A stretch of DNA of 64,000 nucleotides. It comes from Cnuella takakiae (GTDB lineage: Bacteria; Bacteroidota; Bacteroidia; Chitinophagales; Chitinophagaceae). The notes below the pieces were generated by a model that saw nothing but the letters and a program-made list of their open reading frames with translations, searched no databases and had not been told where the DNA came from. Where the stretch lies: contig NZ_MTFE01000010.1 in the NCBI RefSeq assembly GCF_001953305.1, positions 1,737,899 through 1,801,898 of the forward strand, written 5' to 3'. This document shows, piece after piece, positions 1-64,000 of this stretch. A program made the translations under genes and the position numbers. The stretch's first letter is position 1. Each line of letters starts with the position of its first letter.

Positions 1-8
1 GTTTGAAG

Positions 9-674
9 TTACGAAAACCCCAACTGACACACTTTATGTAATACTCTCGGCTTACCTGGCTGGATGTATTGGATGGTGATGCCTCTTTCTTGTGCCCATA
101 GTTCAAAGTCATTGGAGGTAAACTCCGGTCCATTATCAACTCTTACGGCTGCAGGTTTTCCATGCATGTCGATGGTTCTGTTCAGCGTTCTGATGATGCG
201 CTTTGAGGAAAGTGAGGTGTCCACTTCAATGGCCAGCGCTTCCCTGGAGCAATCATCGATAACATTGAAGGTTCTGAACTTTCTGCCGCCTACCATACTA
301 TCGCTCATGAAATCCATAGACCAACTTCTATTAACGGCTGTTTGCTGTTGCAAAGGCTGTTTTACACGTGCCGGTAGTCTTCTTTTTCCTTTCCGCCTCT
401 TGTTTAGCTTCAGCAGCTTATAAACCCTGTACACCTTCTTGTGGTTCCAAGTCTTGCCTGACCTGCGCATATAAGCAAAAAGTTTCCGAAAGCCGTACGT
501 GGGGTGCTGAAAGGCAAGCTCCTGCAAGGCTTCTATGACCTGCCGATCATCTTTTGCCGATTGGTAGTAGAACTGGCTGCGTGGCAGCGAAACAAGCTTA
601 CAGGCCCTGCTCACAGGTATTTTCCGTTCGCGCACAATCTCTACACTCAGTTGCCTTTTGGTGGCAGGGCCCAA
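9..674 (-). pseudogene. IS3-family transposase OrfB, truncated
   Basis: A 221-residue remnant of the DDE integrase-type OrfB, normally about 270-300 residues. The N-terminal HTH_21 region (HPTYGFRKLFAYMRR) and the integrase core are visible. The first catalytic aspartate is in WSMDFMSD and the second in RVDNGPEF. After IQPGKP the sequence should continue with the conserved NAYVERFN-type segment carrying the catalytic glutamate; instead it turns into unrelated residues and stops. The third catalytic residue is therefore missing and the enzyme should be inactive. Translation would begin at TTG (674) or by frameshift from OrfA. Confidence 0.85.
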
Positions 675-937
675 CCTTTTTTTGTGAACAGGTCCTGGAG
701 GATCTCATTATCCATTGCCAGGTTAGCGTACATCCGCTTCAGCCTTCCATTTTCTTCTTCCAACTCCTTGAGCCGCTTCACATCCGAGGCTTCCATGCCG
801 CCGTACCTGCTCTTCCAGTTGTAAAAGGTGGCCTCTGAGATGGAGTGCTCCCGGCAAACCTCTTTGGTGGTGCGGCCCCCTTCCTGTTGCTTCAAAAAAG
901 CAACAATCTGTGTTTCGGTAAATCGTGTTTGTTTCAT
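647..937 (-). CDS. IS3-family transposase OrfA (HTH protein)
   Basis: A 96-residue protein of normal OrfA length. The N-terminal half is a helix-turn-helix of the HTH_21/transposase_8 type (KQTRFTETQIVAFLK, then TTKEVCREHSISEATFYNWK), which binds the element's terminal repeats. The C-terminal half is a leucine-zipper-like coiled coil (KRLKELEEENGRLKRMYANL) used for dimerisation. It overlaps OrfB by 28 bases, and a run of seven A residues (minus strand, 677-683) lies just before the overlap, as expected for -1 frameshift production of the OrfAB transposase. OrfA itself looks intact, but its partner is truncated, so transposition from this copy is unlikely. Confidence 0.9.
   Translation of the reverse strand: MKQTRFTETQIVAFLKQQEGGRTTKEVCREHSISEATFYNWKSRYGGMEASDVKRLKELEEENGRLKRMYANLAMDNEILQDLFTKKGWALPPKGN
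677..683 (-). other. Slippery A7 site for OrfA/OrfB frameshift
   Basis: Seven consecutive A residues on the minus strand, read as AAA AAA in the OrfA frame and followed by GG. A -1 slip here joins OrfA to the OrfB frame upstream of its TTG start. This is the usual position of programmed frameshifting in IS3 elements. Function is inferred. Confidence 0.55.
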
Positions 938-1005
938 GATAACAGTTTCTGAATTTAAGTAGAAAACTCTAATTCTAAACTGTCCGCTTTTTAGGGGTAC
1001 TTACA

Positions 1006-2266
1006 AATGAACTATGTTACGCCGTCGAGAAGCGACATCCAACTGATACTAAATGGTACTTGTTTAAGTGCAACTTTTTTGGTTATACAGATGATTGCAA
1101 ACCAATCATCAAGATGATATTTCTGTCTAGGTAGAAGTTTAACTGAGCATGTTCTTAATGTGTTTAGTTTGAAGCTTAGATGTTTGATTTAAACTAAGGA
1201 TGGATGTTTCAAATTAGTCTGACAATTATCTGTAAAAAAGGGATGAGCTTCATGTCGTTCTTCTCTTGATCAAATTCGTTTGATCCAAGTATCTCAGTTG
1301 GACTCCTAATCACTCAATTTTGACAATAATGCGAGGCACAATATTGGGAGTGCGTAAATATTTCTTTGAATTTTTCATGCATAGGTTGATCAAATAGAAA
1401 TTGCCTGAATTGGCCTGTAAACTCTGTTTATATAGTTTTCAATGGGTGCTATTTGATAAGGTGATAGGCAGTTATCAGCGGAAGAATCTCCATAAATGGA
1501 AAGAATAGTAAACACAGTCATCTGCTACAAAAACCTTGTTTTCTTTGCCTTCTTCCAAAGGAACTTTTTTGCAAAAACAAAATATCCAATTTGGGGTATT
1601 GCAAGTTTTGCTAATTATGCTTTATTTCAAGCTACCAATTGAGTAGAGCACTTGGTTAAAGGTCAACTCTCTCAGTTATTTTAGAGTCTTAGAAAGACAA
1701 CCGACGGAAAATTCTAAGCAATCGTGAGAACAAACATTTTGCTTCTGTTACCTTACCAAAACAACCTTCCTGCCTTGCCTTTCTAATAAAAGATAGGCAA
1801 GTCCTACTGATACACCATTTTTTGTCATGTGTGACTAATGTGGCCTGCAAAACTGATTGGCAGCAGACCAAAGACATCGCTGTTTGGATCGCGTTTGCTA
1901 AATCGTCCCTTAGAATGCAGAGGACCCTAGGTTGGTTTACTCGCATTTCTTAACAGGTAGTTGCCAAAAATAGTCCCAAGAAAACAATTAAACGACTAAC
2001 AGTTATATGCCTGAAATTTTGCCTTTTTCTGTCCTCTTTGCGTTACCTCCCTCCATAGGGAAAATCCGTTTCAGCTGAATCGAGGAAATGCTTATGAAGT
2101 GGTGTTAGGTGGAACAGACGAACACTTAGTTTGCTTATCGAAATAATAAGCAAGGAGTGGAAAAAGAATAAATCATTGTGCAAATGCACATTTTAACGCC
2201 TCAGGACAGGAAGGAAACTTATAAAAAATCCTACAAAATTATTTCCCCAACTATTAAATCACAAAA
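1006..2266. other. Intergenic, no supported gene
   Basis: About 1.26 kb of AT-rich sequence between the IS fragment and the NlpC/P60-like gene. One 85-codon frame on the minus strand (1689-1946) is rich in Arg and Cys, resembles no family I know and is probably chance. No tRNA, clear terminator or repeat was seen. Confidence 0.5.
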
Positions 2267-2986
2267 GTGCCAACTCCAACCGAACTCTTAACGTACGCAA
2301 AAACACACTTAGGTGAAAAATATGATCTCGGTGCAAAAGTGCCAATGGAAAACGCCAATTGGAAAGGCCCCTGGGATTGTGCTGAATTTGTCACCTATTG
2401 TGTTAATCGCATCACCGGTAAACTCTACGGTTACCGGGGGATGGAGGGCGGAGGCGCCTATACAGGGTACTGGTATGAAGACGCCCGCAACGGCATCGTT
2501 AAAAGCGTTAGTCTTGCAGATGCACTGAAAATTGAAGGTGCGATCCTGTTACGGAAGCCGAAAGTGGTAAATGAGCGGAAGCTAATTGGGCATATCGCCT
2601 TTACAGACGGGAAAGGAAAAACTGTCGAAGCAAGAGGAGCGCAGTATGGTGTGATGGAATACGAAGTTGGTCGCGCCAACGAACGCAAATGGGATATCGG
2701 CATTCTGGTTCCAGAAATCAGCTGCGTGGCTGGCGCTGAAGGTATCCGAAAACTGAATTTGCATGGGAGTCCCACCTTTGACCGGAGCATTCAAAACAGT
2801 TTTTCGGTGGCAAGCCTTCAAAAACTCAAAATTCGACTCTCAGAACTAAACCTTTATCAGGCTGACGATGAAAGTTCAAACGCCGAGCGACTGGAGCTTG
2901 CACTATATAACTTTCAGGTCGCTAAGGGACTGGAGCCCTCCGGGATACTAGACAGAGACACCGAAAAGGCCTTGTTTGCCGATTAA
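2267..2986 (+). CDS. NlpC/P60-like peptidase with C-terminal peptidoglycan-binding domain
   Basis: A 239-residue protein beginning at GTG. Residues 1-150 fit the NlpC/P60-CHAP papain-like fold: the nucleophile cysteine is in WDCAEFV (Cys38) and the histidine in IGHIAFTDG (His109), followed by a polar EARGA stretch. The family cuts peptide cross-links in bacterial cell walls. Residues about 165-239 match a PG_binding_1 type helical domain (LALYNFQVAKGLEPSGILD, then TEKAL). There is no signal peptide or membrane segment, so delivery to the wall needs another route or lysis. It lies 29 bases upstream of the EndoU gene on the same strand, suggesting co-transcription. The order of domains resembles phage endolysins and secreted effectors. 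Fold assignment is confident; the role (self-remodelling or attack on rivals) is not. Confidence 0.75.
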   Translation: MPTPTELLTYAKTHLGEKYDLGAKVPMENANWKGPWDCAEFVTYCVNRITGKLYGYRGMEGGGAYTGYWYEDARNGIVKSVSLADALKIEGAILLRKPKVVNERKLIGHIAFTDGKGKTVEARGAQYGVMEYEVGRANERKWDIGILVPEISCVAGAEGIRKLNLHGSPTFDRSIQNSFSVASLQKLKIRLSELNLYQADDESSNAERLELALYNFQVAKGLEPSGILDRDTEKALFAD

Positions 2987-3015
2987 TTTTTAACCAAATC
3001 TAACTCCTCAAGCCA

Positions 3016-4143
3016 ATGAACATTTATCAGGCCCTCTGGTCTGCTGACGAAAACAGATTTTCTGTATCTGGAAAAAATGGTGACAATGGGTTTACAAATC
3101 CGGCTGCCGACATCCTGTTGGACGAACAAGTAAGAGCGTCTGGAAAACGAGAGACCGACCTAGCTGCCAACCCTCTATTTGCCAAAGTCAACCTCAAAAA
3201 ACTCCAAACACCACTCAACGAAGCGTTTATAAAACTGCTCAATAACTATGTTGTCAACTACCGGGCAGAAGAAGCCTATACAACGGAAGAAACCGCAGAA
3301 ATCTTCGCGTACCTAGAAGCAGTCCAAGAAACAAAAGTTTGGCAACTGGCGATTGATTACATCGAAGGAGAATTAAAAGAGCCGCTCCGTGATGGCTTTA
3401 CTGAAAAAATGTTCGACCTCTGGTTCCGACTTTACACTAACTGGTACAAGGGAAAGGCCTCACCATACTGCTCCGGCTTTGAGCATGTTTTTGTGGGAGA
3501 AGGTAAATATGAAGCACGCAGCAACGGTGACAAAACTTTGGGGGAGGTCGCTGGGTACCACAATTGGATAAAATTCCTACTCGATGAACAAACAGGTCGA
3601 GTTAATTTCCTCGGTTATAATTATGGATTAAGCAACAACATGGGTTTTAACAACCTAACGGTAGTAACCCTTCAAATGATGTGGACTCACACGGATCTAA
3701 ACGGAGATCTCAAAACGTTTTTGTTTAAACCAAAGGGTGGCTTTTTTGTAGGCAGTAGTCCTGAATGTGAGCTTGCCATGGGAACTGTCGCCTTTTTTGA
3801 AACCAAAAAAGGTTTGTTTCAAAATGACAGAAGAAAAATTACAATAGATGATGACACGCTGAATTTAGTATTATTCCAGAACGTTACTAAGGAGGGACAA
3901 AGAGGTGATCAAATTCGGTCTTTTTTCCCTGAATACGTAAGTGCAGCAACCTTTGCGGCCTCATTGTTAGAAGATGTTACTTCAAAGCCAGTAGTAGTAG
4001 AGGACCTTCTTCGTTTAAACAACGCTCTATTTCCGGACTTAGTTTACCAACACTCGCCAACTGCCACAAAACGCAGCATTTTTTCACTGAAGGAAAGCTG
4101 GTCTTTTAGTACAAAAAATTGGAAAATGATGGAGGCATCTTAG
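3016..4143 (+). CDS. EndoU (XendoU-type) endoribonuclease
   Basis: A 375-residue protein that closely follows the eukaryotic-type XendoU fold, whose members cut RNA at uridines and leave 2',3'-cyclic phosphate ends. Around residues 1-140 is the helical N-terminal part. The two active-site histidines are visible in SGFEHVFVGE (His157) and AGYHNWIKF (His182), and the lysine lies in LFKPKGGFFVGSSPE (Lys238 or Lys240). The conserved SPECELAMGTVAFF core strand follows. About 65 residues beyond the domain are unrecognised. No signal peptide is present. Bacterial EndoU domains are common as toxin modules; here it stands as a separate gene next to a wall hydrolase, with no recognisable immunity gene beside it. 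The last codons and stop overlap the 5' end of a tRNA-like sequence. Confidence 0.85.
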   Translation: MNIYQALWSADENRFSVSGKNGDNGFTNPAADILLDEQVRASGKRETDLAANPLFAKVNLKKLQTPLNEAFIKLLNNYVVNYRAEEAYTTEETAEIFAYLEAVQETKVWQLAIDYIEGELKEPLRDGFTEKMFDLWFRLYTNWYKGKASPYCSGFEHVFVGEGKYEARSNGDKTLGEVAGYHNWIKFLLDEQTGRVNFLGYNYGLSNNMGFNNLTVVTLQMMWTHTDLNGDLKTFLFKPKGGFFVGSSPECELAMGTVAFFETKKGLFQNDRRKITIDDDTLNLVLFQNVTKEGQRGDQIRSFFPEYVSAATFAASLLEDVTSKPVVVEDLLRLNNALFPDLVYQHSPTATKRSIFSLKESWSFSTKNWKMMEAS

Positions 4144-4206
4144 CTCAGTTGGGAGAGCAACAGAGGTTTACCTCTGGAGACATGGGTTCGACACCCATAG
4201 ATGCCC
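4134..4206 (+). tRNA. tRNA-like sequence with slipped anticodon arm
   Basis: A 73-base sequence that folds as a tRNA in three of its four arms. Acceptor stem GGCATCT pairs with AGATGCC, D stem GCTC with GAGC around AGTTGGGA, and T stem ATGGG with CCCAT around TTCGACA. Total length and spacing are standard. The anticodon arm is abnormal: the best stem is shifted one base (CAGAGG with CCTCTG) and leaves a loop of only four bases (TTTA). By position the anticodon would be TTT (lysine). No CCA is encoded. It may be a decayed or element-borne tRNA, or an integration site. Its first 10 bases are also the end of the EndoU gene. Confidence 0.5.
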
Positions 4207-4316
4207 AAAATCATAACGATCAATCCTTCTCTTTTGAAAAATTCTAATCACCTTATGGGGATCCTAAAGAAACTTATTAAATCATCAATAACTGACATAA
4301 TCTTAGAAGCTAGCGT

Positions 4317-5696
4317 ATGATACGAATAAAAATGCTTATTACTGCTCGCCTATTCATCTACTTTCTGCTGACCGCTTGCTATATAGCATTCTTGGTGTAT
4401 CCACTCAACGCACAAAAGCAATACCGGTTACAGGCCGTGAACATAACGCTAGCAAAAGGAAAGTCCTACACGGCAGAGTTCATGATGCCGCCTCATTCCC
4501 GCCTAGGCAAAAAAAATCAAAGATCAATAAACTTCAATCCAAAGTTCAAATACCACCGCGTATTGATCAAAGGTTTAGGCACTGGGTACTTTGCCAACCT
4601 TGCCAGTTTAAACAATGCTGTTTATGAATGGGATGACAGGGCTATTCCCCGTGAACGGCTGGACCGCTCTTATTCAATCAACAATGCTGATAAGATTTAT
4701 GCGGATGTTGATAGCGCAGTGATCATTTATTACAATGCAAAAGATTTTTCAAGCATAGTGATAGAGCTGAATTATCCAAAGCTGTTTGAAGGAACTACTT
4801 CAGAGCAAGATCTGACCGAAAAATTTGAGAACCTGCACGCGGATGTGATAATAAAGCTAAGCGGGTTAGAAAACAATGCCGCAAGCGGCTCCTGGGCAAA
4901 AACTACTGCCGCAGAAATAAACAAAAAATTAAATGAACTAATGCCTGGGCCGCACAAGGCAGTTATGGGAAGATTTGGATCTAAAACATCAGGCGCCCAT
5001 TCATTCATAATGTTGAGCCCTGACATGAAATTGAAAGTAGATGCAGTTGAAAAAATTACGGAGGCGGGCAAGTGGGGCTACCGCCTTAAGGGCACGTTTG
5101 ATATTTCTATCCTCCGTTCCGATGCAGGCCTGGTGGTGCAGAGCCCTTTCATAAAATTCAGTTCAGGCACAATGCCCACGAATTATACAAACAGTGTAAA
5201 AGACAGGTCGCTGCAGGCATCCACCGGCGATATTCAATTATCAGAAGCCACCAAAGCTTCCAATTACATTTTTCTCTACCAGGAACAGTTCAAGAGAAAT
5301 AACAGTGACCCTACAGCCGGCCCCGATCCATGCTTTGCAACCGCTGATGCAGACATAATTCAATGCAATGCTTTTCTTGTTCATACCAATGAACCTGTAA
5401 ATGTGTACCCCCATTTAGATGGCGGTGATATTGAGAGTCAAACAGCAATAGTAAAATCAGCTTTCGGAACGCGAAACCTCATCTCACCTTACATAACCGT
5501 TAAAGTAAACGGGCAAGATGCAGAGCTGATGCTGGCCACTACATTAGCACAATTCGCTCAAAAATATTCGCTGCCGCGAAAATATAATTTAATGAGGTTA
5601 TACAACGGCCGGTATCGCTCTGTGAAATACAAAGACATTAACCCAAATCAAAGCCCGCTGATACTACCAGGCGATATCATAATCTATAAGCCATGA
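4317..5696 (+). CDS. Secreted protein with LysM-like C-terminus
   Basis: A 459-residue protein with a clear signal peptide: hydrophobic IYFLLTACYIAFLVYPL, probable cut after LNA before QKQYR. The body (about 30-380) is not recognised; it looks beta-rich and mentions no catalytic motif. The last 70 residues contain ATTLAQFAQKYSLP, YNLMRLYNG and SPLILPGDIIIYKP. This resembles the LysM fold (start-up strand, helix, and the closing GD-x-I-x-I-P strand), which binds N-acetylglucosamine polymers such as peptidoglycan or chitin. The stop overlaps the start of the 3118-residue gene (ATGA), so the two are translationally coupled and likely act together. The LysM call is moderate; function is unknown. 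Confidence 0.6.
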   Translation: MIRIKMLITARLFIYFLLTACYIAFLVYPLNAQKQYRLQAVNITLAKGKSYTAEFMMPPHSRLGKKNQRSINFNPKFKYHRVLIKGLGTGYFANLASLNNAVYEWDDRAIPRERLDRSYSINNADKIYADVDSAVIIYYNAKDFSSIVIELNYPKLFEGTTSEQDLTEKFENLHADVIIKLSGLENNAASGSWAKTTAAEINKKLNELMPGPHKAVMGRFGSKTSGAHSFIMLSPDMKLKVDAVEKITEAGKWGYRLKGTFDISILRSDAGLVVQSPFIKFSSGTMPTNYTNSVKDRSLQASTGDIQLSEATKASNYIFLYQEQFKRNNSDPTAGPDPCFATADADIIQCNAFLVHTNEPVNVYPHLDGGDIESQTAIVKSAFGTRNLISPYITVKVNGQDAELMLATTLAQFAQKYSLPRKYNLMRLYNGRYRSVKYKDINPNQSPLILPGDIIIYKP

Positions 5697-8600
5697 AATT
5701 AACGCAACATCCCACTCTAAAGAATTTTTACCACAATGCAGGTACAAAGCTCGCCGTGTTTTCTGCAAACACCGCTGCAGCCGAGTTTGACCTTGCTACT
5801 GCTTTTGATTCAACGGCATTTGATTTCATTGTTTTCTTCTTTAGGACCGATACGCCTGATTTCGATAAAGTGAGGGTTGAATTTTCCAGCGTAGTGGCCG
5901 CGGGCATACGAAAAATACTTTGGCTGGACGAGTTTACCTCCGCCGGTGCACGCAATGCTCAGGCAATTAATGTCATGAGTAAGTCGAATGTAGTACAGGG
6001 TTATGCCGTGGTATTTGGAAGCACTGACAACCAGGTAGCTATTTCAAGGAATGACAACAAAGCAACCATTAAATTCCTAGACGGCAACTTAAACGTACTC
6101 GTTGCCGGTGGTAAAGAACATACTTTCCTTGCGCACAACACAACAGCGCTTGAATCAATGGCCGTTTTCACCAGCGCCGTCATCCCATTATCAAACCTTG
6201 CAAAGATCAGCGGCACTAAAACCAGCATCGCGAACAATTTCGGCTCATTATGCTTTACAGCCGCCAAGCCAAAGAACGGCACGCTGGTACAACCCACTAT
6301 TCCTTTTATACAGGATGATAAGGGAGAAATGAAACTTCGCTCCTATCATTTCTTTGATCATGAAGATTATGGCAAAGATTCACAACTGGTGGTAACACTG
6401 TTCCCGTACGATTCGGTTTCCAATGAAAAAGATGATTACTCCAGTTTTATGGAAACCGTGCGTTCCACCCACGTCACCACCAACATACCAAATGAATTTG
6501 CACAAAAAACAAAGACAAGCTTTAAAGATGGAAACTTTGTTTCGAGGCTTAGCTTTACCGAGGTGCTTGCCGGCGATAAAAGCACGCGGAACTTCTTTTT
6601 CATTCCGGAGGATGCCCAACAATTGCAGATGGCCAATGAAGGTAAAAATACCCTGCTCGGCTTTTCGGGTACTGAACGGGTGGATAACAAGATGATCATC
6701 CAGTTCAGGGAATCTGAGAATGTACGGTATGATGATCGCGAAATACAATTTATGCCGCATGGAAATTCCAGGACAGTATTCACAACGCTGGTAAATAGAA
6801 CAGATTACCATACCGACAGTGAAAAATCTCCGCTGTTTGACAACGTGGAAAAAACCGGCGACTCTCCTACCCTCGAAGTTGCGTACAGCGCCATCCCCGT
6901 TAAAAACCTAGAAAATATAGAGCTGCCATTCATTCCCACATTCACTTTCACCGGCCGCCGGGACTTGCTGGAACTGGAAAAAGCATTTTCAAAATACCGG
7001 ATCAAAAAAGTAAAAGCTGCTGCTTTGCGTCCAGGCCCACGAGAAATTGACACAAAACAATTCGTAACCCCGCAAGGCTTCCTGCGCAATGCAGGAAAGC
7101 TTGATTTTATTAAGGGACCCAAAAAGGAGGACGGACTAAAAGCAAAGGATAGAACTGAAGCTAATGACATTCCATTCCAGTTTTCTGTTGACGGGGTAAC
7201 AGCCACTTCAGACTTCAACCTTTCACTGTGCCGTGAAGACGTGTTCTTTGTGCTGACGCCCCGCATGCTTAAAGGCCAACTGGAAAAAATAATTGTATTT
7301 TTTGAACTGAAGAAGTTTAAGATCGACCTGGATGTTTTTACCGCCGCCGCCGACACTGAAGATACCATTATCATTTTCAAATTCAGCAAACGCTCCTTTA
7401 TTGATCTGCTGAACGACCGTGAAAGCTGGAGCAATTTCGGGAATTATAAACCAGCAGATTATCAAAGGCTGATAGATAGTATTACATCCAAATCAGAGTT
7501 TCCAAATACGCCGGATTATGCCTACTTCAATAATACAATTAAGGTAGATCCAAAGTGGAATGGCGTTATTGTGCTCAACATACCATTGAACAATAAGCAG
7601 CTTCCAACCATATTTGATGGCCTTTCAGCATCGCAGGTGCTGCAGTCAAGCACCGGAACTGCAAAGCCTGGTGATCAACTGCAATTCAAAACAGGCCTTC
7701 GTTTCCAGTACATTGCATTCCCGGTGAACAAAACAGGTATTGAAGATGGCAGCGTTGCCATTCGTTCAACTTCCTTTTATGGCATCATTGATTATGACCT
7801 GCTCAATAAACCCGATGGCTCGGTATCTGAAGATTATAAAACCGCATCAAAGCATTTTGAGGATGACAGGGCAAAAATAAAAACCCATAAATTCCTGCTC
7901 ACCAAATTGCTGGTGCGCTTTGAAAATTCAGAGATCAGGAATTTCAAATCCTTTGCATTCCTGCAGGTGCCAAACCTGTTTGAAAATGATGTGGAATTTG
8001 ACAAGATAAAGTTTGAGCATGAGATCCCTGCCAGTGATGTGAAGCCCAACCTTATAAGGCTTGAAGGGCAATACCAAAAGAACAGCGCCGGCAACGATGA
8101 ATTTAATTTTTCCGCAAAGCAGAACCTGGTCATAAAGTTCCGTGATGGCAATTTGCTGGACAACATCACCGTAACAAAAATATCTTTCAGCTTTTCAGAA
8201 GGCACCAAAGAATACCGTTTTGATATCGATGCCAAGGCAGGCCTGGGCGCATGGTCAAGAATGGACCTTTTTTCAGTAGATGACCTGCATTTCCAAAACA
8301 TCGGTTTAAAGTTCTCGCTTGATGGATTAAAGCTGCCATCAATAAAATTTGATCTTTCACGGTTGCTGGTATTTCCTAAAATATCCTTCAACGGCAAGGG
8401 CTTGCTGAGCAGCTTTCCTATCAGGTTCAGCCATTTTGAAATATTCAAGCTGAGAAGGAAAAGCAAGAAGGAAATAGAGATCGATTATGACTATTTCACC
8501 TTCCCTGACTTTGAAGTGCCCGACATAGATATCGGTTGCTTTGCCAGCATGTTCTCATTCATTTTTGATTTTGATCTCGGCACGCTTGGCAACCTGGGAG

Positions 8601-11600
8601 CATTGAAAGCGCTGAAAGGAAAATTCTGCCTTGGCTGGACGCTGAAAAAAGGATTTGCAATAGGCATTAAGCTGGATGGTCCCAGCTCAGACGGGCTTCA
8701 CCTGGACCTGTTTGGCGCATTGAAGCTGGATATTAAGAAGCTGGAGTTCTGCAAGGCAGGTGAGCAATTCCTCATCAGGATATTAGATGCACGCTTAAAA
8801 ATATTCAGCATAGACCTTCCGCCGGAAGATAAAACTTTCAGCGCCGTGATTTTTGCCCATCCGGGAGAGAAGATAGCCTGGCTTATGTCTTATGTAAAAG
8901 GAACAGATCCAAATCCCACCAATAACAAATTGCTGCTGGGCATAGGCCAGCGTGTTGGCCTTGACGGAGTGGAAAATATGCGCCTGGTGAAAGACGGCAT
9001 AGAGCAGATAAAAAATGTGTTTAATCCTGAGATCAAAGTGTGCGGCCAGGGCGTTCCCCCGGTCTACCGCCCTGAGCGCAACTGGCTCATTGGCTCCGAA
9101 GCATTGCTTCCGGAGAAATGGCCGTTGGAACTGCAATTTATCTTCAACGATCCGGTGCTGTATGGCATTCATTTAGGTTTTAAGAACGGCCTGCTGGCCG
9201 GCTTCAATATTGATATTCTTTATAAAAAACTTTCCGAGAACCTGGGCGTGTATTCTACCGAAATACAATTGCCAGATGCCATCAGGTCGCACGACACCGG
9301 CGGCGCTTATTTCAGGCTGCCCAATATTGGCATCGATATTTATACCAATGGTGATTGGAAAACAGACATTGGCTTTCCACGCACCAGCGATGACTGGTCG
9401 CGTTCAGGCTTTTTGCAACTGCGCACCGTTCCACCATTTGTAGGCTGGTTTGGTTTTTATCTCATGCGTTCGCGGACTGCTTCGCTTACACTGTTCAAAG
9501 GTTTTATTGATGATGCCTATTCAAGGAAGCATCTCAATATTATCCAGGCAGGCTTTGCCATGCGTGTAGGCTTAGGCGCTTACATTGACGGCGGAATATT
9601 TTATGTAGGTGCTTCCATTACCGTGTATGGCATTTTAGAAGGCGCATTTGCATTTGAGAACCAAACAGGACTTGCAACAATGTTCCCTGACCATTTTGCT
9701 ATCATGGGCAGGGTAGGCGCCATTGCGGAGCTGGTAGGATACGTGGATTTCTTCATCATCAAAGCTTCCATTCGTATTTCATTGCGCGCAGAATTTGGGA
9801 TGCTGCTGGTCTATTTGAGCAAGCCGGGTAACGTGCTAAATCCTTCAAAGCCAGGCCAGGGCAAGGGCATACAGCCTGTAAAAGTTTACATTGAAGGAGA
9901 AGTGAAAGTGCGGGTGTCCATTAAAATAGGTTGTGTAAAAATTCACTTGTCGTTCCGCGCATTTGTAAGATTTGAATATACCATTGGCGGTGGCGGATCA
10001 TCGCAAAAGCTGGCGCGTAAACAGGCCAACAGGTTCCTGCCTGAAACAAGCGCTTCGCCAATAGAAGTAACGATCAATGGCATTACAGACGTGCCCATGA
10101 TCTACATGCCCGCATTCTCTAAGATAAATGAAAGCGGCAGTGTGGAACAGTTGCTCATGCTGCATAGTTTTTCCATTCCTTTTTTCGGCCTGAAAAAAGA
10201 TGGGGATCGCATAGTTTTCTCAAAAAAGAATTTTATCAAGAACAAAGTGCTGCAACCATTCTTCAATAACCTCGTCACGGGTTTGAGTGCACAATCAATT
10301 GCAGGCGCAAATACTTATGAAACGCTGCGCGCAGTTCTTATTGGCAACGACGTGAAAGGCACTGCCGGGGCAGACGTCAGAATAAATATCAAGCTTCCTA
10401 ATTACAGGCCCGTATTTATTAAAGGGATCAATTCAACGGATAAAGCAACTGTTGTGAATATCCTTAAGAATTATTTCCTGCTGGATGACACCGAAATTGA
10501 TCTTGGCCCCGGCCCTACCTGCAAACCCATAGTAGACAGTTTTGTACATGCACTCATTCCTGCCCCGGTAGTTTGTAAAATAAAAATAGCCGATGCCAAT
10601 GGAATTTCTATTCATGAAACAACAGAAAAATTCGGGCTTACTGTAAAAGGACTGGTAAGCGGTGATGTGACAAGCACCATCAGGCCCATCATGAAAAAAG
10701 AAAGCGACCTGCAGTATATGGAAGCGTTTTATGATGATTACAAAACCCAGTTCCTTGACCGCACCAATAACATAGCAAAGCTGGCAGATCCTGAGCACGA
10801 TATACGTGAAAATGTAATGGTGCCGGAATTCTTTACACTGGCGGCTCTGCTTACATTGGAAACCTTTTTTAACCAGGTGAATCCCAAACAAAAAAATGGC
10901 GAGGCCGTTAACCCTGCAATCAGCATTGATAATGGCGGCATCTTCCATTATGAGTACCAGATCAAGGATGAAAATAGTGAAGAGCAAACAGTGACAGGTA
11001 CCTGGGACCCGAAAGATTCATTGGAAGACATTATAGGCCAGCTGAATTATTTTTATAACAGCGGCCTGCGCCTGCCTGAAGTAGCTCAGGCGATTGCGAC
11101 AAAAGCTATTTATGCCGTTCTTGAACAGCAGGAAACTATCACGCCTTTGGCTGCCGGTCCTGATCCCGCAACTGTTAGCATATTGCTGGATGACCAGGAT
11201 ATTACCAATGAAGTATTTGGTGAATCGCCCGCAAGCAGAAGAGACAATATCAGTGATATGGGGAAATTCATTTCCGGGTTTGAAACTGCTGGTTTCCTGG
11301 AAAAATTGCGTGACGAGTTTGATGCAGCCGGTCCCAAATTCACCAGTCCATTCTCCTTATTGCCGGTAACGATCGGCGTGCAAACAGGCCGGCTGAACAT
11401 AGAAAGCAGTGGTGTTGTTGAAGGAAGGTTTTTTGAATTGCCGGCCAGGCTTTCGCAGCACGGCACACTTTCTTCACTTTATTCCTACGCCGTAAAATTT
11501 GCAGACGTTAAGCAAACAACCGACGCCGGCGCTGTTACGCTGAACGTTTTCAACTGCCTGAATGTTGAAGTAAAAATAAAGCGCCATACCAACCGCGTAG

Positions 11601-14600
11601 TAGAAATAGTGAATGTGTATGCAGATGAGCTGAACCTTATATACACGCTGCACCGCGAGCAGTTTGACATAGACGGCATTGACCTGTACTACAAGCCGGT
11701 GGAAAATGACCCGAAACAACCTGTGCGCCTGCTGCGGCTTATTAATACGGTTGGCACCATTCTTAAAACCAATTTATCGCCCCGCACCTCACCACCTTTG
11801 TTTGAAACGCTGGCCAAGGCGCGCAAAGAAGATGAAAACAACCGCAATTTCTGGGAAGATTCAAACAAAGACCGTAAACATTTCATAAAGCTGTTGTGGG
11901 AAGCAGTAACCACCAATACCGGAGGCTACTTTATTGTACTTGACAAGGATTTTGATGCAATGCTGCCTGAAGGAAGCACTGAAGAAACAATGATCGTTTC
12001 TTTTTCAACCACCAGCGCCGAAGTGCCGCGCAACTTCAATTGCTTCCGGTTGCCATTCAACCAAACAGTGTTTGACGGGCTGGACCAAAAAACGCACTAC
12101 CTGTACCTGGACAAAATCCTGCTTGATAAGAAAGCTGTACAGGAATACCATCCCGTTATTCCCGCACACAGCTTGGGCTTTGAAGTGTTCCGCGACCGCA
12201 CAAAGAACCCAAAGAGCAATTACCTGCAATACCTGCCGCTGGAATTCAATTTACAGGAAAGCGGTGGCAAAGTGATACTGGACAAGCAGCGCATATTGCC
12301 CATTATGCCAACGAGTGTATTGGATAAAGATGGCAACCCGGTAACCGATCAATATAAATACGAGCACATTTCTCCATTGAATGTAATGGACCGCACCATA
12401 ACCGGAGATGATCTGCCGGCATTTTATGCAGAGCTAAACAATGTGAAGCGTTATGAAACAGTAGGAAAGAAATACAAGCTGGAGTATGACATCCGGGATG
12501 TGCATGGATACAGGATTGCCGCAAAGGGTGAAAAGCCTATTGGCGCTGCCACGTACACGCATTTCTATTTTGATAAGTTGGTGCCCGTGGAATCGTGGCC
12601 GCTTACAAAATTGGGCTATTGGTTTGACAACTGGGAAAAGGAGAAAAATATCCTGTCCTGGAAAGTTTCCTGCAATAGTGATATCCGTGAAGTACTGGAC
12701 CTGGCGGCGATAGAGCGTACAGGCAAGGATTTCAAATACAAGCTTGGCGATGAAATTGAACGCGAGGATGTTGAAAAGCTGAAGTTGATAATTCCTGGCG
12801 TATTAAATAACCTGTACACCATACTGGCGCAGCTTACAGATGCAAGAACAATTGTTACACTCAGCAATTACAAAGGCACAAAAACGGTAAAAGAAGAATT
12901 AAGAAAGAAGATAGAAAGCATTACACTGCTGTTGCAAAGCATTATTGAAACCAAACACATGCCTACGGAAAATGTTGTGGCAATTGATGCATTTTCAGTT
13001 GAAACAAACCCGGCAGACAGTGTAAAGAACCTGCATGCAATAAGCATCAGCATCAGCAGGCCCCTGGAAAACACATTGGCCGCCAAAGAAGCTGCCGAAC
13101 TATTTGGCTACGACGAAAAAATAATCAGCGATCCCGACCAGACCTGGGACTTTGCCACCACGCATTCCTGCGAATCTGAAATTGCGCATCTCAATCCCGC
13201 AGACAATGCAAGATCATCCGTTCACGATCTAAATGATGCCATAAGGCTGGGTACAAAGCTGAAGTTTGACACAACACATCCCGACGATCCGCAAAAAGTG
13301 CAAATGGCCGCATGGTCATTAGGCATCAGCTCCAACAATATTACCCAAAAGCGGGTGTTGTTCGTAATAAATGAAGCGGGGCTTTCACAGTTAAGGGCGG
13401 AAAATACAGATGCAGACGGAGCATTCGATGAAAATAAATGCTATTTCGGTATCAGGCCATTCTCCAACAAGTTATTCTCCGGCGAATATTCACCGCGGGT
13501 GGCGGGTTTGCCTTCGGAAGTGTTTACCAATATCGATCTTGACAAATCGCTGCGCATAGTGCTGAACAAAATGGATGAGCTGTTGCAGGCCAACTTTATT
13601 TCGGCACAGGTGAAAACAGGGCAGGATGCTGAAAAGGATCTTTTTGAACAGTTGATAGCTGTAAAAAGAAAGCTGGCCAAAACCCAACTGAGGGAAAAAC
13701 TGGATTGGGTAATGCAGGAGCAGGAAGTGGGGGATGCAATTAAAACAGAATTCGGGAACCTGTTGCTGGAGCGGCTGAATAATTTTTATGATTATGATGG
13801 GGTCATCAGCACCGCCATCACTACGCCGGTCGATCTCTCAGGCAACCGCCTTACACTTAGCCTAGATACGCAAGCGGGCTACAAGCTGGTATCGTCTAAA
13901 ATAGATGAGAGTAAGAAATGGTCCGTATTGTTTGACCAGCGGGAGCCAACTGATATCAGCTTTGATGTGCTTCCACGTGTAACTCATATTGAATTTGATA
14001 TTACCCCTACAACCGGCAGCGAAGAGATAGAGCATTCCACCTGGATACAATTGATAAGGCCGGCGCAATTTGAAAACAGTTATAAGGTAACTGGCTGGCA
14101 CCGCATCATTCGTGAGTTTCCTGATAAGCCGGTGATATTGCAGCATTCAGCCGATCAGAAGTTCACAGATGGCCAGCCGCAAGCTGCGGAATGGGACATT
14201 GAAGCCCTGGGCAAGTGGATCTATCAACTGGAAATAAAGGATACTTATCAAAAGGGCGACCGCATCAAAGGAAATATAACGCTGGCCACCCAAGTTGCAA
14301 AATTCCTAATGGCTGCGGCGGGTATTGAAAACTTTATTGCTTACTGGTCTGCCCGTATCATTTCACAGGGAGCAGCGTTTGACTGGAAACCATTTGTAAC
14401 TGATCTGCACCTGCAATTTTCAACGCTTGCATTTGAAAGTAAGGAAGCTGCAACCAAAACCGCGCAGCATTCATTTGAATTGAGAAAAGTTGCAGCGGCA
14501 GAATGGAGCATAGCAGATGAGCATAGCATTCCCGGCGCCACCATCACATTCCATGACGGTGCAGGCAAGCCACACATACAGGTTGGAGATTTCAATGTGT

Positions 14601-15049
14601 TCAAGGCTGGAGAGAACATCATATCTGTACAGGTGGATGTAAGGGTGGTGAGAAATTCTGATGTGAAAAACGAAGAATTTCTTTACGAAACTGAAAAAGT
14701 GGAACCTGCCAGCCCGGCCACTCCACACATCAGGTATTTCAATCGCATTTTGCTGCGCGAAAAAACTTTTGCCGAAAAAGTGTTTACTGATGAGGTGATT
14801 GCCAACCCGTACAAATCCACCGCACGATATTATATGGCCACCGGCGATGTGGCTGACCAGGATATGCCTTTGCCTTCACTGCCCCTGCAACAGATTGAAT
14901 GCACGCAGGGTTCGCGGCCTGCGGTGATAGATGATCTTTTCAAAAAACATAGCAATGGACACGCTTCATTTTCATTAACTGTTTATAATAAATCAACTGA
15001 TGAAACAGAACTCCCGGTTTTTTATGCCGATACTATCTATAAAAAATAG
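5693..15049 (+). CDS. Giant uncharacterised protein (3118 residues)
   Basis: One uninterrupted frame of about 350 kDa. No signal peptide or recognised catalytic domain was found. It is rich in Phe, Lys and Asp with long alternating hydrophobic/polar stretches, suggesting extended beta structure. Around residues 900-1080 there are many short FDFDLG- and KLDIKKLEF-type strands. Residues about 1270-1440 hold glycine/alanine-rich strands (VGLGAYIDGGIFYVGASITV, then EGEVKVRVSIKIGCVKIHLS) that read like a beta-barrel or lipid-binding sheet. The architecture recalls the very large bacterial and fungal proteins carrying DUF6603, but I cannot confirm this. It starts on the stop codon of the LysM-like gene and its end overlaps the membrane-protein gene, so all belong to one transcription unit. 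Base use matches its neighbours, so it is not degenerate. Function unknown. Confidence 0.85.
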   Translation: MKLTQHPTLKNFYHNAGTKLAVFSANTAAAEFDLATAFDSTAFDFIVFFFRTDTPDFDKVRVEFSSVVAAGIRKILWLDEFTSAGARNAQAINVMSKSNVVQGYAVVFGSTDNQVAISRNDNKATIKFLDGNLNVLVAGGKEHTFLAHNTTALESMAVFTSAVIPLSNLAKISGTKTSIANNFGSLCFTAAKPKNGTLVQPTIPFIQDDKGEMKLRSYHFFDHEDYGKDSQLVVTLFPYDSVSNEKDDYSSFMETVRSTHVTTNIPNEFAQKTKTSFKDGNFVSRLSFTEVLAGDKSTRNFFFIPEDAQQLQMANEGKNTLLGFSGTERVDNKMIIQFRESENVRYDDREIQFMPHGNSRTVFTTLVNRTDYHTDSEKSPLFDNVEKTGDSPTLEVAYSAIPVKNLENIELPFIPTFTFTGRRDLLELEKAFSKYRIKKVKAAALRPGPREIDTKQFVTPQGFLRNAGKLDFIKGPKKEDGLKAKDRTEANDIPFQFSVDGVTATSDFNLSLCREDVFFVLTPRMLKGQLEKIIVFFELKKFKIDLDVFTAAADTEDTIIIFKFSKRSFIDLLNDRESWSNFGNYKPADYQRLIDSITSKSEFPNTPDYAYFNNTIKVDPKWNGVIVLNIPLNNKQLPTIFDGLSASQVLQSSTGTAKPGDQLQFKTGLRFQYIAFPVNKTGIEDGSVAIRSTSFYGIIDYDLLNKPDGSVSEDYKTASKHFEDDRAKIKTHKFLLTKLLVRFENSEIRNFKSFAFLQVPNLFENDVEFDKIKFEHEIPASDVKPNLIRLEGQYQKNSAGNDEFNFSAKQNLVIKFRDGNLLDNITVTKISFSFSEGTKEYRFDIDAKAGLGAWSRMDLFSVDDLHFQNIGLKFSLDGLKLPSIKFDLSRLLVFPKISFNGKGLLSSFPIRFSHFEIFKLRRKSKKEIEIDYDYFTFPDFEVPDIDIGCFASMFSFIFDFDLGTLGNLGALKALKGKFCLGWTLKKGFAIGIKLDGPSSDGLHLDLFGALKLDIKKLEFCKAGEQFLIRILDARLKIFSIDLPPEDKTFSAVIFAHPGEKIAWLMSYVKGTDPNPTNNKLLLGIGQRVGLDGVENMRLVKDGIEQIKNVFNPEIKVCGQGVPPVYRPERNWLIGSEALLPEKWPLELQFIFNDPVLYGIHLGFKNGLLAGFNIDILYKKLSENLGVYSTEIQLPDAIRSHDTGGAYFRLPNIGIDIYTNGDWKTDIGFPRTSDDWSRSGFLQLRTVPPFVGWFGFYLMRSRTASLTLFKGFIDDAYSRKHLNIIQAGFAMRVGLGAYIDGGIFYVGASITVYGILEGAFAFENQTGLATMFPDHFAIMGRVGAIAELVGYVDFFIIKASIRISLRAEFGMLLVYLSKPGNVLNPSKPGQGKGIQPVKVYIEGEVKVRVSIKIGCVKIHLSFRAFVRFEYTIGGGGSSQKLARKQANRFLPETSASPIEVTINGITDVPMIYMPAFSKINESGSVEQLLMLHSFSIPFFGLKKDGDRIVFSKKNFIKNKVLQPFFNNLVTGLSAQSIAGANTYETLRAVLIGNDVKGTAGADVRINIKLPNYRPVFIKGINSTDKATVVNILKNYFLLDDTEIDLGPGPTCKPIVDSFVHALIPAPVVCKIKIADANGISIHETTEKFGLTVKGLVSGDVTSTIRPIMKKESDLQYMEAFYDDYKTQFLDRTNNIAKLADPEHDIRENVMVPEFFTLAALLTLETFFNQVNPKQKNGEAVNPAISIDNGGIFHYEYQIKDENSEEQTVTGTWDPKDSLEDIIGQLNYFYNSGLRLPEVAQAIATKAIYAVLEQQETITPLAAGPDPATVSILLDDQDITNEVFGESPASRRDNISDMGKFISGFETAGFLEKLRDEFDAAGPKFTSPFSLLPVTIGVQTGRLNIESSGVVEGRFFELPARLSQHGTLSSLYSYAVKFADVKQTTDAGAVTLNVFNCLNVEVKIKRHTNRVVEIVNVYADELNLIYTLHREQFDIDGIDLYYKPVENDPKQPVRLLRLINTVGTILKTNLSPRTSPPLFETLAKARKEDENNRNFWEDSNKDRKHFIKLLWEAVTTNTGGYFIVLDKDFDAMLPEGSTEETMIVSFSTTSAEVPRNFNCFRLPFNQTVFDGLDQKTHYLYLDKILLDKKAVQEYHPVIPAHSLGFEVFRDRTKNPKSNYLQYLPLEFNLQESGGKVILDKQRILPIMPTSVLDKDGNPVTDQYKYEHISPLNVMDRTITGDDLPAFYAELNNVKRYETVGKKYKLEYDIRDVHGYRIAAKGEKPIGAATYTHFYFDKLVPVESWPLTKLGYWFDNWEKEKNILSWKVSCNSDIREVLDLAAIERTGKDFKYKLGDEIEREDVEKLKLIIPGVLNNLYTILAQLTDARTIVTLSNYKGTKTVKEELRKKIESITLLLQSIIETKHMPTENVVAIDAFSVETNPADSVKNLHAISISISRPLENTLAAKEAAELFGYDEKIISDPDQTWDFATTHSCESEIAHLNPADNARSSVHDLNDAIRLGTKLKFDTTHPDDPQKVQMAAWSLGISSNNITQKRVLFVINEAGLSQLRAENTDADGAFDENKCYFGIRPFSNKLFSGEYSPRVAGLPSEVFTNIDLDKSLRIVLNKMDELLQANFISAQVKTGQDAEKDLFEQLIAVKRKLAKTQLREKLDWVMQEQEVGDAIKTEFGNLLLERLNNFYDYDGVISTAITTPVDLSGNRLTLSLDTQAGYKLVSSKIDESKKWSVLFDQREPTDISFDVLPRVTHIEFDITPTTGSEEIEHSTWIQLIRPAQFENSYKVTGWHRIIREFPDKPVILQHSADQKFTDGQPQAAEWDIEALGKWIYQLEIKDTYQKGDRIKGNITLATQVAKFLMAAAGIENFIAYWSARIISQGAAFDWKPFVTDLHLQFSTLAFESKEAATKTAQHSFELRKVAAAEWSIADEHSIPGATITFHDGAGKPHIQVGDFNVFKAGENIISVQVDVRVVRNSDVKNEEFLYETEKVEPASPATPHIRYFNRILLREKTFAEKVFTDEVIANPYKSTARYYMATGDVADQDMPLPSLPLQQIECTQGSRPAVIDDLFKKHSNGHASFSLTVYNKSTDETELPVFYADTIYKK

Positions 15050-16037
15050 TTACCGGCGCACAGCAATACTGTTTTTGCTGATGATGGCGATGCTGCAATC
15101 ATTTTCGCAGCGTGTGTCGTCAGTAGAAATTGATGGAAAGCAAAAGAAGGATTGGCATTTTTACCCTGGCCGCACCAGCTTTGTGACGGTGAAGCTTGAC
15201 AGTGCTGTGCCGGCTGGAGCGCAATTGTTCGTGATCTATGTTGACAACATCCCTGTCAGGAAAATATATCCTATCGGCCCGGTGGCCGGTACTTCACTAA
15301 ATTATCGATTCGATTTTTCCACGCAGGCCCAGTTGATGGAATGGAAATCCTTTTTTCACGCAAACGACGGAGCAAACCAGTTAGATGGCAAAATTATCAC
15401 TGTAGGATTAGAAACTGGCATACTGTTGAATTCGGCGGTTAAAGTTGATGTGCAATTGGTCAAAACCAATGCAACTGGTTGGGCATGGGGTATTGGCTTG
15501 ATCTTGCTCGCAGCATTTGTGTACGCTCTTTTTTGGACAGAAATATTCAGGGAACCGACCACTATTCCGGGCACTCCCAAGACCAAGTTCAGTTTATCCC
15601 GTGTACAATTTGGTGTATGGAACATACTTATTCTTTTCAGCGCCGCATTTATTTATCTCTATACCGGCAGGCTGCTGGCAATTCCGCCTCAGCTGTTAGG
15701 ATTAATAGGCATCAGCGGTGGCCAGTTTATACTGGGTTGGGCGCTGGCAAGAACACCTTCAGGCGAAACGCTGGCCAAAGAATCTTCCGGTAACGTGGTG
15801 GAAGACATTGGTGAAGGCGTGCACCGCTTCCAGAATTTGCTGTGGTCTATTGCGCTGTGGATCTATTTTATCCAGGCGCTGCTGGTAACAGTAGATTATC
15901 CGGCAATTGATGCAAACTTATTAATACTAACAGGCTTTACGGTTGGATTATATGCGTTCGGCAAAGCAAAAGAAACCAATACCGAGGCCAGGAAGCTGGC
16001 AAAAAGAAAAATTGACGATTCAAACCAAAATATTTAA
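15024..16037 (+). CDS. Membrane protein, signal peptide plus five helices
   Basis: A 337-residue protein. I prefer the ATG at 15024, which gives a compact signal peptide (RRTAILFLLMMAMLQSFSQR); an in-frame ATG at 15000 would add eight residues. The first 130 residues after it form an extracytoplasmic beta-rich domain, followed by five hydrophobic segments (starting near GWAWGIGLILLAAF, FGVWNILILFSAAF, LLGLIGISGGQF, LLWSIALWIYF and NLLILTGFTVGLY). The segment SLSRVQFGVWN with the later LLGLIGISGG resembles a recurring pattern in uncharacterised bacterial membrane proteins. It overlaps the 3' end of the giant gene and is followed 21 bases later by the M35/M15 gene. It could anchor or export the giant protein; that is inference. 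Confidence 0.75.
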   Translation: MPILSIKNSYRRTAILFLLMMAMLQSFSQRVSSVEIDGKQKKDWHFYPGRTSFVTVKLDSAVPAGAQLFVIYVDNIPVRKIYPIGPVAGTSLNYRFDFSTQAQLMEWKSFFHANDGANQLDGKIITVGLETGILLNSAVKVDVQLVKTNATGWAWGIGLILLAAFVYALFWTEIFREPTTIPGTPKTKFSLSRVQFGVWNILILFSAAFIYLYTGRLLAIPPQLLGLIGISGGQFILGWALARTPSGETLAKESSGNVVEDIGEGVHRFQNLLWSIALWIYFIQALLVTVDYPAIDANLLILTGFTVGLYAFGKAKETNTEARKLAKRKIDDSNQNI

Positions 16038-16058
16038 TCACAAAAAAAATGAATTGAT

Positions 16059-17666
16059 ATGCCTTCAATACAAACCAGGATCATTGCGCCGCAGCAGGTG
16101 AATGCGGACGGTCCGGTAATGGTAACTTTTGAACTCACAAATAATGGTCCAGATGATGCATATGTGCTGAAACGCGATATGCCATTGGAAGGATTGAAAA
16201 GCGATTGCCTTGATGTGAGGGTGAACGGCGAAAAGGTGTTGTACGATGGCTACTTCCTGAAAAGAAGTGAAGCCAACATGGAAGATTTTGTGCTGGTGAA
16301 AGCAGGGCAAACAATTTCAGAAACATTCGACATCAGCCTGGCATACGATATGTCAACACCCGGAACGTATGAAATTAGATTTGACGGAACCAAGCTGGTG
16401 GTGATATCTGCCGAAGCACGCAAGCGTAGTATGCATGAAGCAAAAGCTGCAGCAGCGCTTACCCAGGTAGAAAATGTGCCGGGAGTGCTTTCACAAGAAA
16501 GCAACGCGGTTAGGCAAACCATTGGCGCCGCCATGCGTACCGAGGCTAAAAAAAAACGGGTCGGGACTGAAGGCTTTGCTATGGGATTAAGAAAGCCAGC
16601 GGTCAAAGGCGCCAATGCAACTCAGAAAACCGAAATAGAAGCAGCCCACAAGGCCGGCTACGATTATACAATCGCGGCAATAGGCCAGGTGGATAATAAC
16701 AACACCTATAAATTATGGTTCGGTGAATATACTGCAGCACGTGCCGGCATTGTAAAAGATAATTATGCAAAGATTAAGCAGCGCATGGAGACCGTAGAAT
16801 TCACTTACGACCTTACTGGCAGCGAATGCACAGATGATACTTTTGCATATACAACCATAGGCGGAAGTACCATTTGGCTCTGCGGGCTGTTTTGGGCGGC
16901 CCCCCCAACCGGCTTCGATTCAAAAGCAGGAACAGTGGTGCACGAGCACAGCCATGCAAGTGCACGCACAGAGGACCTTATATACCGGCAAGACCCGTGC
17001 AAAGAACTTGCTCGCACCAATCCTGCAAAAGCCATTAAGAATGCAGATAACCACGAATATTTTACGGAAGATGTAAATACAATTCCGCTTTCACCCTTTG
17101 CCGTAGAAACAATTTTGTCGGAGAACTTCGATTATTTAACCGTTACTCCTAATGAAACCGATGATGAGTATGCACTGGAGGAAATGGAATTCAAAGCAAA
17201 AGTCGATGGCTGCATGGAAAATCCCAGACCTTGGTATAACTGGCGACCTGCGGAAAGTATTAAACATTTGTTGGCGCAGTTAAACAATATGGCACCCGGC
17301 CGCAGCAAAGAGCATGATGGAACTATTGGTGACTCAGATCATGAGGGCCGCAATTCCGACCACAATCCTTGGGTAAAGGATGAACAATTAGGAATTGGCG
17401 TAGTAACAGCTGTTGATATTACCCATGACCCTGCGCATAAATGTGATTGCAATGTGCTTGTAAGCGTTTTTGAAAAAAATAAAGACCCGAGAATTAAGTA
17501 TGTAATCTGGAACAGAAAGATCATGAACTCTTCTGCAATTGGAGGTAATGAACCTTGGAGGTGGCGGCCGTATTATGGCAAGAATCCACACAATCTGCAT
17601 ATGCATGTGTCTGTGAAGTGTGACAGGCCCAGTTATGATAGCACTGTTGATTGGTTATTGAGTTGA
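16059..17666 (+). CDS. M35 metallopeptidase fused to M15-like lysin domain
   Basis: A 535-residue two-enzyme fusion without a signal peptide. Residues 1-110 match the beta-sandwich that precedes M35 peptidases (MPLEGLKSDCLDV, EDFVLVKAGQ). The M35 (aspzincin, peptidyl-Lys endopeptidase-like) catalytic domain carries the zinc site HEHSH followed by an aspartate in RTEDLIY, and the family tail NPAKAIKNADNHEYFTED. Residues about 395-535 form a separate M15-type peptidase domain as found in phage lysins: SDHNPW, VVTAVDITHDP, IKYVIWNRKI and NPHNLHMHVSV, which supply the zinc-binding His and Asp residues and cut peptidoglycan stem peptides. Proteolysis plus wall cleavage in one chain suggests an effector or predatory lytic factor. 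It is the last gene of the giant-protein unit. Domain calls are strong; use is inferred. Confidence 0.85.
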   Translation: MPSIQTRIIAPQQVNADGPVMVTFELTNNGPDDAYVLKRDMPLEGLKSDCLDVRVNGEKVLYDGYFLKRSEANMEDFVLVKAGQTISETFDISLAYDMSTPGTYEIRFDGTKLVVISAEARKRSMHEAKAAAALTQVENVPGVLSQESNAVRQTIGAAMRTEAKKKRVGTEGFAMGLRKPAVKGANATQKTEIEAAHKAGYDYTIAAIGQVDNNNTYKLWFGEYTAARAGIVKDNYAKIKQRMETVEFTYDLTGSECTDDTFAYTTIGGSTIWLCGLFWAAPPTGFDSKAGTVVHEHSHASARTEDLIYRQDPCKELARTNPAKAIKNADNHEYFTEDVNTIPLSPFAVETILSENFDYLTVTPNETDDEYALEEMEFKAKVDGCMENPRPWYNWRPAESIKHLLAQLNNMAPGRSKEHDGTIGDSDHEGRNSDHNPWVKDEQLGIGVVTAVDITHDPAHKCDCNVLVSVFEKNKDPRIKYVIWNRKIMNSSAIGGNEPWRWRPYYGKNPHNLHMHVSVKCDRPSYDSTVDWLLS

Positions 17667-17845
17667 TTGCTGATGCGTTTTCTTCAAATAATATTATTGT
17701 TAAGTGAAAGATCAAGCGTTGATTCGCTTTATTAGGGAATTCGTCAAAGCCTCATCATGCATAAGAACTTTCGAAAAATTTTGTATCTAATGCTATTAGT
17801 GGTGGATTGACAGAAGAATAGAGAGAAAAGATTAAAAGTGTAAGT

Positions 17846-17873
17846 CAAGCGTTAAAATTAATCCTAACGCTTG
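17846..17873. repeat. Perfect 9-bp inverted repeat
   Basis: CAAGCGTTA and TAACGCTTG separated by 10 bases. There is no T run after it, so it is not an ordinary terminator for the M35/M15 gene. It lies in a stretch (about 17770-17911) that also reads as a short broken frame ending in LTLEEHFADDSTLHLK with one internal stop, so the repeat may be coincidental. Confidence 0.4.
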
Positions 17874-17937
17874 AAGAACATTTCGCAGACGATTCTACAC
17901 TACACTTAAAGTAATTAACTAAATGGGGTTTTAATAA

Positions 17938-18192
17938 CTATAATTCCTCTAGTTCACCTTCTATTTGTGCAACAACACCCTGACTAGTTATTATCCACGG
18001 ACGAAATTTATCATCCATGGAGCGGATTGCCACTTTGTCGCCTGATTCCAGCGTGCCATCTGGTTTTCGGCCTTGCTGAATGCCAGCACAATAAAAGTTT
18101 GTTTTTTCTTTTAACCGGTGGGTGAACTCTGTAGGAGCCTCTACGATTTCACACTGTGGATAGCGTTCTCTAATTAAGTTTGAATTTAGCAT
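17938..18192 (-). CDS. Small hypothetical protein
   Basis: An 84-residue acidic protein on the minus strand. It has no signal peptide or membrane segment. A segment TLESGDKVAIRSMDDKFRPW and the closing strand suggest a small beta-barrel (SH3-like), but I recognise no family. It stands alone between hydrolase genes that run the other way. An immunity or regulatory role is possible but unsupported. The even codon pattern and clean start favour a real gene. Confidence 0.5.
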   Translation of the reverse strand: MLNSNLIRERYPQCEIVEAPTEFTHRLKEKTNFYCAGIQQGRKPDGTLESGDKVAIRSMDDKFRPWIITSQGVVAQIEGELEEL

Positions 18193-18643
18193 AAATAAAA
18201 TTTTGAAAGAATAAAGTGGAATGATGTAAAAGCGTTTTAGGGATCCACAAGATCATTTTAGTGTTTGTCAGGGCGTATAGTTAACTATGACCTTAAATGT
18301 AAATTTAAAATAAACGGAATTTATTAGCGTCTTTTTATTGTTTCTAGGTTTAGTGATAAATGTTTTTTATGGGAAAAACGTCTAAAAATATTGCATATTA
18401 AATAAAAATTATGTAATTATTATGATTGATGCCAGATCGCCACATATGCCTTCTGAATGGTGTAGTGTCTGCTTGTCGCAGTCGAAGAAAGTGTTATCTC
18501 AATTACAGCTTGTTATCAGGCTTGTTTGAGTTTTTCCTCCACCACAGTCTCGCATCTGTTACTGGGTTCCAGACAGCCGTGAAGCGTCATCCCTAGAATT
18601 AAATAACATTTAAACTTTTTTCACATTCACCAAACTAAATCAA
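18193..18643. other. Intergenic, AT-rich, nothing recognised
   Basis: About 450 bases of AT-rich DNA. No gene, RNA or strong hairpin seen. It should hold the promoter of the minus-strand small gene at its left end. Confidence 0.4.
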
Positions 18644-18922
18644 ATGGGTGCGTTACTTGTCCTGTTAATTTTTGCAGAATTTCTGGCCGGTCTGATTCAA
18701 TATTTTGACGAGTATCAGGGAATGAAAATATTTGATGGCTCAACAGCTACTGCTGACTACCGCAGTGCAATGGAGGAGGAGCTTTCAACAAGCTGGCGGC
18801 AAGGTGTTTTTTTCTCCATTGCTCGCACGGGAATTTTCCTGAAAACTCACTGTTTACTACACTGCTGGCATTGCATAGGTTTACTTCAGAAAAGTAAGTT
18901 GAAACATTTCAGTACCAATTAA
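18644..18922 (+). CDS. Doubtful small protein with hydrophobic N-terminus
   Basis: A 92-codon frame. The first 18 residues are hydrophobic (ALLVLLIFAEFLAGLIQYF); the rest includes SAMEEELSTSWRQGVFFS and then loses any clear pattern, with a Cys/His-rich end. It may be the start of a gene that has been interrupted, or chance. No family recognised. Confidence 0.25.
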   Translation: MGALLVLLIFAEFLAGLIQYFDEYQGMKIFDGSTATADYRSAMEEELSTSWRQGVFFSIARTGIFLKTHCLLHCWHCIGLLQKSKLKHFSTN

Positions 18923-19410
18923 TGTCGGTTCCTGATATGGCTACAAAGGAATTGTAAAAAGAATTTATTAAAATATTTGTTTAATAAATGAAGGATTTTG
19001 ATATTTATATCGCTCTCTCTATGATAATGCTTTCCGACTCTTATTGAATGCTAATTGCGTCCTTTGATTATTTGTTTATTCGCCCAAATCCATTTTACTT
19101 GTTTTTTGTCTTTAGATCATTTCTGTTTTAGTGAATAGTGAGAATGTTTTTGCTGTATAAAATAGGTGAGAAATAAGTTTTTTTATTAAAGAAACTTATT
19201 CATGCAATTGTAGAAATCTAAAACTTGATCAGATTGGCCATATGCTCAGAAAATATTGCATGGCTAAGAAAACGGAAATGAGCAAATAAGTTTAATTGTC
19301 TTTGGTTAATTGGATTTATAACGTCCTTTCATAAAAGAAGTCTATTCTGCCAATTGTTTTACATAAAGTTTAATTTCCTACAGTTTAAAAAGCAAGCAAA
19401 ATTGTAACAT
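18923..19410. other. Intergenic, AT-rich, nothing recognised
   Basis: Nearly 490 bases, strongly AT-rich, upstream of the metallopeptidase gene. No gene or RNA seen; it presumably carries that gene's promoter. Confidence 0.4.
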
Positions 19411-20964
19411 ATGAAAAGTTTAAAAGCCAAAGTAGAAAAACATCCAGAACGCAATGTGCCGCGTCGAATTTATGATATTGATAGTAAAGCCAGCAAAGAA
19501 AAGCCGGAAAACGTAGCAGAATCTGTTTTAAAGAGAATTGCTCCCGAACTTAAAATTAAACCCGACTTGTCTCAGTTAAACTTCGAACAAGTAAAAGAGA
19601 GCATTTTAGGTAAGCATGTCCTATATCAACAACAATATCAGGGCAAACCGATTTCAGGTGCTTGGATACGGATTGATATTGATAACGACGGAAAGGTTTA
19701 CAACATCTTAAACGATTTAGTGCCAGAACCGGTTTTGAAAAAAACGGAAAAACTAGAAACTAAAAAGGCTGCAGGCGCGGATTCACCTCCACACCAGCTT
19801 ACTGCAGATGAGGCTAAAGCCATTGCATTGGACGCAGCGAAGCCTTCAGAATCTAATTTGGATGATATTTTAGATTCAGAGTTAGTTTATTTTCCACACG
19901 ATGGAATTCCAACATTGGCTTGGAAATTCATAATCAAAGCAAAAAAACCAATTGCCGAGTGGAAGATTTACATTGATGCGCTGACAGGAGCCATTTTAGA
20001 TAAAGTTGACCTGCTCAAATACATTGACGGACGTGGTAGGGTTTTTGACCCTAATCCCGTCGCGGCTCTAAATGACACTACTCTTGAAGATAACTCCAAG
20101 ATACCTGACGCGGCTTATTTGGAAGTGACTTTAAAAGATTTAAAGAATACTGGTATGCTTGAGGGCCCTTTTGTAACGACAAGTACTACACCAAATCGCG
20201 TTAAAAGGGCTGATTTTACATTTCTCTTTAAAAGGGAAGATAGAGCATTCAAAGAAGTAATGGTTTATTACCATATTGATAGGGTTCAACGCTATATTCA
20301 AGAATTAGGTTTCAATAACGTACTTAATAAGCCTATAGAAGTACACATTGACGGCAGGAACGACGACAATTCTCATTATAGCCCTGCAACAAAATCCCTG
20401 ACGTTTGGTACCGGAGGCGTTGATGATGCCGAAGACGCTGAAATTATCTTACACGAATACGGCCATGCAATTCTTGATAATCAGGTTCCGGGCTTCGGTC
20501 CGGATGGTGAGGCAAGGGCAATGGGGGAAGCCTTTGGCGATTACCTGGCTGCCAGCTTCTTTGCGGATAAAAAACCAGCAAACCTTAGACCTACTGTAGG
20601 AAATTGGGATGCTGTCTTTTACAGTGGTGCTGAACCGCCATGTCTGAGAAGGCTAGACAGTAACAAAAAATATCCCAAAGACATGACAGGGGAAGAACAT
20701 AACGACGGCGAAATTTGGTCAGCCTGTCTTTGGGAAATTCGGGCAGCTTTGGGTCGTACAATAGCCGATCGGCTTATTATAGCTCACCACTTTCTTTTAA
20801 CCCCTAAAGCAAAATTTGAAGAGGCAGCTGATGCGTTAATTACTGCTGATAAAAATTTAAACGATGGGCGCAACGAAAAAATAATACGCGACGTTTTTAC
20901 AAGGAGGGGCATACTGCCCAACCTAAAGAGAAAAAATAAAAGAGCAGGTGTTCCTTTTGACTGA
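19411..20964 (+). CDS. M4/M36-type zinc metallopeptidase with PepSY/FTP propeptide
   Basis: A 517-residue gluzincin. Residues about 35-110 resemble the FTP propeptide domain and 130-200 a PepSY-like domain (ADEAKAIALDAA, then ALTGAILDKVDLL), which normally inhibit and fold the protease. The catalytic domain has HEYGH (348-352) and the third zinc ligand glutamate in MGEAFGDYLA (Glu373). The later HNDGEIWSACLWEIRAALG is typical of M36 (fungalysin-like) enzymes. Normal members are secreted, yet this one begins MKSLKAKVEKHPERN with no signal peptide. It is monocistronic in AT-rich DNA. The peptidase call is firm; whether M4 or M36 is less certain, and the export route is unknown. Confidence 0.8.
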   Translation: MKSLKAKVEKHPERNVPRRIYDIDSKASKEKPENVAESVLKRIAPELKIKPDLSQLNFEQVKESILGKHVLYQQQYQGKPISGAWIRIDIDNDGKVYNILNDLVPEPVLKKTEKLETKKAAGADSPPHQLTADEAKAIALDAAKPSESNLDDILDSELVYFPHDGIPTLAWKFIIKAKKPIAEWKIYIDALTGAILDKVDLLKYIDGRGRVFDPNPVAALNDTTLEDNSKIPDAAYLEVTLKDLKNTGMLEGPFVTTSTTPNRVKRADFTFLFKREDRAFKEVMVYYHIDRVQRYIQELGFNNVLNKPIEVHIDGRNDDNSHYSPATKSLTFGTGGVDDAEDAEIILHEYGHAILDNQVPGFGPDGEARAMGEAFGDYLAASFFADKKPANLRPTVGNWDAVFYSGAEPPCLRRLDSNKKYPKDMTGEEHNDGEIWSACLWEIRAALGRTIADRLIIAHHFLLTPKAKFEEAADALITADKNLNDGRNEKIIRDVFTRRGILPNLKRKNKRAGVPFD

Positions 20965-21091
20965 ATGACCACACGGATAAACTAAGGGGTTTTGATAAGG
21001 TGATTGAAGCGCTGACTCGTGACTTACAGAAAAGGGTGGACATCATGTTTTTGCTAGCGAAAAAGGGGTTCTATGAGAAAGGCTAAACGAG

Positions 21092-21470
21092 GGTAAAGGC
21101 AGTAAGGTCAGGTCATACATAGGTGCTGGTTGTGTTGTTCTTTCTGTCCCGCTCCAATCTGCAAGCCCTCGTGTATTCCACTTTAATAGGAAAGACTCTG
21201 GAGGACGGATTTATCGATGAACTACCAGGAAAACTCATAGGCGGCAGAGTGTACGATAGCACCCCACAGAACGGGCGGACCAAACCAAAAACATAGGATG
21301 GCCGCAAATTAAGAAGCTACGGACCAACGTAGAAAGTGGAGCAGTTCTTTGTCTGATTGTTCAAGTACCGGCGCTGCATCGTCCGCGATGAGAACAAAGA
21401 ATAAAACTTCAAAGCCGTTGTGTTCATCGCTTATGTAATGATCTTTCTGAAATCCTATTTCTATTTATGA
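21092..21470 (+). pseudogene. IS5-family transposase remnant
   Basis: A decayed C-terminal half of an IS5-type DDE transposase. In one frame 21092 onward reads GKGSKVRSYIGAG and later LQSASP. After a frameshift near 21170 it continues TLEDGFIDELPGKLIGGRV, YDSTPQNGRTKPKT, DGRKLRSYGPT, KVEQFF, LFKYRRCIVRDENKE and NFKAVVFIAYVMIFLKSYF. Four in-frame stops (two TAG, one TGA, one TAA) each lie where the family has Gln or Trp, so single base changes explain them. The order GKG-K, SASP, IGD-AYDS, DGRK, R-KVER-FAW-YRR is the family signature. The N-terminal part with the first aspartate is gone. This is an old, dead copy. Confidence 0.75.
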
Positions 21471-21648
21471 GACTACTTCTAATTTATTCACTTTAGACTA
21501 TAATGTATCGTAGAACGGTGAAAAGAATTTATTGAAACTTATTAAGCCGAAATTTTCGACGACTAGCATGTATGAACATCGAGGAAAGCATTAATACGTG
21601 CGAGGTCCTTGTATAATGATTTATAAATAAAACTTAAATGATAAGTTT

Positions 21649-23016
21649 ATGGCATTGACAACAAGTGAAGTTATCAAAAGAGCAAGAACTATGCTCAGCA
21701 GAAGAACAATCTACAAGCTCGGCAAAGGTGGCATGAACCCGTCTGCTTTAAGAGCTTCTGATTCGAACAATGAACTTGATTGCAGCGGATTTGTTGCATG
21801 GTGTTTGGGTATTAGTAGGCATACGTCAAATTCATTTTATGCAAGCTACAATGGTGATGGGAACAAAGGGTGGTTCGAAACGACCGCCGTATACAGGGAT
21901 GCCAATCATCACCTTGGACTAGTTACAAGAATTGATAATCCGGTTCGCGGGTGTATCGTTGTGTATGGAGATTCAATTGTTAATGGTCAAAGGCGGCAAG
22001 GCCATATAGGTATTGTTACTGAAGTTTCAGAGGCAGGCGTCGCAAGGAAGGTAATTCATTGTTCCAGTTCAGGCTATAGAGATTTTGGAGACGCAATACA
22101 GGAGAACAATTTTGCACCATTGCTGAATAACAGTCGTGCCATATATGCCAGGTACGACAACCTTGCGGAATTCAGAGGACTAGAGTCCGCTAATGTTTCA
22201 CTATTTGACGGTCTAGTTGTAAGCGGCAATGGCTTTCTGGAATCAGTTTCTAAAGATGAAGAAAATAGCTTAGATGTACCGGCTTTTGAGTATTTCAAGA
22301 ACGGAAAAATAATTTATCAGGCTTGGTCAAGTAAAAATGAATCAGCTTTTTACTTTCAGTCGCATGCAAAAATCTGTGCTGATGGCGCACCGGATGCCTA
22401 TAAAATAGGAAATAAAGGAACTGACGACCTCCGAAATGCAGGCAAACCACCATCTCCAAATGCATCAACCACAAAAAATCTCGATCGCTGGAGTTGGTGG
22501 GCTTTGGTTGTAGACGAGCATAACAATCCTGTTATACAAACCCAAAGTGATTCCAACCCCGGATACTTTGTTTCAACAACAGCTCATGTGAATCCGCAAT
22601 TCAAAAAAACTGATCCAAGAGCTTATGTAAATGCAAATGAAATTCCCTACATAGTGTTGCCAAAAAAGAATGCAGGTTCCGCTAAGCTTGGAGATTTTGC
22701 ATATGTTGTTGATCGGAAAACAGGGATTACTTGCCCAGCTATTTACTCAGAAGTAGGTCCAAAAGACGCACTTGGGGAGATTTCTATAAAAGCTGCCGAA
22801 ATACTTCACATTCCAAGTAATCCTAGAAAGGGAGGCGTGTCCCGTAAGGATATCTTCTATATTGTCTTTCCTGGTAGTGGAAACGGAAAGCCTAGATCAT
22901 TTGAAGAGATAAAAGATGAGGCAGAAAGGCTATTTAAAGAATGGGGCGGACTAGAAAGGCTAGAAAAAATGACAGCATATGACATCAGCAAGATCCCGCA
23001 AGAAGCTATAACTTAA
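21649..23016 (+). CDS. NlpC/P60 peptidase fused to GH75 chitosanase-like domain
   Basis: A 455-residue fusion lacking a signal peptide. Residues 1-170 are a NlpC/P60 domain: nucleophile in LDCSGFVAW (Cys45), histidine in RQGHIGIVTE (His119). Residues about 205-412 match the fungal-type chitosanase family GH75. Visible are CADGAPDAY (Asp245, the probable nucleophile/base region), the WSWWALV strand, PGYFVSTTAHV, EIPYIVLPKK, GDFAYVVD, and LGEISIKAAEIL with the catalytic glutamate (Glu377), closing with FYIVFPGSGNG. A C-terminal 40-residue charged tail follows. One domain would cut peptide links and the other beta-1,4-linked glucosamine chains, so the natural substrate may be de-N-acetylated peptidoglycan or a fungal wall. 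It stands alone downstream of a dead IS5 copy. Domain calls are good; biological target is inferred. Confidence 0.8.
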   Translation: MALTTSEVIKRARTMLSRRTIYKLGKGGMNPSALRASDSNNELDCSGFVAWCLGISRHTSNSFYASYNGDGNKGWFETTAVYRDANHHLGLVTRIDNPVRGCIVVYGDSIVNGQRRQGHIGIVTEVSEAGVARKVIHCSSSGYRDFGDAIQENNFAPLLNNSRAIYARYDNLAEFRGLESANVSLFDGLVVSGNGFLESVSKDEENSLDVPAFEYFKNGKIIYQAWSSKNESAFYFQSHAKICADGAPDAYKIGNKGTDDLRNAGKPPSPNASTTKNLDRWSWWALVVDEHNNPVIQTQSDSNPGYFVSTTAHVNPQFKKTDPRAYVNANEIPYIVLPKKNAGSAKLGDFAYVVDRKTGITCPAIYSEVGPKDALGEISIKAAEILHIPSNPRKGGVSRKDIFYIVFPGSGNGKPRSFEEIKDEAERLFKEWGGLERLEKMTAYDISKIPQEAIT

Positions 23017-23672
23017 AGGAAACAGTTTTCAACTCTCTTAAAATAGCTAGTTTTAAGTAAGGTGTGGCGTGTCAGAAGAATTGTAACTCGAAAGAAGAGC
23101 TTTGTTATGATACACTACCGGGTACAACTCAAGCAATAAGAAGTGGCGTAACTTTCCAAAGAATCGGTATAGGAAAGACTGTTTGGTGAGAATGTAAAGC
23201 TAAAGCCTGACCTGAACACCGTGCAGAATGATCCAGCCGCTACGCTGCCGAAAGTATTTGAGAGTCAACTACAGAACATAAGCTGATTGTAAAGCTATAA
23301 CCAAACTCAAAGTTCAAATTTAGCCTGACAATAAGCAGGTGCAATAACTCTGCTTCATAAGTGCAGGCTAAGTATCAGCAGTCGATGTTAGTGCAGATTA
23401 AAAATCTGACTGCTTCTCAATATTGCCATTCAGCAATATCTAGATAAAAGATAAAATTATTTGCGTACATTATTTTTATTTTGTCAACCTAGTACTCTTG
23501 TCTGTTTTGTCTATCTACAACTATTTCGTCTCTATTCAAACTCATTCCGTTCCGAAAGCTTGAATGTGCTATTCATAACAGCTTTTTATAAATTGGTATT
23601 TAATAAGATGTAAATATGTAGGAATAAATTAAGTTTATTATTAGCAATTTCATATTAGAATACTTTATTTGG
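23017..23672. other. Intergenic, possible decayed coding DNA and a hairpin
   Basis: About 650 bases without an intact gene. Around 23190-23285 a frame reads KPDLNTVQNDPAATLPKVF before a stop and may be the remains of a lost gene. A 7-bp inverted repeat (ATATTGC/GCAATAT, 23420-23439) is present without a T run. The last 100 bases are very AT-rich and probably hold the promoter for the flavoenzyme operon. Confidence 0.4.
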
Positions 23673-24905
23673 ATGTTAATGAACACCTTAAAAAATAAAA
23701 GCATCTACGATCTTTTGATTATTGGCGCTGGACCTGTTGGTTTGGCAGCCGCACATAAATGTGCCCAAAGAGGGTTGAAAATTATGGTACTTGAACAATA
23801 CAATTTTTTAAATCAATTTTCAAGTTCTGCTGGCGACACTAGACAGTTTCGACTGCAATATTCAGAAGATTATATGACTAGACTATCTTTAGAATCAATA
23901 AAATATTGGGATGAGATTCAAGAGCATAGCAAGGATATTTTAAGGACGAAGGTTGGTAGCCTATGGCTTGGTGTAGACGAATCTAGTTCTAGTGAAGGGC
24001 AAATCAAAGAGGCAATTGAAACAATGGATAGATTAAAGGTCCCATTTGAAAAATTGACAAAAAAAGAAATAGAAGCAGTATTTGGCTTCAATAATTTGCC
24101 AGACAATTATGATGGTTTTTTTCAAAAAGATGGAGGTACAATTAATGTTCCAGCAACAGTTAATACATTAAAAAAACTTTGCTCTGAATCATCACTTGTA
24201 ACCTTTCTTTTTGATGAGAAGGTAACAAGTGTTGCTTTAACAGATACAGTTAAAGTAAAAACAGAAAAAGGAGAATATCATTCAGAAAAGCTACTACTTA
24301 CGACTGGCCCATATATTAATGAATTAATAAATGGTTTTAATCTAGAATTAGAATATGAGGTTTGGCAGATGGTTTCTGCTTATTTCAAACTTAAAGATGG
24401 AAGTAGAGATTTGCCATCTTGGTTTATCTATGAGAATGAGTCAGATTCTGATCCGGGGTTCTATTATGGTTTTGAAAACTGTTCCTGGTCCAATCCAGGG
24501 TTTCTGAGGATTGCACCGGCTTTTGCAACTGACCGATTCAAAAAGCCTGGTGAACGGAAACCTAAAGCAAACATCAATGATCTAAAATTGACAGTTGATT
24601 GGGTAAAAAAAAGGATTCCGTTTGTAGATTGTACACCTCAATATATTAGTACTTGTCTGGCGTCAATTCCAACAAAAACATCGAAAAAGATGTTTTTGGA
24701 TTTTATCACAACAACGGTAAACCAGAATAAAAATATTTTAGCTTTTTCTAGTGGTTGGGCTTTCAAATTTGTTCCCTTACTTGGAAAGATATGCGCAGAT
24801 CTCCTAATTGATGGGCAAACCCAGTATGATATAAGTCATTTTAATTTCAATGATAAATTCAAGGATGAGAGATTTCAAATAAATAAAAGACGATTACCTT
24901 TTTAA
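23673..24905 (+). CDS. FAD-dependent oxidoreductase, sarcosine oxidase-like (DAO family)
   Basis: A 410-residue flavoenzyme. The N-terminal dinucleotide-binding motif is DLLIIGAGPVGLAAAHKCAQ, ending in an acidic residue after MVLEQ. The segment SSAGDTRQFRLQYSEDYM resembles the FAD/substrate region of monomeric sarcosine oxidases and N-methyltryptophan oxidases, and the C-terminal NILAFSSGWAFKFVPLLGK is the matching closing motif; these family members often bind FAD covalently through a cysteine near the end, which is not seen here (the position reads SSGWAFKF). The enzymes oxidise secondary or primary amines with release of H2O2. The next gene begins 8 bases after the stop, so the two form an operon. 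Codon use is AT-rich, unlike the mannan locus. Substrate unknown. Confidence 0.75.
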   Translation: MLMNTLKNKSIYDLLIIGAGPVGLAAAHKCAQRGLKIMVLEQYNFLNQFSSSAGDTRQFRLQYSEDYMTRLSLESIKYWDEIQEHSKDILRTKVGSLWLGVDESSSSEGQIKEAIETMDRLKVPFEKLTKKEIEAVFGFNNLPDNYDGFFQKDGGTINVPATVNTLKKLCSESSLVTFLFDEKVTSVALTDTVKVKTEKGEYHSEKLLLTTGPYINELINGFNLELEYEVWQMVSAYFKLKDGSRDLPSWFIYENESDSDPGFYYGFENCSWSNPGFLRIAPAFATDRFKKPGERKPKANINDLKLTVDWVKKRIPFVDCTPQYISTCLASIPTKTSKKMFLDFITTTVNQNKNILAFSSGWAFKFVPLLGKICADLLIDGQTQYDISHFNFNDKFKDERFQINKRRLPF

Positions 24906-24913
24906 AAATTATT

Positions 24914-26650
24914 ATGCCGAAAAGCTATAAACAAGGATCTATTCAAGGTTTAACGACAGACGTGGCTATAGTTGGAGCAGGTGTCTCTGGACTTTACTCT
25001 GGTTGGAGGTTATTATCTGGCTATTTTAAAGAAACACCAGACTATAGAACCTCTAATCCTTCCGTTTCAATTTTTGATATGAGTAACAGAATTGGTGGAA
25101 GATTATTTTCTATTAAAAATTATCCAGGTTTAGATGGAGTCGTAGGGGAGCTTGGGGGGATGAGATTTATGGAGCACCAAAAAATTGCAAATAGCTTAAT
25201 AAATAAAGTTTTAAAACTAACAGTTCTTGATTTCCCTATGGGAGACAAGAATAAGAATTTAATTTATTTAAGGGGTCAGCGTTTTCATGAATCTGACTAT
25301 GGAAAATCAGGGTTTAAAACAAATTATAACCTTGATAATAAATGGCAAGGCAAACATCCTGATGAAATTTTTACAGCAATAGTGAATGATGTTTTAATAA
25401 AAAATGGATATTCTACAGGTGCCCGTAATAGGAAAGAATGGGATGAGATTAAAAGCATTTTATCTTATTACCAAGGCCCAGATAAAGGTCAGACCCTTGA
25501 AAATATAGGATTTTGGAACCTTATAAATGATCAAGTCGGAAATGAAGGTTACAATTTTATTTCTGATGCAGGTGCTTACTTTTCTAATACAATTAATTGG
25601 AATTCTGCAGAAGCTATGCCATACATGATGGGTGATTTTGTTGGCGATGTAAAATATAAGACCATTGAAGGAGGATTCGACATGATAGCTGAAGGGCTTG
25701 CTAAACTTTTCAGTGAGGCTGGCGGTACTATATATAATAGTAAACAGTTATTAAACTTTTCACATAATGATTTAAATTCTTTCAAATATAAGTTGCTAAT
25801 TAGGGATACGAAGGACAATGATGAATATGAAATTTATTGCAATAGTTTAATCTTAGCTATGCCTAGAAGAGCATTAGAGCTTATAAATGATCATAACTTT
25901 TTGTTTAAAGGAGGCGAAGATATCGAGTTGAAAAAAAATATTAGATCTGTTATAGGCGAGCCGTCATTTAAGTTATTAATGGCATTTGATAATGGAAAAA
26001 ATAGACTTCCATGGTGGAAATCTGAATTAGATATAGATGAAGGACGATCTATAACAGATTTGCCAATGAGGCAATGTTATTATTTTGGTGCGGCTAAAGA
26101 TAGAAATGCCTCACTTTTATTAGCTAGTTATAATGATATGAGAACGGTTGATTTTTGGAAGCCTTTAGAGTTGCCGGATCAAGGTATGTCGTATAAAAAA
26201 AATTCGGTTCATTTTAAGAAAATGATAGACAACAACAGTTTTGTGCCAAAAGCTACCAGCTTTGTCACTAAAGAAGAATTAGAGAAAGTTAGTAAATTTT
26301 ATAAGCAAGCTCCAAAAAGAATGGTTGATCATTCATTATTTCAACTTAAGGAACTACATGGTGTAGAAAATATTCCAGACCCATTTACAACAATGTATGA
26401 AAACTGGAGTGACGACCCTTACGGAGGTGGGTACCATGCATGGAAAGCTAGATATGATGTTGGTTCTGTAATGAGTTACATGAGACGCCCGATGAAAACT
26501 GAAAATGTTCATATTTGTGGAGAGGCATATAGTGATCAACAAGGGTGGATTGAAGGGGCTTTTTGTGTAGCTGAGAGAATGTTACAGCAGGAGTTCGCTA
26601 TGTGCAAACCTTCAGAATGGCTAGACGATGATTATTATTTAGGGAGGTAA
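24914..26650 (+). CDS. Flavin amine oxidase, L-amino-acid oxidase-like
   Basis: A 578-residue protein. VAIVGAGVSGLYSGWRL is the FAD-binding Rossmann motif, and NRIGGRLFSI with GVVGELGGMRFMEHQ are the following signature of flavin monoamine/L-amino-acid oxidases. The C-terminal part has the substrate/FAD closing segment DDPYGGGYHAWKA and HICGEAYSDQQGWIEGA. Relatives oxidise amino acids such as lysine, phenylalanine or tryptophan to imino acids with H2O2 and ammonia; some act as antibacterial agents and some start natural-product pathways. No signal peptide is present. It lies between the sarcosine-oxidase-like gene and the M28 peptidase gene, which suggests peptide release followed by oxidation. 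Specificity cannot be told from the sequence. Confidence 0.8.
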   Translation: MPKSYKQGSIQGLTTDVAIVGAGVSGLYSGWRLLSGYFKETPDYRTSNPSVSIFDMSNRIGGRLFSIKNYPGLDGVVGELGGMRFMEHQKIANSLINKVLKLTVLDFPMGDKNKNLIYLRGQRFHESDYGKSGFKTNYNLDNKWQGKHPDEIFTAIVNDVLIKNGYSTGARNRKEWDEIKSILSYYQGPDKGQTLENIGFWNLINDQVGNEGYNFISDAGAYFSNTINWNSAEAMPYMMGDFVGDVKYKTIEGGFDMIAEGLAKLFSEAGGTIYNSKQLLNFSHNDLNSFKYKLLIRDTKDNDEYEIYCNSLILAMPRRALELINDHNFLFKGGEDIELKKNIRSVIGEPSFKLLMAFDNGKNRLPWWKSELDIDEGRSITDLPMRQCYYFGAAKDRNASLLLASYNDMRTVDFWKPLELPDQGMSYKKNSVHFKKMIDNNSFVPKATSFVTKEELEKVSKFYKQAPKRMVDHSLFQLKELHGVENIPDPFTTMYENWSDDPYGGGYHAWKARYDVGSVMSYMRRPMKTENVHICGEAYSDQQGWIEGAFCVAERMLQQEFAMCKPSEWLDDDYYLGR

Positions 26651-26716
26651 ATGTTGCGCTTAAATATTGTGGCTTATGTTAATGTGAGTGTAAGTAAAGC
26701 ATAAACTTTGGATTTT

Positions 26717-28141
26717 ATGAAGATTGTCTTGTTAGAGCTTAATTCTGATTTATTATGGAGAGAAGGGTATAATCCAAAACTCGTTGATACTTTAACAAAA
26801 CTGCAATTATTGGAAGATTCACATTATGAAAAACCTATATTAGTTGTTATCAGTAATATTTATGAGAATGAGTCTCTTTTGTCTTCGGAAGTATACATGA
26901 CAAAATTCTTTAACAAACTTAAAGACTTAAAGATCTCAAAGTTTTTTGAGCCATTTCGAGAAAGAATGATCATTAATCCAATTAAGACGGTTATTCCTTA
27001 CAGTTTATTTAAAACAGCAATAAACAAGCAATTCGAAAATTTTCCACTCCATCATGCAGTATTTGTAAGCACTAATTCAGAGAATATAATGCAGGCAAGA
27101 AGTTTAGGAATCACATCTTTACAGATAAAAGGTGATGGTATACAAAATGCAGACACCGAAGAGTTAGAAAATTTTTTATCTGGAATAGAGCGTATTTTAT
27201 TGTATTCACCCTGTTGCAAAAAGTTGCGGGAAGCAAAGAATTTTTCATACAGCCAAGTAAACAAAAGCAAAAAAATAGATCCTACAATTAAAAAAATTAT
27301 TAAAAATGTAAATATTGATAATCTATTCAGTTCAATAAAAAGGTTAACAGAGTTTGGTTCACGTTGGTCTAATTCTCCAAACATAAATGAAGTGCCTAAA
27401 TGGGTTACTAAACAATTTAAAACTATCGGATATTCTGAGGAGAAAGAGATTGACTACCTTTTTTTTAATTTACCCGGCTCCAGTATTAATCCCCATTCAA
27501 ATATAATATGTAAGAAAATTGGGAAGCGAAAAGAGCAAATATTGATTTGTTGCCATTACGATTCTATTTCTGAAACTCCTATGAGTAAGGCTCCAGGTGC
27601 GGATGATAATGCTTCAGGAGTTGCAGCAACCATCGAAATTGCAAGAATTATCAAGGACTTGCCTATGGAACATAGTGTAATTTTTGCCGTTTTTGGTGGA
27701 GAAGAGCAGGGGCTTTTTGGTTCAGCAGCTTGCGCGGAACAGGCAGTTTTGGAGAATTGGCCTATTAAATTAGTTATTAATTTGGATATGATTTCTTATC
27801 AAGAGCCAGGGATTCCATCTAAGATTATAATTGAGTATGACCAAGGTAACAAAGTGTCGAATAATGATACTAAGGCAAAAGCCTTCGCTATGATTATGGC
27901 TCAAGCAGCTGCTGATTATACGGACTTGAAAGTTGCACATACAGATATTTGGAATAGTGATTATATACCATTCGAAGAGAAAGGTTTTAGTTGTATCGGT
28001 GTTTATAATGGCACAGATAATCCATTTTATCATACTGTATCTGATACGATAGACAGAGTTGATATGAACCATTTCAAAGAAGTAGTTAGAATGGTTCTTG
28101 CCTCAATTATTCAGATAGATAAAGAAGGGATAAATCTATGA
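26717..28141 (+). CDS. M28 aminopeptidase with N-terminal extra domain
   Basis: A 474-residue protein; ATG at 26717 is preferred over the TTG nine bases earlier. The C-terminal half is a co-catalytic zinc M28 peptidase: CCHYDSISE, GADDNASGVAATIE, VFGGEEQGLFGSAA, INLDMISYQ and FYHTVSDTIDRVD supply the usual His, Asp, Glu, Asp and His metal ligands and the catalytic glutamate. The first 170 residues read like a haloacid-dehalogenase-type Rossmann domain without a clear catalytic DxD (VLLELNSDLLW, then VFVSTNSENIMQARSLGIT). Most M28 enzymes are secreted; this one has no signal peptide, so it probably works in the cytoplasm. It closes the flavoenzyme operon (66-base gap). A function in maturing or degrading a small peptide is plausible but unproven. 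Confidence 0.75.
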   Translation: MKIVLLELNSDLLWREGYNPKLVDTLTKLQLLEDSHYEKPILVVISNIYENESLLSSEVYMTKFFNKLKDLKISKFFEPFRERMIINPIKTVIPYSLFKTAINKQFENFPLHHAVFVSTNSENIMQARSLGITSLQIKGDGIQNADTEELENFLSGIERILLYSPCCKKLREAKNFSYSQVNKSKKIDPTIKKIIKNVNIDNLFSSIKRLTEFGSRWSNSPNINEVPKWVTKQFKTIGYSEEKEIDYLFFNLPGSSINPHSNIICKKIGKRKEQILICCHYDSISETPMSKAPGADDNASGVAATIEIARIIKDLPMEHSVIFAVFGGEEQGLFGSAACAEQAVLENWPIKLVINLDMISYQEPGIPSKIIIEYDQGNKVSNNDTKAKAFAMIMAQAAADYTDLKVAHTDIWNSDYIPFEEKGFSCIGVYNGTDNPFYHTVSDTIDRVDMNHFKEVVRMVLASIIQIDKEGINL

Positions 28142-28251
28142 AAGTATACTAATTAGTTTAAATGTTAAGACTCTATCTAATACTGTCTGAAAAAAAGGGG
28201 CACTTACACGATGCCGTAAAATCCTGTTTCAGTTTGTTACGTTGACAATAT

Positions 28252-30147
28252 CTAAAGCCAAATAATTAGGTTTGCCAACGGTTCCCATCCAGCAGCTCCA
28301 AGCCATTCACAATTAGCAATATAGCCATTTGCAGAAATGTTAAAGGCAATAACATTACCACTTAAATACGAATGAATGTTCTTGTAAGCCGATTCTAGTG
28401 AATCGTGGTTATGCTTAGGATCTTTCCGTTTCGCTTTCCCTGGTGGATAGCTATTTCCACCATTATTTCCATACCATCGATCCACCACACACTTCGTTGA
28501 ACATACTACAGGCGTGCTACCTGGCAAATTTTTTATAATAAGGCTAGATTTTATAATTACTTCATAAAAGAAAAAGTGGTTTGCTTGTTGGTCTACGCAG
28601 AAACTCATTTTAATTTTCTGGTCTTTACCTAATATGCATCTATAATTATTAGGAATGTCCATCGTAATAAATTGAGTTTCTAGTTGCTGAATGGCTGCTT
28701 CTACCTTTGTAAGTTCACTTTTATATACTGGCGAGTTGATTGTATAATGTGAAAGGGGATGAATCAAACCATGTAGAAGTGAACTGATAATATTGATTGC
28801 AGACACGCTATTACCAGTTTTTGTCAAAAATTCATTTGTTCTTTTGAGAACTTGTGAAAGCTTATAATTTGGTAGTTGGACACTATCAGTATCTGCAAGT
28901 TCATATTTTGGCATGTGTTTCTTTAAAAGGTGCTCCAAAGCTTTTCGAAAATAGTTTGCAGCAGCTGGGTAGTCTGGTTCAGTTCTATGATGCAAATAAC
29001 GTATTGCTCTATCAAATTCTGTTTTTCCTAGAGTCATAATAGGTTTGTCGAACGAAATACCATTCGAAGTTTCTTTACCAACATAAAACTCTACTGATAC
29101 CCAACGATTTTCACCAATAATTTCAAAGTATTTTTTTGCAAGTTCGAACCAATGCCGGTCATAAGTAGATATAAATGTTTGATAGCCTTTAAATTCGGAG
29201 GTGATTATATCTAATATCGGTAATCTATTACCCGCATCCAATCCAATAAAGATGTCATCCAAATATAAAATTTGAAGGTCGACCTGCGGATTACGTTTCA
29301 AGGAAGCAAGATATAGGCATACAGCAAATGCAGAAAGTCGTGCTTCATTCAAAATATCACTATAATCGCCAATAATGACTGCACCGTCCTTTATTACATT
29401 TAGTCTCAAGTCAGTAGTACAGTGCCATCCCCATTTACCCAAACCATAATTGAATGTGATTGGAGCCAATTCATATGAGATCTGAATATTCAAATCACTA
29501 AAATACTCGTTTAGCATTCGATTAGAATCTGTAAATATTTCGTCTAATGTAGAGGTGAGATGTCCTTCAAATATTGGAAGTTCAGCCAATGCAATTTGAT
29601 GTAAGCGGTCATTTCGAGTATAAGAGTTCTTTATTAAATCTTCTTGTAGTTGCTTCCATTTGGTACCTAGCCGGTAAGTTCCGCCACTACTTATAGGGAT
29701 GTGGTTGAATAGCAAATTTAAAACTATGAGATTAAAAAGATTAGGTTTTGGTTCCTTGTGTAGATATACATCTAGTAACTTACTATAATCTAAAAACCCT
29801 TTCACCAAAGCTCCATCTTGGATAAATTGAACTTGATTATTCGAGTTCTGAGGGGTAAATTCAAAAGTTTGGTGAGTATTCGGAATTGCAATTATTGGAT
29901 TGGATGTGAGGTCATTAAACTCAATCTTTATGCTACCAAATTGGGTCTGAGCATACCTATTATTTACGAAACTTACAGGCGTGCGAGAGTTTGTGAAATA
30001 ATCATTTAATGCTTTATAAAGGGAACTTTTACCGCTTCCGTTTTCACCGTATATTAATAGATTTTCACCATTTGGTAATTTTATATCTTTATAAATTCCA
30101 TAAAAAGCTCGATAATTTTCTAAATAGACGCTAGTAATTCTTTTCAT
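28252..30147 (-). CDS. AAA/ABC-type ATPase, likely defence-system partner
   Basis: A 631-residue ATPase of the SMC/RecF/OLD-like group. Walker A is LLIYGENGSGKSSLYKAL near residue 32-48, an ABC-signature-like LNEARLSAFAVCLYLASL is near 265, and Walker B is LQILYLDDIFIGLD near 290, followed by ISTYDRHW as a switch region. After residue 370 come a helical domain (YFRKALEHLLKKHM) and a beta-rich tail with no recognised nuclease motif. ATPases of this type act as sensors or motors in many anti-phage systems. It starts 22 bases after the stop of the DUF262 gene and is co-directional, so the two are an operon. AT-rich composition fits a horizontally acquired defence cassette. No exact known system match. 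Confidence 0.8.
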   Translation of the reverse strand: MKRITSVYLENYRAFYGIYKDIKLPNGENLLIYGENGSGKSSLYKALNDYFTNSRTPVSFVNNRYAQTQFGSIKIEFNDLTSNPIIAIPNTHQTFEFTPQNSNNQVQFIQDGALVKGFLDYSKLLDVYLHKEPKPNLFNLIVLNLLFNHIPISSGGTYRLGTKWKQLQEDLIKNSYTRNDRLHQIALAELPIFEGHLTSTLDEIFTDSNRMLNEYFSDLNIQISYELAPITFNYGLGKWGWHCTTDLRLNVIKDGAVIIGDYSDILNEARLSAFAVCLYLASLKRNPQVDLQILYLDDIFIGLDAGNRLPILDIITSEFKGYQTFISTYDRHWFELAKKYFEIIGENRWVSVEFYVGKETSNGISFDKPIMTLGKTEFDRAIRYLHHRTEPDYPAAANYFRKALEHLLKKHMPKYELADTDSVQLPNYKLSQVLKRTNEFLTKTGNSVSAINIISSLLHGLIHPLSHYTINSPVYKSELTKVEAAIQQLETQFITMDIPNNYRCILGKDQKIKMSFCVDQQANHFFFYEVIIKSSLIIKNLPGSTPVVCSTKCVVDRWYGNNGGNSYPPGKAKRKDPKHNHDSLESAYKNIHSYLSGNVIAFNISANGYIANCEWLGAAGWEPLANLIIWL

Positions 30148-30169
30148 ATAAGTATCGACTAAGCAGAAA

Positions 30170-33100
30170 CTATATTGTACCTTCTATTTGTACAATATAT
30201 GGAACATTGAATAATTTCAAAAGTGCAATACTGATGGGGTGATAAGGATCACTGATTTTTGCATAGATTTCCAATATGGTTGAAACATCACTGTTTTCTG
30301 TATCATTTATTTCAGGTAAATCTTCTAAGTATACTAAAACTTCGCACTTTGCTTCAAGGATTTGCTTTTTGAAGTATAACTCATAGACCATCGCATCTAA
30401 AAGCCTTTCAAAAAAGCCTATTATTTTTTTATTGCCTTCAATAACTAAAATATACTCAATTATTTTGACGAATGTAGATTGAGTGCGAAGGGAAATAATT
30501 GGTAAAGGTACCTTCCTGAGATTATTTGAGGTGAGGCTATACGCCCCATTTAATGCAGAAGAGTTATAAAACAAAAAGTGAGTTATCAATCTGCTGCCCA
30601 ACAGACATAATATAAATTTTGGATGGTAACCATATCTGACAACGTTGGTAATTAGAACATTATTATTAAATACTGCTTTATCTGTGTAAATGCCAACGTC
30701 CAAATTTGTTGTGAAGCTGTTTATCCTCTTTATTACGATTTTATGTTTGCTGTCAAAGATTTCTTTTAATGAATTATCTTTTTCATCCAGGGAAACCTTG
30801 CCGGCTGTTTCAACATTAACTCGATAATCCGAAATAGAAGTTTCTTTGATAAAAATGTAAGGCTCACTTGAAATTGAACTTGAATATTTTTCCAAATTGC
30901 TATAATTCAGCCCTTGTTGAATGTTTGCAATACTTCCAAGCGAAACTGGCGCATTTGATTGAATTTTCGATATTACATCTTCGTAGCTATTATCAATGGC
31001 ATTTTTAAATCTAGTTTTAAACAATGAGACAAAATCGTCGAAGTCAGATTTGCTTTCAATTTTATCCATTAAGCTGAATAGCTTATGCAATTCACTTCTC
31101 ACATACTCTTTATTGCTGATAATGTTGTGATATGGTAGGTCATACAAGAAATACCACAAGGCATAGAAACTTTGTTGAGTTCGCCTGTTGTTTTCTTTAT
31201 TGAAAATGTCGTCCAAATTTTGATTAATCGATTGTGTAGAAGTAGCATCATCTGATAATAGTTCCTTTAGCTTTTTCAAGAAGTCAAACTCAAACTGAAA
31301 ACAAGTAGCGACAAATCCTTCTTTGGCTTCATTATTTTCAAGGACTTTAGTAATATCGTTTTTGGATTTTACACGTAAGTTTATTTTATCCCCAATTTTG
31401 TAGATATCTAAGTATCTAGAAATTGTATCTTCTTTAGCTATTCCCTTGGTAATCTGATATTGTAGGTAAATCAATGAGGTGTAGATGTTTTCATCTTCCA
31501 TCCTTTGATTGTTTTTTCTTAAGTAAAACCAATCTTTGTTATTTCGGTGTATGCTCTTGATTGTTTCAATAATATCTCTTGAAACATAGGAATTCCACAT
31601 TTCAAACGTGTCTTCCTTTATTGGATACGGTTTGCTATTTAGCCGAATGAACAGATCAATGGATTCAAAGTGCTCATTATTCTTTTCGCTTATTTCTATA
31701 ATCCATAAATCAAAGTTTTTTATTTTGTCTTTTTGATCTTTAGTTAGTTGTTCAAAGTTTTTTCCATCAAGGCCTTTTAATATGCCGTTCTTAAGGTTAA
31801 GTGAATAGCCGTTTTTATCAGAATGGCGTTCTTCATTTTTTTCGTCCAAGTATGGTTTTTTCATAAATCCAAGAATGGATAACAATCGTTGTTGTCCATC
31901 TAGAACTTCTGATACATCGTCCTTTCTTTTAAACACGAATATTGGTGGTAATTTGATTCCCATCAATATGCTTTCAATAATTGCTGATGATTTTTTTTTA
32001 TTTATTACTTCATTCCTTTGATAGGATGGTCTAACCAAAAATCGCTGCCTCATCATTTGTCTACTTATGTCTTCTATAGCAATAGATGATGGTTCGGGTT
32101 TGTTAATGCGTAATTCGTCGAAACTTGTAACTTCATTTTCTTTAGGCTTAAGCTTTCTATTTGAAGCCTTAAACTCTGGATTATTTAGAAGATAAGCGGT
32201 AAAATCAATACTAAATTTTTTTCTAAAAAATTCAGAAGTTATAAAAAACCTTTCGTTGAGTTCCCTGAAGAAAGAACTCCGTTCCATTTTGAAGACGTCT
32301 TTATTATCGCTGATGTATTTTGCGAGTTCCTCCAAGGTTTGAGCGCTGATGGCTGTTAATGACCCAGTTTCAACTTCGATGATTGATAAGCCCCAAAATA
32401 TGCATTCAAATATCAATCGGTTATAAGCAAAAGCGTTTCTCTTAAAGATATTGCTTAGCTGCTTTAATAGATTTATCTTTTTGATGAACCCCCTATATAT
32501 TTCTTCAACTTCGCCTGAAGTAATATTAGAAGATAAAAATTCGAAGTACTTAGCAATCACAGAATCTTTTTCAATAGAGTAATATTTTATCGGGATTTTG
32601 TGTAGTACCAATAGTTGCCGAACTTTTTTTAGGAGAATCTCTATATTGGAGTTCTCGAAGTGAAGCAACCCCGATATTTCGCCGTGTAAAACTTGATCGC
32701 CAACTATTTTATTTTTTAGGTATGAGTTCAAGTCATCATCAATATAAGCTGCTTTATCAATATCTGTTGGTTTAAGTGGGGTTATACCCGAGTTATACCT
32801 TTTGAAAATTTCTTTTTTTACGACTTCTTCAATTTCGTCATTAACCAAACTTTTTGAATGAAAGCTAAATTCAATTATGCGTAGTTTTGTATTCCAAAAA
32901 AAGTCTTTCAACTTTTCCTCTAAATTTTTAAAATACTTATTTGCTATTCCGATATGTTGTAGCTTTTGTAAGCCGTTTTTTTTAAGCTTAAATTCATTGT
33001 TTTTAAACCGCAAAATTGTTTGATATCTTTGTCGGCCATCAATTACTTCTACTTTGTCGGAATTTCGAAAGTAGATCAAAGGGGGAATTTCTGTGCCTAG

Positions 33101-33274
33101 CAGGATACTTTCAATGAAGTAAGTTGCTTTTTCATCATCCCAGACATAATTTCGTTGATAGAAGGGTTGGTAATTTGTATTGCTCACTCGCTCCTCGTTG
33201 TTGAAGAGAGTTTCAATAGACATTACTTTGGGTTCAATCTTTATAAAGTTCTCAAAAATGTCTCTAATTTCCAT
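30170..33274 (-). CDS. Two-DUF262 protein with C-terminal specificity-like domain
   Basis: A 1034-residue protein with three parts. The first DUF262 (GmrS/ParB-like) domain has YQPFYQRNYVWDDEKATYF, then LLGTEIPPLIYF and VEVIDGRQRYQTIL. The second starts near residue 410 with RPSYQRNEVINKKKSSAII, then LMGIKLPPIFVF and SEVLDGQQRLLSIL. Both keep the QR and DG(R/Q)QR motifs that define the NTPase/nuclease site. From about residue 790 the sequence reads like a type I S-subunit or TaqI C-terminal target-recognition domain (SIANIQQGLNYSNL, NSSALNGAYSLTSNNLRKVP). DUF262 is known from type IV enzymes such as GmrSD and BrxU and from SspE, where it restricts phage DNA; the usual HNH (DUF1524) partner is not seen. 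Paired with the ATPase gene downstream. Role in phage defence is inferred. Confidence 0.8.
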   Translation of the reverse strand: MEIRDIFENFIKIEPKVMSIETLFNNEERVSNTNYQPFYQRNYVWDDEKATYFIESILLGTEIPPLIYFRNSDKVEVIDGRQRYQTILRFKNNEFKLKKNGLQKLQHIGIANKYFKNLEEKLKDFFWNTKLRIIEFSFHSKSLVNDEIEEVVKKEIFKRYNSGITPLKPTDIDKAAYIDDDLNSYLKNKIVGDQVLHGEISGLLHFENSNIEILLKKVRQLLVLHKIPIKYYSIEKDSVIAKYFEFLSSNITSGEVEEIYRGFIKKINLLKQLSNIFKRNAFAYNRLIFECIFWGLSIIEVETGSLTAISAQTLEELAKYISDNKDVFKMERSSFFRELNERFFITSEFFRKKFSIDFTAYLLNNPEFKASNRKLKPKENEVTSFDELRINKPEPSSIAIEDISRQMMRQRFLVRPSYQRNEVINKKKSSAIIESILMGIKLPPIFVFKRKDDVSEVLDGQQRLLSILGFMKKPYLDEKNEERHSDKNGYSLNLKNGILKGLDGKNFEQLTKDQKDKIKNFDLWIIEISEKNNEHFESIDLFIRLNSKPYPIKEDTFEMWNSYVSRDIIETIKSIHRNNKDWFYLRKNNQRMEDENIYTSLIYLQYQITKGIAKEDTISRYLDIYKIGDKINLRVKSKNDITKVLENNEAKEGFVATCFQFEFDFLKKLKELLSDDATSTQSINQNLDDIFNKENNRRTQQSFYALWYFLYDLPYHNIISNKEYVRSELHKLFSLMDKIESKSDFDDFVSLFKTRFKNAIDNSYEDVISKIQSNAPVSLGSIANIQQGLNYSNLEKYSSSISSEPYIFIKETSISDYRVNVETAGKVSLDEKDNSLKEIFDSKHKIVIKRINSFTTNLDVGIYTDKAVFNNNVLITNVVRYGYHPKFILCLLGSRLITHFLFYNSSALNGAYSLTSNNLRKVPLPIISLRTQSTFVKIIEYILVIEGNKKIIGFFERLLDAMVYELYFKKQILEAKCEVLVYLEDLPEINDTENSDVSTILEIYAKISDPYHPISIALLKLFNVPYIVQIEGTI

Positions 33275-34820
33275 TGTGACTTGTTTCTAATCCTTCTTTG
33301 TATTAAACTACAATGTAGGAGATAAAGTTCTTTTTAGGGCAGCTGAATGAAAAATACTTCCTTAGGACGTTGTGTTTTAATTTTTTTTGTTATTAATTTT
33401 CCAAGGCAAGCGTGCGGTAGTTGCTATTGAGAAAGGTATCTGAATGGTTAGCTAGTATTTTAAGTTTTACTGCTGTAGCTTATTCTTCGGCTGCTTAACA
33501 AATATGAACGCGCCGATAAGGGTGGTTGGTGTTGACCTACTTTACAGGCTTTTAGGAGTTTCTGATCTAAATTGGGTAACTATGTCAGTCGGCAATTGTG
33601 TGTGTTGAGTCAACTTACATTTTTTTTCTTTTATTTTCCTTTAGTTGCTTCAATTTTGTTGCTATTTTGTTGCCCATGCTTCTAAAACCTCGACTGGTAA
33701 AGGGTTTTTACTTTGTGTATCGGAAAGTGACAGTATAGTTTCCTTCCCACTTATTATTTGCCCCACGTGATTTGCAGTATTGCAACTTTTTAAAACCACC
33801 TATTTAGTATTTTCAAGACCTATGCTTTTTATACATTTGTTTAATGTGACTTACATCCTTAAAGGATAAGAAAATTTAAAAGAATGGTAGGTTATAGGGC
33901 GGTATAATTCGTAATTTGAATATATCCAATGGAGTTCTTTACTTAGTGAGCTTTCTGTGAGTTGTTTATATTTCGTGCTTGCAAAAAATTGATTTTCAAG
34001 GTGTTGTGGGATTTATTTATCGGGCTGTCTTCCCGACTTAATTAAGCCAATAGTCAATAAATACCGAAGGCCTATTCTTTTTTTATTCCCTCTTTCCTTT
34101 TATTGGATTACAGAATGCCTTTTCAGAGAAAAATTGCATTTTTGTAGGGCACGTCGTTTACCAATTATTCCTGCGATATGCTGGTCTATAATTATTCCTG
34201 AAAAAAATATGGTGCGCTACCGGCCTGCACTAATCAATGGTCTTCCAGCATCAAAATTCTCAATGTGTTCATGGCCTTGAATTGACCTTTGTTTAAATTC
34301 ATATATAGTACTGCAACATCATTCCTCCTTAGGTCTACCAAACTAACTACAGCAGCACCCGCTGGCCGTTAGCGCTTTCGATGTAATTTAAGCAGCAGTG
34401 TCTTTGTGCGGACATTCAGGTATAAGTTGGGAAGCGAGGAGGAAAAATCAAAGAAAGGAACAGTCCTTTTGCTCAAATGAAAATTCATTCCATTATCAAT
34501 TGAACGATATGGAGTATACTGAATGGGTGTTAAGGGACTCATGTAAAAGCCTTCCTGAAAATTACCAAATAGTAAATTCTCCAAGTGGTCGCAGGAGTCC
34601 GGCTCATTCGTATGGTATTTCAAATACCAGTTTAACAATCAGAAAGTACAAACGAGATTAGGTATTATGAATTTAGTCCGTTTGCAACGCGCCGGTTTTT
34701 ATAATTTTAAAAGCAAGGGTGCGACAACCAGCTGTATGTTCAATGGGGCTATTGTAAGAATAATTATTGTGTCAGGATAAAACAGTCCTGTGGCTGTCAA
34801 CAAAGACCTTTTTCATTTTC
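33275..34820. other. Intergenic, AT-rich, no supported gene
   Basis: About 1.5 kb between two genes reading left: the AraC gene ends at its right edge and the DUF262 gene begins at its left edge. It must carry the promoter of the defence pair. Two overlapping frames of under 90 codons on opposite strands (34369-34661) show no family pattern and are not counted. Around 33670-33730 a 20-codon frame ends abruptly. The stretch is likely debris at the edge of the acquired segment. Confidence 0.45.
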
Positions 34821-35672
34821 TCAGAAAGCTTTATCCTTCCTGAAACTACCAGGGGAGCACCCGTAATATTTACGAAAGATTTTGGATAAGTGACTTTCAT
34901 CCGTGAACCCATATTCAAAGCTTATGGATGATATGGTTTTGTCGCTGTTCTGCAGGGCATTTGCTACCAGGCTCAGTTTGTATTTTACAATGTATTGCTG
35001 CAGCGAGTCCCCGACCTGTTTTTTAAAGTAGGTGCTTAAATAAGTAGGGGCATAATTGAATGCTTCCGACAGGCACTCCAGCTTCAACTTTTCCGGGTTG
35101 GAAATATTTTGCCGTATATAGATCAGCAACCTGTCAACCAATGGGGCAGGATGAAGTTTTCTGTCCGCAAAGTTGGTTTGCCGGATAAGGTTCCTGGCCA
35201 GGATGCTTGATAATGCTTTCATGAGGCTTTCCATGATCACTTCATAAGCCTCGTTATGCTTGTTCCGGTATTCGTAAATAAGTACGGTAAGCAGGTTGTC
35301 AAGCACCATTTTTTCTTCTTCGCACTGTACAATACTGCCATTCGACTGGTATCCGGATGTGTATAACGAATCGATCACCTGCTGCCAGTGTTTGTGCTTT
35401 GGAATACCGGGTGCTTTGACAAAGCTTTCTGTAAAACGTATGAAGGCAAAAGTTGTGGAGACTTCAATATTGAAATGATGATAATCTTCCGGTCCCAATA
35501 AAAAGATGTCCCCTTTCCGGTAGGGCAGGGTGTTGCCGTTCAGCATGTGCCAGCCACTGCCTTCCCGTATGAAAATAATCTCGAAGTAGGTGTGATTATG
35601 AGTTGGATGAATCCATTCCGATGCTTCAAAGCAATAGATGTCAAAAGGTTCATATCGGACATAGCGTCTCAT
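34821..35672 (-). CDS. AraC-family transcriptional regulator with cupin domain
   Basis: A 283-residue regulator. The N-terminal cupin (about 1-120) has THNHTYFEIIFIREGSGWH and GDIFLLGPEDYHHF, typical of sugar-binding AraC proteins. Residues 180-283 form the double helix-turn-helix: LECLSEAFNYAPTYLSTYFK and then ISSISFEYGFTDESHLSKIF with the closing YYGCSPGSFRK. It is divergent from the DUF1080 gene with an 84-base gap, so it probably controls that gene and perhaps itself. The ligand is likely a sugar or glycoside but is not shown by the sequence. Confidence 0.9.
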   Translation of the reverse strand: MRRYVRYEPFDIYCFEASEWIHPTHNHTYFEIIFIREGSGWHMLNGNTLPYRKGDIFLLGPEDYHHFNIEVSTTFAFIRFTESFVKAPGIPKHKHWQQVIDSLYTSGYQSNGSIVQCEEEKMVLDNLLTVLIYEYRNKHNEAYEVIMESLMKALSSILARNLIRQTNFADRKLHPAPLVDRLLIYIRQNISNPEKLKLECLSEAFNYAPTYLSTYFKKQVGDSLQQYIVKYKLSLVANALQNSDKTISSISFEYGFTDESHLSKIFRKYYGCSPGSFRKDKAF

Positions 35673-35756
35673 AAGGTATGAATCTACCGAAATATGATAG
35701 ATTTATACCAGTAAGGACCATGGGTCTAAGGATAGCTTTGGCAGAAATATGATTGT

Positions 35757-36923
35757 ATGACTGCTCAAAAACCCTTCACGGATCCCCTTAGGAGCCTTGG
35801 AAAGGAAAGCTCCGGGAGGGCTTTTCCTGCCTTTCCGCTTCACGCCCTGATAGTAGCTTTTTTCTGTTTTGTCCTTGCGCCATCCTATGCCCAGCTCCCG
35901 GGTGTGGGCCAATGGAAACCACTTTTTAACGGCAGGGACCTGAAGGACTGGGAAACCTACCTTGTGCCTTCTGTGGCTGCTGCAGACCAAACACCCATTG
36001 GCCTGAACAAGGATCCGCACGGGGTTTTTACGGTGGTGGACGGAGGGTTGCGGATCTCCGGGCAGGACTGGGGCGGCATTATGACAAAAGAGTCATTTAG
36101 CAATTACCACCTGCGGTTCCAGGTTAAATGGGGGGCAAAGAAATGGGCGCCCAGGGAACAGGTGGTGCCCGATGGCGGCCTTTTATTTCACTGCTCTCTC
36201 CCGTACGATTATGGCTCCAAATGCTGGATGCGCAGCCTGGAACTACAAATCCAGCAAACAGATATCGGGGATTACCACAATGTAGGTGCAGGTATTCCGG
36301 AAATTCAGGTAAGCCCGTCAAAGGATGACGGCGATGTGGTAGACCAGTACGATCCAAACGGACCCTTCAAGCACACGGACAAGCGGGTATACCGGTCCGC
36401 AAATTTTGAAAGCCCTGAGGGGCAGTGGACAACCGGCGAGCTGGTGGCCCGTGGTGCTGATGCCGTTTTTATTGTAAATGGATTTGTGGTTAACCGGCTG
36501 TACAACATTTATCGGGAAGACCTGCATCAGCAAACCACCGGGGGGCGGATACAGTTCCAGAGTGAAGGAGCGGAGCACTTCCTGAAAAATATCGAATCCA
36601 GGCCGATCAACTTTCATCAAAATGGAGTCCCGGTATTAAGCAGTGCTGCAGGAGAACTGGTCTTTAAAAAAGGAGAGCGAAAGGAAATTGTTATCACCAA
36701 TAAAGGTGATGCAGTGGAAATCATTGCCGCTGAGCTGTTGGGTAAGGATGCCGGCCGCTGGTCACTGAAACTGCCCGTCTTTCCTATAAACATTGAAAAA
36801 GGCAAATCCATCACCATTCAGGTGGAGCTGAAGGAGGCAGGGATGGGTGCAGGCGACAATAAGTTGAAACTGGAAACGCTGCTTGGTCCTGTGAAGGATT
36901 TTGAGATCCGGCTAAAGGGATAG
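35757..36923 (+). CDS. DUF1080 (3-keto-glucoside/disaccharide hydrolase-like) secreted protein
   Basis: A 388-residue protein. A hydrophobic stretch (FPLHALIVAFFCFVLAPSYA) after a 27-residue N-terminus forms a long signal peptide ending before QLPGV. Residues about 50-290 are a concanavalin-like DUF1080 domain: WKPLFNGRDLKDWETYLV, GGLRISGQDWGGIMTKESF, DGGLLFHCSL, LELQIQQTDIGDYHNVG and GGRIQFQSEGAEHFLKNIE. The family includes 3-keto-disaccharide hydrolases in the periplasm. Residues 295-388 form an Ig-like domain (GELVFKKGERKEIVITNKGD) resembling choice-of-anchor modules. It is transcribed divergently from the AraC regulator and is followed by a strong hairpin terminator, so it is a single-gene unit. 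Exact substrate unknown. Confidence 0.8.
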   Translation: MTAQKPFTDPLRSLGKESSGRAFPAFPLHALIVAFFCFVLAPSYAQLPGVGQWKPLFNGRDLKDWETYLVPSVAAADQTPIGLNKDPHGVFTVVDGGLRISGQDWGGIMTKESFSNYHLRFQVKWGAKKWAPREQVVPDGGLLFHCSLPYDYGSKCWMRSLELQIQQTDIGDYHNVGAGIPEIQVSPSKDDGDVVDQYDPNGPFKHTDKRVYRSANFESPEGQWTTGELVARGADAVFIVNGFVVNRLYNIYREDLHQQTTGGRIQFQSEGAEHFLKNIESRPINFHQNGVPVLSSAAGELVFKKGERKEIVITNKGDAVEIIAAELLGKDAGRWSLKLPVFPINIEKGKSITIQVELKEAGMGAGDNKLKLETLLGPVKDFEIRLKG

Positions 36924-36995
36924 TTTGCATGTACCAAGTGTGCAAACCCAGGTTTCGTACTTGGAGCTGGGAGCAAAACCGGACAAACATTTTAA

Positions 36996-37031
36996 AGCCC
37001 GCAAAATCCATGATTTGCGGGCTATTCGTTT
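36996..37031 (+). terminator. Hairpin terminator after the DUF1080 gene
   Basis: Perfect 10-bp stem AGCCCGCAAA/TTTGCGGGCT with an 8-base loop, followed by a T-rich tail. It lies 72 bases after the DUF1080 stop. Confidence 0.75.
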
Positions 37032-37523
37032 TATCCCATCGCCCATCAAAGGAATACAACCTTCCGGTGGGCTGTTGGTAGATACAACAGCTTGCTTACA
37101 TCCGCTAGAACTATGACCTTAACCAGTGGTGCGCAACCTCTTTGTGTTTAGTTGCAACACCAATGGGTAGCAACTAAGGCTATTGTTCAAAAGAAGCAAT
37201 AAGCCATCTGCTCGGCAGCGGCATAACTTAACAGGACCCTAGAATGATGAAAGATTGCTTGATATAAGATCATTTTCAAAGGATCGACGCGAAGCCATCA
37301 AGGTATAGCTTGTATTGGCCGAAGTTTGGATTGTAGCCTTCGATAGATTTTTCCTCTTTTGCTTCCAATGCTTTACTTCAGTATTTATTAGAAGATCATA
37401 TCCAAAACTGGATAGTTTTAAAATAGGGTGGCACATCTGGCATGTTCCAGTGATAGGTTATTTTTTATAAAGAAATTGGAAGTAGAAACGAAAGGTTCGA
37501 TTGAAGCATCAGGGGAAAAGACC
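37032..37523. other. Intergenic, nothing recognised
   Basis: About 490 bases between the DUF1080 terminator and the end of the GntR gene. No gene, RNA or repeat seen. Confidence 0.4.
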
Positions 37524-38252
37524 TCACCGGGTACTCTCCACAGTATAAACAAAGCTGTCCGCTTTATAATATCCCAGGTTGTATTCAATGGGTCTCTCTC
37601 CCTGGTCAAATACATAGCGCTTGCGGAAAAGGATCGGGCTGTCAACAGCAATACCTAGTTTTTCCGCAATAAAAGGCTCGGCAGCTTTGGCACTGATCTC
37701 TTCTTTCGAAAGGGCTGCAATAACAGAATAATCCGTTTCGAGAATCTCGTACAAAGGCCGTTTAAAATCCTCGTTGCCGGTAAGCCCGATGCGGGGGTGG
37801 AAATAAGAAACGAAATAAACAAATGGCTCTTCGGTCTTGCCGCGTACCCGCTCCAGTTTTAAAATCTTACGATCTGTTTTTATTTCAAAAAAATTAGCCA
37901 GTGCCTCATCCGGGTACACCCAGGTGATGTGCAGTTCAAAGTTTTTGATGGGGATGCCCCGCACCTTCATTTCCTGTGAAAAGCTTAGCCAATTGTTTGA
38001 TTTGGAACTCACCGGTGCCGGTGCCACCTTGGTGCCAATCCTTTTCTTGCGTACCAGCAAACCTTCGGAAACCAGGGTATTGATGGCCTGCCGGAGCGTG
38101 GTGCGGGAGATCGCCAGTTTTTTTGCCAGTTCTACTTCGTTGGGCAGCAGTTTGCCATTCTGGTACTCTTCTCCGGCGATGATTTCCCGCAACAGGGTTT
38201 CGGCCTGTTTGTGCAAAGGATAAGAGCTTTTGTGGTCTATGGCATAGCGCAT
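37524..38252 (-). CDS. GntR-family regulator with UTRA domain
   Basis: A 242-residue HutC-type GntR protein. Residues 5-75 hold the winged helix: LHKQAETLLREIIAGEEY, LPNEVELAKKLAISRTTLRQ and LVSEGLLVRKKRIGTKV. Residues 95-235 form the UTRA effector domain (ILKLERVRGKTEEPFVYFVS; PILFRKRYVFDQGERPIEYN), which in relatives binds a phosphorylated sugar or amino sugar. It is divergent from the mannose-6-phosphate isomerase gene at the head of the mannan locus, making it the probable local repressor. Most Bacteroidota glycan loci use hybrid two-component or sigma/anti-sigma control, so a GntR regulator is notable. Effector (perhaps mannose-6-phosphate) is inferred. Confidence 0.9.
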   Translation of the reverse strand: MRYAIDHKSSYPLHKQAETLLREIIAGEEYQNGKLLPNEVELAKKLAISRTTLRQAINTLVSEGLLVRKKRIGTKVAPAPVSSKSNNWLSFSQEMKVRGIPIKNFELHITWVYPDEALANFFEIKTDRKILKLERVRGKTEEPFVYFVSYFHPRIGLTGNEDFKRPLYEILETDYSVIAALSKEEISAKAAEPFIAEKLGIAVDSPILFRKRYVFDQGERPIEYNLGYYKADSFVYTVESTR

Positions 38253-38316
38253 TTTGGAAGATTGTACTGCAATATTATCAATTTATCCCTATTTGTCTAT
38301 GCATTTGTTCAGACCT

Positions 38317-38330
38317 GTTGTAAGAACAAC
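38317..38330. promoter_or_regulatory. Candidate GntR operator
   Basis: Inverted repeat GTTGT-AAGA-ACAAC in the divergent gap between the GntR gene and the isomerase gene, overlapping a wider TTGTTC/GAACAA pair (38305-38329). HutC-type GntR proteins bind short palindromes in such gaps. Assignment is by position only. Confidence 0.4.
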
Positions 38331-38506
38331 TCAATGATTTATAGTTAATTAGCTTTGATGAGCTGGTTGTCTCTAAAAAAAATTCGGCACAAAAGTTAAT
38401 ATGTATGGACATTACGACATAATTTCACTTCTACAACGATCTGCTACCTGTTTTGGTTCACCCCGCAATACATCGGCGATCGCTCACCACACCATTTGTC
38501 GTCCAT

Positions 38507-40327
38507 ATGAACAATGACCTGACCAGTACGAATACAGACCGAAAGATGAAGCCGGCTGCCCCCCAATTGCGAAAAACCGCGCAGTACCTGATGCCGGTAC
38601 AGCTTACCAATAACGAGTTGAAGGATAGTGCATATGATATTTATCCCTTCCATTCAGTAGGCGATCATAAAATTTTCAATGGTTATGATGCACTTGCACA
38701 GTGGATCTGCGGGCAAAAAACCGTACTGATAGATGGTTATGTAGGTGTGTATTGGGATAAGGTGCAAGCGGCCCTGCAGCATTGTTTTGATACCGCCGGC
38801 CTGTCGGTAAAGTGGGTGCAAACTGACGACTTTTTAAAAGCACCAGCGGTGATAGAGGCCCTGGTGCAGCCTTACCTGGGCACCTATGACTCCGTGTGGG
38901 GTTCTAAATGCTCCTTATCCTTAGCTGATTTATACGACCAGCAAGGTTTCAAAGAGGCCACTCCCGAGGGTGAATATAATATCAACATCGTTATAGGTAC
39001 CGGGGCCGCTTTATGCGGGTGGAAAGCCCCGCTTATTTACATCGACCTTCCCAAGAACGAGATCCAGTTCAGGATGCGTGCCGGGTCGATTTATAACCTC
39101 GGAAGCAATGAGGTGAACGAGCCTTTTTATAGTTACAAGCGCTGCTACTTTGTGGATTGGGTGCTTGCCAATAACCATAAAAAAGCTTTGCTAAACCGCA
39201 TTGCAGTTATTGCCGATGGACAATGGCTCGATGATATCAATTGGATGCATTGGTCGACGCTTATGGAAGGGCTGGACAAGATCAGCAAGTCCCTGTTCCG
39301 CGTACGGCCCTGGTTTGAACCCGGCGCCTGGGGCGGGCAGTGGATCAAAAACAAGATTCCCGGCCTGAATAAAGACGTTGTAAACTATGCATGGTCATTC
39401 GAACTGATTGTGCCCGAAAACGGGTTGGTATTTGAAAGCAGCGGCTACCTGCTTGAGGTGTCCTTCGACTTCCTGATGTTTGCGGGTAATGAGGCCGTCC
39501 TTGGCCGCCATGCCGCAACCTTTGGAGATGAGTTCCCCATCCGCTTTGATTTCCTGGATACGTTCGACGGCGGTAATCTTTCCATTCAATGTCATCCCTC
39601 CCGCCAATATATCCAATCGCAGTTTGGTGAAATCATCACGCAGGATGAAACCTATTATATCCTGGATTGCCAGGAAGACGCACAGGTGTACCTGGGTTTC
39701 CAGGAGCACATTGATGCAGATGAATTCTACACGGCCCTGCAGGCCAGCCAGGAAGAGGGTATTGAACTGGATATAGAAACCTTCGTACAAAAGCATCCCG
39801 CCCAAAAACACGACCTGTTCCTGATTCCCAACCAAACGGTGCACAGTGCAGGCGCCGGAAACCTGGTGCTTGAAATCAGTGCCACGCCCTACATCTTCAC
39901 CTTCAAAATGTACGACTGGCTGCGGCTGGACCTCGATGGTAAACCCCGCCCCATCAACCTGGAGCATGCATTTAACAACCTTGACTTCAGCAGAAAAGGC
40001 GACAGGGTAAAACAGGAACTGCTGTCGAAACCCTATGTGCTGGAGCAGGGCGCAGATTATCAACTGGTACACCTGCCCACCCACGCGGAACATTTTTACG
40101 ATGTACACCGCATCGAGTTTTCGGGTTCAGTAAATATTGATACGGAAGACCGGTGTCATGTACTGATGCTGGTGGAAGGTAGCGCTGTTGCAGTGCAGAC
40201 AGCCGATGGCACTGCGCAACAATTTGCCTACGCAGAAACTTTTGTCATCCCGGCTGCGGCACAATCCTATCAACTGGTTAACCGCGGTAAAGGCCTGGCA
40301 AAAGTGATCAAAGCATTTTTGAAATAA
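38507..40327 (+). CDS. manA: Class I mannose-6-phosphate isomerase with N-terminal extra domain
   Basis: A 606-residue protein from the ATG at 38507; a TTG 54 bases upstream is less likely and an ATG at 38546 is also possible. The C-terminal 330 residues match class I phosphomannose isomerase: WGGQWIKNKI, SIQCHPSRQYIQSQFGE, DETYYILDC and LIPNQTVHSAGAG, which give the zinc-binding Gln, His, Glu and His. The first 250 residues (QKTVLIDGYVGVYWDKVQAA, then APLIYIDLPKNEIQF) form a separate domain resembling nucleoside/uridine kinase-type proteins but without an intact P-loop. This long form is seen in Bacteroidota. It converts mannose-6-phosphate to fructose-6-phosphate, feeding sugar released by this locus into glycolysis. 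It leads the operon opposite the GntR gene. Confidence 0.85.
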   Translation: MNNDLTSTNTDRKMKPAAPQLRKTAQYLMPVQLTNNELKDSAYDIYPFHSVGDHKIFNGYDALAQWICGQKTVLIDGYVGVYWDKVQAALQHCFDTAGLSVKWVQTDDFLKAPAVIEALVQPYLGTYDSVWGSKCSLSLADLYDQQGFKEATPEGEYNINIVIGTGAALCGWKAPLIYIDLPKNEIQFRMRAGSIYNLGSNEVNEPFYSYKRCYFVDWVLANNHKKALLNRIAVIADGQWLDDINWMHWSTLMEGLDKISKSLFRVRPWFEPGAWGGQWIKNKIPGLNKDVVNYAWSFELIVPENGLVFESSGYLLEVSFDFLMFAGNEAVLGRHAATFGDEFPIRFDFLDTFDGGNLSIQCHPSRQYIQSQFGEIITQDETYYILDCQEDAQVYLGFQEHIDADEFYTALQASQEEGIELDIETFVQKHPAQKHDLFLIPNQTVHSAGAGNLVLEISATPYIFTFKMYDWLRLDLDGKPRPINLEHAFNNLDFSRKGDRVKQELLSKPYVLEQGADYQLVHLPTHAEHFYDVHRIEFSGSVNIDTEDRCHVLMLVEGSAVAVQTADGTAQQFAYAETFVIPAAAQSYQLVNRGKGLAKVIKAFLK

Positions 40328-40530
40328 AACGGAATGCGGCTTTCCATCAAGCTGTTTTCAAATAACTGTTCCGTCTTCAGGTAACCTGTTTTATAAAAAC
40401 CGGCGCTCTTTATACCCAATCATCAGTCACTGCATAAGTGGTGCCCTGGTGCAAATAAAGTAGCCGCTTCTTAACTGCTGGAAGATAGCAGACGACAAGT
40501 TCTGATAAGTACCAACAACTCTTTTAAACC

Positions 40531-41982
40531 ATGCGTACGATTGCTATAGCTAATGAAACAAATGCTTCACACAAGGGATACCTTTTTCTTGTGTCCTTTA
40601 TTGCAGCATTGGGCGGGTTCCTGTTTGGTTTTGATACGGCTGTCATATCCGGTACCATCAGCCTGGTTACAAACGATTTTAGCCTGAACGCTGTGAGCGA
40701 GGGCTGGTTTGTAAGTTGTGCCCTCCTGGGGTGCATTCTGGGTGTGAGCGTTTCCGGTAAGCTGAGTGATGCTTACGGCCGTAAACTCGTGATGATCCTC
40801 TCGGCGCTTTTGTTTCTTTTTTCTGCACTTGGCTGTATGCTTGCGGAATCGTTTACAGCGCTGATCCTATTTCGTTTGATCGGTGGTTTGGGCATTGGTG
40901 TTGCTTCCATGGTTTGTCCGCTGTATATATCGGAGTTTGCCCCTTCCCGCCTGCGCGGTACGATGGTATCCTTGTACCAACTGGCCCTGACCATTGGTAT
41001 TGTACTGGCTTATTTTTCCAATGCTTACCTCGCCAACAATGCCGCCAAAACCTTCGGGAGTGCGGCTACCCAAAATATCTTTTCCGACGAAGTGTGGCGG
41101 GCCATGCTGGGCCTTGGCGCAGTGCCGGCCATCATATTCCTGGTTTGCCTTTTTATTGTTCCGGAATCACCCCGGTGGTTGCTGTTGAAAGGCAGGGAAG
41201 AACAGGCTAAAGCCATTATTACCCGGCTGGACGGCACCGACGCTGCGGCGAAAGAAGTAGCCGCATTTAGAAAAGAAAGCAAGCAGGATGAGACCTCTTT
41301 CAGTGAATTGTTCAAACCCGTTTACCGCAAGGCGCTGTTGATTGGGCTGCTCCTGCCTTTTCTATCGCAGGTGTGCGGCATCAACGCAGTGATCTATTAC
41401 GGCCCACGCATCCTGGAACAGGCAGGGTTTACGCTGAACAGCGCCCTGGGCGGTCAGGTTACCATAGGCCTGGTAAACGTGGTCTTTACCTTCATCGCCA
41501 TTTTTACCATTGACAAATGGGGACGGCGGCCCTTGCTGTTTGCCGGTGTTGGCGGCGCTGTATTATCCCTGCTCGTTATCGGGGTGCTGTTCGCTTTGGA
41601 TGTTACCTCCGGCCCTTGGATACTCATCTCCATTCTTGCCTTTATCGCCTGTTTTGCTTTTTCCTTCGGCCCGGTTTGCTGGGTAGTAGTAGGAGAGATC
41701 TTCCCGAATGCTGTTCGGGGCAGAGCCGTTGCGCTGGCAACGCTTTCCTTATGGGTCGGTAATTTTTTGGTAGGCCAGTTAACACCAGCCATGCTCGAAG
41801 GGCTGGGCTCCGCATGGACCTTTTGGATCTTCGCCCTCTGTTGTTCGCCGGCATTGTGGCTTACCTGGAAACTAATCCCCGAAACCAAGGGCCGCTCACT
41901 GGAAAATATCGAAGCATACTGGAAAAATGCGCACCACAAAAAAGCGCCTGGATACACCGCAACATCAACCATAAAACAATAA
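40531..41982 (+). CDS. MFS sugar porter
   Basis: A 483-residue inner-membrane transporter with twelve hydrophobic segments. Family signatures are clear: GGFLFGFDTAVISG in helix 1, GKLSDAYGRKLVM in the loop between helices 2 and 3, VPESPRWLLLKGR after helix 6, SQVCGINAVIYYGPRIL in helix 7, DKWGRRPLL between helices 8 and 9 and IPETKGRSLENIE at the end. Members of the sugar porter family (XylE, GalP, GLUT-like) bring monosaccharides in by proton symport. In this locus the substrate is probably mannose, which the ROK kinase would then phosphorylate. It lies 94 bases upstream of susC. Confidence 0.9.
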   Translation: MRTIAIANETNASHKGYLFLVSFIAALGGFLFGFDTAVISGTISLVTNDFSLNAVSEGWFVSCALLGCILGVSVSGKLSDAYGRKLVMILSALLFLFSALGCMLAESFTALILFRLIGGLGIGVASMVCPLYISEFAPSRLRGTMVSLYQLALTIGIVLAYFSNAYLANNAAKTFGSAATQNIFSDEVWRAMLGLGAVPAIIFLVCLFIVPESPRWLLLKGREEQAKAIITRLDGTDAAAKEVAAFRKESKQDETSFSELFKPVYRKALLIGLLLPFLSQVCGINAVIYYGPRILEQAGFTLNSALGGQVTIGLVNVVFTFIAIFTIDKWGRRPLLFAGVGGAVLSLLVIGVLFALDVTSGPWILISILAFIACFAFSFGPVCWVVVGEIFPNAVRGRAVALATLSLWVGNFLVGQLTPAMLEGLGSAWTFWIFALCCSPALWLTWKLIPETKGRSLENIEAYWKNAHHKKAPGYTATSTIKQ

Positions 41983-42076
41983 AAAACGCAACCCTTACCG
42001 GCCTGTACAAGTGGTGCCTGCAACACCGAACGGTCTCCTGGAAAAAAGCGCCTAAAAACTTATTTAAAAACGCCAT

Positions 42077-45000
42077 ATGAGTCCAAGATTATCAAACACG
42101 CAAAGCCAGTTATCCTTGTTGCGTAACAGGCAACTCAAAACAACACTGCTGATGGTGCTGGCCCTTTTCTGCTGGCTGGCCGATGCACAAGCCAAAGACA
42201 ACTACAAGGAACGGGATCATAAGGGGAATTTTGCAATCCCCATCACGGGCCAGGTTGTTGACAGCAGCGGCCAGCCCCTGCAGGGTGTGAGTGTCAGCAT
42301 TGCCGGCACCACGGTTGGTACCGTTACCGATGCCAACGGCAGGTACAACCTCAATGTCCCGGATAATTATGCAAGCCGGAGCTTAACCTTTTCCTACACC
42401 GGCTATACCAGCCAGGTTATTGCCATTGGTACGCAAAGAGAAATCAATATCACCCTTGCCAATAGCGCAGGCACTTTGCTGAGCGACGTGGTGGTGGTAG
42501 GATATGGCACACAGCGTAGGGGATCGCTGACCGGTTCCGTAAACCAGATATCATCGAAAAGCATCGAGAACAAACCCGTAACCAATACCCTGCAGGCATT
42601 GCAGGGTGAGTCGCCCAACCTGATCATCCAGCAACGCGATTTCAATCCCGGCAGCGGCGTGAACATCAATATCAGGGGCCTGGGCACCCTGGGTGATAAT
42701 ACACCGCTGATCGTCATTGACGGCATCGTTGGCGGCAATATCAACACCATCAACCCGAACGATATTGAAAGCGTGTCGGTATTGAAAGACGCAGGATCGG
42801 CTGCCATTTATGGTTCCCGTGCAGCAAACGGTGTGTTGTTGGTTACTACTAAGTCCGGCCGTAGAAATCAGAAAGCTACCATCGCCTACAATGGCAATGT
42901 TGGCCTGCAGGAACCAAGGGTACTGGTAAAAAAAGTGAGTGCCTGGGATAATGCTTATTATAAGAACCTGTCCCTGATCAATTCGGGATTGCAGCCCATT
43001 TATACGCCACAGGATATACAGAACCTCAAAGCGCAGGGAAATGGCACCTGGGATATAGAGCACCTGTTGAAGAACGCCCTGTTTCAAACCCATAACCTGA
43101 GCATCAGTGGCGGCGGTGAAAACAGTTCCTATTTTATCTCGGGTGGTTACCAGAACCAGGGCAGCAATTTTATCGGTAATGGCGGCAGTGGTGCGGGCTT
43201 TGGATACCAGAAGTATAACCTGCGTTTGAACCAGACCACCATTGCGGGCAGGTTCCGGGCTAATGTGATCCTGAACTATACCAAAACACGCAACAAAACC
43301 AACAGCGTTGGCGACAACAACATCTTTGCCGACGCCAACAGGGTGCCGCTGAACTACAGCTGGAAAGACTCGGCGGGCAATTACCTCACCAACCCGGTGG
43401 CATCGCAGTATAACGAGTACGGTGTGTTGGAAAAAGGTGGTTACAACCAGTCGGATGTGGATGAAATATTTGCCAACCTGAATGGCCAGTTAACCATCAC
43501 CAAAGACCTCAAGCTCACTGGTGTATTTGGCGGTACCATTTTTAACGGCAATAATTTTTACCGTCGGATACAGGTTGATTTTCTACCCGCGGGTGTATAT
43601 GGTAATGACCGTGCGGTGTCGGATAACAACTTCAAGAACCTACAGCTCAACACCCAGCTGTATGCAGAGTACACCAAGACTTTGAATCAACACTACTTCA
43701 AAGTGTTGCTGGGCGGTTCGAATGAAAACTATACGGGCCGCGGGTTTTCGATTGAAAGAACCCTGACCGACCGGTTCCTGGGAACGCCTACCACCGGCAC
43801 CCTCATCACCCCGGGCAATTCCAACAACAGTGTGGGGGTGGATGCCACCAGTCTGAGCTCCTTTTTCGGAAGGGTAAACTACTCGTACAAGAACAAGTAC
43901 TTGCTGGAAGGCAACTTCAGGGAAGATTTCTCTTCCAAGTTCGCCAAGGCAAACAGGGCAGCTTTCTTCCCCTCCATCAGTGCAGGTTGGTTGCTGTCGC
44001 AGGAGCCATTCATGGACCGGATCAACAGGAGCGTCAACAACCTGAAGCTGCGTGTTTCGTACGGCTCGCTGGGCAACCAGAGCGTAGGGTCTTATCAGTA
44101 CCAATCTACCTATTTCAATTACCAGAGCGCCTATGCTTTTGGCGGTAATGTAGTAGGTGGTGCCGGTTTCAGGCAGGGCAACCCGGATATTACCTGGGAA
44201 ACGGCAACCACCTTCAATGCAGGCCTGGATGCGGGTTTGCTGAATAATAAACTGACCTTTTCTTTCGATTACTTCAATAAGGTAACCGACAATATTCTGC
44301 AGCCACGCGAAGATGTGCCAGCTATATATGGTGCCGGCTTCCCTGCCTTCAATATCGCCAAGGTGAAGAACTCGGGTTATGAGTTTACGTTGAACTACAA
44401 CCTGAATAAGCGAGTAGCCAGTCATATATTCAGCTTCAACTTTGCTGATAACAACAACGAGCTGCTGCGCCTGAATTCGGCAAAGGCCGAAGAGATCAGG
44501 AACCAGGATGTGTTCTCGCTTATCAGGAGGGTTGGATCGCCCATCACGCAATACTACGGCTACCAGGTGGCTGGTATTTTCCAAAACACCGAGGAGATCG
44601 CAAGATCGGCAAAGCCTGCAGGTGCTGATGTGGCTCCCGGCGACCTCAAATTCAAAGACCTGAACAACGACGGCAGGATCGACGATGGTGATAAAACCGT
44701 ACTGGGTAATCCTTTTCCGCGGTACACCTTTGGCTTTACCTACCGGCTTGCGGTGAAAGGATTTGACGTGCAGATTTTTGCACAGGGTGTTGGCAAAAGG
44801 GACGCCTTCCTGAGGGGCGAACTGGTAGAGCCTTTTCACTACAACTATGGCCAGACCATCTACGAGCACATGACCGATTCCTGGACCCCTGCCAACCCCA
44901 ATGCCAGGTATCCCAGGTTTGCCAACATCGGGTCGGCGTCCAACAACAACAACTGGCGCACAGGCTCCGACATCTATAAGTATGATGCTGCCTACATACG

Positions 45001-45238
45001 CCTCAAAAACGTAAACATCGGTTACACCCTGCCTGCAGCCATGACCCAGAAATGGGGCATGCAACGCTTAAGGGCTTCCCTCATCGGGCAGAACCTGCTT
45101 ACCCTCAGCAAACTCAGTTTCATCGATCCGGAGACTTCCGAGTTTGGTAACGACCTCAATCTCGGTTCCAGCTCCAACAGTGCACGCAGTTACCCGCTGC
45201 CCGTGTTTTATGGTGTGGGTCTCGATATTACTTTCTAA
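42077..45238 (+). CDS. SusC-like TonB-dependent outer-membrane transporter
   Basis: A 1053-residue protein of normal SusC length. Signal peptide TLLMVLALFCWLADAQA is followed by a CarboxypepD_reg-like domain (ITGQVVDSSGQPLQGVSVSI), the TonB-interacting segment LSDVVVVGYGTQRRGSLTGS, the plug (GVNINIRGLGTLGDNTPLIV, GSAAIYGSRAANGVLLVTT) and a 22-strand barrel that ends with the aromatic strand PVFYGVGLDITF. With SusD it forms the gated complex that imports glycan fragments across the outer membrane. The gene is followed 22 bases later by susD. The mannan-active enzymes downstream indicate manno-oligosaccharides as cargo. Confidence 0.95.
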   Translation: MSPRLSNTQSQLSLLRNRQLKTTLLMVLALFCWLADAQAKDNYKERDHKGNFAIPITGQVVDSSGQPLQGVSVSIAGTTVGTVTDANGRYNLNVPDNYASRSLTFSYTGYTSQVIAIGTQREINITLANSAGTLLSDVVVVGYGTQRRGSLTGSVNQISSKSIENKPVTNTLQALQGESPNLIIQQRDFNPGSGVNINIRGLGTLGDNTPLIVIDGIVGGNINTINPNDIESVSVLKDAGSAAIYGSRAANGVLLVTTKSGRRNQKATIAYNGNVGLQEPRVLVKKVSAWDNAYYKNLSLINSGLQPIYTPQDIQNLKAQGNGTWDIEHLLKNALFQTHNLSISGGGENSSYFISGGYQNQGSNFIGNGGSGAGFGYQKYNLRLNQTTIAGRFRANVILNYTKTRNKTNSVGDNNIFADANRVPLNYSWKDSAGNYLTNPVASQYNEYGVLEKGGYNQSDVDEIFANLNGQLTITKDLKLTGVFGGTIFNGNNFYRRIQVDFLPAGVYGNDRAVSDNNFKNLQLNTQLYAEYTKTLNQHYFKVLLGGSNENYTGRGFSIERTLTDRFLGTPTTGTLITPGNSNNSVGVDATSLSSFFGRVNYSYKNKYLLEGNFREDFSSKFAKANRAAFFPSISAGWLLSQEPFMDRINRSVNNLKLRVSYGSLGNQSVGSYQYQSTYFNYQSAYAFGGNVVGGAGFRQGNPDITWETATTFNAGLDAGLLNNKLTFSFDYFNKVTDNILQPREDVPAIYGAGFPAFNIAKVKNSGYEFTLNYNLNKRVASHIFSFNFADNNNELLRLNSAKAEEIRNQDVFSLIRRVGSPITQYYGYQVAGIFQNTEEIARSAKPAGADVAPGDLKFKDLNNDGRIDDGDKTVLGNPFPRYTFGFTYRLAVKGFDVQIFAQGVGKRDAFLRGELVEPFHYNYGQTIYEHMTDSWTPANPNARYPRFANIGSASNNNNWRTGSDIYKYDAAYIRLKNVNIGYTLPAAMTQKWGMQRLRASLIGQNLLTLSKLSFIDPETSEFGNDLNLGSSSNSARSYPLPVFYGVGLDITF

Positions 45239-45260
45239 CGATAACGCAAACAAAGAACAA

Positions 45261-46877
45261 ATGAAATTCTCCAATAAAATATACGCCGTGGCCATTGCTG
45301 CCCTGTTGGCAACAGGGTGCCGGAAACTGGACCTGGCACCTACCGATACTTTCTCGGACCTGACCTTTTGGGGTGTCAACGAAAACGTGAACAATGCCCT
45401 GAATAACAACTACAGCCTGTTGTACAACAGCGACCTCTATTTTTACAACGAGGCCCTGTCGGACAATGCTTATTCCAATACCGGCGACTACAATGTGATA
45501 CCTGCTGGTTTGTACACCCCTTCGCTGAGTAAGTTCCGGAACGACTGGTCTTACTACTACAGCACCATCAAATCCTGCAACCTGTTCCTGGAAGGTGTTG
45601 ACCAGAACAAATCCTTGCCTGCCGCAACCATTGAGCGGATGAAGGCCGAAGTGCGCTTTATCCGGGCCTTTGCCCATTTCAACCTTACCAAATGGTATGG
45701 TGATGTGCCGCTGGTAGATCGCAATATCTCACCCGAAGAAGCGCAGCAGATACCCCGTTCGCCCAAGGATGCCGTAGTGAAGTTTATCGTGGATGAACTC
45801 ACAGCAGTAGCGGCTATCCTTCCTTCAAAGAACGGGTACGACGCCGGCGACCAGGGCCGCATCACCAATGCGGCGGCTGTGGCTTTGCAGGCAAGGGTGT
45901 TGTTGTACCAGGGCAACCGTATGGCCGAAGTTGTCACCCTCTGCGAGCAGCTGATGAACAATCCCAATACCTATGGCAGCTATTCGCTTGCCCCTAGCTA
46001 CAGCGGCCTGTTCAACGATCCTACATTAAACAAAACGAATCCCGAAACCATTCTGGCGCTTCAGTATGCACTGCCTACCCGTACCTGGAACCAGTTCTGG
46101 GACTTTGCACCCCGCTCGGTGGGTGGCCGCGTAAGCTCGATGGCGCCCTTGCAGTCGCTGGTGGATAACTACATCATGCTGAATGGAAAATCCATCAATG
46201 AAAGCGGTTCGGGTTATGATGAGAACAACCCTTACGCCAACAGGGATCCACGCTTAACAGCTACCGTGGTTTATGACGGTTATCGCTGGACGGGTAATGG
46301 CATCACCAAAACCATCTATATCAAGCCTGGTTCCGATCCCGACCGGTCGGCGCTGGATGAGTACAGCCTTACCGGGCAGGGTACCAAAACCGGCTACTAC
46401 TGGCGTAAGTACTACGATCCCGCTGCACTGGCCAATTTCGTATCGGGCAATAACCTCCACCTGATACGTTTTGCCGAAGTGCTCCTGATGTATGCCGAAG
46501 CCAAACAGGCTTTGGGCCAGATGGATGCAGGGGTTTGGGATAAAACTATCAGGGCCTTGCGTGCAAGGGCCGGCTTTACCGATGCTGCTGCCCTGAACTA
46601 CCCGGGTAATACAAATATGACCAATATCATCAGGCAGGAGCGCAGAACTGAGCTGGCCATGGAAAACCTGCGGACAGACGACATCCGGAGGTGGAAGATC
46701 GCTGAAGTGGTGTTGAATGGCTGGGCACGCGGTGCCAGGTTTGGCAGCCCCAGTGTAGACAATGGCTATATCAGGGTTCAGGACCGCAAGTTCGACCCGG
46801 CTAAGAACTACCTCTGGCCCATACCCGCTTCAGAACTGAACCTCAATAATAAACTCCAACAAAACCCCGGCTATTAA
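45261..46877 (+). CDS. SusD-like glycan-binding lipoprotein (RagB/SusD)
   Basis: A 538-residue lipoprotein starting at the ATG at 45261. The signal AVAIAALLATGCRKLDL carries the acylated cysteine. The body shows the tetratricopeptide-like SusD pattern: NNALNNNYSLLYNSD, SCNLFLEGVDQNKSL, EVRFIRAFAHFNLTKWYGDV and LIRFAEVLLMYAEAKQALGQ, ending in IRQERRTELAMENLRTDDIR and LWPIPASELNLNNKLQQNPG. It caps the SusC barrel on the cell surface and captures mannan fragments. A longer upstream extension in the same frame overlaps susC and is not used. Confidence 0.95.
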   Translation: MKFSNKIYAVAIAALLATGCRKLDLAPTDTFSDLTFWGVNENVNNALNNNYSLLYNSDLYFYNEALSDNAYSNTGDYNVIPAGLYTPSLSKFRNDWSYYYSTIKSCNLFLEGVDQNKSLPAATIERMKAEVRFIRAFAHFNLTKWYGDVPLVDRNISPEEAQQIPRSPKDAVVKFIVDELTAVAAILPSKNGYDAGDQGRITNAAAVALQARVLLYQGNRMAEVVTLCEQLMNNPNTYGSYSLAPSYSGLFNDPTLNKTNPETILALQYALPTRTWNQFWDFAPRSVGGRVSSMAPLQSLVDNYIMLNGKSINESGSGYDENNPYANRDPRLTATVVYDGYRWTGNGITKTIYIKPGSDPDRSALDEYSLTGQGTKTGYYWRKYYDPAALANFVSGNNLHLIRFAEVLLMYAEAKQALGQMDAGVWDKTIRALRARAGFTDAAALNYPGNTNMTNIIRQERRTELAMENLRTDDIRRWKIAEVVLNGWARGARFGSPSVDNGYIRVQDRKFDPAKNYLWPIPASELNLNNKLQQNPGY

Positions 46878-46903
46878 TCCATAGCCTACTTAATAGCTTC
46901 TAT

Positions 46904-48028
46904 ATGAAAAAGAGTTTGGTATACTTCAGTGTGGCCCTGCTGGCACTGTTCACAATAACATCCTGTACCAAAGAGGTGCGGGACCTGGATACATCGCTCA
47001 CCCCTGTTGGCCGTTTAAGTGCGCCAACCGATTTGTCGGCCATTAAGCTGGAGCCTGCAACCGGCGCTGATCTTGTTTTTGAATGGACAGCTGCGCAAAC
47101 TGCAGACAGCGGCCTGATCCTGTACGAGCTTGTTTTCGACAAGGCAGATGGCAATTTTAGCAACCCCATTTACAGAACTGTTTCCGATGGTTCGGGCGTA
47201 GAAACCAGGGCATCGCTAACCCAAAAAGACCTGAACAAGGTGGCGGCCCTTGCTGGCGTTGAATCATCCAGTGCAGGCAGGGTTAAATGGGCCGTTATGG
47301 CATCCAAGGGCACCAATGCATTGTTGAGTGCGGAAACACGCACCCTGCAGGTGGAGCGGCCAGCCGGCTTTGCCATTGTGCCCGCTACATTGTACCTGTA
47401 TGGTACGGCCACCGAAGCGGGCAATGACATTACCAAGGCCATCCCCCTGAAGAAAGTGGAAGAAGGCGTGTATGAGTTGTATACTTCATTGCAACCTGGC
47501 AGTTACCTGCTTACCGAAAAGCCGGAAGCTGGCGCTGCGCAATATTTTGTTGATGCAACCGGAATGATCAGGGCCGGGACTACTGCTCCGGCACTTAACG
47601 AAGCAAAGAAAGTATACCGTTTACGTTTTGATTTCAACGTGGCCACTACCAGTGCTACAGAGATCCAGGGCCTGGGTTTGTTTATGTCGGCATACAACAC
47701 CGAAATCGGCCAGCTCACTTATGTGGGCAACAGTACCTGGGAAGCTGCACGGATCCCGGTTGAATTCTTCCAGTTTTCCTGGGGTCGTGATGAACGCTAC
47801 AAGTTCATCTTGCGCACGGCAACAGGCAATGAATACATGGGCAGCCAGAATGCCAACAATGTGCAACCTGCCGGCCAGCCAAGGTCTTATTTCTCGCTTG
47901 TTCCGGTAAGCAATAACCAATGGGATAACACGTATAAGTTCGATCCCGCAGCCGACAGGAAAGACGTAAAGGTAAGTGTATCATTCAAAGCCGACGGGCC
48001 CTACACCCATACCATTACCGTTCTGTAA
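46904..48028 (+). CDS. SusE/SusF-like surface lipoprotein
   Basis: A 374-residue protein with a lipoprotein signal (SVALLALFTITSCTKEV). Residues about 35-155 form the SusE N-terminal beta domain (APTDLSAIKLEPATGADLVF; KWAVMASKGTNALLSAETRT) and two starch/glycan-binding-like modules follow (TLYLYGTATEAGNDITKAIP; SYLLTEKPEAGAAQYFVD and the last one ending YTHTITVL). Proteins of this type sit on the cell surface and hold polysaccharide near SusCD. Position directly after susD (26-base gap) supports the call. Ligand presumed alpha-mannan. Confidence 0.8.
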   Translation: MKKSLVYFSVALLALFTITSCTKEVRDLDTSLTPVGRLSAPTDLSAIKLEPATGADLVFEWTAAQTADSGLILYELVFDKADGNFSNPIYRTVSDGSGVETRASLTQKDLNKVAALAGVESSSAGRVKWAVMASKGTNALLSAETRTLQVERPAGFAIVPATLYLYGTATEAGNDITKAIPLKKVEEGVYELYTSLQPGSYLLTEKPEAGAAQYFVDATGMIRAGTTAPALNEAKKVYRLRFDFNVATTSATEIQGLGLFMSAYNTEIGQLTYVGNSTWEAARIPVEFFQFSWGRDERYKFILRTATGNEYMGSQNANNVQPAGQPRSYFSLVPVSNNQWDNTYKFDPAADRKDVKVSVSFKADGPYTHTITVL

Positions 48029-48073
48029 TTGGTGCATTGGCTTTTCAATAGAACCCTGGTTAAACAAAACAGC

Positions 48074-49273
48074 ATGAAAATTTCATTTTGGCTTATAGGA
48101 ATGGTGGTGTTGGCGGCTTCGTGCAGTAAGCAGGATGTGGATCCGCCGCCAACCCCGCCGCCCGTTGATACCATTCCCACAACTACTGTTTCCTATCTGC
48201 AGCTGGCAAAAGAAACACAGGCATTTGTTGCCGGCAACCTGCTGACGCAGTATGGCAGCTACCGGGCCAACACTACCTCGCATTCAAACGTAGCTTACGA
48301 ATGGTACAATGTAAGCCAGGTATATGCCGATGCCGCCATGATCGGTGCAGGCGATGCCGCTTACTTAACACCCATGAACAAGACCTTTCAATGGATGGAA
48401 AACATGTGGGATAAAGCCGACCCCCGCGGCGGTTATTTTGCCCAGACCAACCTGGATGGCTCCGGTGCCGGTGGCGACAAGTTCGTAGATGATAACGGCC
48501 TCACCGGCATGGTGTTTCTCGAAGCCTATGACCTTACTACAGGTGCGGACAAACAGGCTTACCTGGACAAGGCAAAAGCCTGCGGCGATTGGATCATCAG
48601 CAGCGGTCTTTGGGATGATACCTATGGCGGTGGCTTCTGGTGGAGCACGGAAAAAACCTTCAAGCCAACACAGGCAAACGGTGTGGCCCTGCAGTTGTTT
48701 TTGCGCTTGTATCAAATCACGGGGCAAACCATCTACCGCGACTGGGCCAAACAGGTGGACGCCTGGCTGGTAGCCAGGATGTATGATCCCGCCAAGAAAC
48801 TTTATATCTGGAAGATCGACGGGCCGGGTGCGGGTACCAAACACATGGAATTGTTTACCTACGACAACGCGGTGATGGTAGAAGCCAACCTGCTGTACAG
48901 TACGGTGCTGAGTGATAACAATTACCTCAAAAAAGCGCAGGCATTGGGAGCGGCAATGAATACCACGCTTTGGAACCCTTTGTACAAAATGTACGTGTTC
49001 AATACCGACCCGACCCAAAATAGGGTGAACCCCGCTTGGTGTGCCTGGGGCTCGCAGGGCATGATCCGGTTGTACGAAGCGGATAAGGATGCCAAATGGC
49101 TCACCTATGCAAAAGGGAATATCGACGGCCTTAATAAGGCCTGCCGCGATGCGGCTACCAAGGGATACTATTTCTTTGCCCGGATGGACGGTGGAGACCG
49201 GTCGCCGGAACTGGAAGGTGTGGACCAGGCCTGGATGCAACGGGTGCAGGCGCTAATGTCTAAGTACAGGTAA
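48074..49273 (+). CDS. GH76 endo-alpha-1,6-mannanase, surface lipoprotein
   Basis: A 399-residue enzyme starting at ATG 48074 (a TTG upstream gives a longer frame). The signal LIGMVVLAASCSKQD has a lipobox cysteine and a proline-rich linker follows, as in surface-exposed enzymes. The catalytic pair of aspartates lies in KFVDDNGLTGMVFLEAY, with GGGFWWSTEKTFKPT and FTYDNAVMVEANLLY of the (alpha/alpha)6 GH76 barrel. GH76 members cut the alpha-1,6-mannan backbone inside the chain. Placement right after susE fits surface release of manno-oligosaccharides for SusCD. Confidence 0.85.
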   Translation: MKISFWLIGMVVLAASCSKQDVDPPPTPPPVDTIPTTTVSYLQLAKETQAFVAGNLLTQYGSYRANTTSHSNVAYEWYNVSQVYADAAMIGAGDAAYLTPMNKTFQWMENMWDKADPRGGYFAQTNLDGSGAGGDKFVDDNGLTGMVFLEAYDLTTGADKQAYLDKAKACGDWIISSGLWDDTYGGGFWWSTEKTFKPTQANGVALQLFLRLYQITGQTIYRDWAKQVDAWLVARMYDPAKKLYIWKIDGPGAGTKHMELFTYDNAVMVEANLLYSTVLSDNNYLKKAQALGAAMNTTLWNPLYKMYVFNTDPTQNRVNPAWCAWGSQGMIRLYEADKDAKWLTYAKGNIDGLNKACRDAATKGYYFFARMDGGDRSPELEGVDQAWMQRVQALMSKYR

Positions 49274-49410
49274 AAATCAGTGATTGCGTTGGTGGTGTGC
49301 TCCTCGGATTGTTGCACGCCGGCATTGCCTTTTATAATTGCTTGTTGCAGGTAGTTCATCGAGTGTGCTTGCTGTAACCACGATACTGCAATAGTTAACC
49401 GATCAAGAAG

Positions 49411-51765
49411 ATGAAAAAAATGTTTAGACCATACCTCCTTTTGTGCTCGATTGTATTGGCCTCGCTCACTGCAGCGGCGCAGGATGTATTGAAATATGTG
49501 GACCCCAATATTGGAACGGCACACAGCAGGTGGTTCTTTTTTACACCCGCAGCCGTGCCGCATGGCATGGCCAAACTGGCGCCTTCCACCAACGGGTCGT
49601 ATGGCAACCCGTCGGGATGGGAAGCGGTAGGATACGATGTGCGCCACAACTCCATTGAAAGCTTTGTTCATTTTCACGAATGGCAGGTGGGCGGTGTGGC
49701 GGTGATGCCGGCCACGGGCCCGCTGCGGGTAAAGCCCGGCTTGCTTGAGAATACCGACAGCGGGTATCGCTCGCCATTCAACCGGAAGAACGAAACGGCA
49801 ACGGCCGGGTATTACAAGGTGCTGCTGGATAAATACAACGTAACTGCCGAACTTACTGCAACCACGCATGTAGGCTTTCACCGCTATACCTTTCCGCAAA
49901 ACAACCAGTCCCGCATTTTGCTGGATATCGGCAACAGGCAGGGCGAGAGCGACGAAGTGGTGGATGCCACGGTACGCATGGTGGACGATACCCATTTCGA
50001 AGGCTTTGTAACCACCTATCCCAGGTATGTGAACACTTATGATGCAAAGGGAAAAGTGTCGATGTATTTCTGGGGCGTGGTGAGCAAGAAGCCTGCAAGC
50101 GTAGGTTCGTTTACTGCAGCAGGCATCAACCAGCACGCCGATTCGGCGCGGGGAAAAGGAGCGGGGTTGTTCCTGGAGTACCAGACCGCACAGAACGAAG
50201 CCATTGAGCTGAAGGTGGGGCTGTCTTATACTTCAACCGAAAATGCACGGCGCAACTTCGAGGCCGAAGCACGCAACCTTTCTTTTGAAGGGGCAAAGAA
50301 GCAGGCGCAGGATACCTGGCAAAAAGAACTAAGTAAAATAAACGTATCGGGTGGCGATGAAAAGAGCAAGACTAAGTTTTATACTGGCTTATTTCATGCG
50401 CTCCTGGGCCGCGGTGTGGCCAGCGATGTGAACGGGAACTTTCCCAGGCATGATGGCACCATTGGCCAGTTGCCAAAGGACCGGAATGGAAACTTCTCTT
50501 ACAATTTTTACAACACCGATGCTATCTGGGGCGGTTACTGGAACCTGACCCAATTGTGGGCGCTTTCCTATCCCGAGCGGTACCGCGATTTTGTGCAAAC
50601 CCAACTCGAAGTATACAAGGAGCGGGGCTGGTTTGGCGATGGTATTGCCAACAGCAATTTCGTATCGGGTGTGGGTACCAACTTCGTGGGGCTGGCCATT
50701 GCTGCTGCTTACCAGGCAGGCATCAGGGGTTATGATGTGGCGCTTGCCTATGAGGCCATTAAGCACAACGAGCTGAGTGGCAAGAACAGGCCGGTTGGGT
50801 CCGGAAAAATGGATGTGGAAGCCTTCATCAAGCATGGGTTTTCGCCTTACCTCGAAGCGGATAAAACAGATGCAACCGGTTCGCATTTCTCGGCCTCGCA
50901 TACGCTTGAGTATAGCTATAGTGCATTTGCCGCTGCGCAAATGGCCAGGGCTTTGGGTAAAACCGCCGATTACGGGCAACTGATAAAACTTTCTAATGGC
51001 TGGAAGGCTATTTACAATCCTGCGGAGAAACTGGTGCATCCAAAAAATGCCGATGGCAGTTTTATCAAGGATTTTGATCCTGTCCAACCCTGGCGTGGCT
51101 TCCAGGAAGGCAATGCCATCCAGTACACCTTTTTTGTGCCGCAAAACCCTGCGGCCCTGATTGCCGCTGTGGGCAAAGACGAATTCAACAACCGCCTGAA
51201 CAACATTTTCGATACCTCGCAAAAGGCTGCCTTTGGTGGCGGCAAAGAGATCGATGCTTTTGCCGGGATCAAATCGCTGTATAACCACGGCAACCAGCCC
51301 AACCTGCACATCAGCTGGCTCTTTAATTATTCGGGCATGCCCTGGCTTACCCAGAAATGGACCCGTGCCATCTGCGATGAGTTTTACGGCACCGAACCCA
51401 TTCATGGTTATGGCTACGGCCAGGATGAAGACCAGGGCCAGTTAGGCTCCTGGTATGTGATGGCTGCACTGGGTTTGTTTGATGTAAAAGGTTTTACCGA
51501 TCTCAAGCCTACCATCCAGATCGGCAGCCCCATTTTCCAGCAGGCTTCCATACAGTTGGGTAATGGCAGGAAGCTGTCCATCGAAACAAAAAATAATGCT
51601 TCTACCAATGTGTATGTACAATCGGCCCTGTTCAATGGAAAGCCCCTGAACAATGCCTGGCTGTACCGCGACGAACTGATGAAAGGCGGGCGCCTGGTAC
51701 TAACCATGGGCAGTACACCCAACAAAACCTGGGGTGTAAAGGTGCCACCGCCCTCTGCACAATAA
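49411..51765 (+). CDS. GH92 exo-alpha-mannosidase
   Basis: A 784-residue enzyme with a signal peptide (MFRPYLLLCSIVLASLTAAA before QDVLKY). GH92 features: YVDPNIGTAHSRWFFFTPAA with the first substrate-binding part, HGMAKLAPSTNG, TQLWALSYPERYRDF, the calcium-binding and catalytic region SGMPWLTQKW and GYGQDEDQGQLGSWYVMAAL near the end, where the family has the general acid/base glutamate and aspartates. GH92 enzymes are calcium-dependent inverting mannosidases that remove terminal alpha-1,2-, 1,3-, 1,4- or 1,6-linked mannose. The usual general-acid segment reads EDQGQLGSW rather than the more common DDSGQMSAW, so linkage preference may differ from the second GH92 here. Confidence 0.85.
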   Translation: MKKMFRPYLLLCSIVLASLTAAAQDVLKYVDPNIGTAHSRWFFFTPAAVPHGMAKLAPSTNGSYGNPSGWEAVGYDVRHNSIESFVHFHEWQVGGVAVMPATGPLRVKPGLLENTDSGYRSPFNRKNETATAGYYKVLLDKYNVTAELTATTHVGFHRYTFPQNNQSRILLDIGNRQGESDEVVDATVRMVDDTHFEGFVTTYPRYVNTYDAKGKVSMYFWGVVSKKPASVGSFTAAGINQHADSARGKGAGLFLEYQTAQNEAIELKVGLSYTSTENARRNFEAEARNLSFEGAKKQAQDTWQKELSKINVSGGDEKSKTKFYTGLFHALLGRGVASDVNGNFPRHDGTIGQLPKDRNGNFSYNFYNTDAIWGGYWNLTQLWALSYPERYRDFVQTQLEVYKERGWFGDGIANSNFVSGVGTNFVGLAIAAAYQAGIRGYDVALAYEAIKHNELSGKNRPVGSGKMDVEAFIKHGFSPYLEADKTDATGSHFSASHTLEYSYSAFAAAQMARALGKTADYGQLIKLSNGWKAIYNPAEKLVHPKNADGSFIKDFDPVQPWRGFQEGNAIQYTFFVPQNPAALIAAVGKDEFNNRLNNIFDTSQKAAFGGGKEIDAFAGIKSLYNHGNQPNLHISWLFNYSGMPWLTQKWTRAICDEFYGTEPIHGYGYGQDEDQGQLGSWYVMAALGLFDVKGFTDLKPTIQIGSPIFQQASIQLGNGRKLSIETKNNASTNVYVQSALFNGKPLNNAWLYRDELMKGGRLVLTMGSTPNKTWGVKVPPPSAQ

Positions 51766-51906
51766 TCGTTTTACAGCAGGGGCGCTATGTAGCAAACAGC
51801 GCAGCAGTCATGCATCATACTTTGCCGGTAATCTGTCGATACAACCGAAAGAAGATGAGCGGCTTTGTACAAAGGGTCAAACCAAAGTTTCGGGAGGAGA
51901 TTGCAC

Positions 51907-53091
51907 ATGCGTAAGCAAGCATTGTTAGTGATACTGGTAGCCCTTGTTGGTGGTACGGTAAGTGCACAAGGACAGAACCTTTCAGCCGAATACCTGAAAC
52001 GGGCGGAAACGATCTATGCAAACGTGTGGAAGCACTACCGTGTGCGGGATCATGCTGGGCTTTTTTCAGAAAATTTTCCTTCCGGTAAAAAGGACACCTT
52101 AACCTATATGGAAGGTGGGGGCGTGCAGGAAAAAGCCGTGAGTTTTCTCTGGCCCTTTTCCGGGATGCTTTCAGCCACGAATGTTTTATTGCAGGTTCCG
52201 GAGGTGCGAAATAAATACAAGCCATACCTGGATACCTGTGTCATTGGTATGGAGCAATACAGGGATACATCGCGTTCACCTGTGGGCTACCAGGCTTACC
52301 CGCCCAGGTTCGAAAAGTCGGACCGGTATTATGATGACAACGGCCTGGTAGGTATTGACTACATGGAGAGTTATTTCAACACCAAAAATCCTGTTTACCT
52401 GCACCGTGCAGAAGAGGCGTTTGGCTTTATCATCAGCGGCTGGAACAACGACCTGGGCGGTGGTGTTACCTGGCTGGAGGGGCACCTTGATCAGAAGCCC
52501 GCCTGCAGTAATGGTACCGCAACCCTGGTGGCTTTGAAGATTTATAAGGGTACCAAAAATCCATATTATTTAAACTGGGGTAAAAAGTTTTATACCTGGA
52601 TGTATACCAACCTCCGGGATTCGACGGGTGTGTACAGCAACGACAAGAAAAGGAACGGAACGGTCAACAGGACATTTTATACCTACAATTCCGGCTTTAT
52701 GCTGGAAGCCGCTGTATTGCTGTATCAATTCACCGGTGACCCGCAATACCTGCGGCAGGCACAACAACTGGCGAAAGATGCTTATGTCCATTTCAGCACC
52801 GTGCCGCACCACAAGGATCATGCTTTTAAAATAGACCTGCCCTGGTTCGTAACCGTGCTGTTCAGGGGTTATGAAGCACTGTATCACCAGGATAAGAACT
52901 ACAAGTACTTAGATTTGATTGAGCAGGACCTGAATTATGCCTGGCAGCATGCACGCGATAAGTATGGTTTTGTTACGCGTAGCTGGACACCAAACGCCGA
53001 TGAATTGGGCAAGCCTAAGTGGTTGCTTGATGAAGGATGTATTGCAGAATTATATGCAAGGTTAAGTGTGCTTAAAAAGGCAAGGCAATAA
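51907..53091 (+). CDS. GH76 alpha-1,6-mannanase-like, secreted to periplasm
   Basis: A 394-residue second GH76 enzyme, starting at ATG 51907. The signal peptide LLVILVALVGGTVSAQ has no lipobox, in contrast to the first GH76. The catalytic aspartate pair lies in RYYDDNGLVGIDYMESYF; LGGGVTWLEGHLDQKPACSN and YTYNSGFMLEAAVLLY are the matching barrel motifs. A periplasmic GH76 normally shortens imported manno-oligosaccharides. Sequence is clearly different from the lipoprotein copy, so this is not a recent duplication. Confidence 0.8.
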   Translation: MRKQALLVILVALVGGTVSAQGQNLSAEYLKRAETIYANVWKHYRVRDHAGLFSENFPSGKKDTLTYMEGGGVQEKAVSFLWPFSGMLSATNVLLQVPEVRNKYKPYLDTCVIGMEQYRDTSRSPVGYQAYPPRFEKSDRYYDDNGLVGIDYMESYFNTKNPVYLHRAEEAFGFIISGWNNDLGGGVTWLEGHLDQKPACSNGTATLVALKIYKGTKNPYYLNWGKKFYTWMYTNLRDSTGVYSNDKKRNGTVNRTFYTYNSGFMLEAAVLLYQFTGDPQYLRQAQQLAKDAYVHFSTVPHHKDHAFKIDLPWFVTVLFRGYEALYHQDKNYKYLDLIEQDLNYAWQHARDKYGFVTRSWTPNADELGKPKWLLDEGCIAELYARLSVLKKARQ

Positions 53092-53216
53092 CGAAGCGTT
53101 ATAATCCATATGCCTTTTGTTGCATTGGTAAGACAAGCGGTACACGGCATTAAGCATTAGCTATTCAGTCCGGTTCTATATCTGTGAAAATTAAGTTTGA
53201 TAACAAATCCTGGCAA

Positions 53217-55385
53217 ATGATAAGCTGGAACAAATTTATCTCAAGGTTAATAGGGATTACATTACTTGCAATAGGTGCGGTAACGGTTGGTAATAGCCAA
53301 GGCACAACACGCTACACGAGTTTTGTCAATACATTCATTGGCACGGCACCGCTTACCGACTCCGCCATTCTTGGGTATAACCTGCCCAAAGGTTGGCGTT
53401 CGTGGGCAGGGCTTACATTTCCAGGCAGTTCTTTGCCCAATGCCATGGTGCAGCTAAGCCCGATGACGGAATACGGGTCTGGTGCTGGTTATGAATACGA
53501 AGATTCAGTGATCCTGGGCTTTACTCATACCAACAAAGGACACTGGAACCTTTGCAATATTCCCATCCTGCCTTTATCCAACCCGGGTGCTAAATTCGGT
53601 TCCCGGTTTTCGCACAAAAAGGAAAAAGCTTCACCCGGTTTTTACCAGGTTTACCTGGATGATTACCAGGTAAACGTAAGTCTGACTTCTACCTTGCGAT
53701 GTGGTTTTCATCAATATGAATTCCAGGATAACAAGAACCGTCAAATACTATTTGATTTGGGTAAGGCCAACAGCAGGGTCTCTTCCTGGTCTGTTACACA
53801 GGTTGGCGATTCTGTTGTACAAGGTTTTCAGGGTGGTGAAAATGTTTACTTCTATGCCCGGCTGAACACGCCCATCTCTAAACTGGATACCATACAGGTA
53901 GGCAAGCGCACCGGTTATGCCATTGCGCACCTGGCAAACGGCAGCAGCAAACCGGTTGAATTGAAGATCGGGTTGTCTTTTGTAAGCGTTGAAAACGCAA
54001 AGCAAAACCTGGAACAGGAAATCGGCAACAGATCATTTGCACAGGTACGGAATGATGCAAACCAGGTATGGGAAAACCTCCTTTCTGCCATACAGGTAAA
54101 AGGCGGGACAGGCAAGCAGCGGCAGATGTTGTATTCCTGTTTGTACCGGTCCCTATTATGGCCCGCGCTGCGCAGCGATGTAAACGGCGAGTTCACCGAT
54201 GCAAAAAAGACGGTAAGGAAAGCAGCCTTCAACTATTACACCGAGCCTTCCCTGTGGGATACCTACCGGAATAAAGACGTATTGCTGGGCCTTATGAGCT
54301 CCGGGGTCACCCTGGATGTAATTAAATCCATGAAGGACGTGGGCGAGCAAACCGGGTTCATTCCTACCTTCTTCCACGGCGATCATGGTGCTTCCTCGAT
54401 TGCCGGCGCCTACCTCAGGGGAATCGATGATTTCGATATCAAGGGCACTTACAAAATACTATTGCGTAATGCCAATGTAGGTGATGTGCCCCGCCCTGCA
54501 CGTCCCTATATTGCCGAATACATCCAAAAAGGCTATATCTCCGATCCCCACGTTCCGGATCCTCATGTAGAAACAAAGGCAAAGGCCGGGGTTTCCAAAA
54601 CACTGGAGTACGCATACGATGATTATTCCCTGGCGCAAATTGCCAAAAAGCTGGGCGATACGGCCAACTACCGCATCCTGATGGCCCGGTCCAAAAACTA
54701 TAAGAACATGTTTGATCCGGCTACCCGCTTTATGCGGGGAAGGCTGGAAAACGGCGAATGGATCACTCCCTTCAACCCGGAATATCCCTATTACGAGTAT
54801 ATGTACCGCGAAGCCAATGCCTGGCAGGTGTCTTTTTATGCACCGCATGATATGCCGGGTTTAATTGAGCTGTATGGCGGTGCAAAAGGATTTGAATCCA
54901 AACTGGATTCGCTGTTTACCGTTCCCTGGAATCCCGCATATATCGCCCGCAATGTGGAGACCATGGTAGGCCAATATTGCCACGGCAACCAGCCGGACCA
55001 CGAGGCGCCTTTTGCTTATTACTTTATTGGCAAACCAGAGAAATCGCAAAAAATCATCGACTACATTTTGAACAACCTCTATGGCATCAAGGATGGTCTT
55101 ACCCTTTCAGGAATGGATGACGCCGGCGAGCTATCGGCCTGGTATGTACTCAGTGCTTTGGGCTTGTACACCTTTTCGGCCACCGATCCCGAGTACCTGG
55201 TTACCGTTCCGCTTTTTGATGAAGTAAAATGGAAAACGGGTACGGGTAAATGGTTAACCTTGAAAAAATCAGGGGCGAGCAGGAACCTGACAGCCATCAA
55301 GGTAAATGGAAAAGAAAACAAAGGCTATTTCGTGCCGCACGACCTGTTTAGGAACGGCGGAACCATTGAAGTGATAACCAGGTAA
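53217..55385 (+). CDS. GH92 alpha-mannosidase (second)
   Basis: A 722-residue enzyme. I choose ATG 53217, which gives a good signal peptide (LIGITLLAIGAVTVGNSQ); a GTG at 53184 would add 11 residues. GH92 motifs include FVNTFIGTAPL, PGSSLPNAMVQLSPM, SLWDTYRNKDVLLGLMSSGV, FFHGDHGASSIAGAYLRG, QYCHGNQPDHEAPFAYYFIG and GLTLSGMDDAGELSAWYVLS, the last carrying the catalytic acidic residues. It differs strongly from the other GH92 copy, which suggests a second linkage. The ROK kinase gene starts three bases after its stop, tying mannose release to phosphorylation. Confidence 0.85.
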   Translation: MISWNKFISRLIGITLLAIGAVTVGNSQGTTRYTSFVNTFIGTAPLTDSAILGYNLPKGWRSWAGLTFPGSSLPNAMVQLSPMTEYGSGAGYEYEDSVILGFTHTNKGHWNLCNIPILPLSNPGAKFGSRFSHKKEKASPGFYQVYLDDYQVNVSLTSTLRCGFHQYEFQDNKNRQILFDLGKANSRVSSWSVTQVGDSVVQGFQGGENVYFYARLNTPISKLDTIQVGKRTGYAIAHLANGSSKPVELKIGLSFVSVENAKQNLEQEIGNRSFAQVRNDANQVWENLLSAIQVKGGTGKQRQMLYSCLYRSLLWPALRSDVNGEFTDAKKTVRKAAFNYYTEPSLWDTYRNKDVLLGLMSSGVTLDVIKSMKDVGEQTGFIPTFFHGDHGASSIAGAYLRGIDDFDIKGTYKILLRNANVGDVPRPARPYIAEYIQKGYISDPHVPDPHVETKAKAGVSKTLEYAYDDYSLAQIAKKLGDTANYRILMARSKNYKNMFDPATRFMRGRLENGEWITPFNPEYPYYEYMYREANAWQVSFYAPHDMPGLIELYGGAKGFESKLDSLFTVPWNPAYIARNVETMVGQYCHGNQPDHEAPFAYYFIGKPEKSQKIIDYILNNLYGIKDGLTLSGMDDAGELSAWYVLSALGLYTFSATDPEYLVTVPLFDEVKWKTGTGKWLTLKKSGASRNLTAIKVNGKENKGYFVPHDLFRNGGTIEVITR

Positions 55386-55388
55386 TAC

Positions 55389-56252
55389 ATGAACAAGAAT
55401 ATTGTACTGGGTATTGATATTGGTGGCTCGCATATTACTGCCGCCCTTGTCGACCTGCAGGCGCAGGCCATCATCCACCATTCACTGACACGATACCCTG
55501 TGAACGCAAAAGGCGACCAGGACGAAATTCTGCAGCAATGGACAGCTGCAATTGCCGATTGTACCGCAAAGCATCCTGTACAACCAGGAAAGATGGGCAT
55601 CGCCATGCCCGGGCCATTTGATTACCCAAATGGTATTTCATTCATCAGGGGGCAGGATAAATACGAAGCCCTGTACCAGCTGAATGTAAAGGACTTACTG
55701 GCCAAGAAACTGCAAATGGATGCCCGTGCTATTTTCATGATGAACGATGCCAGTTGTTTTTTGAAAGGTGAAGTTTTTGGTGGCGCCGCAAAGGGCAGTA
55801 CCCATGTGGTGGGCATCACGCTGGGTACCGGGCTTGGGTCAGCTGTACTCATGGATGGTGTGCTCCATGACGGGGATCTTTTTTGTATGCCATTCAAAGA
55901 GGCCGTTGCAGAAGATTATGTTTCGACCCGGTGGTTTATAAAAACCTATAAAGAGCATACAGGGATAGCAGTAAAAAATGTCAAAGAGTTGTACGACCGT
56001 GTGCCCGGTGATGACATTGCCATTTCATTATTTGCCGAATTCGGCAGAAACCTGGGTGAAGCTTTAGCGGCTTATATAAAAGGATGGGAGGTCCAAACCG
56101 TGGTAGTTGGTGGCAATATCATCAATGCCTGGGATTTATTTATGCCGGAAACCATCAAGGTTTTACAGGACCATGCTATTAAAGCTTTACCGGTGAAAGC
56201 AAAGCTGGGAGAGGAGGCTGCTTTGTTGGGCGCCGGCAGCTTATGCCTGTGA
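55389..56252 (+). CDS. ROK-family sugar kinase without zinc motif
   Basis: A 287-residue kinase. The N-terminal phosphate-binding motif is LGIDIGGSHITAALVDL, the second is VGITLGTGLGSAVLMDG and the adenosine motif is VVVGGNIINAWDLFM. The catalytic aspartate lies in MMNDASCFLKGE. The CxCGxxGCxE zinc cluster found in most ROK proteins is replaced by GDLFCMPFKEAVAEDYVS. Some Bacteroidota ROK enzymes share this loss. It has no helix-turn-helix, so it is a kinase rather than a repressor. Its place between GH92 and the end of the locus suggests it makes mannose-6-phosphate for the isomerase. Substrate not proven. Confidence 0.85.
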   Translation: MNKNIVLGIDIGGSHITAALVDLQAQAIIHHSLTRYPVNAKGDQDEILQQWTAAIADCTAKHPVQPGKMGIAMPGPFDYPNGISFIRGQDKYEALYQLNVKDLLAKKLQMDARAIFMMNDASCFLKGEVFGGAAKGSTHVVGITLGTGLGSAVLMDGVLHDGDLFCMPFKEAVAEDYVSTRWFIKTYKEHTGIAVKNVKELYDRVPGDDIAISLFAEFGRNLGEALAAYIKGWEVQTVVVGGNIINAWDLFMPETIKVLQDHAIKALPVKAKLGEEAALLGAGSLCL

Positions 56253-56616
56253 TTCCAAAGGGCTGGTGCTTATCTCACTGTCGTACCAGGGAGCAATTGA
56301 TTTGTACGATCCTATTCATTTTTGATATGCAGCGCCTTTTTTAGGATAACCCCAAGCTTGGCTCATTCGTAAACTTGAGGAGCATACATGCGGAGGGAGC
56401 GTGGCTACCGGCCAGACCAACATAAGCGTTCACCAAAAACCCTCCCTACCAGCTTTCGTCAACCAACAATAGCAGGGTAGTTAGCTGGGAGGTTGCTGAA
56501 CTATCGGGGTTTTTTGCAGGAATATTTGGGTAGTTTGCTGTTTAAGCTAAGGCGCTGACTGAATTACTGTTGAACAATTACAACAGATTGGTGTGATAAT
56601 TGTTGAACAGTTTTTT
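56253..56616. other. Intergenic after the mannan locus
   Basis: About 360 bases. An imperfect inverted repeat (AACCCTCCCTACCAGC ... GCTGGGAGGTT, 56438-56494) could end the mannan transcript, though the T run is short. No gene seen. Confidence 0.35.
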
Positions 56617-56877
56617 ATGAAGAAGGTGATGCTTGTTTTCCCTGATCTTGATCATTTGAATGATTATATTTTTAGTGAAAGACCCAAACATGCTTTTACA
56701 AAACGGATGAACCTTTCGGTAGTCACCTTCCTGGACGATGATGCCATCTTTTTAGCCGGCACTAAATACCAGGCGGAAATAACCTTTCTGGATCTTGGCC
56801 TTAAAAGCACCTATTTGGCGGACCGTTTTGTTCCGTTTTGTACCATTTACCCGCAAATCTGGGGTCAGGCTGTTTAA
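56617..56877 (+). CDS. Small hypothetical protein
   Basis: An 86-residue protein from ATG 56617 (a GTG at 56593 would extend it). MKKVMLVFPDLDHLNDYIF and FLDDDAIFLAGTKYQAEITF read like a compact alpha/beta fold; no signal peptide or membrane helix. Similar small proteins of unknown role occur widely in Chitinophagaceae, but I cannot name a family. Confidence 0.6.
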   Translation: MKKVMLVFPDLDHLNDYIFSERPKHAFTKRMNLSVVTFLDDDAIFLAGTKYQAEITFLDLGLKSTYLADRFVPFCTIYPQIWGQAV

Positions 56878-57756
56878 GAATTCTGCTCACTTTATTTTTT
56901 GATCGCACACCTGCTTGTACCGGCTGCATTTGTACAGCAACCAGGCTTTATTGTTTTTATCGCGGAGTACATGCTGCAGGTGCATGATCTGGACAAATCA
57001 CTTAACATAAAGCAAAGTGTAGAAAAATAGAAACGATTTTCCCTGGTCAGCCTCGACTGGAATTTGCCTTTTCAGGCCTGCTGCGTCCTTTTTAGTCCCA
57101 CTACCGCTGCTTGTCATTTCGACGCCTTGTTCTTCAGCAATTTTCCCGGTTATAAGCCACCGCTGCCTGATCATACTTCCCGCTCCACTTTTAAGCCTCT
57201 ATGTGTTTCCCACAGCCTGCCACCACGGTTAATCCCTGTACCCAACCAAGGTTCCACCGTGCTTTGCCAAAATATTTTTAAGCACCCTGGCCTTTTGATT
57301 TGGCAGTCTCCGGTGCCTGCCATCATAGGCAGGTACAGCAACAGGGCTACCAATCTTCCCGGTCGCTCTTACCGATACAGCTGATAGGGGATGAGTTTTC
57401 CGGCCGCTCTGTAATGAAGTGTGGTGATTGTTTTTTTTAAAAATTACCGTTGTTGTGTAGGCCCTTCTTAACGGTAGCTACCGTGTCGGTGATGGATTGG
57501 CTTTAGAAATCATATAAGATAACGGTAAGGAACAGTTGAATTCATGCACATATCCGGCAGTACACTGTTTATGTTATAATGCTTTAATAAGTAAAATCAT
57601 TTATCTATTAATCAGCATGGTTTAGGAAACCTCTCAGCAATCATTAAGATTTTCCCTTAGTCGGTCAGATTCAATCTTTCAGTCAAACTTTTTTTAATAA
57701 GTGTTGGTTTACTTTGTCCTGCCAACGAAATGATTTCGTTGCACCCCATCCAACCT
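56878..57756. other. Long intergenic region with a hairpin
   Basis: About 880 bases. A 9-bp stem (GTGCCTGCC-ATCATA-GGCAGGTAC, 57313-57336, one G-T pair) is the only clear structure. A 106-codon frame through 57064-57384 is Pro/Ser-rich and probably chance. The last 150 bases are AT-rich and should carry the promoter of the beta-helix gene. Confidence 0.4.
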
Positions 57757-60700
57757 ATGAAAACTATTTTACTCTTTGGAGTACTTGCACTTTGTGCAGG
57801 TGCTGCTAACGCTACCAATTATTACTTTGCTTCAAACGGCGATGATAACCGTACCGCCACGCAGGCATCCAGCCCGGCCACACCCTGGCGATCCATCAAC
57901 AAGTTTAATGCAATTGCCAAAACCCTTCGTCCCGGCGATACGGTGTTCTTTAAGCGAGGTGACATATTTACTGGTAATTTAAAACCTGTTACTTCTGGCA
58001 CCGCTACTGCTCCTATTGTACTTACAGCTTATGGCAGTGGCAGCAAACCTGTATTGAGTGGTTTTAAAAACCTCACCAACTGGGTTTCGGCAGGTAAAGG
58101 CATTTATGAGCTTACCGACTCCGGATTGCCCAGCCGCATCAACATGGTTACCCTTAATGGCAATCCCACAGGTATGGGTCGCTGGCCTAATGCAGATGCC
58201 ACAAATAAGGGTTATATGACCATTGAGTCAGCTACAAGTACATCCATCTCTGACCATCAACTAACATCGGCTACAAACTGGACCGGTGCTGAACTGGTAT
58301 TACGTTCCAGCCACTGGACCCTGGACAGGGTGCCCATCAAAGCTCATTCTGGCACCACCATAACTTTCGGTCAGGGCGCCACCTATGCACCCAAAGTGAA
58401 GTATGGATACTTTATCCAGAATGATGTCCGCACTTTTGACCGGGTGGGCGAGTGGGCTTACAATAGCAAGACCAAAAAGTTCAGCATGTACTTTGGTGCC
58501 AACAGTCCCGCGGCCTACACCGTAAAGGTCAGTGCAGCCCATGATGTGCTTACTCTTTTTGATGATAATTATTATACGATAAAGGATCTTGCTATCGAGG
58601 GCGCAAACGAGAATGGTGTTGATCTGTACTCATGCGATCATATTCGTTTGCTTGATTGCGAGGTACAGACCAATGGCATGAGTGGTCTTTATGCAGCGCA
58701 AAGCAAAAATCTTACAATAGAAAATAACGACTTCCGCCACAATGCCAACATGGCCATTCAAACACCTCTTGGTATTCGGAACCTTACTGTTCGAAACAAT
58801 ACAGTAAGCAATACCGGGATGATTGCAGGTATGGGAAAGAATGGCAGTGGTAACTACACCGCTATGATTGTATATGCCAGCAATTCGGTTGTAGAACACA
58901 ACAGGGTTACTAATTCGGGATACGCAGGTATCCGTTTTGATGGCGACCATATTACGATCAGGCAGAACCTGGTGCAGCATTTTGCAATGGTGCTGGGTGA
59001 TGTGGGTGGCATTTATACCTGGGGTGATGGTGGCCATGTAGGCCGGAAAGTGCTCAACAACATTGTACTGGATGGCTATGGAGCTAAAGAAGGCACCCAG
59101 TACAACACATCCCTCCATGCGTCTGGTATTTACCTGGATGACAATGCAAAGAATATTGAAATACGGGGTAATACTGTAGCCCGCTGCGGCCGCAATGGTA
59201 TTTACCTGCACAACACCCAAAATATCACCATCCGGGACAATACCTTTTACGATAATGCCAATACGCAGTTCCTGGTTACACACGACAATACCTTGAATTA
59301 TCCGATCAGGGGCATCAATGTAAAGAACAATATCTTCTTTGCTAAAGAAGCTAATGAGAAAACAGCACAATTGTTTACAAAGCTGACCGACATCAAGCTA
59401 TTTGGATCTATTGATAGCAACTATCACCTGCGTCCTTTAGATGAAACAGCAACAGTGCAGTCCATTACCAATTTATACACCAAATCATCCGTAACGCGCA
59501 ACTATACCCTGGCACAATGGGCAAGCGACTATACCTATGACCGCAACTCGCGCAAATCGCCCTATACTTTTGCTAAGGCAAATAAATCGGACAGCTTATA
59601 CTTCTTTGATTACAATGCAAGCCTCAGCGCCAAAACCATCAGCCTTCCAGGCAAGTATGCCGATGCAAAAGGAAACACTTATCATGGCAGCATCGTACTG
59701 CAGCCTTATGGTTCCGCTGTTTTGATGAAGATCGGTACCCTTTCTACTATCCCGGTTGTTTCGCTTACCACACCTGTTGCTAATGCATCCTTTGATGCAC
59801 AGGCTTCCATCAGGCTCACAGCCTCTGCTTCCGACCCGGATGGCATCAAGCAGGTTGCATTTTACAATGGTACCACCCTGCTGGGTACAGACAGCGCTGC
59901 TCCCTACGAGTTTACCTGGAACAATGTAGGGGCTGGCAAATACGAGCTTTCCGTTAAGGCAACGGATGCAAAAGGTCAGGTTGGTAACAGCGCTGCTGTT
60001 GCTATCCAGGTGGTAAATTCAAAGCCAGCTATTACGCTTCTTACTCCTGTTGCAGGCAACACTTATGAAGCTCCTGGAAGTGTGCGCATAGCAGCTGATG
60101 CCACTGATGATGATGGTATTGCCCGTGTAGATTTTTACGATGGCACCAACCTGCTGGGCAGTGACCATACCGCGCCTTATGAGTTCACCTGGAATGGTGT
60201 TGCTGCAGGCTCTTACAATGTTAGTGCCCGTGCCATAGATGTCAAAGGACATATCACGCAATCTGCAGTTGCTCCTGTTTCCATCATTAACCAGGCGCCA
60301 ACGGTAACCCTTACAAGCCCTGTTGCTGGCTCATCGTTCCAGGCTCCTGCCACCGTAACAGTTGCAGCCGATGCCAGCGATGCCGGTGGTATTGAGAAAG
60401 TAGCGTTTTACCGCGATGGAATTTTGGTGAATACGGACAGTATTGCTCCTTATGCTTTTACCTGGACCAATGCTGCAGGAGGTACATACAGCTTTACAGC
60501 TCGTGCTTTCGACAGGGATGGGCTGAGCACTACTTCAACTGCTGCCACTATAACCATTGCAGGTGACAAGCCTTTACTGATGCTGACGAGCCCCGTTGCA
60601 AATGCCAGCTATACAGCTCCCGGTTCGGTAAGGCTCACAGCTACTGCTTCAGACGCTGATGGCATCCACAGGGTTGAGTTCTATAAAGGCAATACCCTGC

Positions 60701-61437
60701 TGATCAGTGAAAGGGCTGCTCCTTACGATCAAACCTGGACCAATGTTGCTCCCGGTACGTACACCATCCATGCAAGGGCTTATGACAAACTGGGCAACCT
60801 TACTGTTTCAAACAGTGTAACCATCACTGTAAATGCAGCAACACAGAAAGCCACTGCCGGTAGCCAGCCAACGGTAAGCCTTACCAGCCCGGTAAACAAT
60901 GCCACTTACAAAGCACCTGCGTCTTTTGGTCTTATTGCCACTGCAGCAGACAATGACGGTATTGCCAAAGTGGAGTTTTACCGAGGCGCTACCCTGGTGG
61001 ATGTAGAAAAGATAGCGCCTTACTCCTGGAAATATGCCAACCTTCCTGCCGGTACCTATACATTCACTGCCAAAGCTTACGATAAGAAAGGCAATGTAAC
61101 CACATCGGCACCGGTAACGGTTGTGGTATACGATAATCTTACTGCTATTGCGCAGAACAAGGTAGCACTCACCTTCTGGGAGGAGACGCCAAAAACCGCC
61201 AGCATTTTCCCTAATCCCACTTCAGGTAATATCACCGTGCAATTGGGTTCGGTGGTGAATAGCCATAATGCAATCCTTTCCATTGTGGATATGCAGGGTA
61301 AAAAGGTATTGCACAAAACAGTTAGCATCTCCGGTACCAGCCTGCCTGTGAACGTTTCCAGCCTCAGCGCCGGCACCTATATCCTGACGCTTACAGATGA
61401 CAGGGTTTTAGGAAACTTCAAGTTTGTAAAGCAATAA
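57757..61437 (+). CDS. T9SS-secreted beta-helix protein with five Ig-like repeats
   Basis: A 1226-residue exported protein; ATG 57757 gives a clean signal peptide (ILLFGVLALCAGAANA before TNYYF). Residues about 20-640 form a right-handed parallel beta-helix: NLTIENNDFRHNANMAIQ, NSGYAGIRFDGDHITIRQN and ASGIYLDDNAKNIEIRGNTV, with an N-terminal PATPWRSINKFNAIAKTLRP segment, typical of polysaccharide lyases or carbohydrate-binding proteins. From residue about 660 there are five Ig-like repeats of about 90 residues (each V-LTSPV-ASxxAPxSVxLxAxASDxDGI--VEFY). The last 80 residues are a type A T9SS sorting domain: IFPNPTSGNITVQLG and SAGTYILTLTDDRVL. It is secreted and anchored or released at the cell surface. 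Catalytic residues are not identifiable, so substrate is unknown. Confidence 0.85.
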   Translation: MKTILLFGVLALCAGAANATNYYFASNGDDNRTATQASSPATPWRSINKFNAIAKTLRPGDTVFFKRGDIFTGNLKPVTSGTATAPIVLTAYGSGSKPVLSGFKNLTNWVSAGKGIYELTDSGLPSRINMVTLNGNPTGMGRWPNADATNKGYMTIESATSTSISDHQLTSATNWTGAELVLRSSHWTLDRVPIKAHSGTTITFGQGATYAPKVKYGYFIQNDVRTFDRVGEWAYNSKTKKFSMYFGANSPAAYTVKVSAAHDVLTLFDDNYYTIKDLAIEGANENGVDLYSCDHIRLLDCEVQTNGMSGLYAAQSKNLTIENNDFRHNANMAIQTPLGIRNLTVRNNTVSNTGMIAGMGKNGSGNYTAMIVYASNSVVEHNRVTNSGYAGIRFDGDHITIRQNLVQHFAMVLGDVGGIYTWGDGGHVGRKVLNNIVLDGYGAKEGTQYNTSLHASGIYLDDNAKNIEIRGNTVARCGRNGIYLHNTQNITIRDNTFYDNANTQFLVTHDNTLNYPIRGINVKNNIFFAKEANEKTAQLFTKLTDIKLFGSIDSNYHLRPLDETATVQSITNLYTKSSVTRNYTLAQWASDYTYDRNSRKSPYTFAKANKSDSLYFFDYNASLSAKTISLPGKYADAKGNTYHGSIVLQPYGSAVLMKIGTLSTIPVVSLTTPVANASFDAQASIRLTASASDPDGIKQVAFYNGTTLLGTDSAAPYEFTWNNVGAGKYELSVKATDAKGQVGNSAAVAIQVVNSKPAITLLTPVAGNTYEAPGSVRIAADATDDDGIARVDFYDGTNLLGSDHTAPYEFTWNGVAAGSYNVSARAIDVKGHITQSAVAPVSIINQAPTVTLTSPVAGSSFQAPATVTVAADASDAGGIEKVAFYRDGILVNTDSIAPYAFTWTNAAGGTYSFTARAFDRDGLSTTSTAATITIAGDKPLLMLTSPVANASYTAPGSVRLTATASDADGIHRVEFYKGNTLLISERAAPYDQTWTNVAPGTYTIHARAYDKLGNLTVSNSVTITVNAATQKATAGSQPTVSLTSPVNNATYKAPASFGLIATAADNDGIAKVEFYRGATLVDVEKIAPYSWKYANLPAGTYTFTAKAYDKKGNVTTSAPVTVVVYDNLTAIAQNKVALTFWEETPKTASIFPNPTSGNITVQLGSVVNSHNAILSIVDMQGKKVLHKTVSISGTSLPVNVSSLSAGTYILTLTDDRVLGNFKFVKQ

Positions 61438-61474
61438 GGTAAACTCCTTGTTTCTTTGGATTGGAACAATCACT

Positions 61475-61507
61475 GTCCCGGCTGGTAACAGGCCGGGACT
61501 TTTTTTG
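61475..61507 (+). terminator. Rho-independent terminator
   Basis: Perfect 8-bp stem GTCCCGGC/GCCGGGAC with a 9-base loop and a following run of seven T residues, 38 bases after the beta-helix stop codon. Confidence 0.85.
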
Positions 61508-61888
61508 TACTTCATCTAAAGTGCTTAACCAGTTTGTTTATGTCACCACCGACGGTGGCTTTTTACCCTTTTCAGGATCCGTTTTGTTGGTGGTGGGTTC
61601 CTGTGCATGATTCGCTAGCTGCTTAACAAGCTGCCCTGAAAAACAAGATGGAAGTTTTGATGTAGGAGTGGCGTTCTCAGTTGGCGGGGTTTGCTGATGT
61701 AGGTAGGGGCGCGGTTCATGGATAGGCTTTCCCGGTCCTTCATGGTCTGGCCAAAGCGTACGGATAGCTGTGTGGAAGGGGCGCTCATTAACTAGCCGCT
61801 GATCAAATTACCGGTGATATGCATGATCACTTCTGCCTTGTTGCGGCCATGGTTTTTCTTCCGATTGCTGCAGTGCTGCAGGGCAGGG

Positions 61889-61991
61889 GTGTTTGAAATA
61901 TGAATAGGTGAGCTTGCCGCTGAGCTTTGCCTGTGTATTTTGGTGTTTGAAATTTGTACTACTCTGTTTGATTTATACAGCATATTTCAAA
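61889..61991. promoter_or_regulatory. Three-copy TTTGAAATATG motif upstream of the RND operon
   Basis: GTGTTTGAAATATG (61889-61902) and GTGTTTGAAATTTG (61943-61956) are direct copies, and CATATTTCAAA (61981-61991) is an exact inverted copy of the first. The spacing is 54 and then about 35 bases, ending 57 bases before the adaptor start. Such arrays are often operators of efflux regulators. No regulator gene lies in this window. Confidence 0.5.
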
Positions 61992-62047
61992 TTTTGTTTC
62001 CTGACCTTTGCGGCTTCGAATAAAGACCTTTTCAAACCGCGAAACCA

Positions 62048-63229
62048 ATGATCAACAAAATTCGAAGCACTCCGGCTTTCGTGCTGGTGCTGCTTATCGT
62101 TTCAAACACCGCATGTAACAACAAGAAGGGGCCTGAAGCGCCAGCCGGAGCTGCTGCTGCACAGGTGCAGGAATATCCTGTTATAACCGTGCTTCCCCGC
62201 CAGACCACCCTGTTTACCGATTACCCGGCAACGATACAAGGGCAACAAAACATTGAAATAAGGCCCCGCATCGATGGTTATATTGAAGCCATTTATGTAG
62301 ATGAAGGTGCTGCCGTGCGTAAGGGCCAGCCGCTTTTCCGGATCAATGCGCCGCAATACGAACAAGAGGTGCGTACGGCACAGGCCGAGATCAAGATCGC
62401 CCAGGCCGATGTAAATGCTGCCCAAATGCAGGTAAATAAAGTGCGTCCGCTGGTGGAGAAAAACATCATCAGCAAGTACGAGCTGGAGTCGGCGCAATAT
62501 GCGTTGCAGGCCCGCCAGGCGGTGCTGGCGCAGGCGCAGGCCCGGCTGGCAAATGCCCGCACCAACGTAGGGTATACCACCGTAGCCAGCCCGGTGAATG
62601 GGGTAGTGGGTACCATTCCTTACAAGATAGGCAGCCTGGTAAGCGGCAACACGGTTCAGCCGCTGACCACCGTTTCCAATATCGGGAACATCTATGCCTA
62701 TTTCTCGGTTAATGAAAAACAATCCCTTGAGTTTGCCAAAGCCAACAAGGGTACCTCTATCCAGCAGCGGCTGGCTACCCTGCCTCCTGTAACCCTGATC
62801 CTGGCAGATGGTACCCCCTTTCCCCAACAGGGTAAGGTGGAAACGGCTAGCGGCCTGATCAACACCCAAACAGGCTCTGTAAGTGTACGGGCTACCTTTC
62901 CCAATCCAGGCAGCGTTATCCGCAGCGGTAGCAGCGGGGTGGTACGTATGCCCCGTACAGTGGACAGCGCCCTGCTGGTACCACAGAAAGCCACCTACGA
63001 ACTACAGGGGAAGCGCTTTGTATATGTGCTGGAGAGCACAGGTACGGTGCGGAGTACGGAAATTCGGGCGATACCCGCCAGCAATGGTCAGTTTTACGTA
63101 GTGGAAGCAGGCATCCGCCCGGGCGAAAAGATCGTGGTGGAAGGAGTTGCTTCGCTCCGTGACGGTGCTTCCATCAAGCCAAGGGCTATCAATTCCGACA
63201 GCCTTTACCAGCAGGCAGTACAGCCCTAA
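62048..63229 (+). CDS. RND efflux periplasmic adaptor subunit
   Basis: A 393-residue membrane fusion protein. The signal VLVLLIVSNTACNNKKG is a lipoprotein type. The biotinyl-lipoyl hairpin halves are IRPRIDGYIEAIYVDEGAAV and NVGYTTVASPVNGVVGTIP, on either side of a coiled coil (EQEVRTAQAEIKIAQADVNA; AVLAQAQARLANA). A beta-barrel domain (NIYAYFSVNEKQSLEFAKAN) and a membrane-proximal domain follow. It links an inner-membrane RND pump to an outer-membrane channel of TolC type. The pump gene begins 74 bases later. Hydrophobe/amphiphile efflux (AcrA-like) is the likely class; drug range unknown. Confidence 0.9.
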   Translation: MINKIRSTPAFVLVLLIVSNTACNNKKGPEAPAGAAAAQVQEYPVITVLPRQTTLFTDYPATIQGQQNIEIRPRIDGYIEAIYVDEGAAVRKGQPLFRINAPQYEQEVRTAQAEIKIAQADVNAAQMQVNKVRPLVEKNIISKYELESAQYALQARQAVLAQAQARLANARTNVGYTTVASPVNGVVGTIPYKIGSLVSGNTVQPLTTVSNIGNIYAYFSVNEKQSLEFAKANKGTSIQQRLATLPPVTLILADGTPFPQQGKVETASGLINTQTGSVSVRATFPNPGSVIRSGSSGVVRMPRTVDSALLVPQKATYELQGKRFVYVLESTGTVRSTEIRAIPASNGQFYVVEAGIRPGEKIVVEGVASLRDGASIKPRAINSDSLYQQAVQP

Positions 63230-63303
63230 GCTGTTCCTATTCCTTCCTGCCGGGGTTCCTGTTACAGATGCCCCGGTTTCTTCACTTAGCCTAACGAAAC
63301 ACT

Positions 63304-64000
63304 ATGTTCAAACGCTTTATAGAACGGCCGGTACTATCCACCGTTATTTCGATCCTGATTACCCTGCTGGGCGTGTTGGGTTTGACCAACCTGCCCATTT
63401 CCCAATACCCGGAGATCGCGCCCCCTACCGTGGTGGTTGCAGCTTCCTACCAGGGTGCCAACGCCGATGTGGTGATGAACAGCGTGGTGGTGCCGCTTGA
63501 AGAGCAGATCAACGGTGTGGAGGGCATGACCTACATGACCTCTACGGCCGGTAACGACGGCTCGGCTACCATCACGGTCAATTTTGCCCTGGGTACCGAT
63601 CCCGACCTTGCGGCAGTAAACGTACAAAATCGGGTGTCGAGGGCCACGCCCCTGCTGCCCCAGGAAGTAACCCGTGCCGGTGTGACCACCGCCAAAAGGC
63701 AAAGCAGCAACCTGCTGATCTTTACCCTGTACAGCGACAATCCTGCTTACGACCAGACCTTTTTACAGAACTACGCCAATATCAACCTGGTGCCCCAGAT
63801 CAAAAGGATCTCCGGTGTGGGTGATGCTTCGGTGTTTGGGCAAATGGAATACTCCATGCGCATTTGGCTCAAACCCGATGTAATGGCAGCCTATGGACTG
63901 GTACCAGGGGATATCAGCGCAGCCCTGGCCGAACAAAACGTGGAAGCTGCACCGGGCCAGTTTGGCGAACAGGGCTCCCAGTCATTTCAGTATGTTATTA
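63304..64000 (+). CDS. RND efflux pump permease (AcrB-like), 5' part
   Basis: The first 232 residues of a hydrophobe/amphiphile efflux pump that runs past the window end. MFKRFIERPVLSTVISILIT is the first membrane helix; LPISQYPEIAPPTVVVAASY, NVQNRVSRATPLLPQEVTRA and GVGDASVFGQMEYSMRIWL are porter-domain motifs of AcrB-type proteins. ATG 63304 is the natural start. Together with the adaptor it forms a tripartite pump; an outer-membrane factor gene is expected beyond the window. Confidence 0.92.
   Translation, partial: MFKRFIERPVLSTVISILITLLGVLGLTNLPISQYPEIAPPTVVVAASYQGANADVVMNSVVVPLEEQINGVEGMTYMTSTAGNDGSATITVNFALGTDPDLAAVNVQNRVSRATPLLPQEVTRAGVTTAKRQSSNLLIFTLYSDNPAYDQTFLQNYANINLVPQIKRISGVGDASVFGQMEYSMRIWLKPDVMAAYGLVPGDISAALAEQNVEAAPGQFGEQGSQSFQYVI

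Follow-up and report, generated by a model that had tools for sequence, protein, structure and literature searches.

The question raised by this locus is what a protein with two DUF262 domains and its own DNA-reading module does together with an ABC ATPase. The window, i.e., the whole 64,000-nucleotide stretch of Cnuella takakiae DNA analysed here, contains both open reading frames on the minus strand, to which all coordinates below refer. The first, at 30170-33274, encodes a 1034-aa protein with tandem DUF262 domains and a target recognition domain (TRD), as seen from the ORF, Pfam, and PADLOC. The second, at 28252-30147, encodes a 631-aa ABC ATPase with a predicted HEPN-type RNase domain. 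The initial annotation described a co-directional ATPase gene 22 bases downstream and AT-rich DNA; both descriptions hold, the gap being 30148-30169 and the G+C content 33% in the gene pair vs 44% in bases 1-17700 and 50% in bases 36000-64000. Six neighbouring genes have been assigned with Pfam and NCBIfam to FAD enzymes, peptidases, a CHAP/GH75-like protein, and an AraC regulator. We propose, at about an even chance of being right, that the two genes together defend against phage by abortive infection, with a DUF262-TRD switch that silences and then frees an ABC ATPase-RNase.

Pfam GmrSD_N, which is the DUF262 domain, matches the 1034-aa protein in two stretches (E = 4.1e-26). The first half (residues 1-385; 32120-33274) carries QRN at residue 40, DGRQR at 79, and FKRYN at 157, and the second half (residues 386-765; 30980-32119) carries QRN at 419, DGQQR at 459, and FIRLN at 542, the last motif having the form FxRxN in both. 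Two full DUF262 motif sets are thus present in one chain, as had been noted before. Among 19 homologues, 21 of the 22 motif residues checked are invariant, including the DGxQR-type motifs at 79 and 459 (19/19); the exception is N421, which is different in three. The closest named profile to the first half is Menshen NsnA (E = 4e-48, best stretch residues 8-328; NsnA, NsnB, and NsnC being the Menshen gene names used in PADLOC). The DUF262 part also matches a REase_II profile of PADLOC, PDLC03418, at 4.6e-16, best over residues 410-473. HNH/DUF1524 is absent among the Pfam families found up to E 1 in the window proteins and among the six families found up to E 0.1 in the 19 homologues. The best 50 Foldseek matches of the protein name no DUF262 structure, and the single DUF262 protein, run as a sequence query against the PDB, gave no result. 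By analogy with its families, the protein would be expected to have DUF262 NTPase activity.

The C-terminal third is a genuine TaqI/HsdS-type TRD, a hypervariable domain of residues 775-925 (30500-30952) followed by a helical tail (residues 926-1034; 30173-30499). PADLOC Specificity_I matches this third at residues 722-944 (E = 4.7e-11), and Pfam TaqI_C lies above its curated cut-off in the genome profile search (28.7 vs 26.5 bits; 30503-30784, inside the TRD). TaqI_C is unlisted at E 1 in the Pfam scan of the whole 1034-aa protein and matches 6 of 19 homologues at E ≤ 0.1, the best at 7.6e-7. The predicted fold resembles CamA, M.BseCI, and HsdS-type subunits, including DNA-bound methyltransferases. 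The profile and fold matches bear out an earlier impression that this part reads like a type I S-subunit or TaqI recognition domain. TRD identity is below that of each of four DUF262 segments in 171/171 sequence pairs; in the L029/L036 pair, for instance, the DUF262 segments are 82–96% identical vs 52% for the TRD. The domain is shortened in L031 and L033, which keep 107 and 94 of its roughly 150 residues. The TRD plus tail (775-1034) also co-varies with the RNase domain of the ATPase (partial r 0.65 given the DUF262 core), which is only a hint because the sequence pairs are non-independent.

Should the TRD recognise plain sequence, DNA of the cell itself would be expected to trigger it, with no related TRD found in the genome to account for self-protection. 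A genome-wide search found no second TaqI_C or similar TRD elsewhere; other adenine methyltransferases are present in the genome, and none with a related TRD was found. Pfam detects no methyltransferase domain in the gene pair, a methyltransferase is not seen as a constant neighbour in the flanking gene lists of relatives, and type IIG profiles occur in 2 of 79 flanking proteins scanned (among the best 25 of 163 families). The lack of a methyltransferase with a related TRD, together with a TRD that varies faster than the DUF262 halves, would suit a guard or decoy, in which the TRD mimics a restriction enzyme and baits phage DNA-mimic anti-restriction proteins, so that the RNase would be released once the mimic, instead of DNA, is bound. 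EcoprrI/PrrC offers a precedent, as a phage anti-restriction peptide frees PrrC according to excerpts of PMC3710099 and PMC2610378. We nevertheless consider a decoy quite unlikely, since fast TRD change is equally expected from changing DNA specificity and the fold match takes in methyltransferases bound to DNA.

The ATPase begins with a Rad50/SMC-like ABC head (29113-30147) that contains the Walker A motif GENGSGKSS (residues 34-42; 30022-30048), the signature LNEAR at residue 266, and the Walker B motif ILYLDD at 293. In Pfam, AAA_23 and ABC_tran are above cut-off and SMC_N is just below it (9.3e-10, 38.7 bits, cut-off 40), while Foldseek matches the head to SMC and Rad50 heads with E down to 6.1e-12. 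A CxxC (zinc-hook) motif is absent from the ATPase. Membership in MADS, AriA, PtuA, or GajA has been rejected from the best 25 of 62 PADLOC matches because most of these cover little beyond the P-loop region; a literature search on MADS and NsnA gave no result.

Behind the head lies a helical C-terminal domain (residues 371-500; 28648-29037) whose sole invariant columns are R401 (28945-28947), E405 (28933-28935), and H467 (28747-28749). They are present in 30/30 aligned ATPases from both gene contexts, and five further relatives outside the alignment (L116, L117, L119, L127, and L128) have the same pattern. The PrrC/RloC triad has been described as Arg-X3-Glu-X36-52-His, often with a Ser before the His, and mutation of each triad residue abolished RloC activity (both from excerpts of PMC2610378). 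Because the three residues follow this Arg-X3-Glu...(Ser)His pattern, the domain is probably a HEPN-type RNase, with domain-only profile tests that are not significant. The Glu-to-His spacing in the window ATPase is 61 residues vs the published 36–52. The search pattern R-x3-E...[NH]xx[SA]H, picked after the sequences were seen, occurs in 43/46 ATPase ORFs (some loci overlap), 14/17 AAA_13 proteins (in L098 from a different Arg), and 12/600 background ORFs; it misses L129, in which the Glu-His gap is longer still. Residue 463, before PLSH, is His in 20/20 DUF262-linked and Asn in 10/10 IIG-linked aligned ATPases.

Profile comparisons give a mixed picture of this domain. With hhalign, the ATPase profile matches the 17 AAA_13 proteins (probability 96, E = 3.3e-9) from the ABC signature to R401/E405, a match carried mainly by the ATPase part; aligned alone to AAA_13, the C-domain scores no better than 40 column-shuffled controls. 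Pfam DUF4145 matches 3/30 C-domain members (best 1.6e-4) and PF05168 HEPN 1/30 (E = 0.11). The C-domain of the window itself has no HEPN family match; it has sub-cut-off matches to Erf4 and RE_EcoO109I, the latter (E = 0.0079, 16.4 vs a cut-off of 22.5 bits, 1/30 members) being a weak hint toward DNA cutting. The PDB profile search with the C-domain returned no HEPN chain, and in the structure model the confidence falls under 50 over residues 464-469, which surround the key histidine. The initial annotation had overlooked the predicted RNase domain, which shifts the likely outcome from DNA cutting to RNA cutting.

The arrangement of the two genes is not due to chance, as it is conserved in other genomes. 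The survey of ATPase adjacency that had been suggested finds the ATPase next to the DUF262-TRD gene in 18/18 complete relatives, all Bacteroidota, with intergenic gaps of -20 to +42 bases. Another locus, L002, begins its contig with a TRD end plus ATPase and may be a truncated copy of either the pair or an IIG locus; it has been counted neither among the 18 relatives nor among the IIG-type loci. One could suppose a pair outside defence, for housekeeping or maintenance of a mobile element, e.g., DNA repair or plasmid stabilisation. The Rad50-like head would fit this, as would the mobility genes near several loci (Phage_integrase in 5/79 flanking proteins scanned). Carriers of the pair are scattered, however; the only full-length match in 38 genomes searched, and the only TRD form in 395 genomes of the phylum, are those of the window's own genome. 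The DUF262 residues 1-180 and 386-560 are 87–96% identical across Sphingobacteriaceae, Flavobacteriaceae, and Weeksellaceae members, and such identity between families points to transfer. Also, PADLOC families number 163 over 79 proteins flanking the pair vs 20 over 67 control proteins, which were taken from six regions of the C. takakiae genome. This excess over a modest control agrees with a defence role and is only descriptive, because families and not proteins were counted and the 79 were picked by eye from 160 (81 dropped, including long SusC-like, doubtful, and small ORFs). A role outside defence is therefore improbable. Among 72,556 plasmid and 50,697 phage records, no place covers 80% of the DUF262 protein; the ATPase, searched in plasmids only, occurs in three plasmid records. 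A home of the pair on phages or plasmids thus finds no support.

For the preferred reading, an abortive-infection system, the following mechanism can be envisaged. The tandem-DUF262 protein would bind nucleotides and act as a switch, with the TaqI/HsdS-type TRD as its built-in DNA reader, and would keep its ABC ATPase-RNase partner silent. The trigger would act at the TRD and might be a DNA motif or the modification state of invading DNA, or a phage anti-restriction protein occupying the TRD. A change of state in DUF262 NTP turnover and the ABC head would then release the C-terminal HEPN-type domain, which would cut RNA, probably tRNA, and so stop translation. The computed support comprises the domain anatomy, the constant pairing of the two genes, the variable TRD, and a near-constant partnership between the ATPase family and the TRD. 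The DUF262 NTPase, the RNase activity of the R-E-H triad, which partner controls the other, what the trigger is, and the defence role as such are extrapolated from the families. A related control has been described for PrrC, which a linked restriction-modification enzyme keeps silent until a phage anti-restriction peptide releases it (excerpt of PMC3710099).

The nearest named relatives are PrrC-EcoprrI, Menshen, and GmrSD/BrxU/SspE, and the pair is none of these. As in PrrC-EcoprrI and RloC, an ABC head of the Rad50/SMC type precedes a helical domain bearing Arg-X3-Glu...Ser-His, and a linked protein contains a DNA specificity domain. The pair differs in that a TRD-bearing tandem-DUF262 protein takes the place of the HsdMSR complex as partner, no CxxC is present, domain-level profile similarity is not significant, and tRNA cleavage is only predicted. 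Menshen membership has been rejected, as only the DUF262 part fits. The first half covers NsnA profile positions 41-355 of 385 (E = 4e-48), a second stretch also matches, and the pair includes a gene for a P-loop ATPase; here, however, two copies of DUF262 are fused to a TRD, and the NsnB match (E = 4e-4) is confined to residues 4-99 around the P-loop. An OLD-type partner belongs to Menshen (excerpt of PMC10952713), and Pfam finds no OLD/TOPRIM family among the six neighbouring genes. GmrSD, BrxU, and SspE share DUF262 with QR and DGQQR motifs, whereas the window pair has a TRD and an ABC ATPase instead of HNH/DUF1524. Type I and II restriction-modification systems share the TaqI/HsdS-type TRD but have a cognate methyltransferase, which the locus lacks. 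As the initial annotation supposed, the arrangement differs from listed systems: PADLOC 2.0.0 gives only partial single-protein matches, and no paper on double or tandem DUF262 was found in the open-licence literature. The combination of a DNA reader with a predicted RNase was not found in the catalogue and papers searched.

Related loci show the same parts in other combinations. In 17/18 further ATPase-family loci outside DUF262, the gene before the ATPase is type IIG-like or TRD-only; on a plasmid of Nostoc, the ATPase gene and a stand-alone gene for TaqI specificity share an overlap of 4 bases. Loci such as L084, L086, and L089 combine an IIG-like methyltransferase, an HKD-Snf2 helicase, and the ABC ATPase. 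They share with the window pair the ATPase family, the C-terminal TRD family, and the position of the ATPase after the TRD gene, while two DUF262 domains replace the methyltransferase and helicase in the pair. Conversely, the double-DUF262 core occurs with a fused HNH (L075-L078) or with a separate PIN_8 gene (L027 and L074), PIN being another fold common in RNases. These six have the same asymmetric tandem core, with DGRQR first (DGKQR in L076) and DGQQR second, and the TRD and ATPase profiles are unmatched in their DUF262 and surrounding genes. In L074 and L027, the PIN gene takes the place of TRD plus ATPase; in the tree, the PIN-bearing rows fall inside the TRD-bearing group, and the AU test does not reject a single TRD clade (p = 0.116).

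The HNH-bearing sisters lend some weight to a type IV-like system that cleaves DNA, in which the DUF262 (ParB/Srx-fold) halves or the ATPase C-domain would cut or nick at sites chosen by the TRD and the SMC-like ATPase would bridge or translocate DNA. ParB/Srx proteins have been reported with nuclease activity (excerpts of PMC4619093 and PMC12839542), the TRD is real, the ABC head resembles Rad50 and SMC, and the PDLC03418 and sub-cut-off RE_EcoO109I matches point the same way. In those sisters, however, the nuclease is a separate C-terminal module, which suggests that the DUF262 part is regulatory. The pair has no HNH/DUF1524 or other DNase domain above cut-off, and DNA cleavage does not explain why the R-E-H triad of the ATPase is invariant. 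We regard such cleavage as unlikely. The initial annotation had raised sequence-specific restriction as a possibility; given the missing DNase domain, the predicted RNase domain, and no constant methyltransferase neighbour, abortive infection triggered at DNA is the likeliest reading instead.

We read the related loci as a module swap, in which a tandem-DUF262 NTPase may have taken the place held by the methyltransferase in a cassette of TRD plus ABC-RNase. More broadly, and with somewhat less than an even chance, the pair may be a DNA-reading, RNA-cutting restriction-like system in which a fast-changing TRD on an asymmetric DUF262 pair programs an ABC-HEPN ribonuclease. It would belong to a wider module-exchange family, with the double-DUF262 switch driving HNH, PIN, or ABC-HEPN and the TRD plus ABC-HEPN cassette driven by a methyltransferase or DUF262. 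If the ATPase partner is an RNase, restriction-type DNA recognition would be coupled to a halt in translation with no dedicated methyltransferase involved, and a concrete self/non-self question arises. According to an excerpt of a review (PMC10952713), the role of DUF262 in Menshen, Dazbog, and PD-T4-2, which lack DUF1524, is yet to be confirmed. One DUF262 core with three different outputs makes the question of switch or nuclease directly testable by comparing the sister systems. The ATPases of the two contexts can also differ at their C-terminus, as the variable beta-rich domain (residues 501-631; 28255-28647) is missing from shorter IIG-linked relatives, e.g., L083, L090, and L091.

The gene at 30170–33274 (minus strand) of the window encodes a 1034-residue protein with two GmrSD_N/DUF262 stretches, each carrying the QRN, DG(R/Q)QR, and FxRxN motifs. 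This agrees with the two complete motif sets claimed in the initial annotation, which had also placed this gene and the following ABC ATPase gene (28252–30147, minus strand, 631 aa) correctly. In 19 homologues, 21 of the 22 DUF262 motif residues are invariant, and the exception, N421, differs in three. The 27 double-DUF262 proteins of the tree all have DGQQR in the second half, and 26 have DGRQR in the first (DGKQR in L076). The two halves are conserved, yet dissimilar to each other. They are assigned from sequence since no DUF262 structure is named among the best 50 Foldseek rows, and the domain packing is not trustworthy because the AlphaFold model is only moderate (mean pLDDT 80, pTM 0.43).

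The specificity domain claimed for the C-terminal third proved to be a true target recognition domain (TRD, residues 775–925) by PADLOC, Pfam, PDB-profile, and Foldseek matches. This third matches type I specificity profiles in PADLOC (best 4.7e-11), weakly matches Esub1 in the PDB profile search (E 1.3e-3), and retrieves CamA, M.BseCI, PacII, and HsdS proteins in Foldseek (46 matches at E ≤ 0.001, best 4.4e-6). Pfam TaqI_C is above the cut-off for the protein in the genome search, is absent from the single whole-protein Pfam scan, and is matched at E ≤ 0.1 by 6 of the 19 homologues. Across the 171 pairs formed by the 19 homologues, the TRD falls below each of the four DUF262 segments in identity in every pair, with a median of 23% compared to 43–73% for the segments. 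The L029 and L036 proteins share 82–96% identity in the four segments and 52% in the TRD. Fast change is not limited to the TRD, as the helical tail (median 28%; the TRD is lower in 118/171 pairs) and the last domain of the ATPase (median 23%) are also variable.

Scanning the genome_contigs collection yielded 33 loci, 18 of which, all in Bacteroidota, have a complete double-DUF262 + TRD gene. The pairing proposed initially recurs in other genomes: in all 18 complete relatives, the double-DUF262 + TRD gene is directly followed, on the same strand, by an ATPase homologue, at gaps of -20 to +42 bases. The TRD is shortened in L031 and L033 (107 and 94 residues; 139–153 in the other relatives). The remaining 15 loci are one truncated by a contig end (L024), with the ATPase located on a separate contig of that genome (L041), two further genes truncated at or close to contig ends (L035, L037), loci without the TRD (L027, L034), fragments (L039, L040), and eight TRD-only matches (L038, L041–L047). 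In L039 of Chitinophaga polysaccharea (10001–10966), a DUF262-gene fragment beside an ATPase-gene fragment resembles a decayed copy of the pair.

The pair has a scattered distribution. Of 38 genomes (the window's own and 37 relatives), only the window's own gave a full-length hit. In 395 genomes of the phylum, the TRD form was likewise seen once, in that genome; five others carry the double-DUF262 core with another output. DUF262 residues 1–180 and 386–560 are 87–96% identical among L029, L030, and L036 (Sphingobacteriaceae, Flavobacteriaceae, and Weeksellaceae), which suggests horizontal transfer. Flanking proteins matched 163 PADLOC families over 79 proteins, and the control 20 over 67 proteins, a comparison that is descriptive because the 79 were picked by the author from 160. 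Among the flanking matches listed (25 of 163) are AbiLi (three proteins), AriA (three), HEC-01A (two), and type IIG enzymes (two).

Behind the ATPase head, which is of the Rad50/SMC type, lies a helical domain (371–500). When this domain is aligned from 20 DUF262-linked and 10 IIG-linked ATPases (those encoded after a type IIG-like methyltransferase gene), R401, E405, and H467 are the sole invariant columns, and the His is preceded by Ser (29/30) or Ala. Five of eight further relatives have this R-E-H pattern (L116, L117, L119, L127, L128); in L129 it is seen by eye only, with a longer Glu-His gap, L126 is without the helical-domain region, and L044 is truncated at its contig end. The RloC triad is described as Arg-X3-Glu-X36-52-His, often with Ser before the His; it fits Arg320-Glu324-His356 of PrrC, and RloC needs every triad residue (PMC2610378). 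The Glu-His spacing in the window's ATPase, 61, is longer than published. The RNase domains of PrrC and RloC, fused to ABC ATPases and linked to R-M operons, have been placed in HEPN (PMC3710099).

A signature pattern for R-E-H, composed after inspecting the sequences, occurs in 43 of the 46 ATPase ORFs, from loci that partly overlap (missed: L044, L065, L073), in 14 of 17 AAA_13 (PrrC/RloC-type) proteins, one from a different Arg, and in 12 of 600 other ORFs. When the whole ATPase family is compared with the 17 AAA_13 proteins by HMM, the match is significant (probability 96, E 3.3e-9) and in register from the ABC signature to R401/E405; the helical domain alone does not score above shuffled columns against the AAA_13 HMM. 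Three of the 30 aligned members match Pfam DUF4145 (best 1.6e-4), which we take to be a member of the HEPN group, and one matches HEPN (E 0.11). The window's own helical domain has neither match in Pfam, and its sub-cut-off matches are Erf4 (0.0071) and the restriction enzyme RE_EcoO109I (0.0079). Judged from these sequence features, the helical domain is probably a HEPN RNase.

Outside the DUF262 context, 18 loci with a member of the ATPase family were examined. The preceding gene is type IIG-like or TRD-only in 17 of them, a count that includes L087 and L117 (IIG profile only), L090 (small ORF between), L126 and L128 (broken), and L044 (cut); only the fragment L127 departs from this. A Nostoc plasmid carries a stand-alone TaqI-specificity protein (338 aa) as the partner, and a Thiospirochaeta plasmid a 285-aa protein annotated as hypothetical. 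Therefore, the TRD, rather than DUF262, is the near-constant companion of the ATPase family. The L084 methyltransferase contains Eco57I (3.9e-29) and TaqI_C (3e-15) domains, and the helicase of this locus is HKD+Snf2 in PADLOC and SNF2/PLD in Pfam; counting L084 itself, 12 of the 18 loci have such a helicase.

The order helicase, type IIG-like methyltransferase, R-E-H ABC ATPase recurs in L083, L084, L085, L086, L087, L089, L090, and L046. The helicase (~1100 aa, HKD/PLD + Snf2) is identified by profile in L084 and as tblastn relatives in the others, and a TaqI-type TRD is recognisable in most of the methyltransferases. This recurrent locus looks like an R-M system carrying a built-in PrrC-like RNase. 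In Campylobacter, an Eco57I-type gene directly upstream of an AAA ATPase gene appears in a table, without comment in the accompanying excerpt (PMC8713573).

The double-DUF262 core is also found with other outputs. A C-terminal HNH is present in L075 and L076 (Pfam) and in L077 and L078 (by reading the sequence); the L076 protein (8435–11746) additionally has N-terminal DUF4379 zinc-finger domains in three stretches. A PIN-domain gene directly follows a TRD-less double-DUF262 gene in L027 (12285–13388) and L074 (7710–8810). The latter is PIN_8 (Pfam 5.4e-66), and the L027 PIN gene is 60% identical to it. The PIN-linked double-DUF262 is a second form of the system, one without an ATPase. The tree groups the 20 TRD rows with the two PIN rows at full support, separate from the HNH rows; PIN may have replaced the TRD cassette or been replaced by it (AU test, p 0.116).

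The pair resembles a TRD + ABC-RNase cassette in which a double-DUF262 switch has been joined to the TRD end in place of the methyltransferase. The computation supports the anatomy, the gene linkage, the TRD variability, and the triad; the use of NTP by DUF262, the RNase activity, the silencing, the trigger, and the defence phenotype are inferred. PrrC is kept silent by the R-M enzyme linked to it until a phage anti-restriction peptide releases it (PMC3710099). By analogy, the DUF262-TRD protein would hold the RNase in check until the TRD is engaged. The weak point of this mechanism is self-recognition, since the pair has no methyltransferase gene and neither a further TaqI_C domain nor another related TRD was found in a search of the 99.68%-complete genome. 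Possible explanations are that the TRD reads modified DNA, that it acts as a decoy, that a further signal is required, or that the same sites are guarded by an unrelated methyltransferase; the other methyltransferase matches in the genome are six N6_Mtase, one N6_N4_Mtase, and no DNA_methylase.

The initial annotation had raised the pair as a candidate new system. PADLOC 2.0.0 gives only partial matches, to single proteins. A tandem or doubled DUF262 was not found in the open-licence paper library searched, where the wording is 'DUF262 domains', and the excerpts on DUF262 with TRD, TaqI, HEPN, or ABC ATPase contain no description of this pair. In the sections seen, the GmrSD family survey lists other extra domains (DUF4268, DUF4357, and DNA_binding_1), and it reports that the DUF262 protein RloF lies in type I loci of Campylobacter (PMC4619093); RloC was likewise named from such loci (PMC2610378). 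This is a precedent for the co-occurrence, in R-M loci, of separate genes for DUF262, HsdS, and ABC-HEPN proteins.

Elsewhere in the window, a 3118-residue ORF (5693–15049, plus strand) has no Pfam match at E 1e-5, and a tRNA-like gene at 4134–4206 (ARAGORN), with a two-base anticodon that was not determined, is probably spurious. An AT-rich cluster at 23673–28141, possibly biosynthetic, holds genes for an M28 peptidase and for two FAD-dependent oxidase-like proteins; the second of these has a VioA-like match in NCBIfam (2.5e-15) that falls far short of the cut-off. At 3016–4143, the window encodes an XendoU endoribonuclease-family protein (Pfam 1.9e-54).
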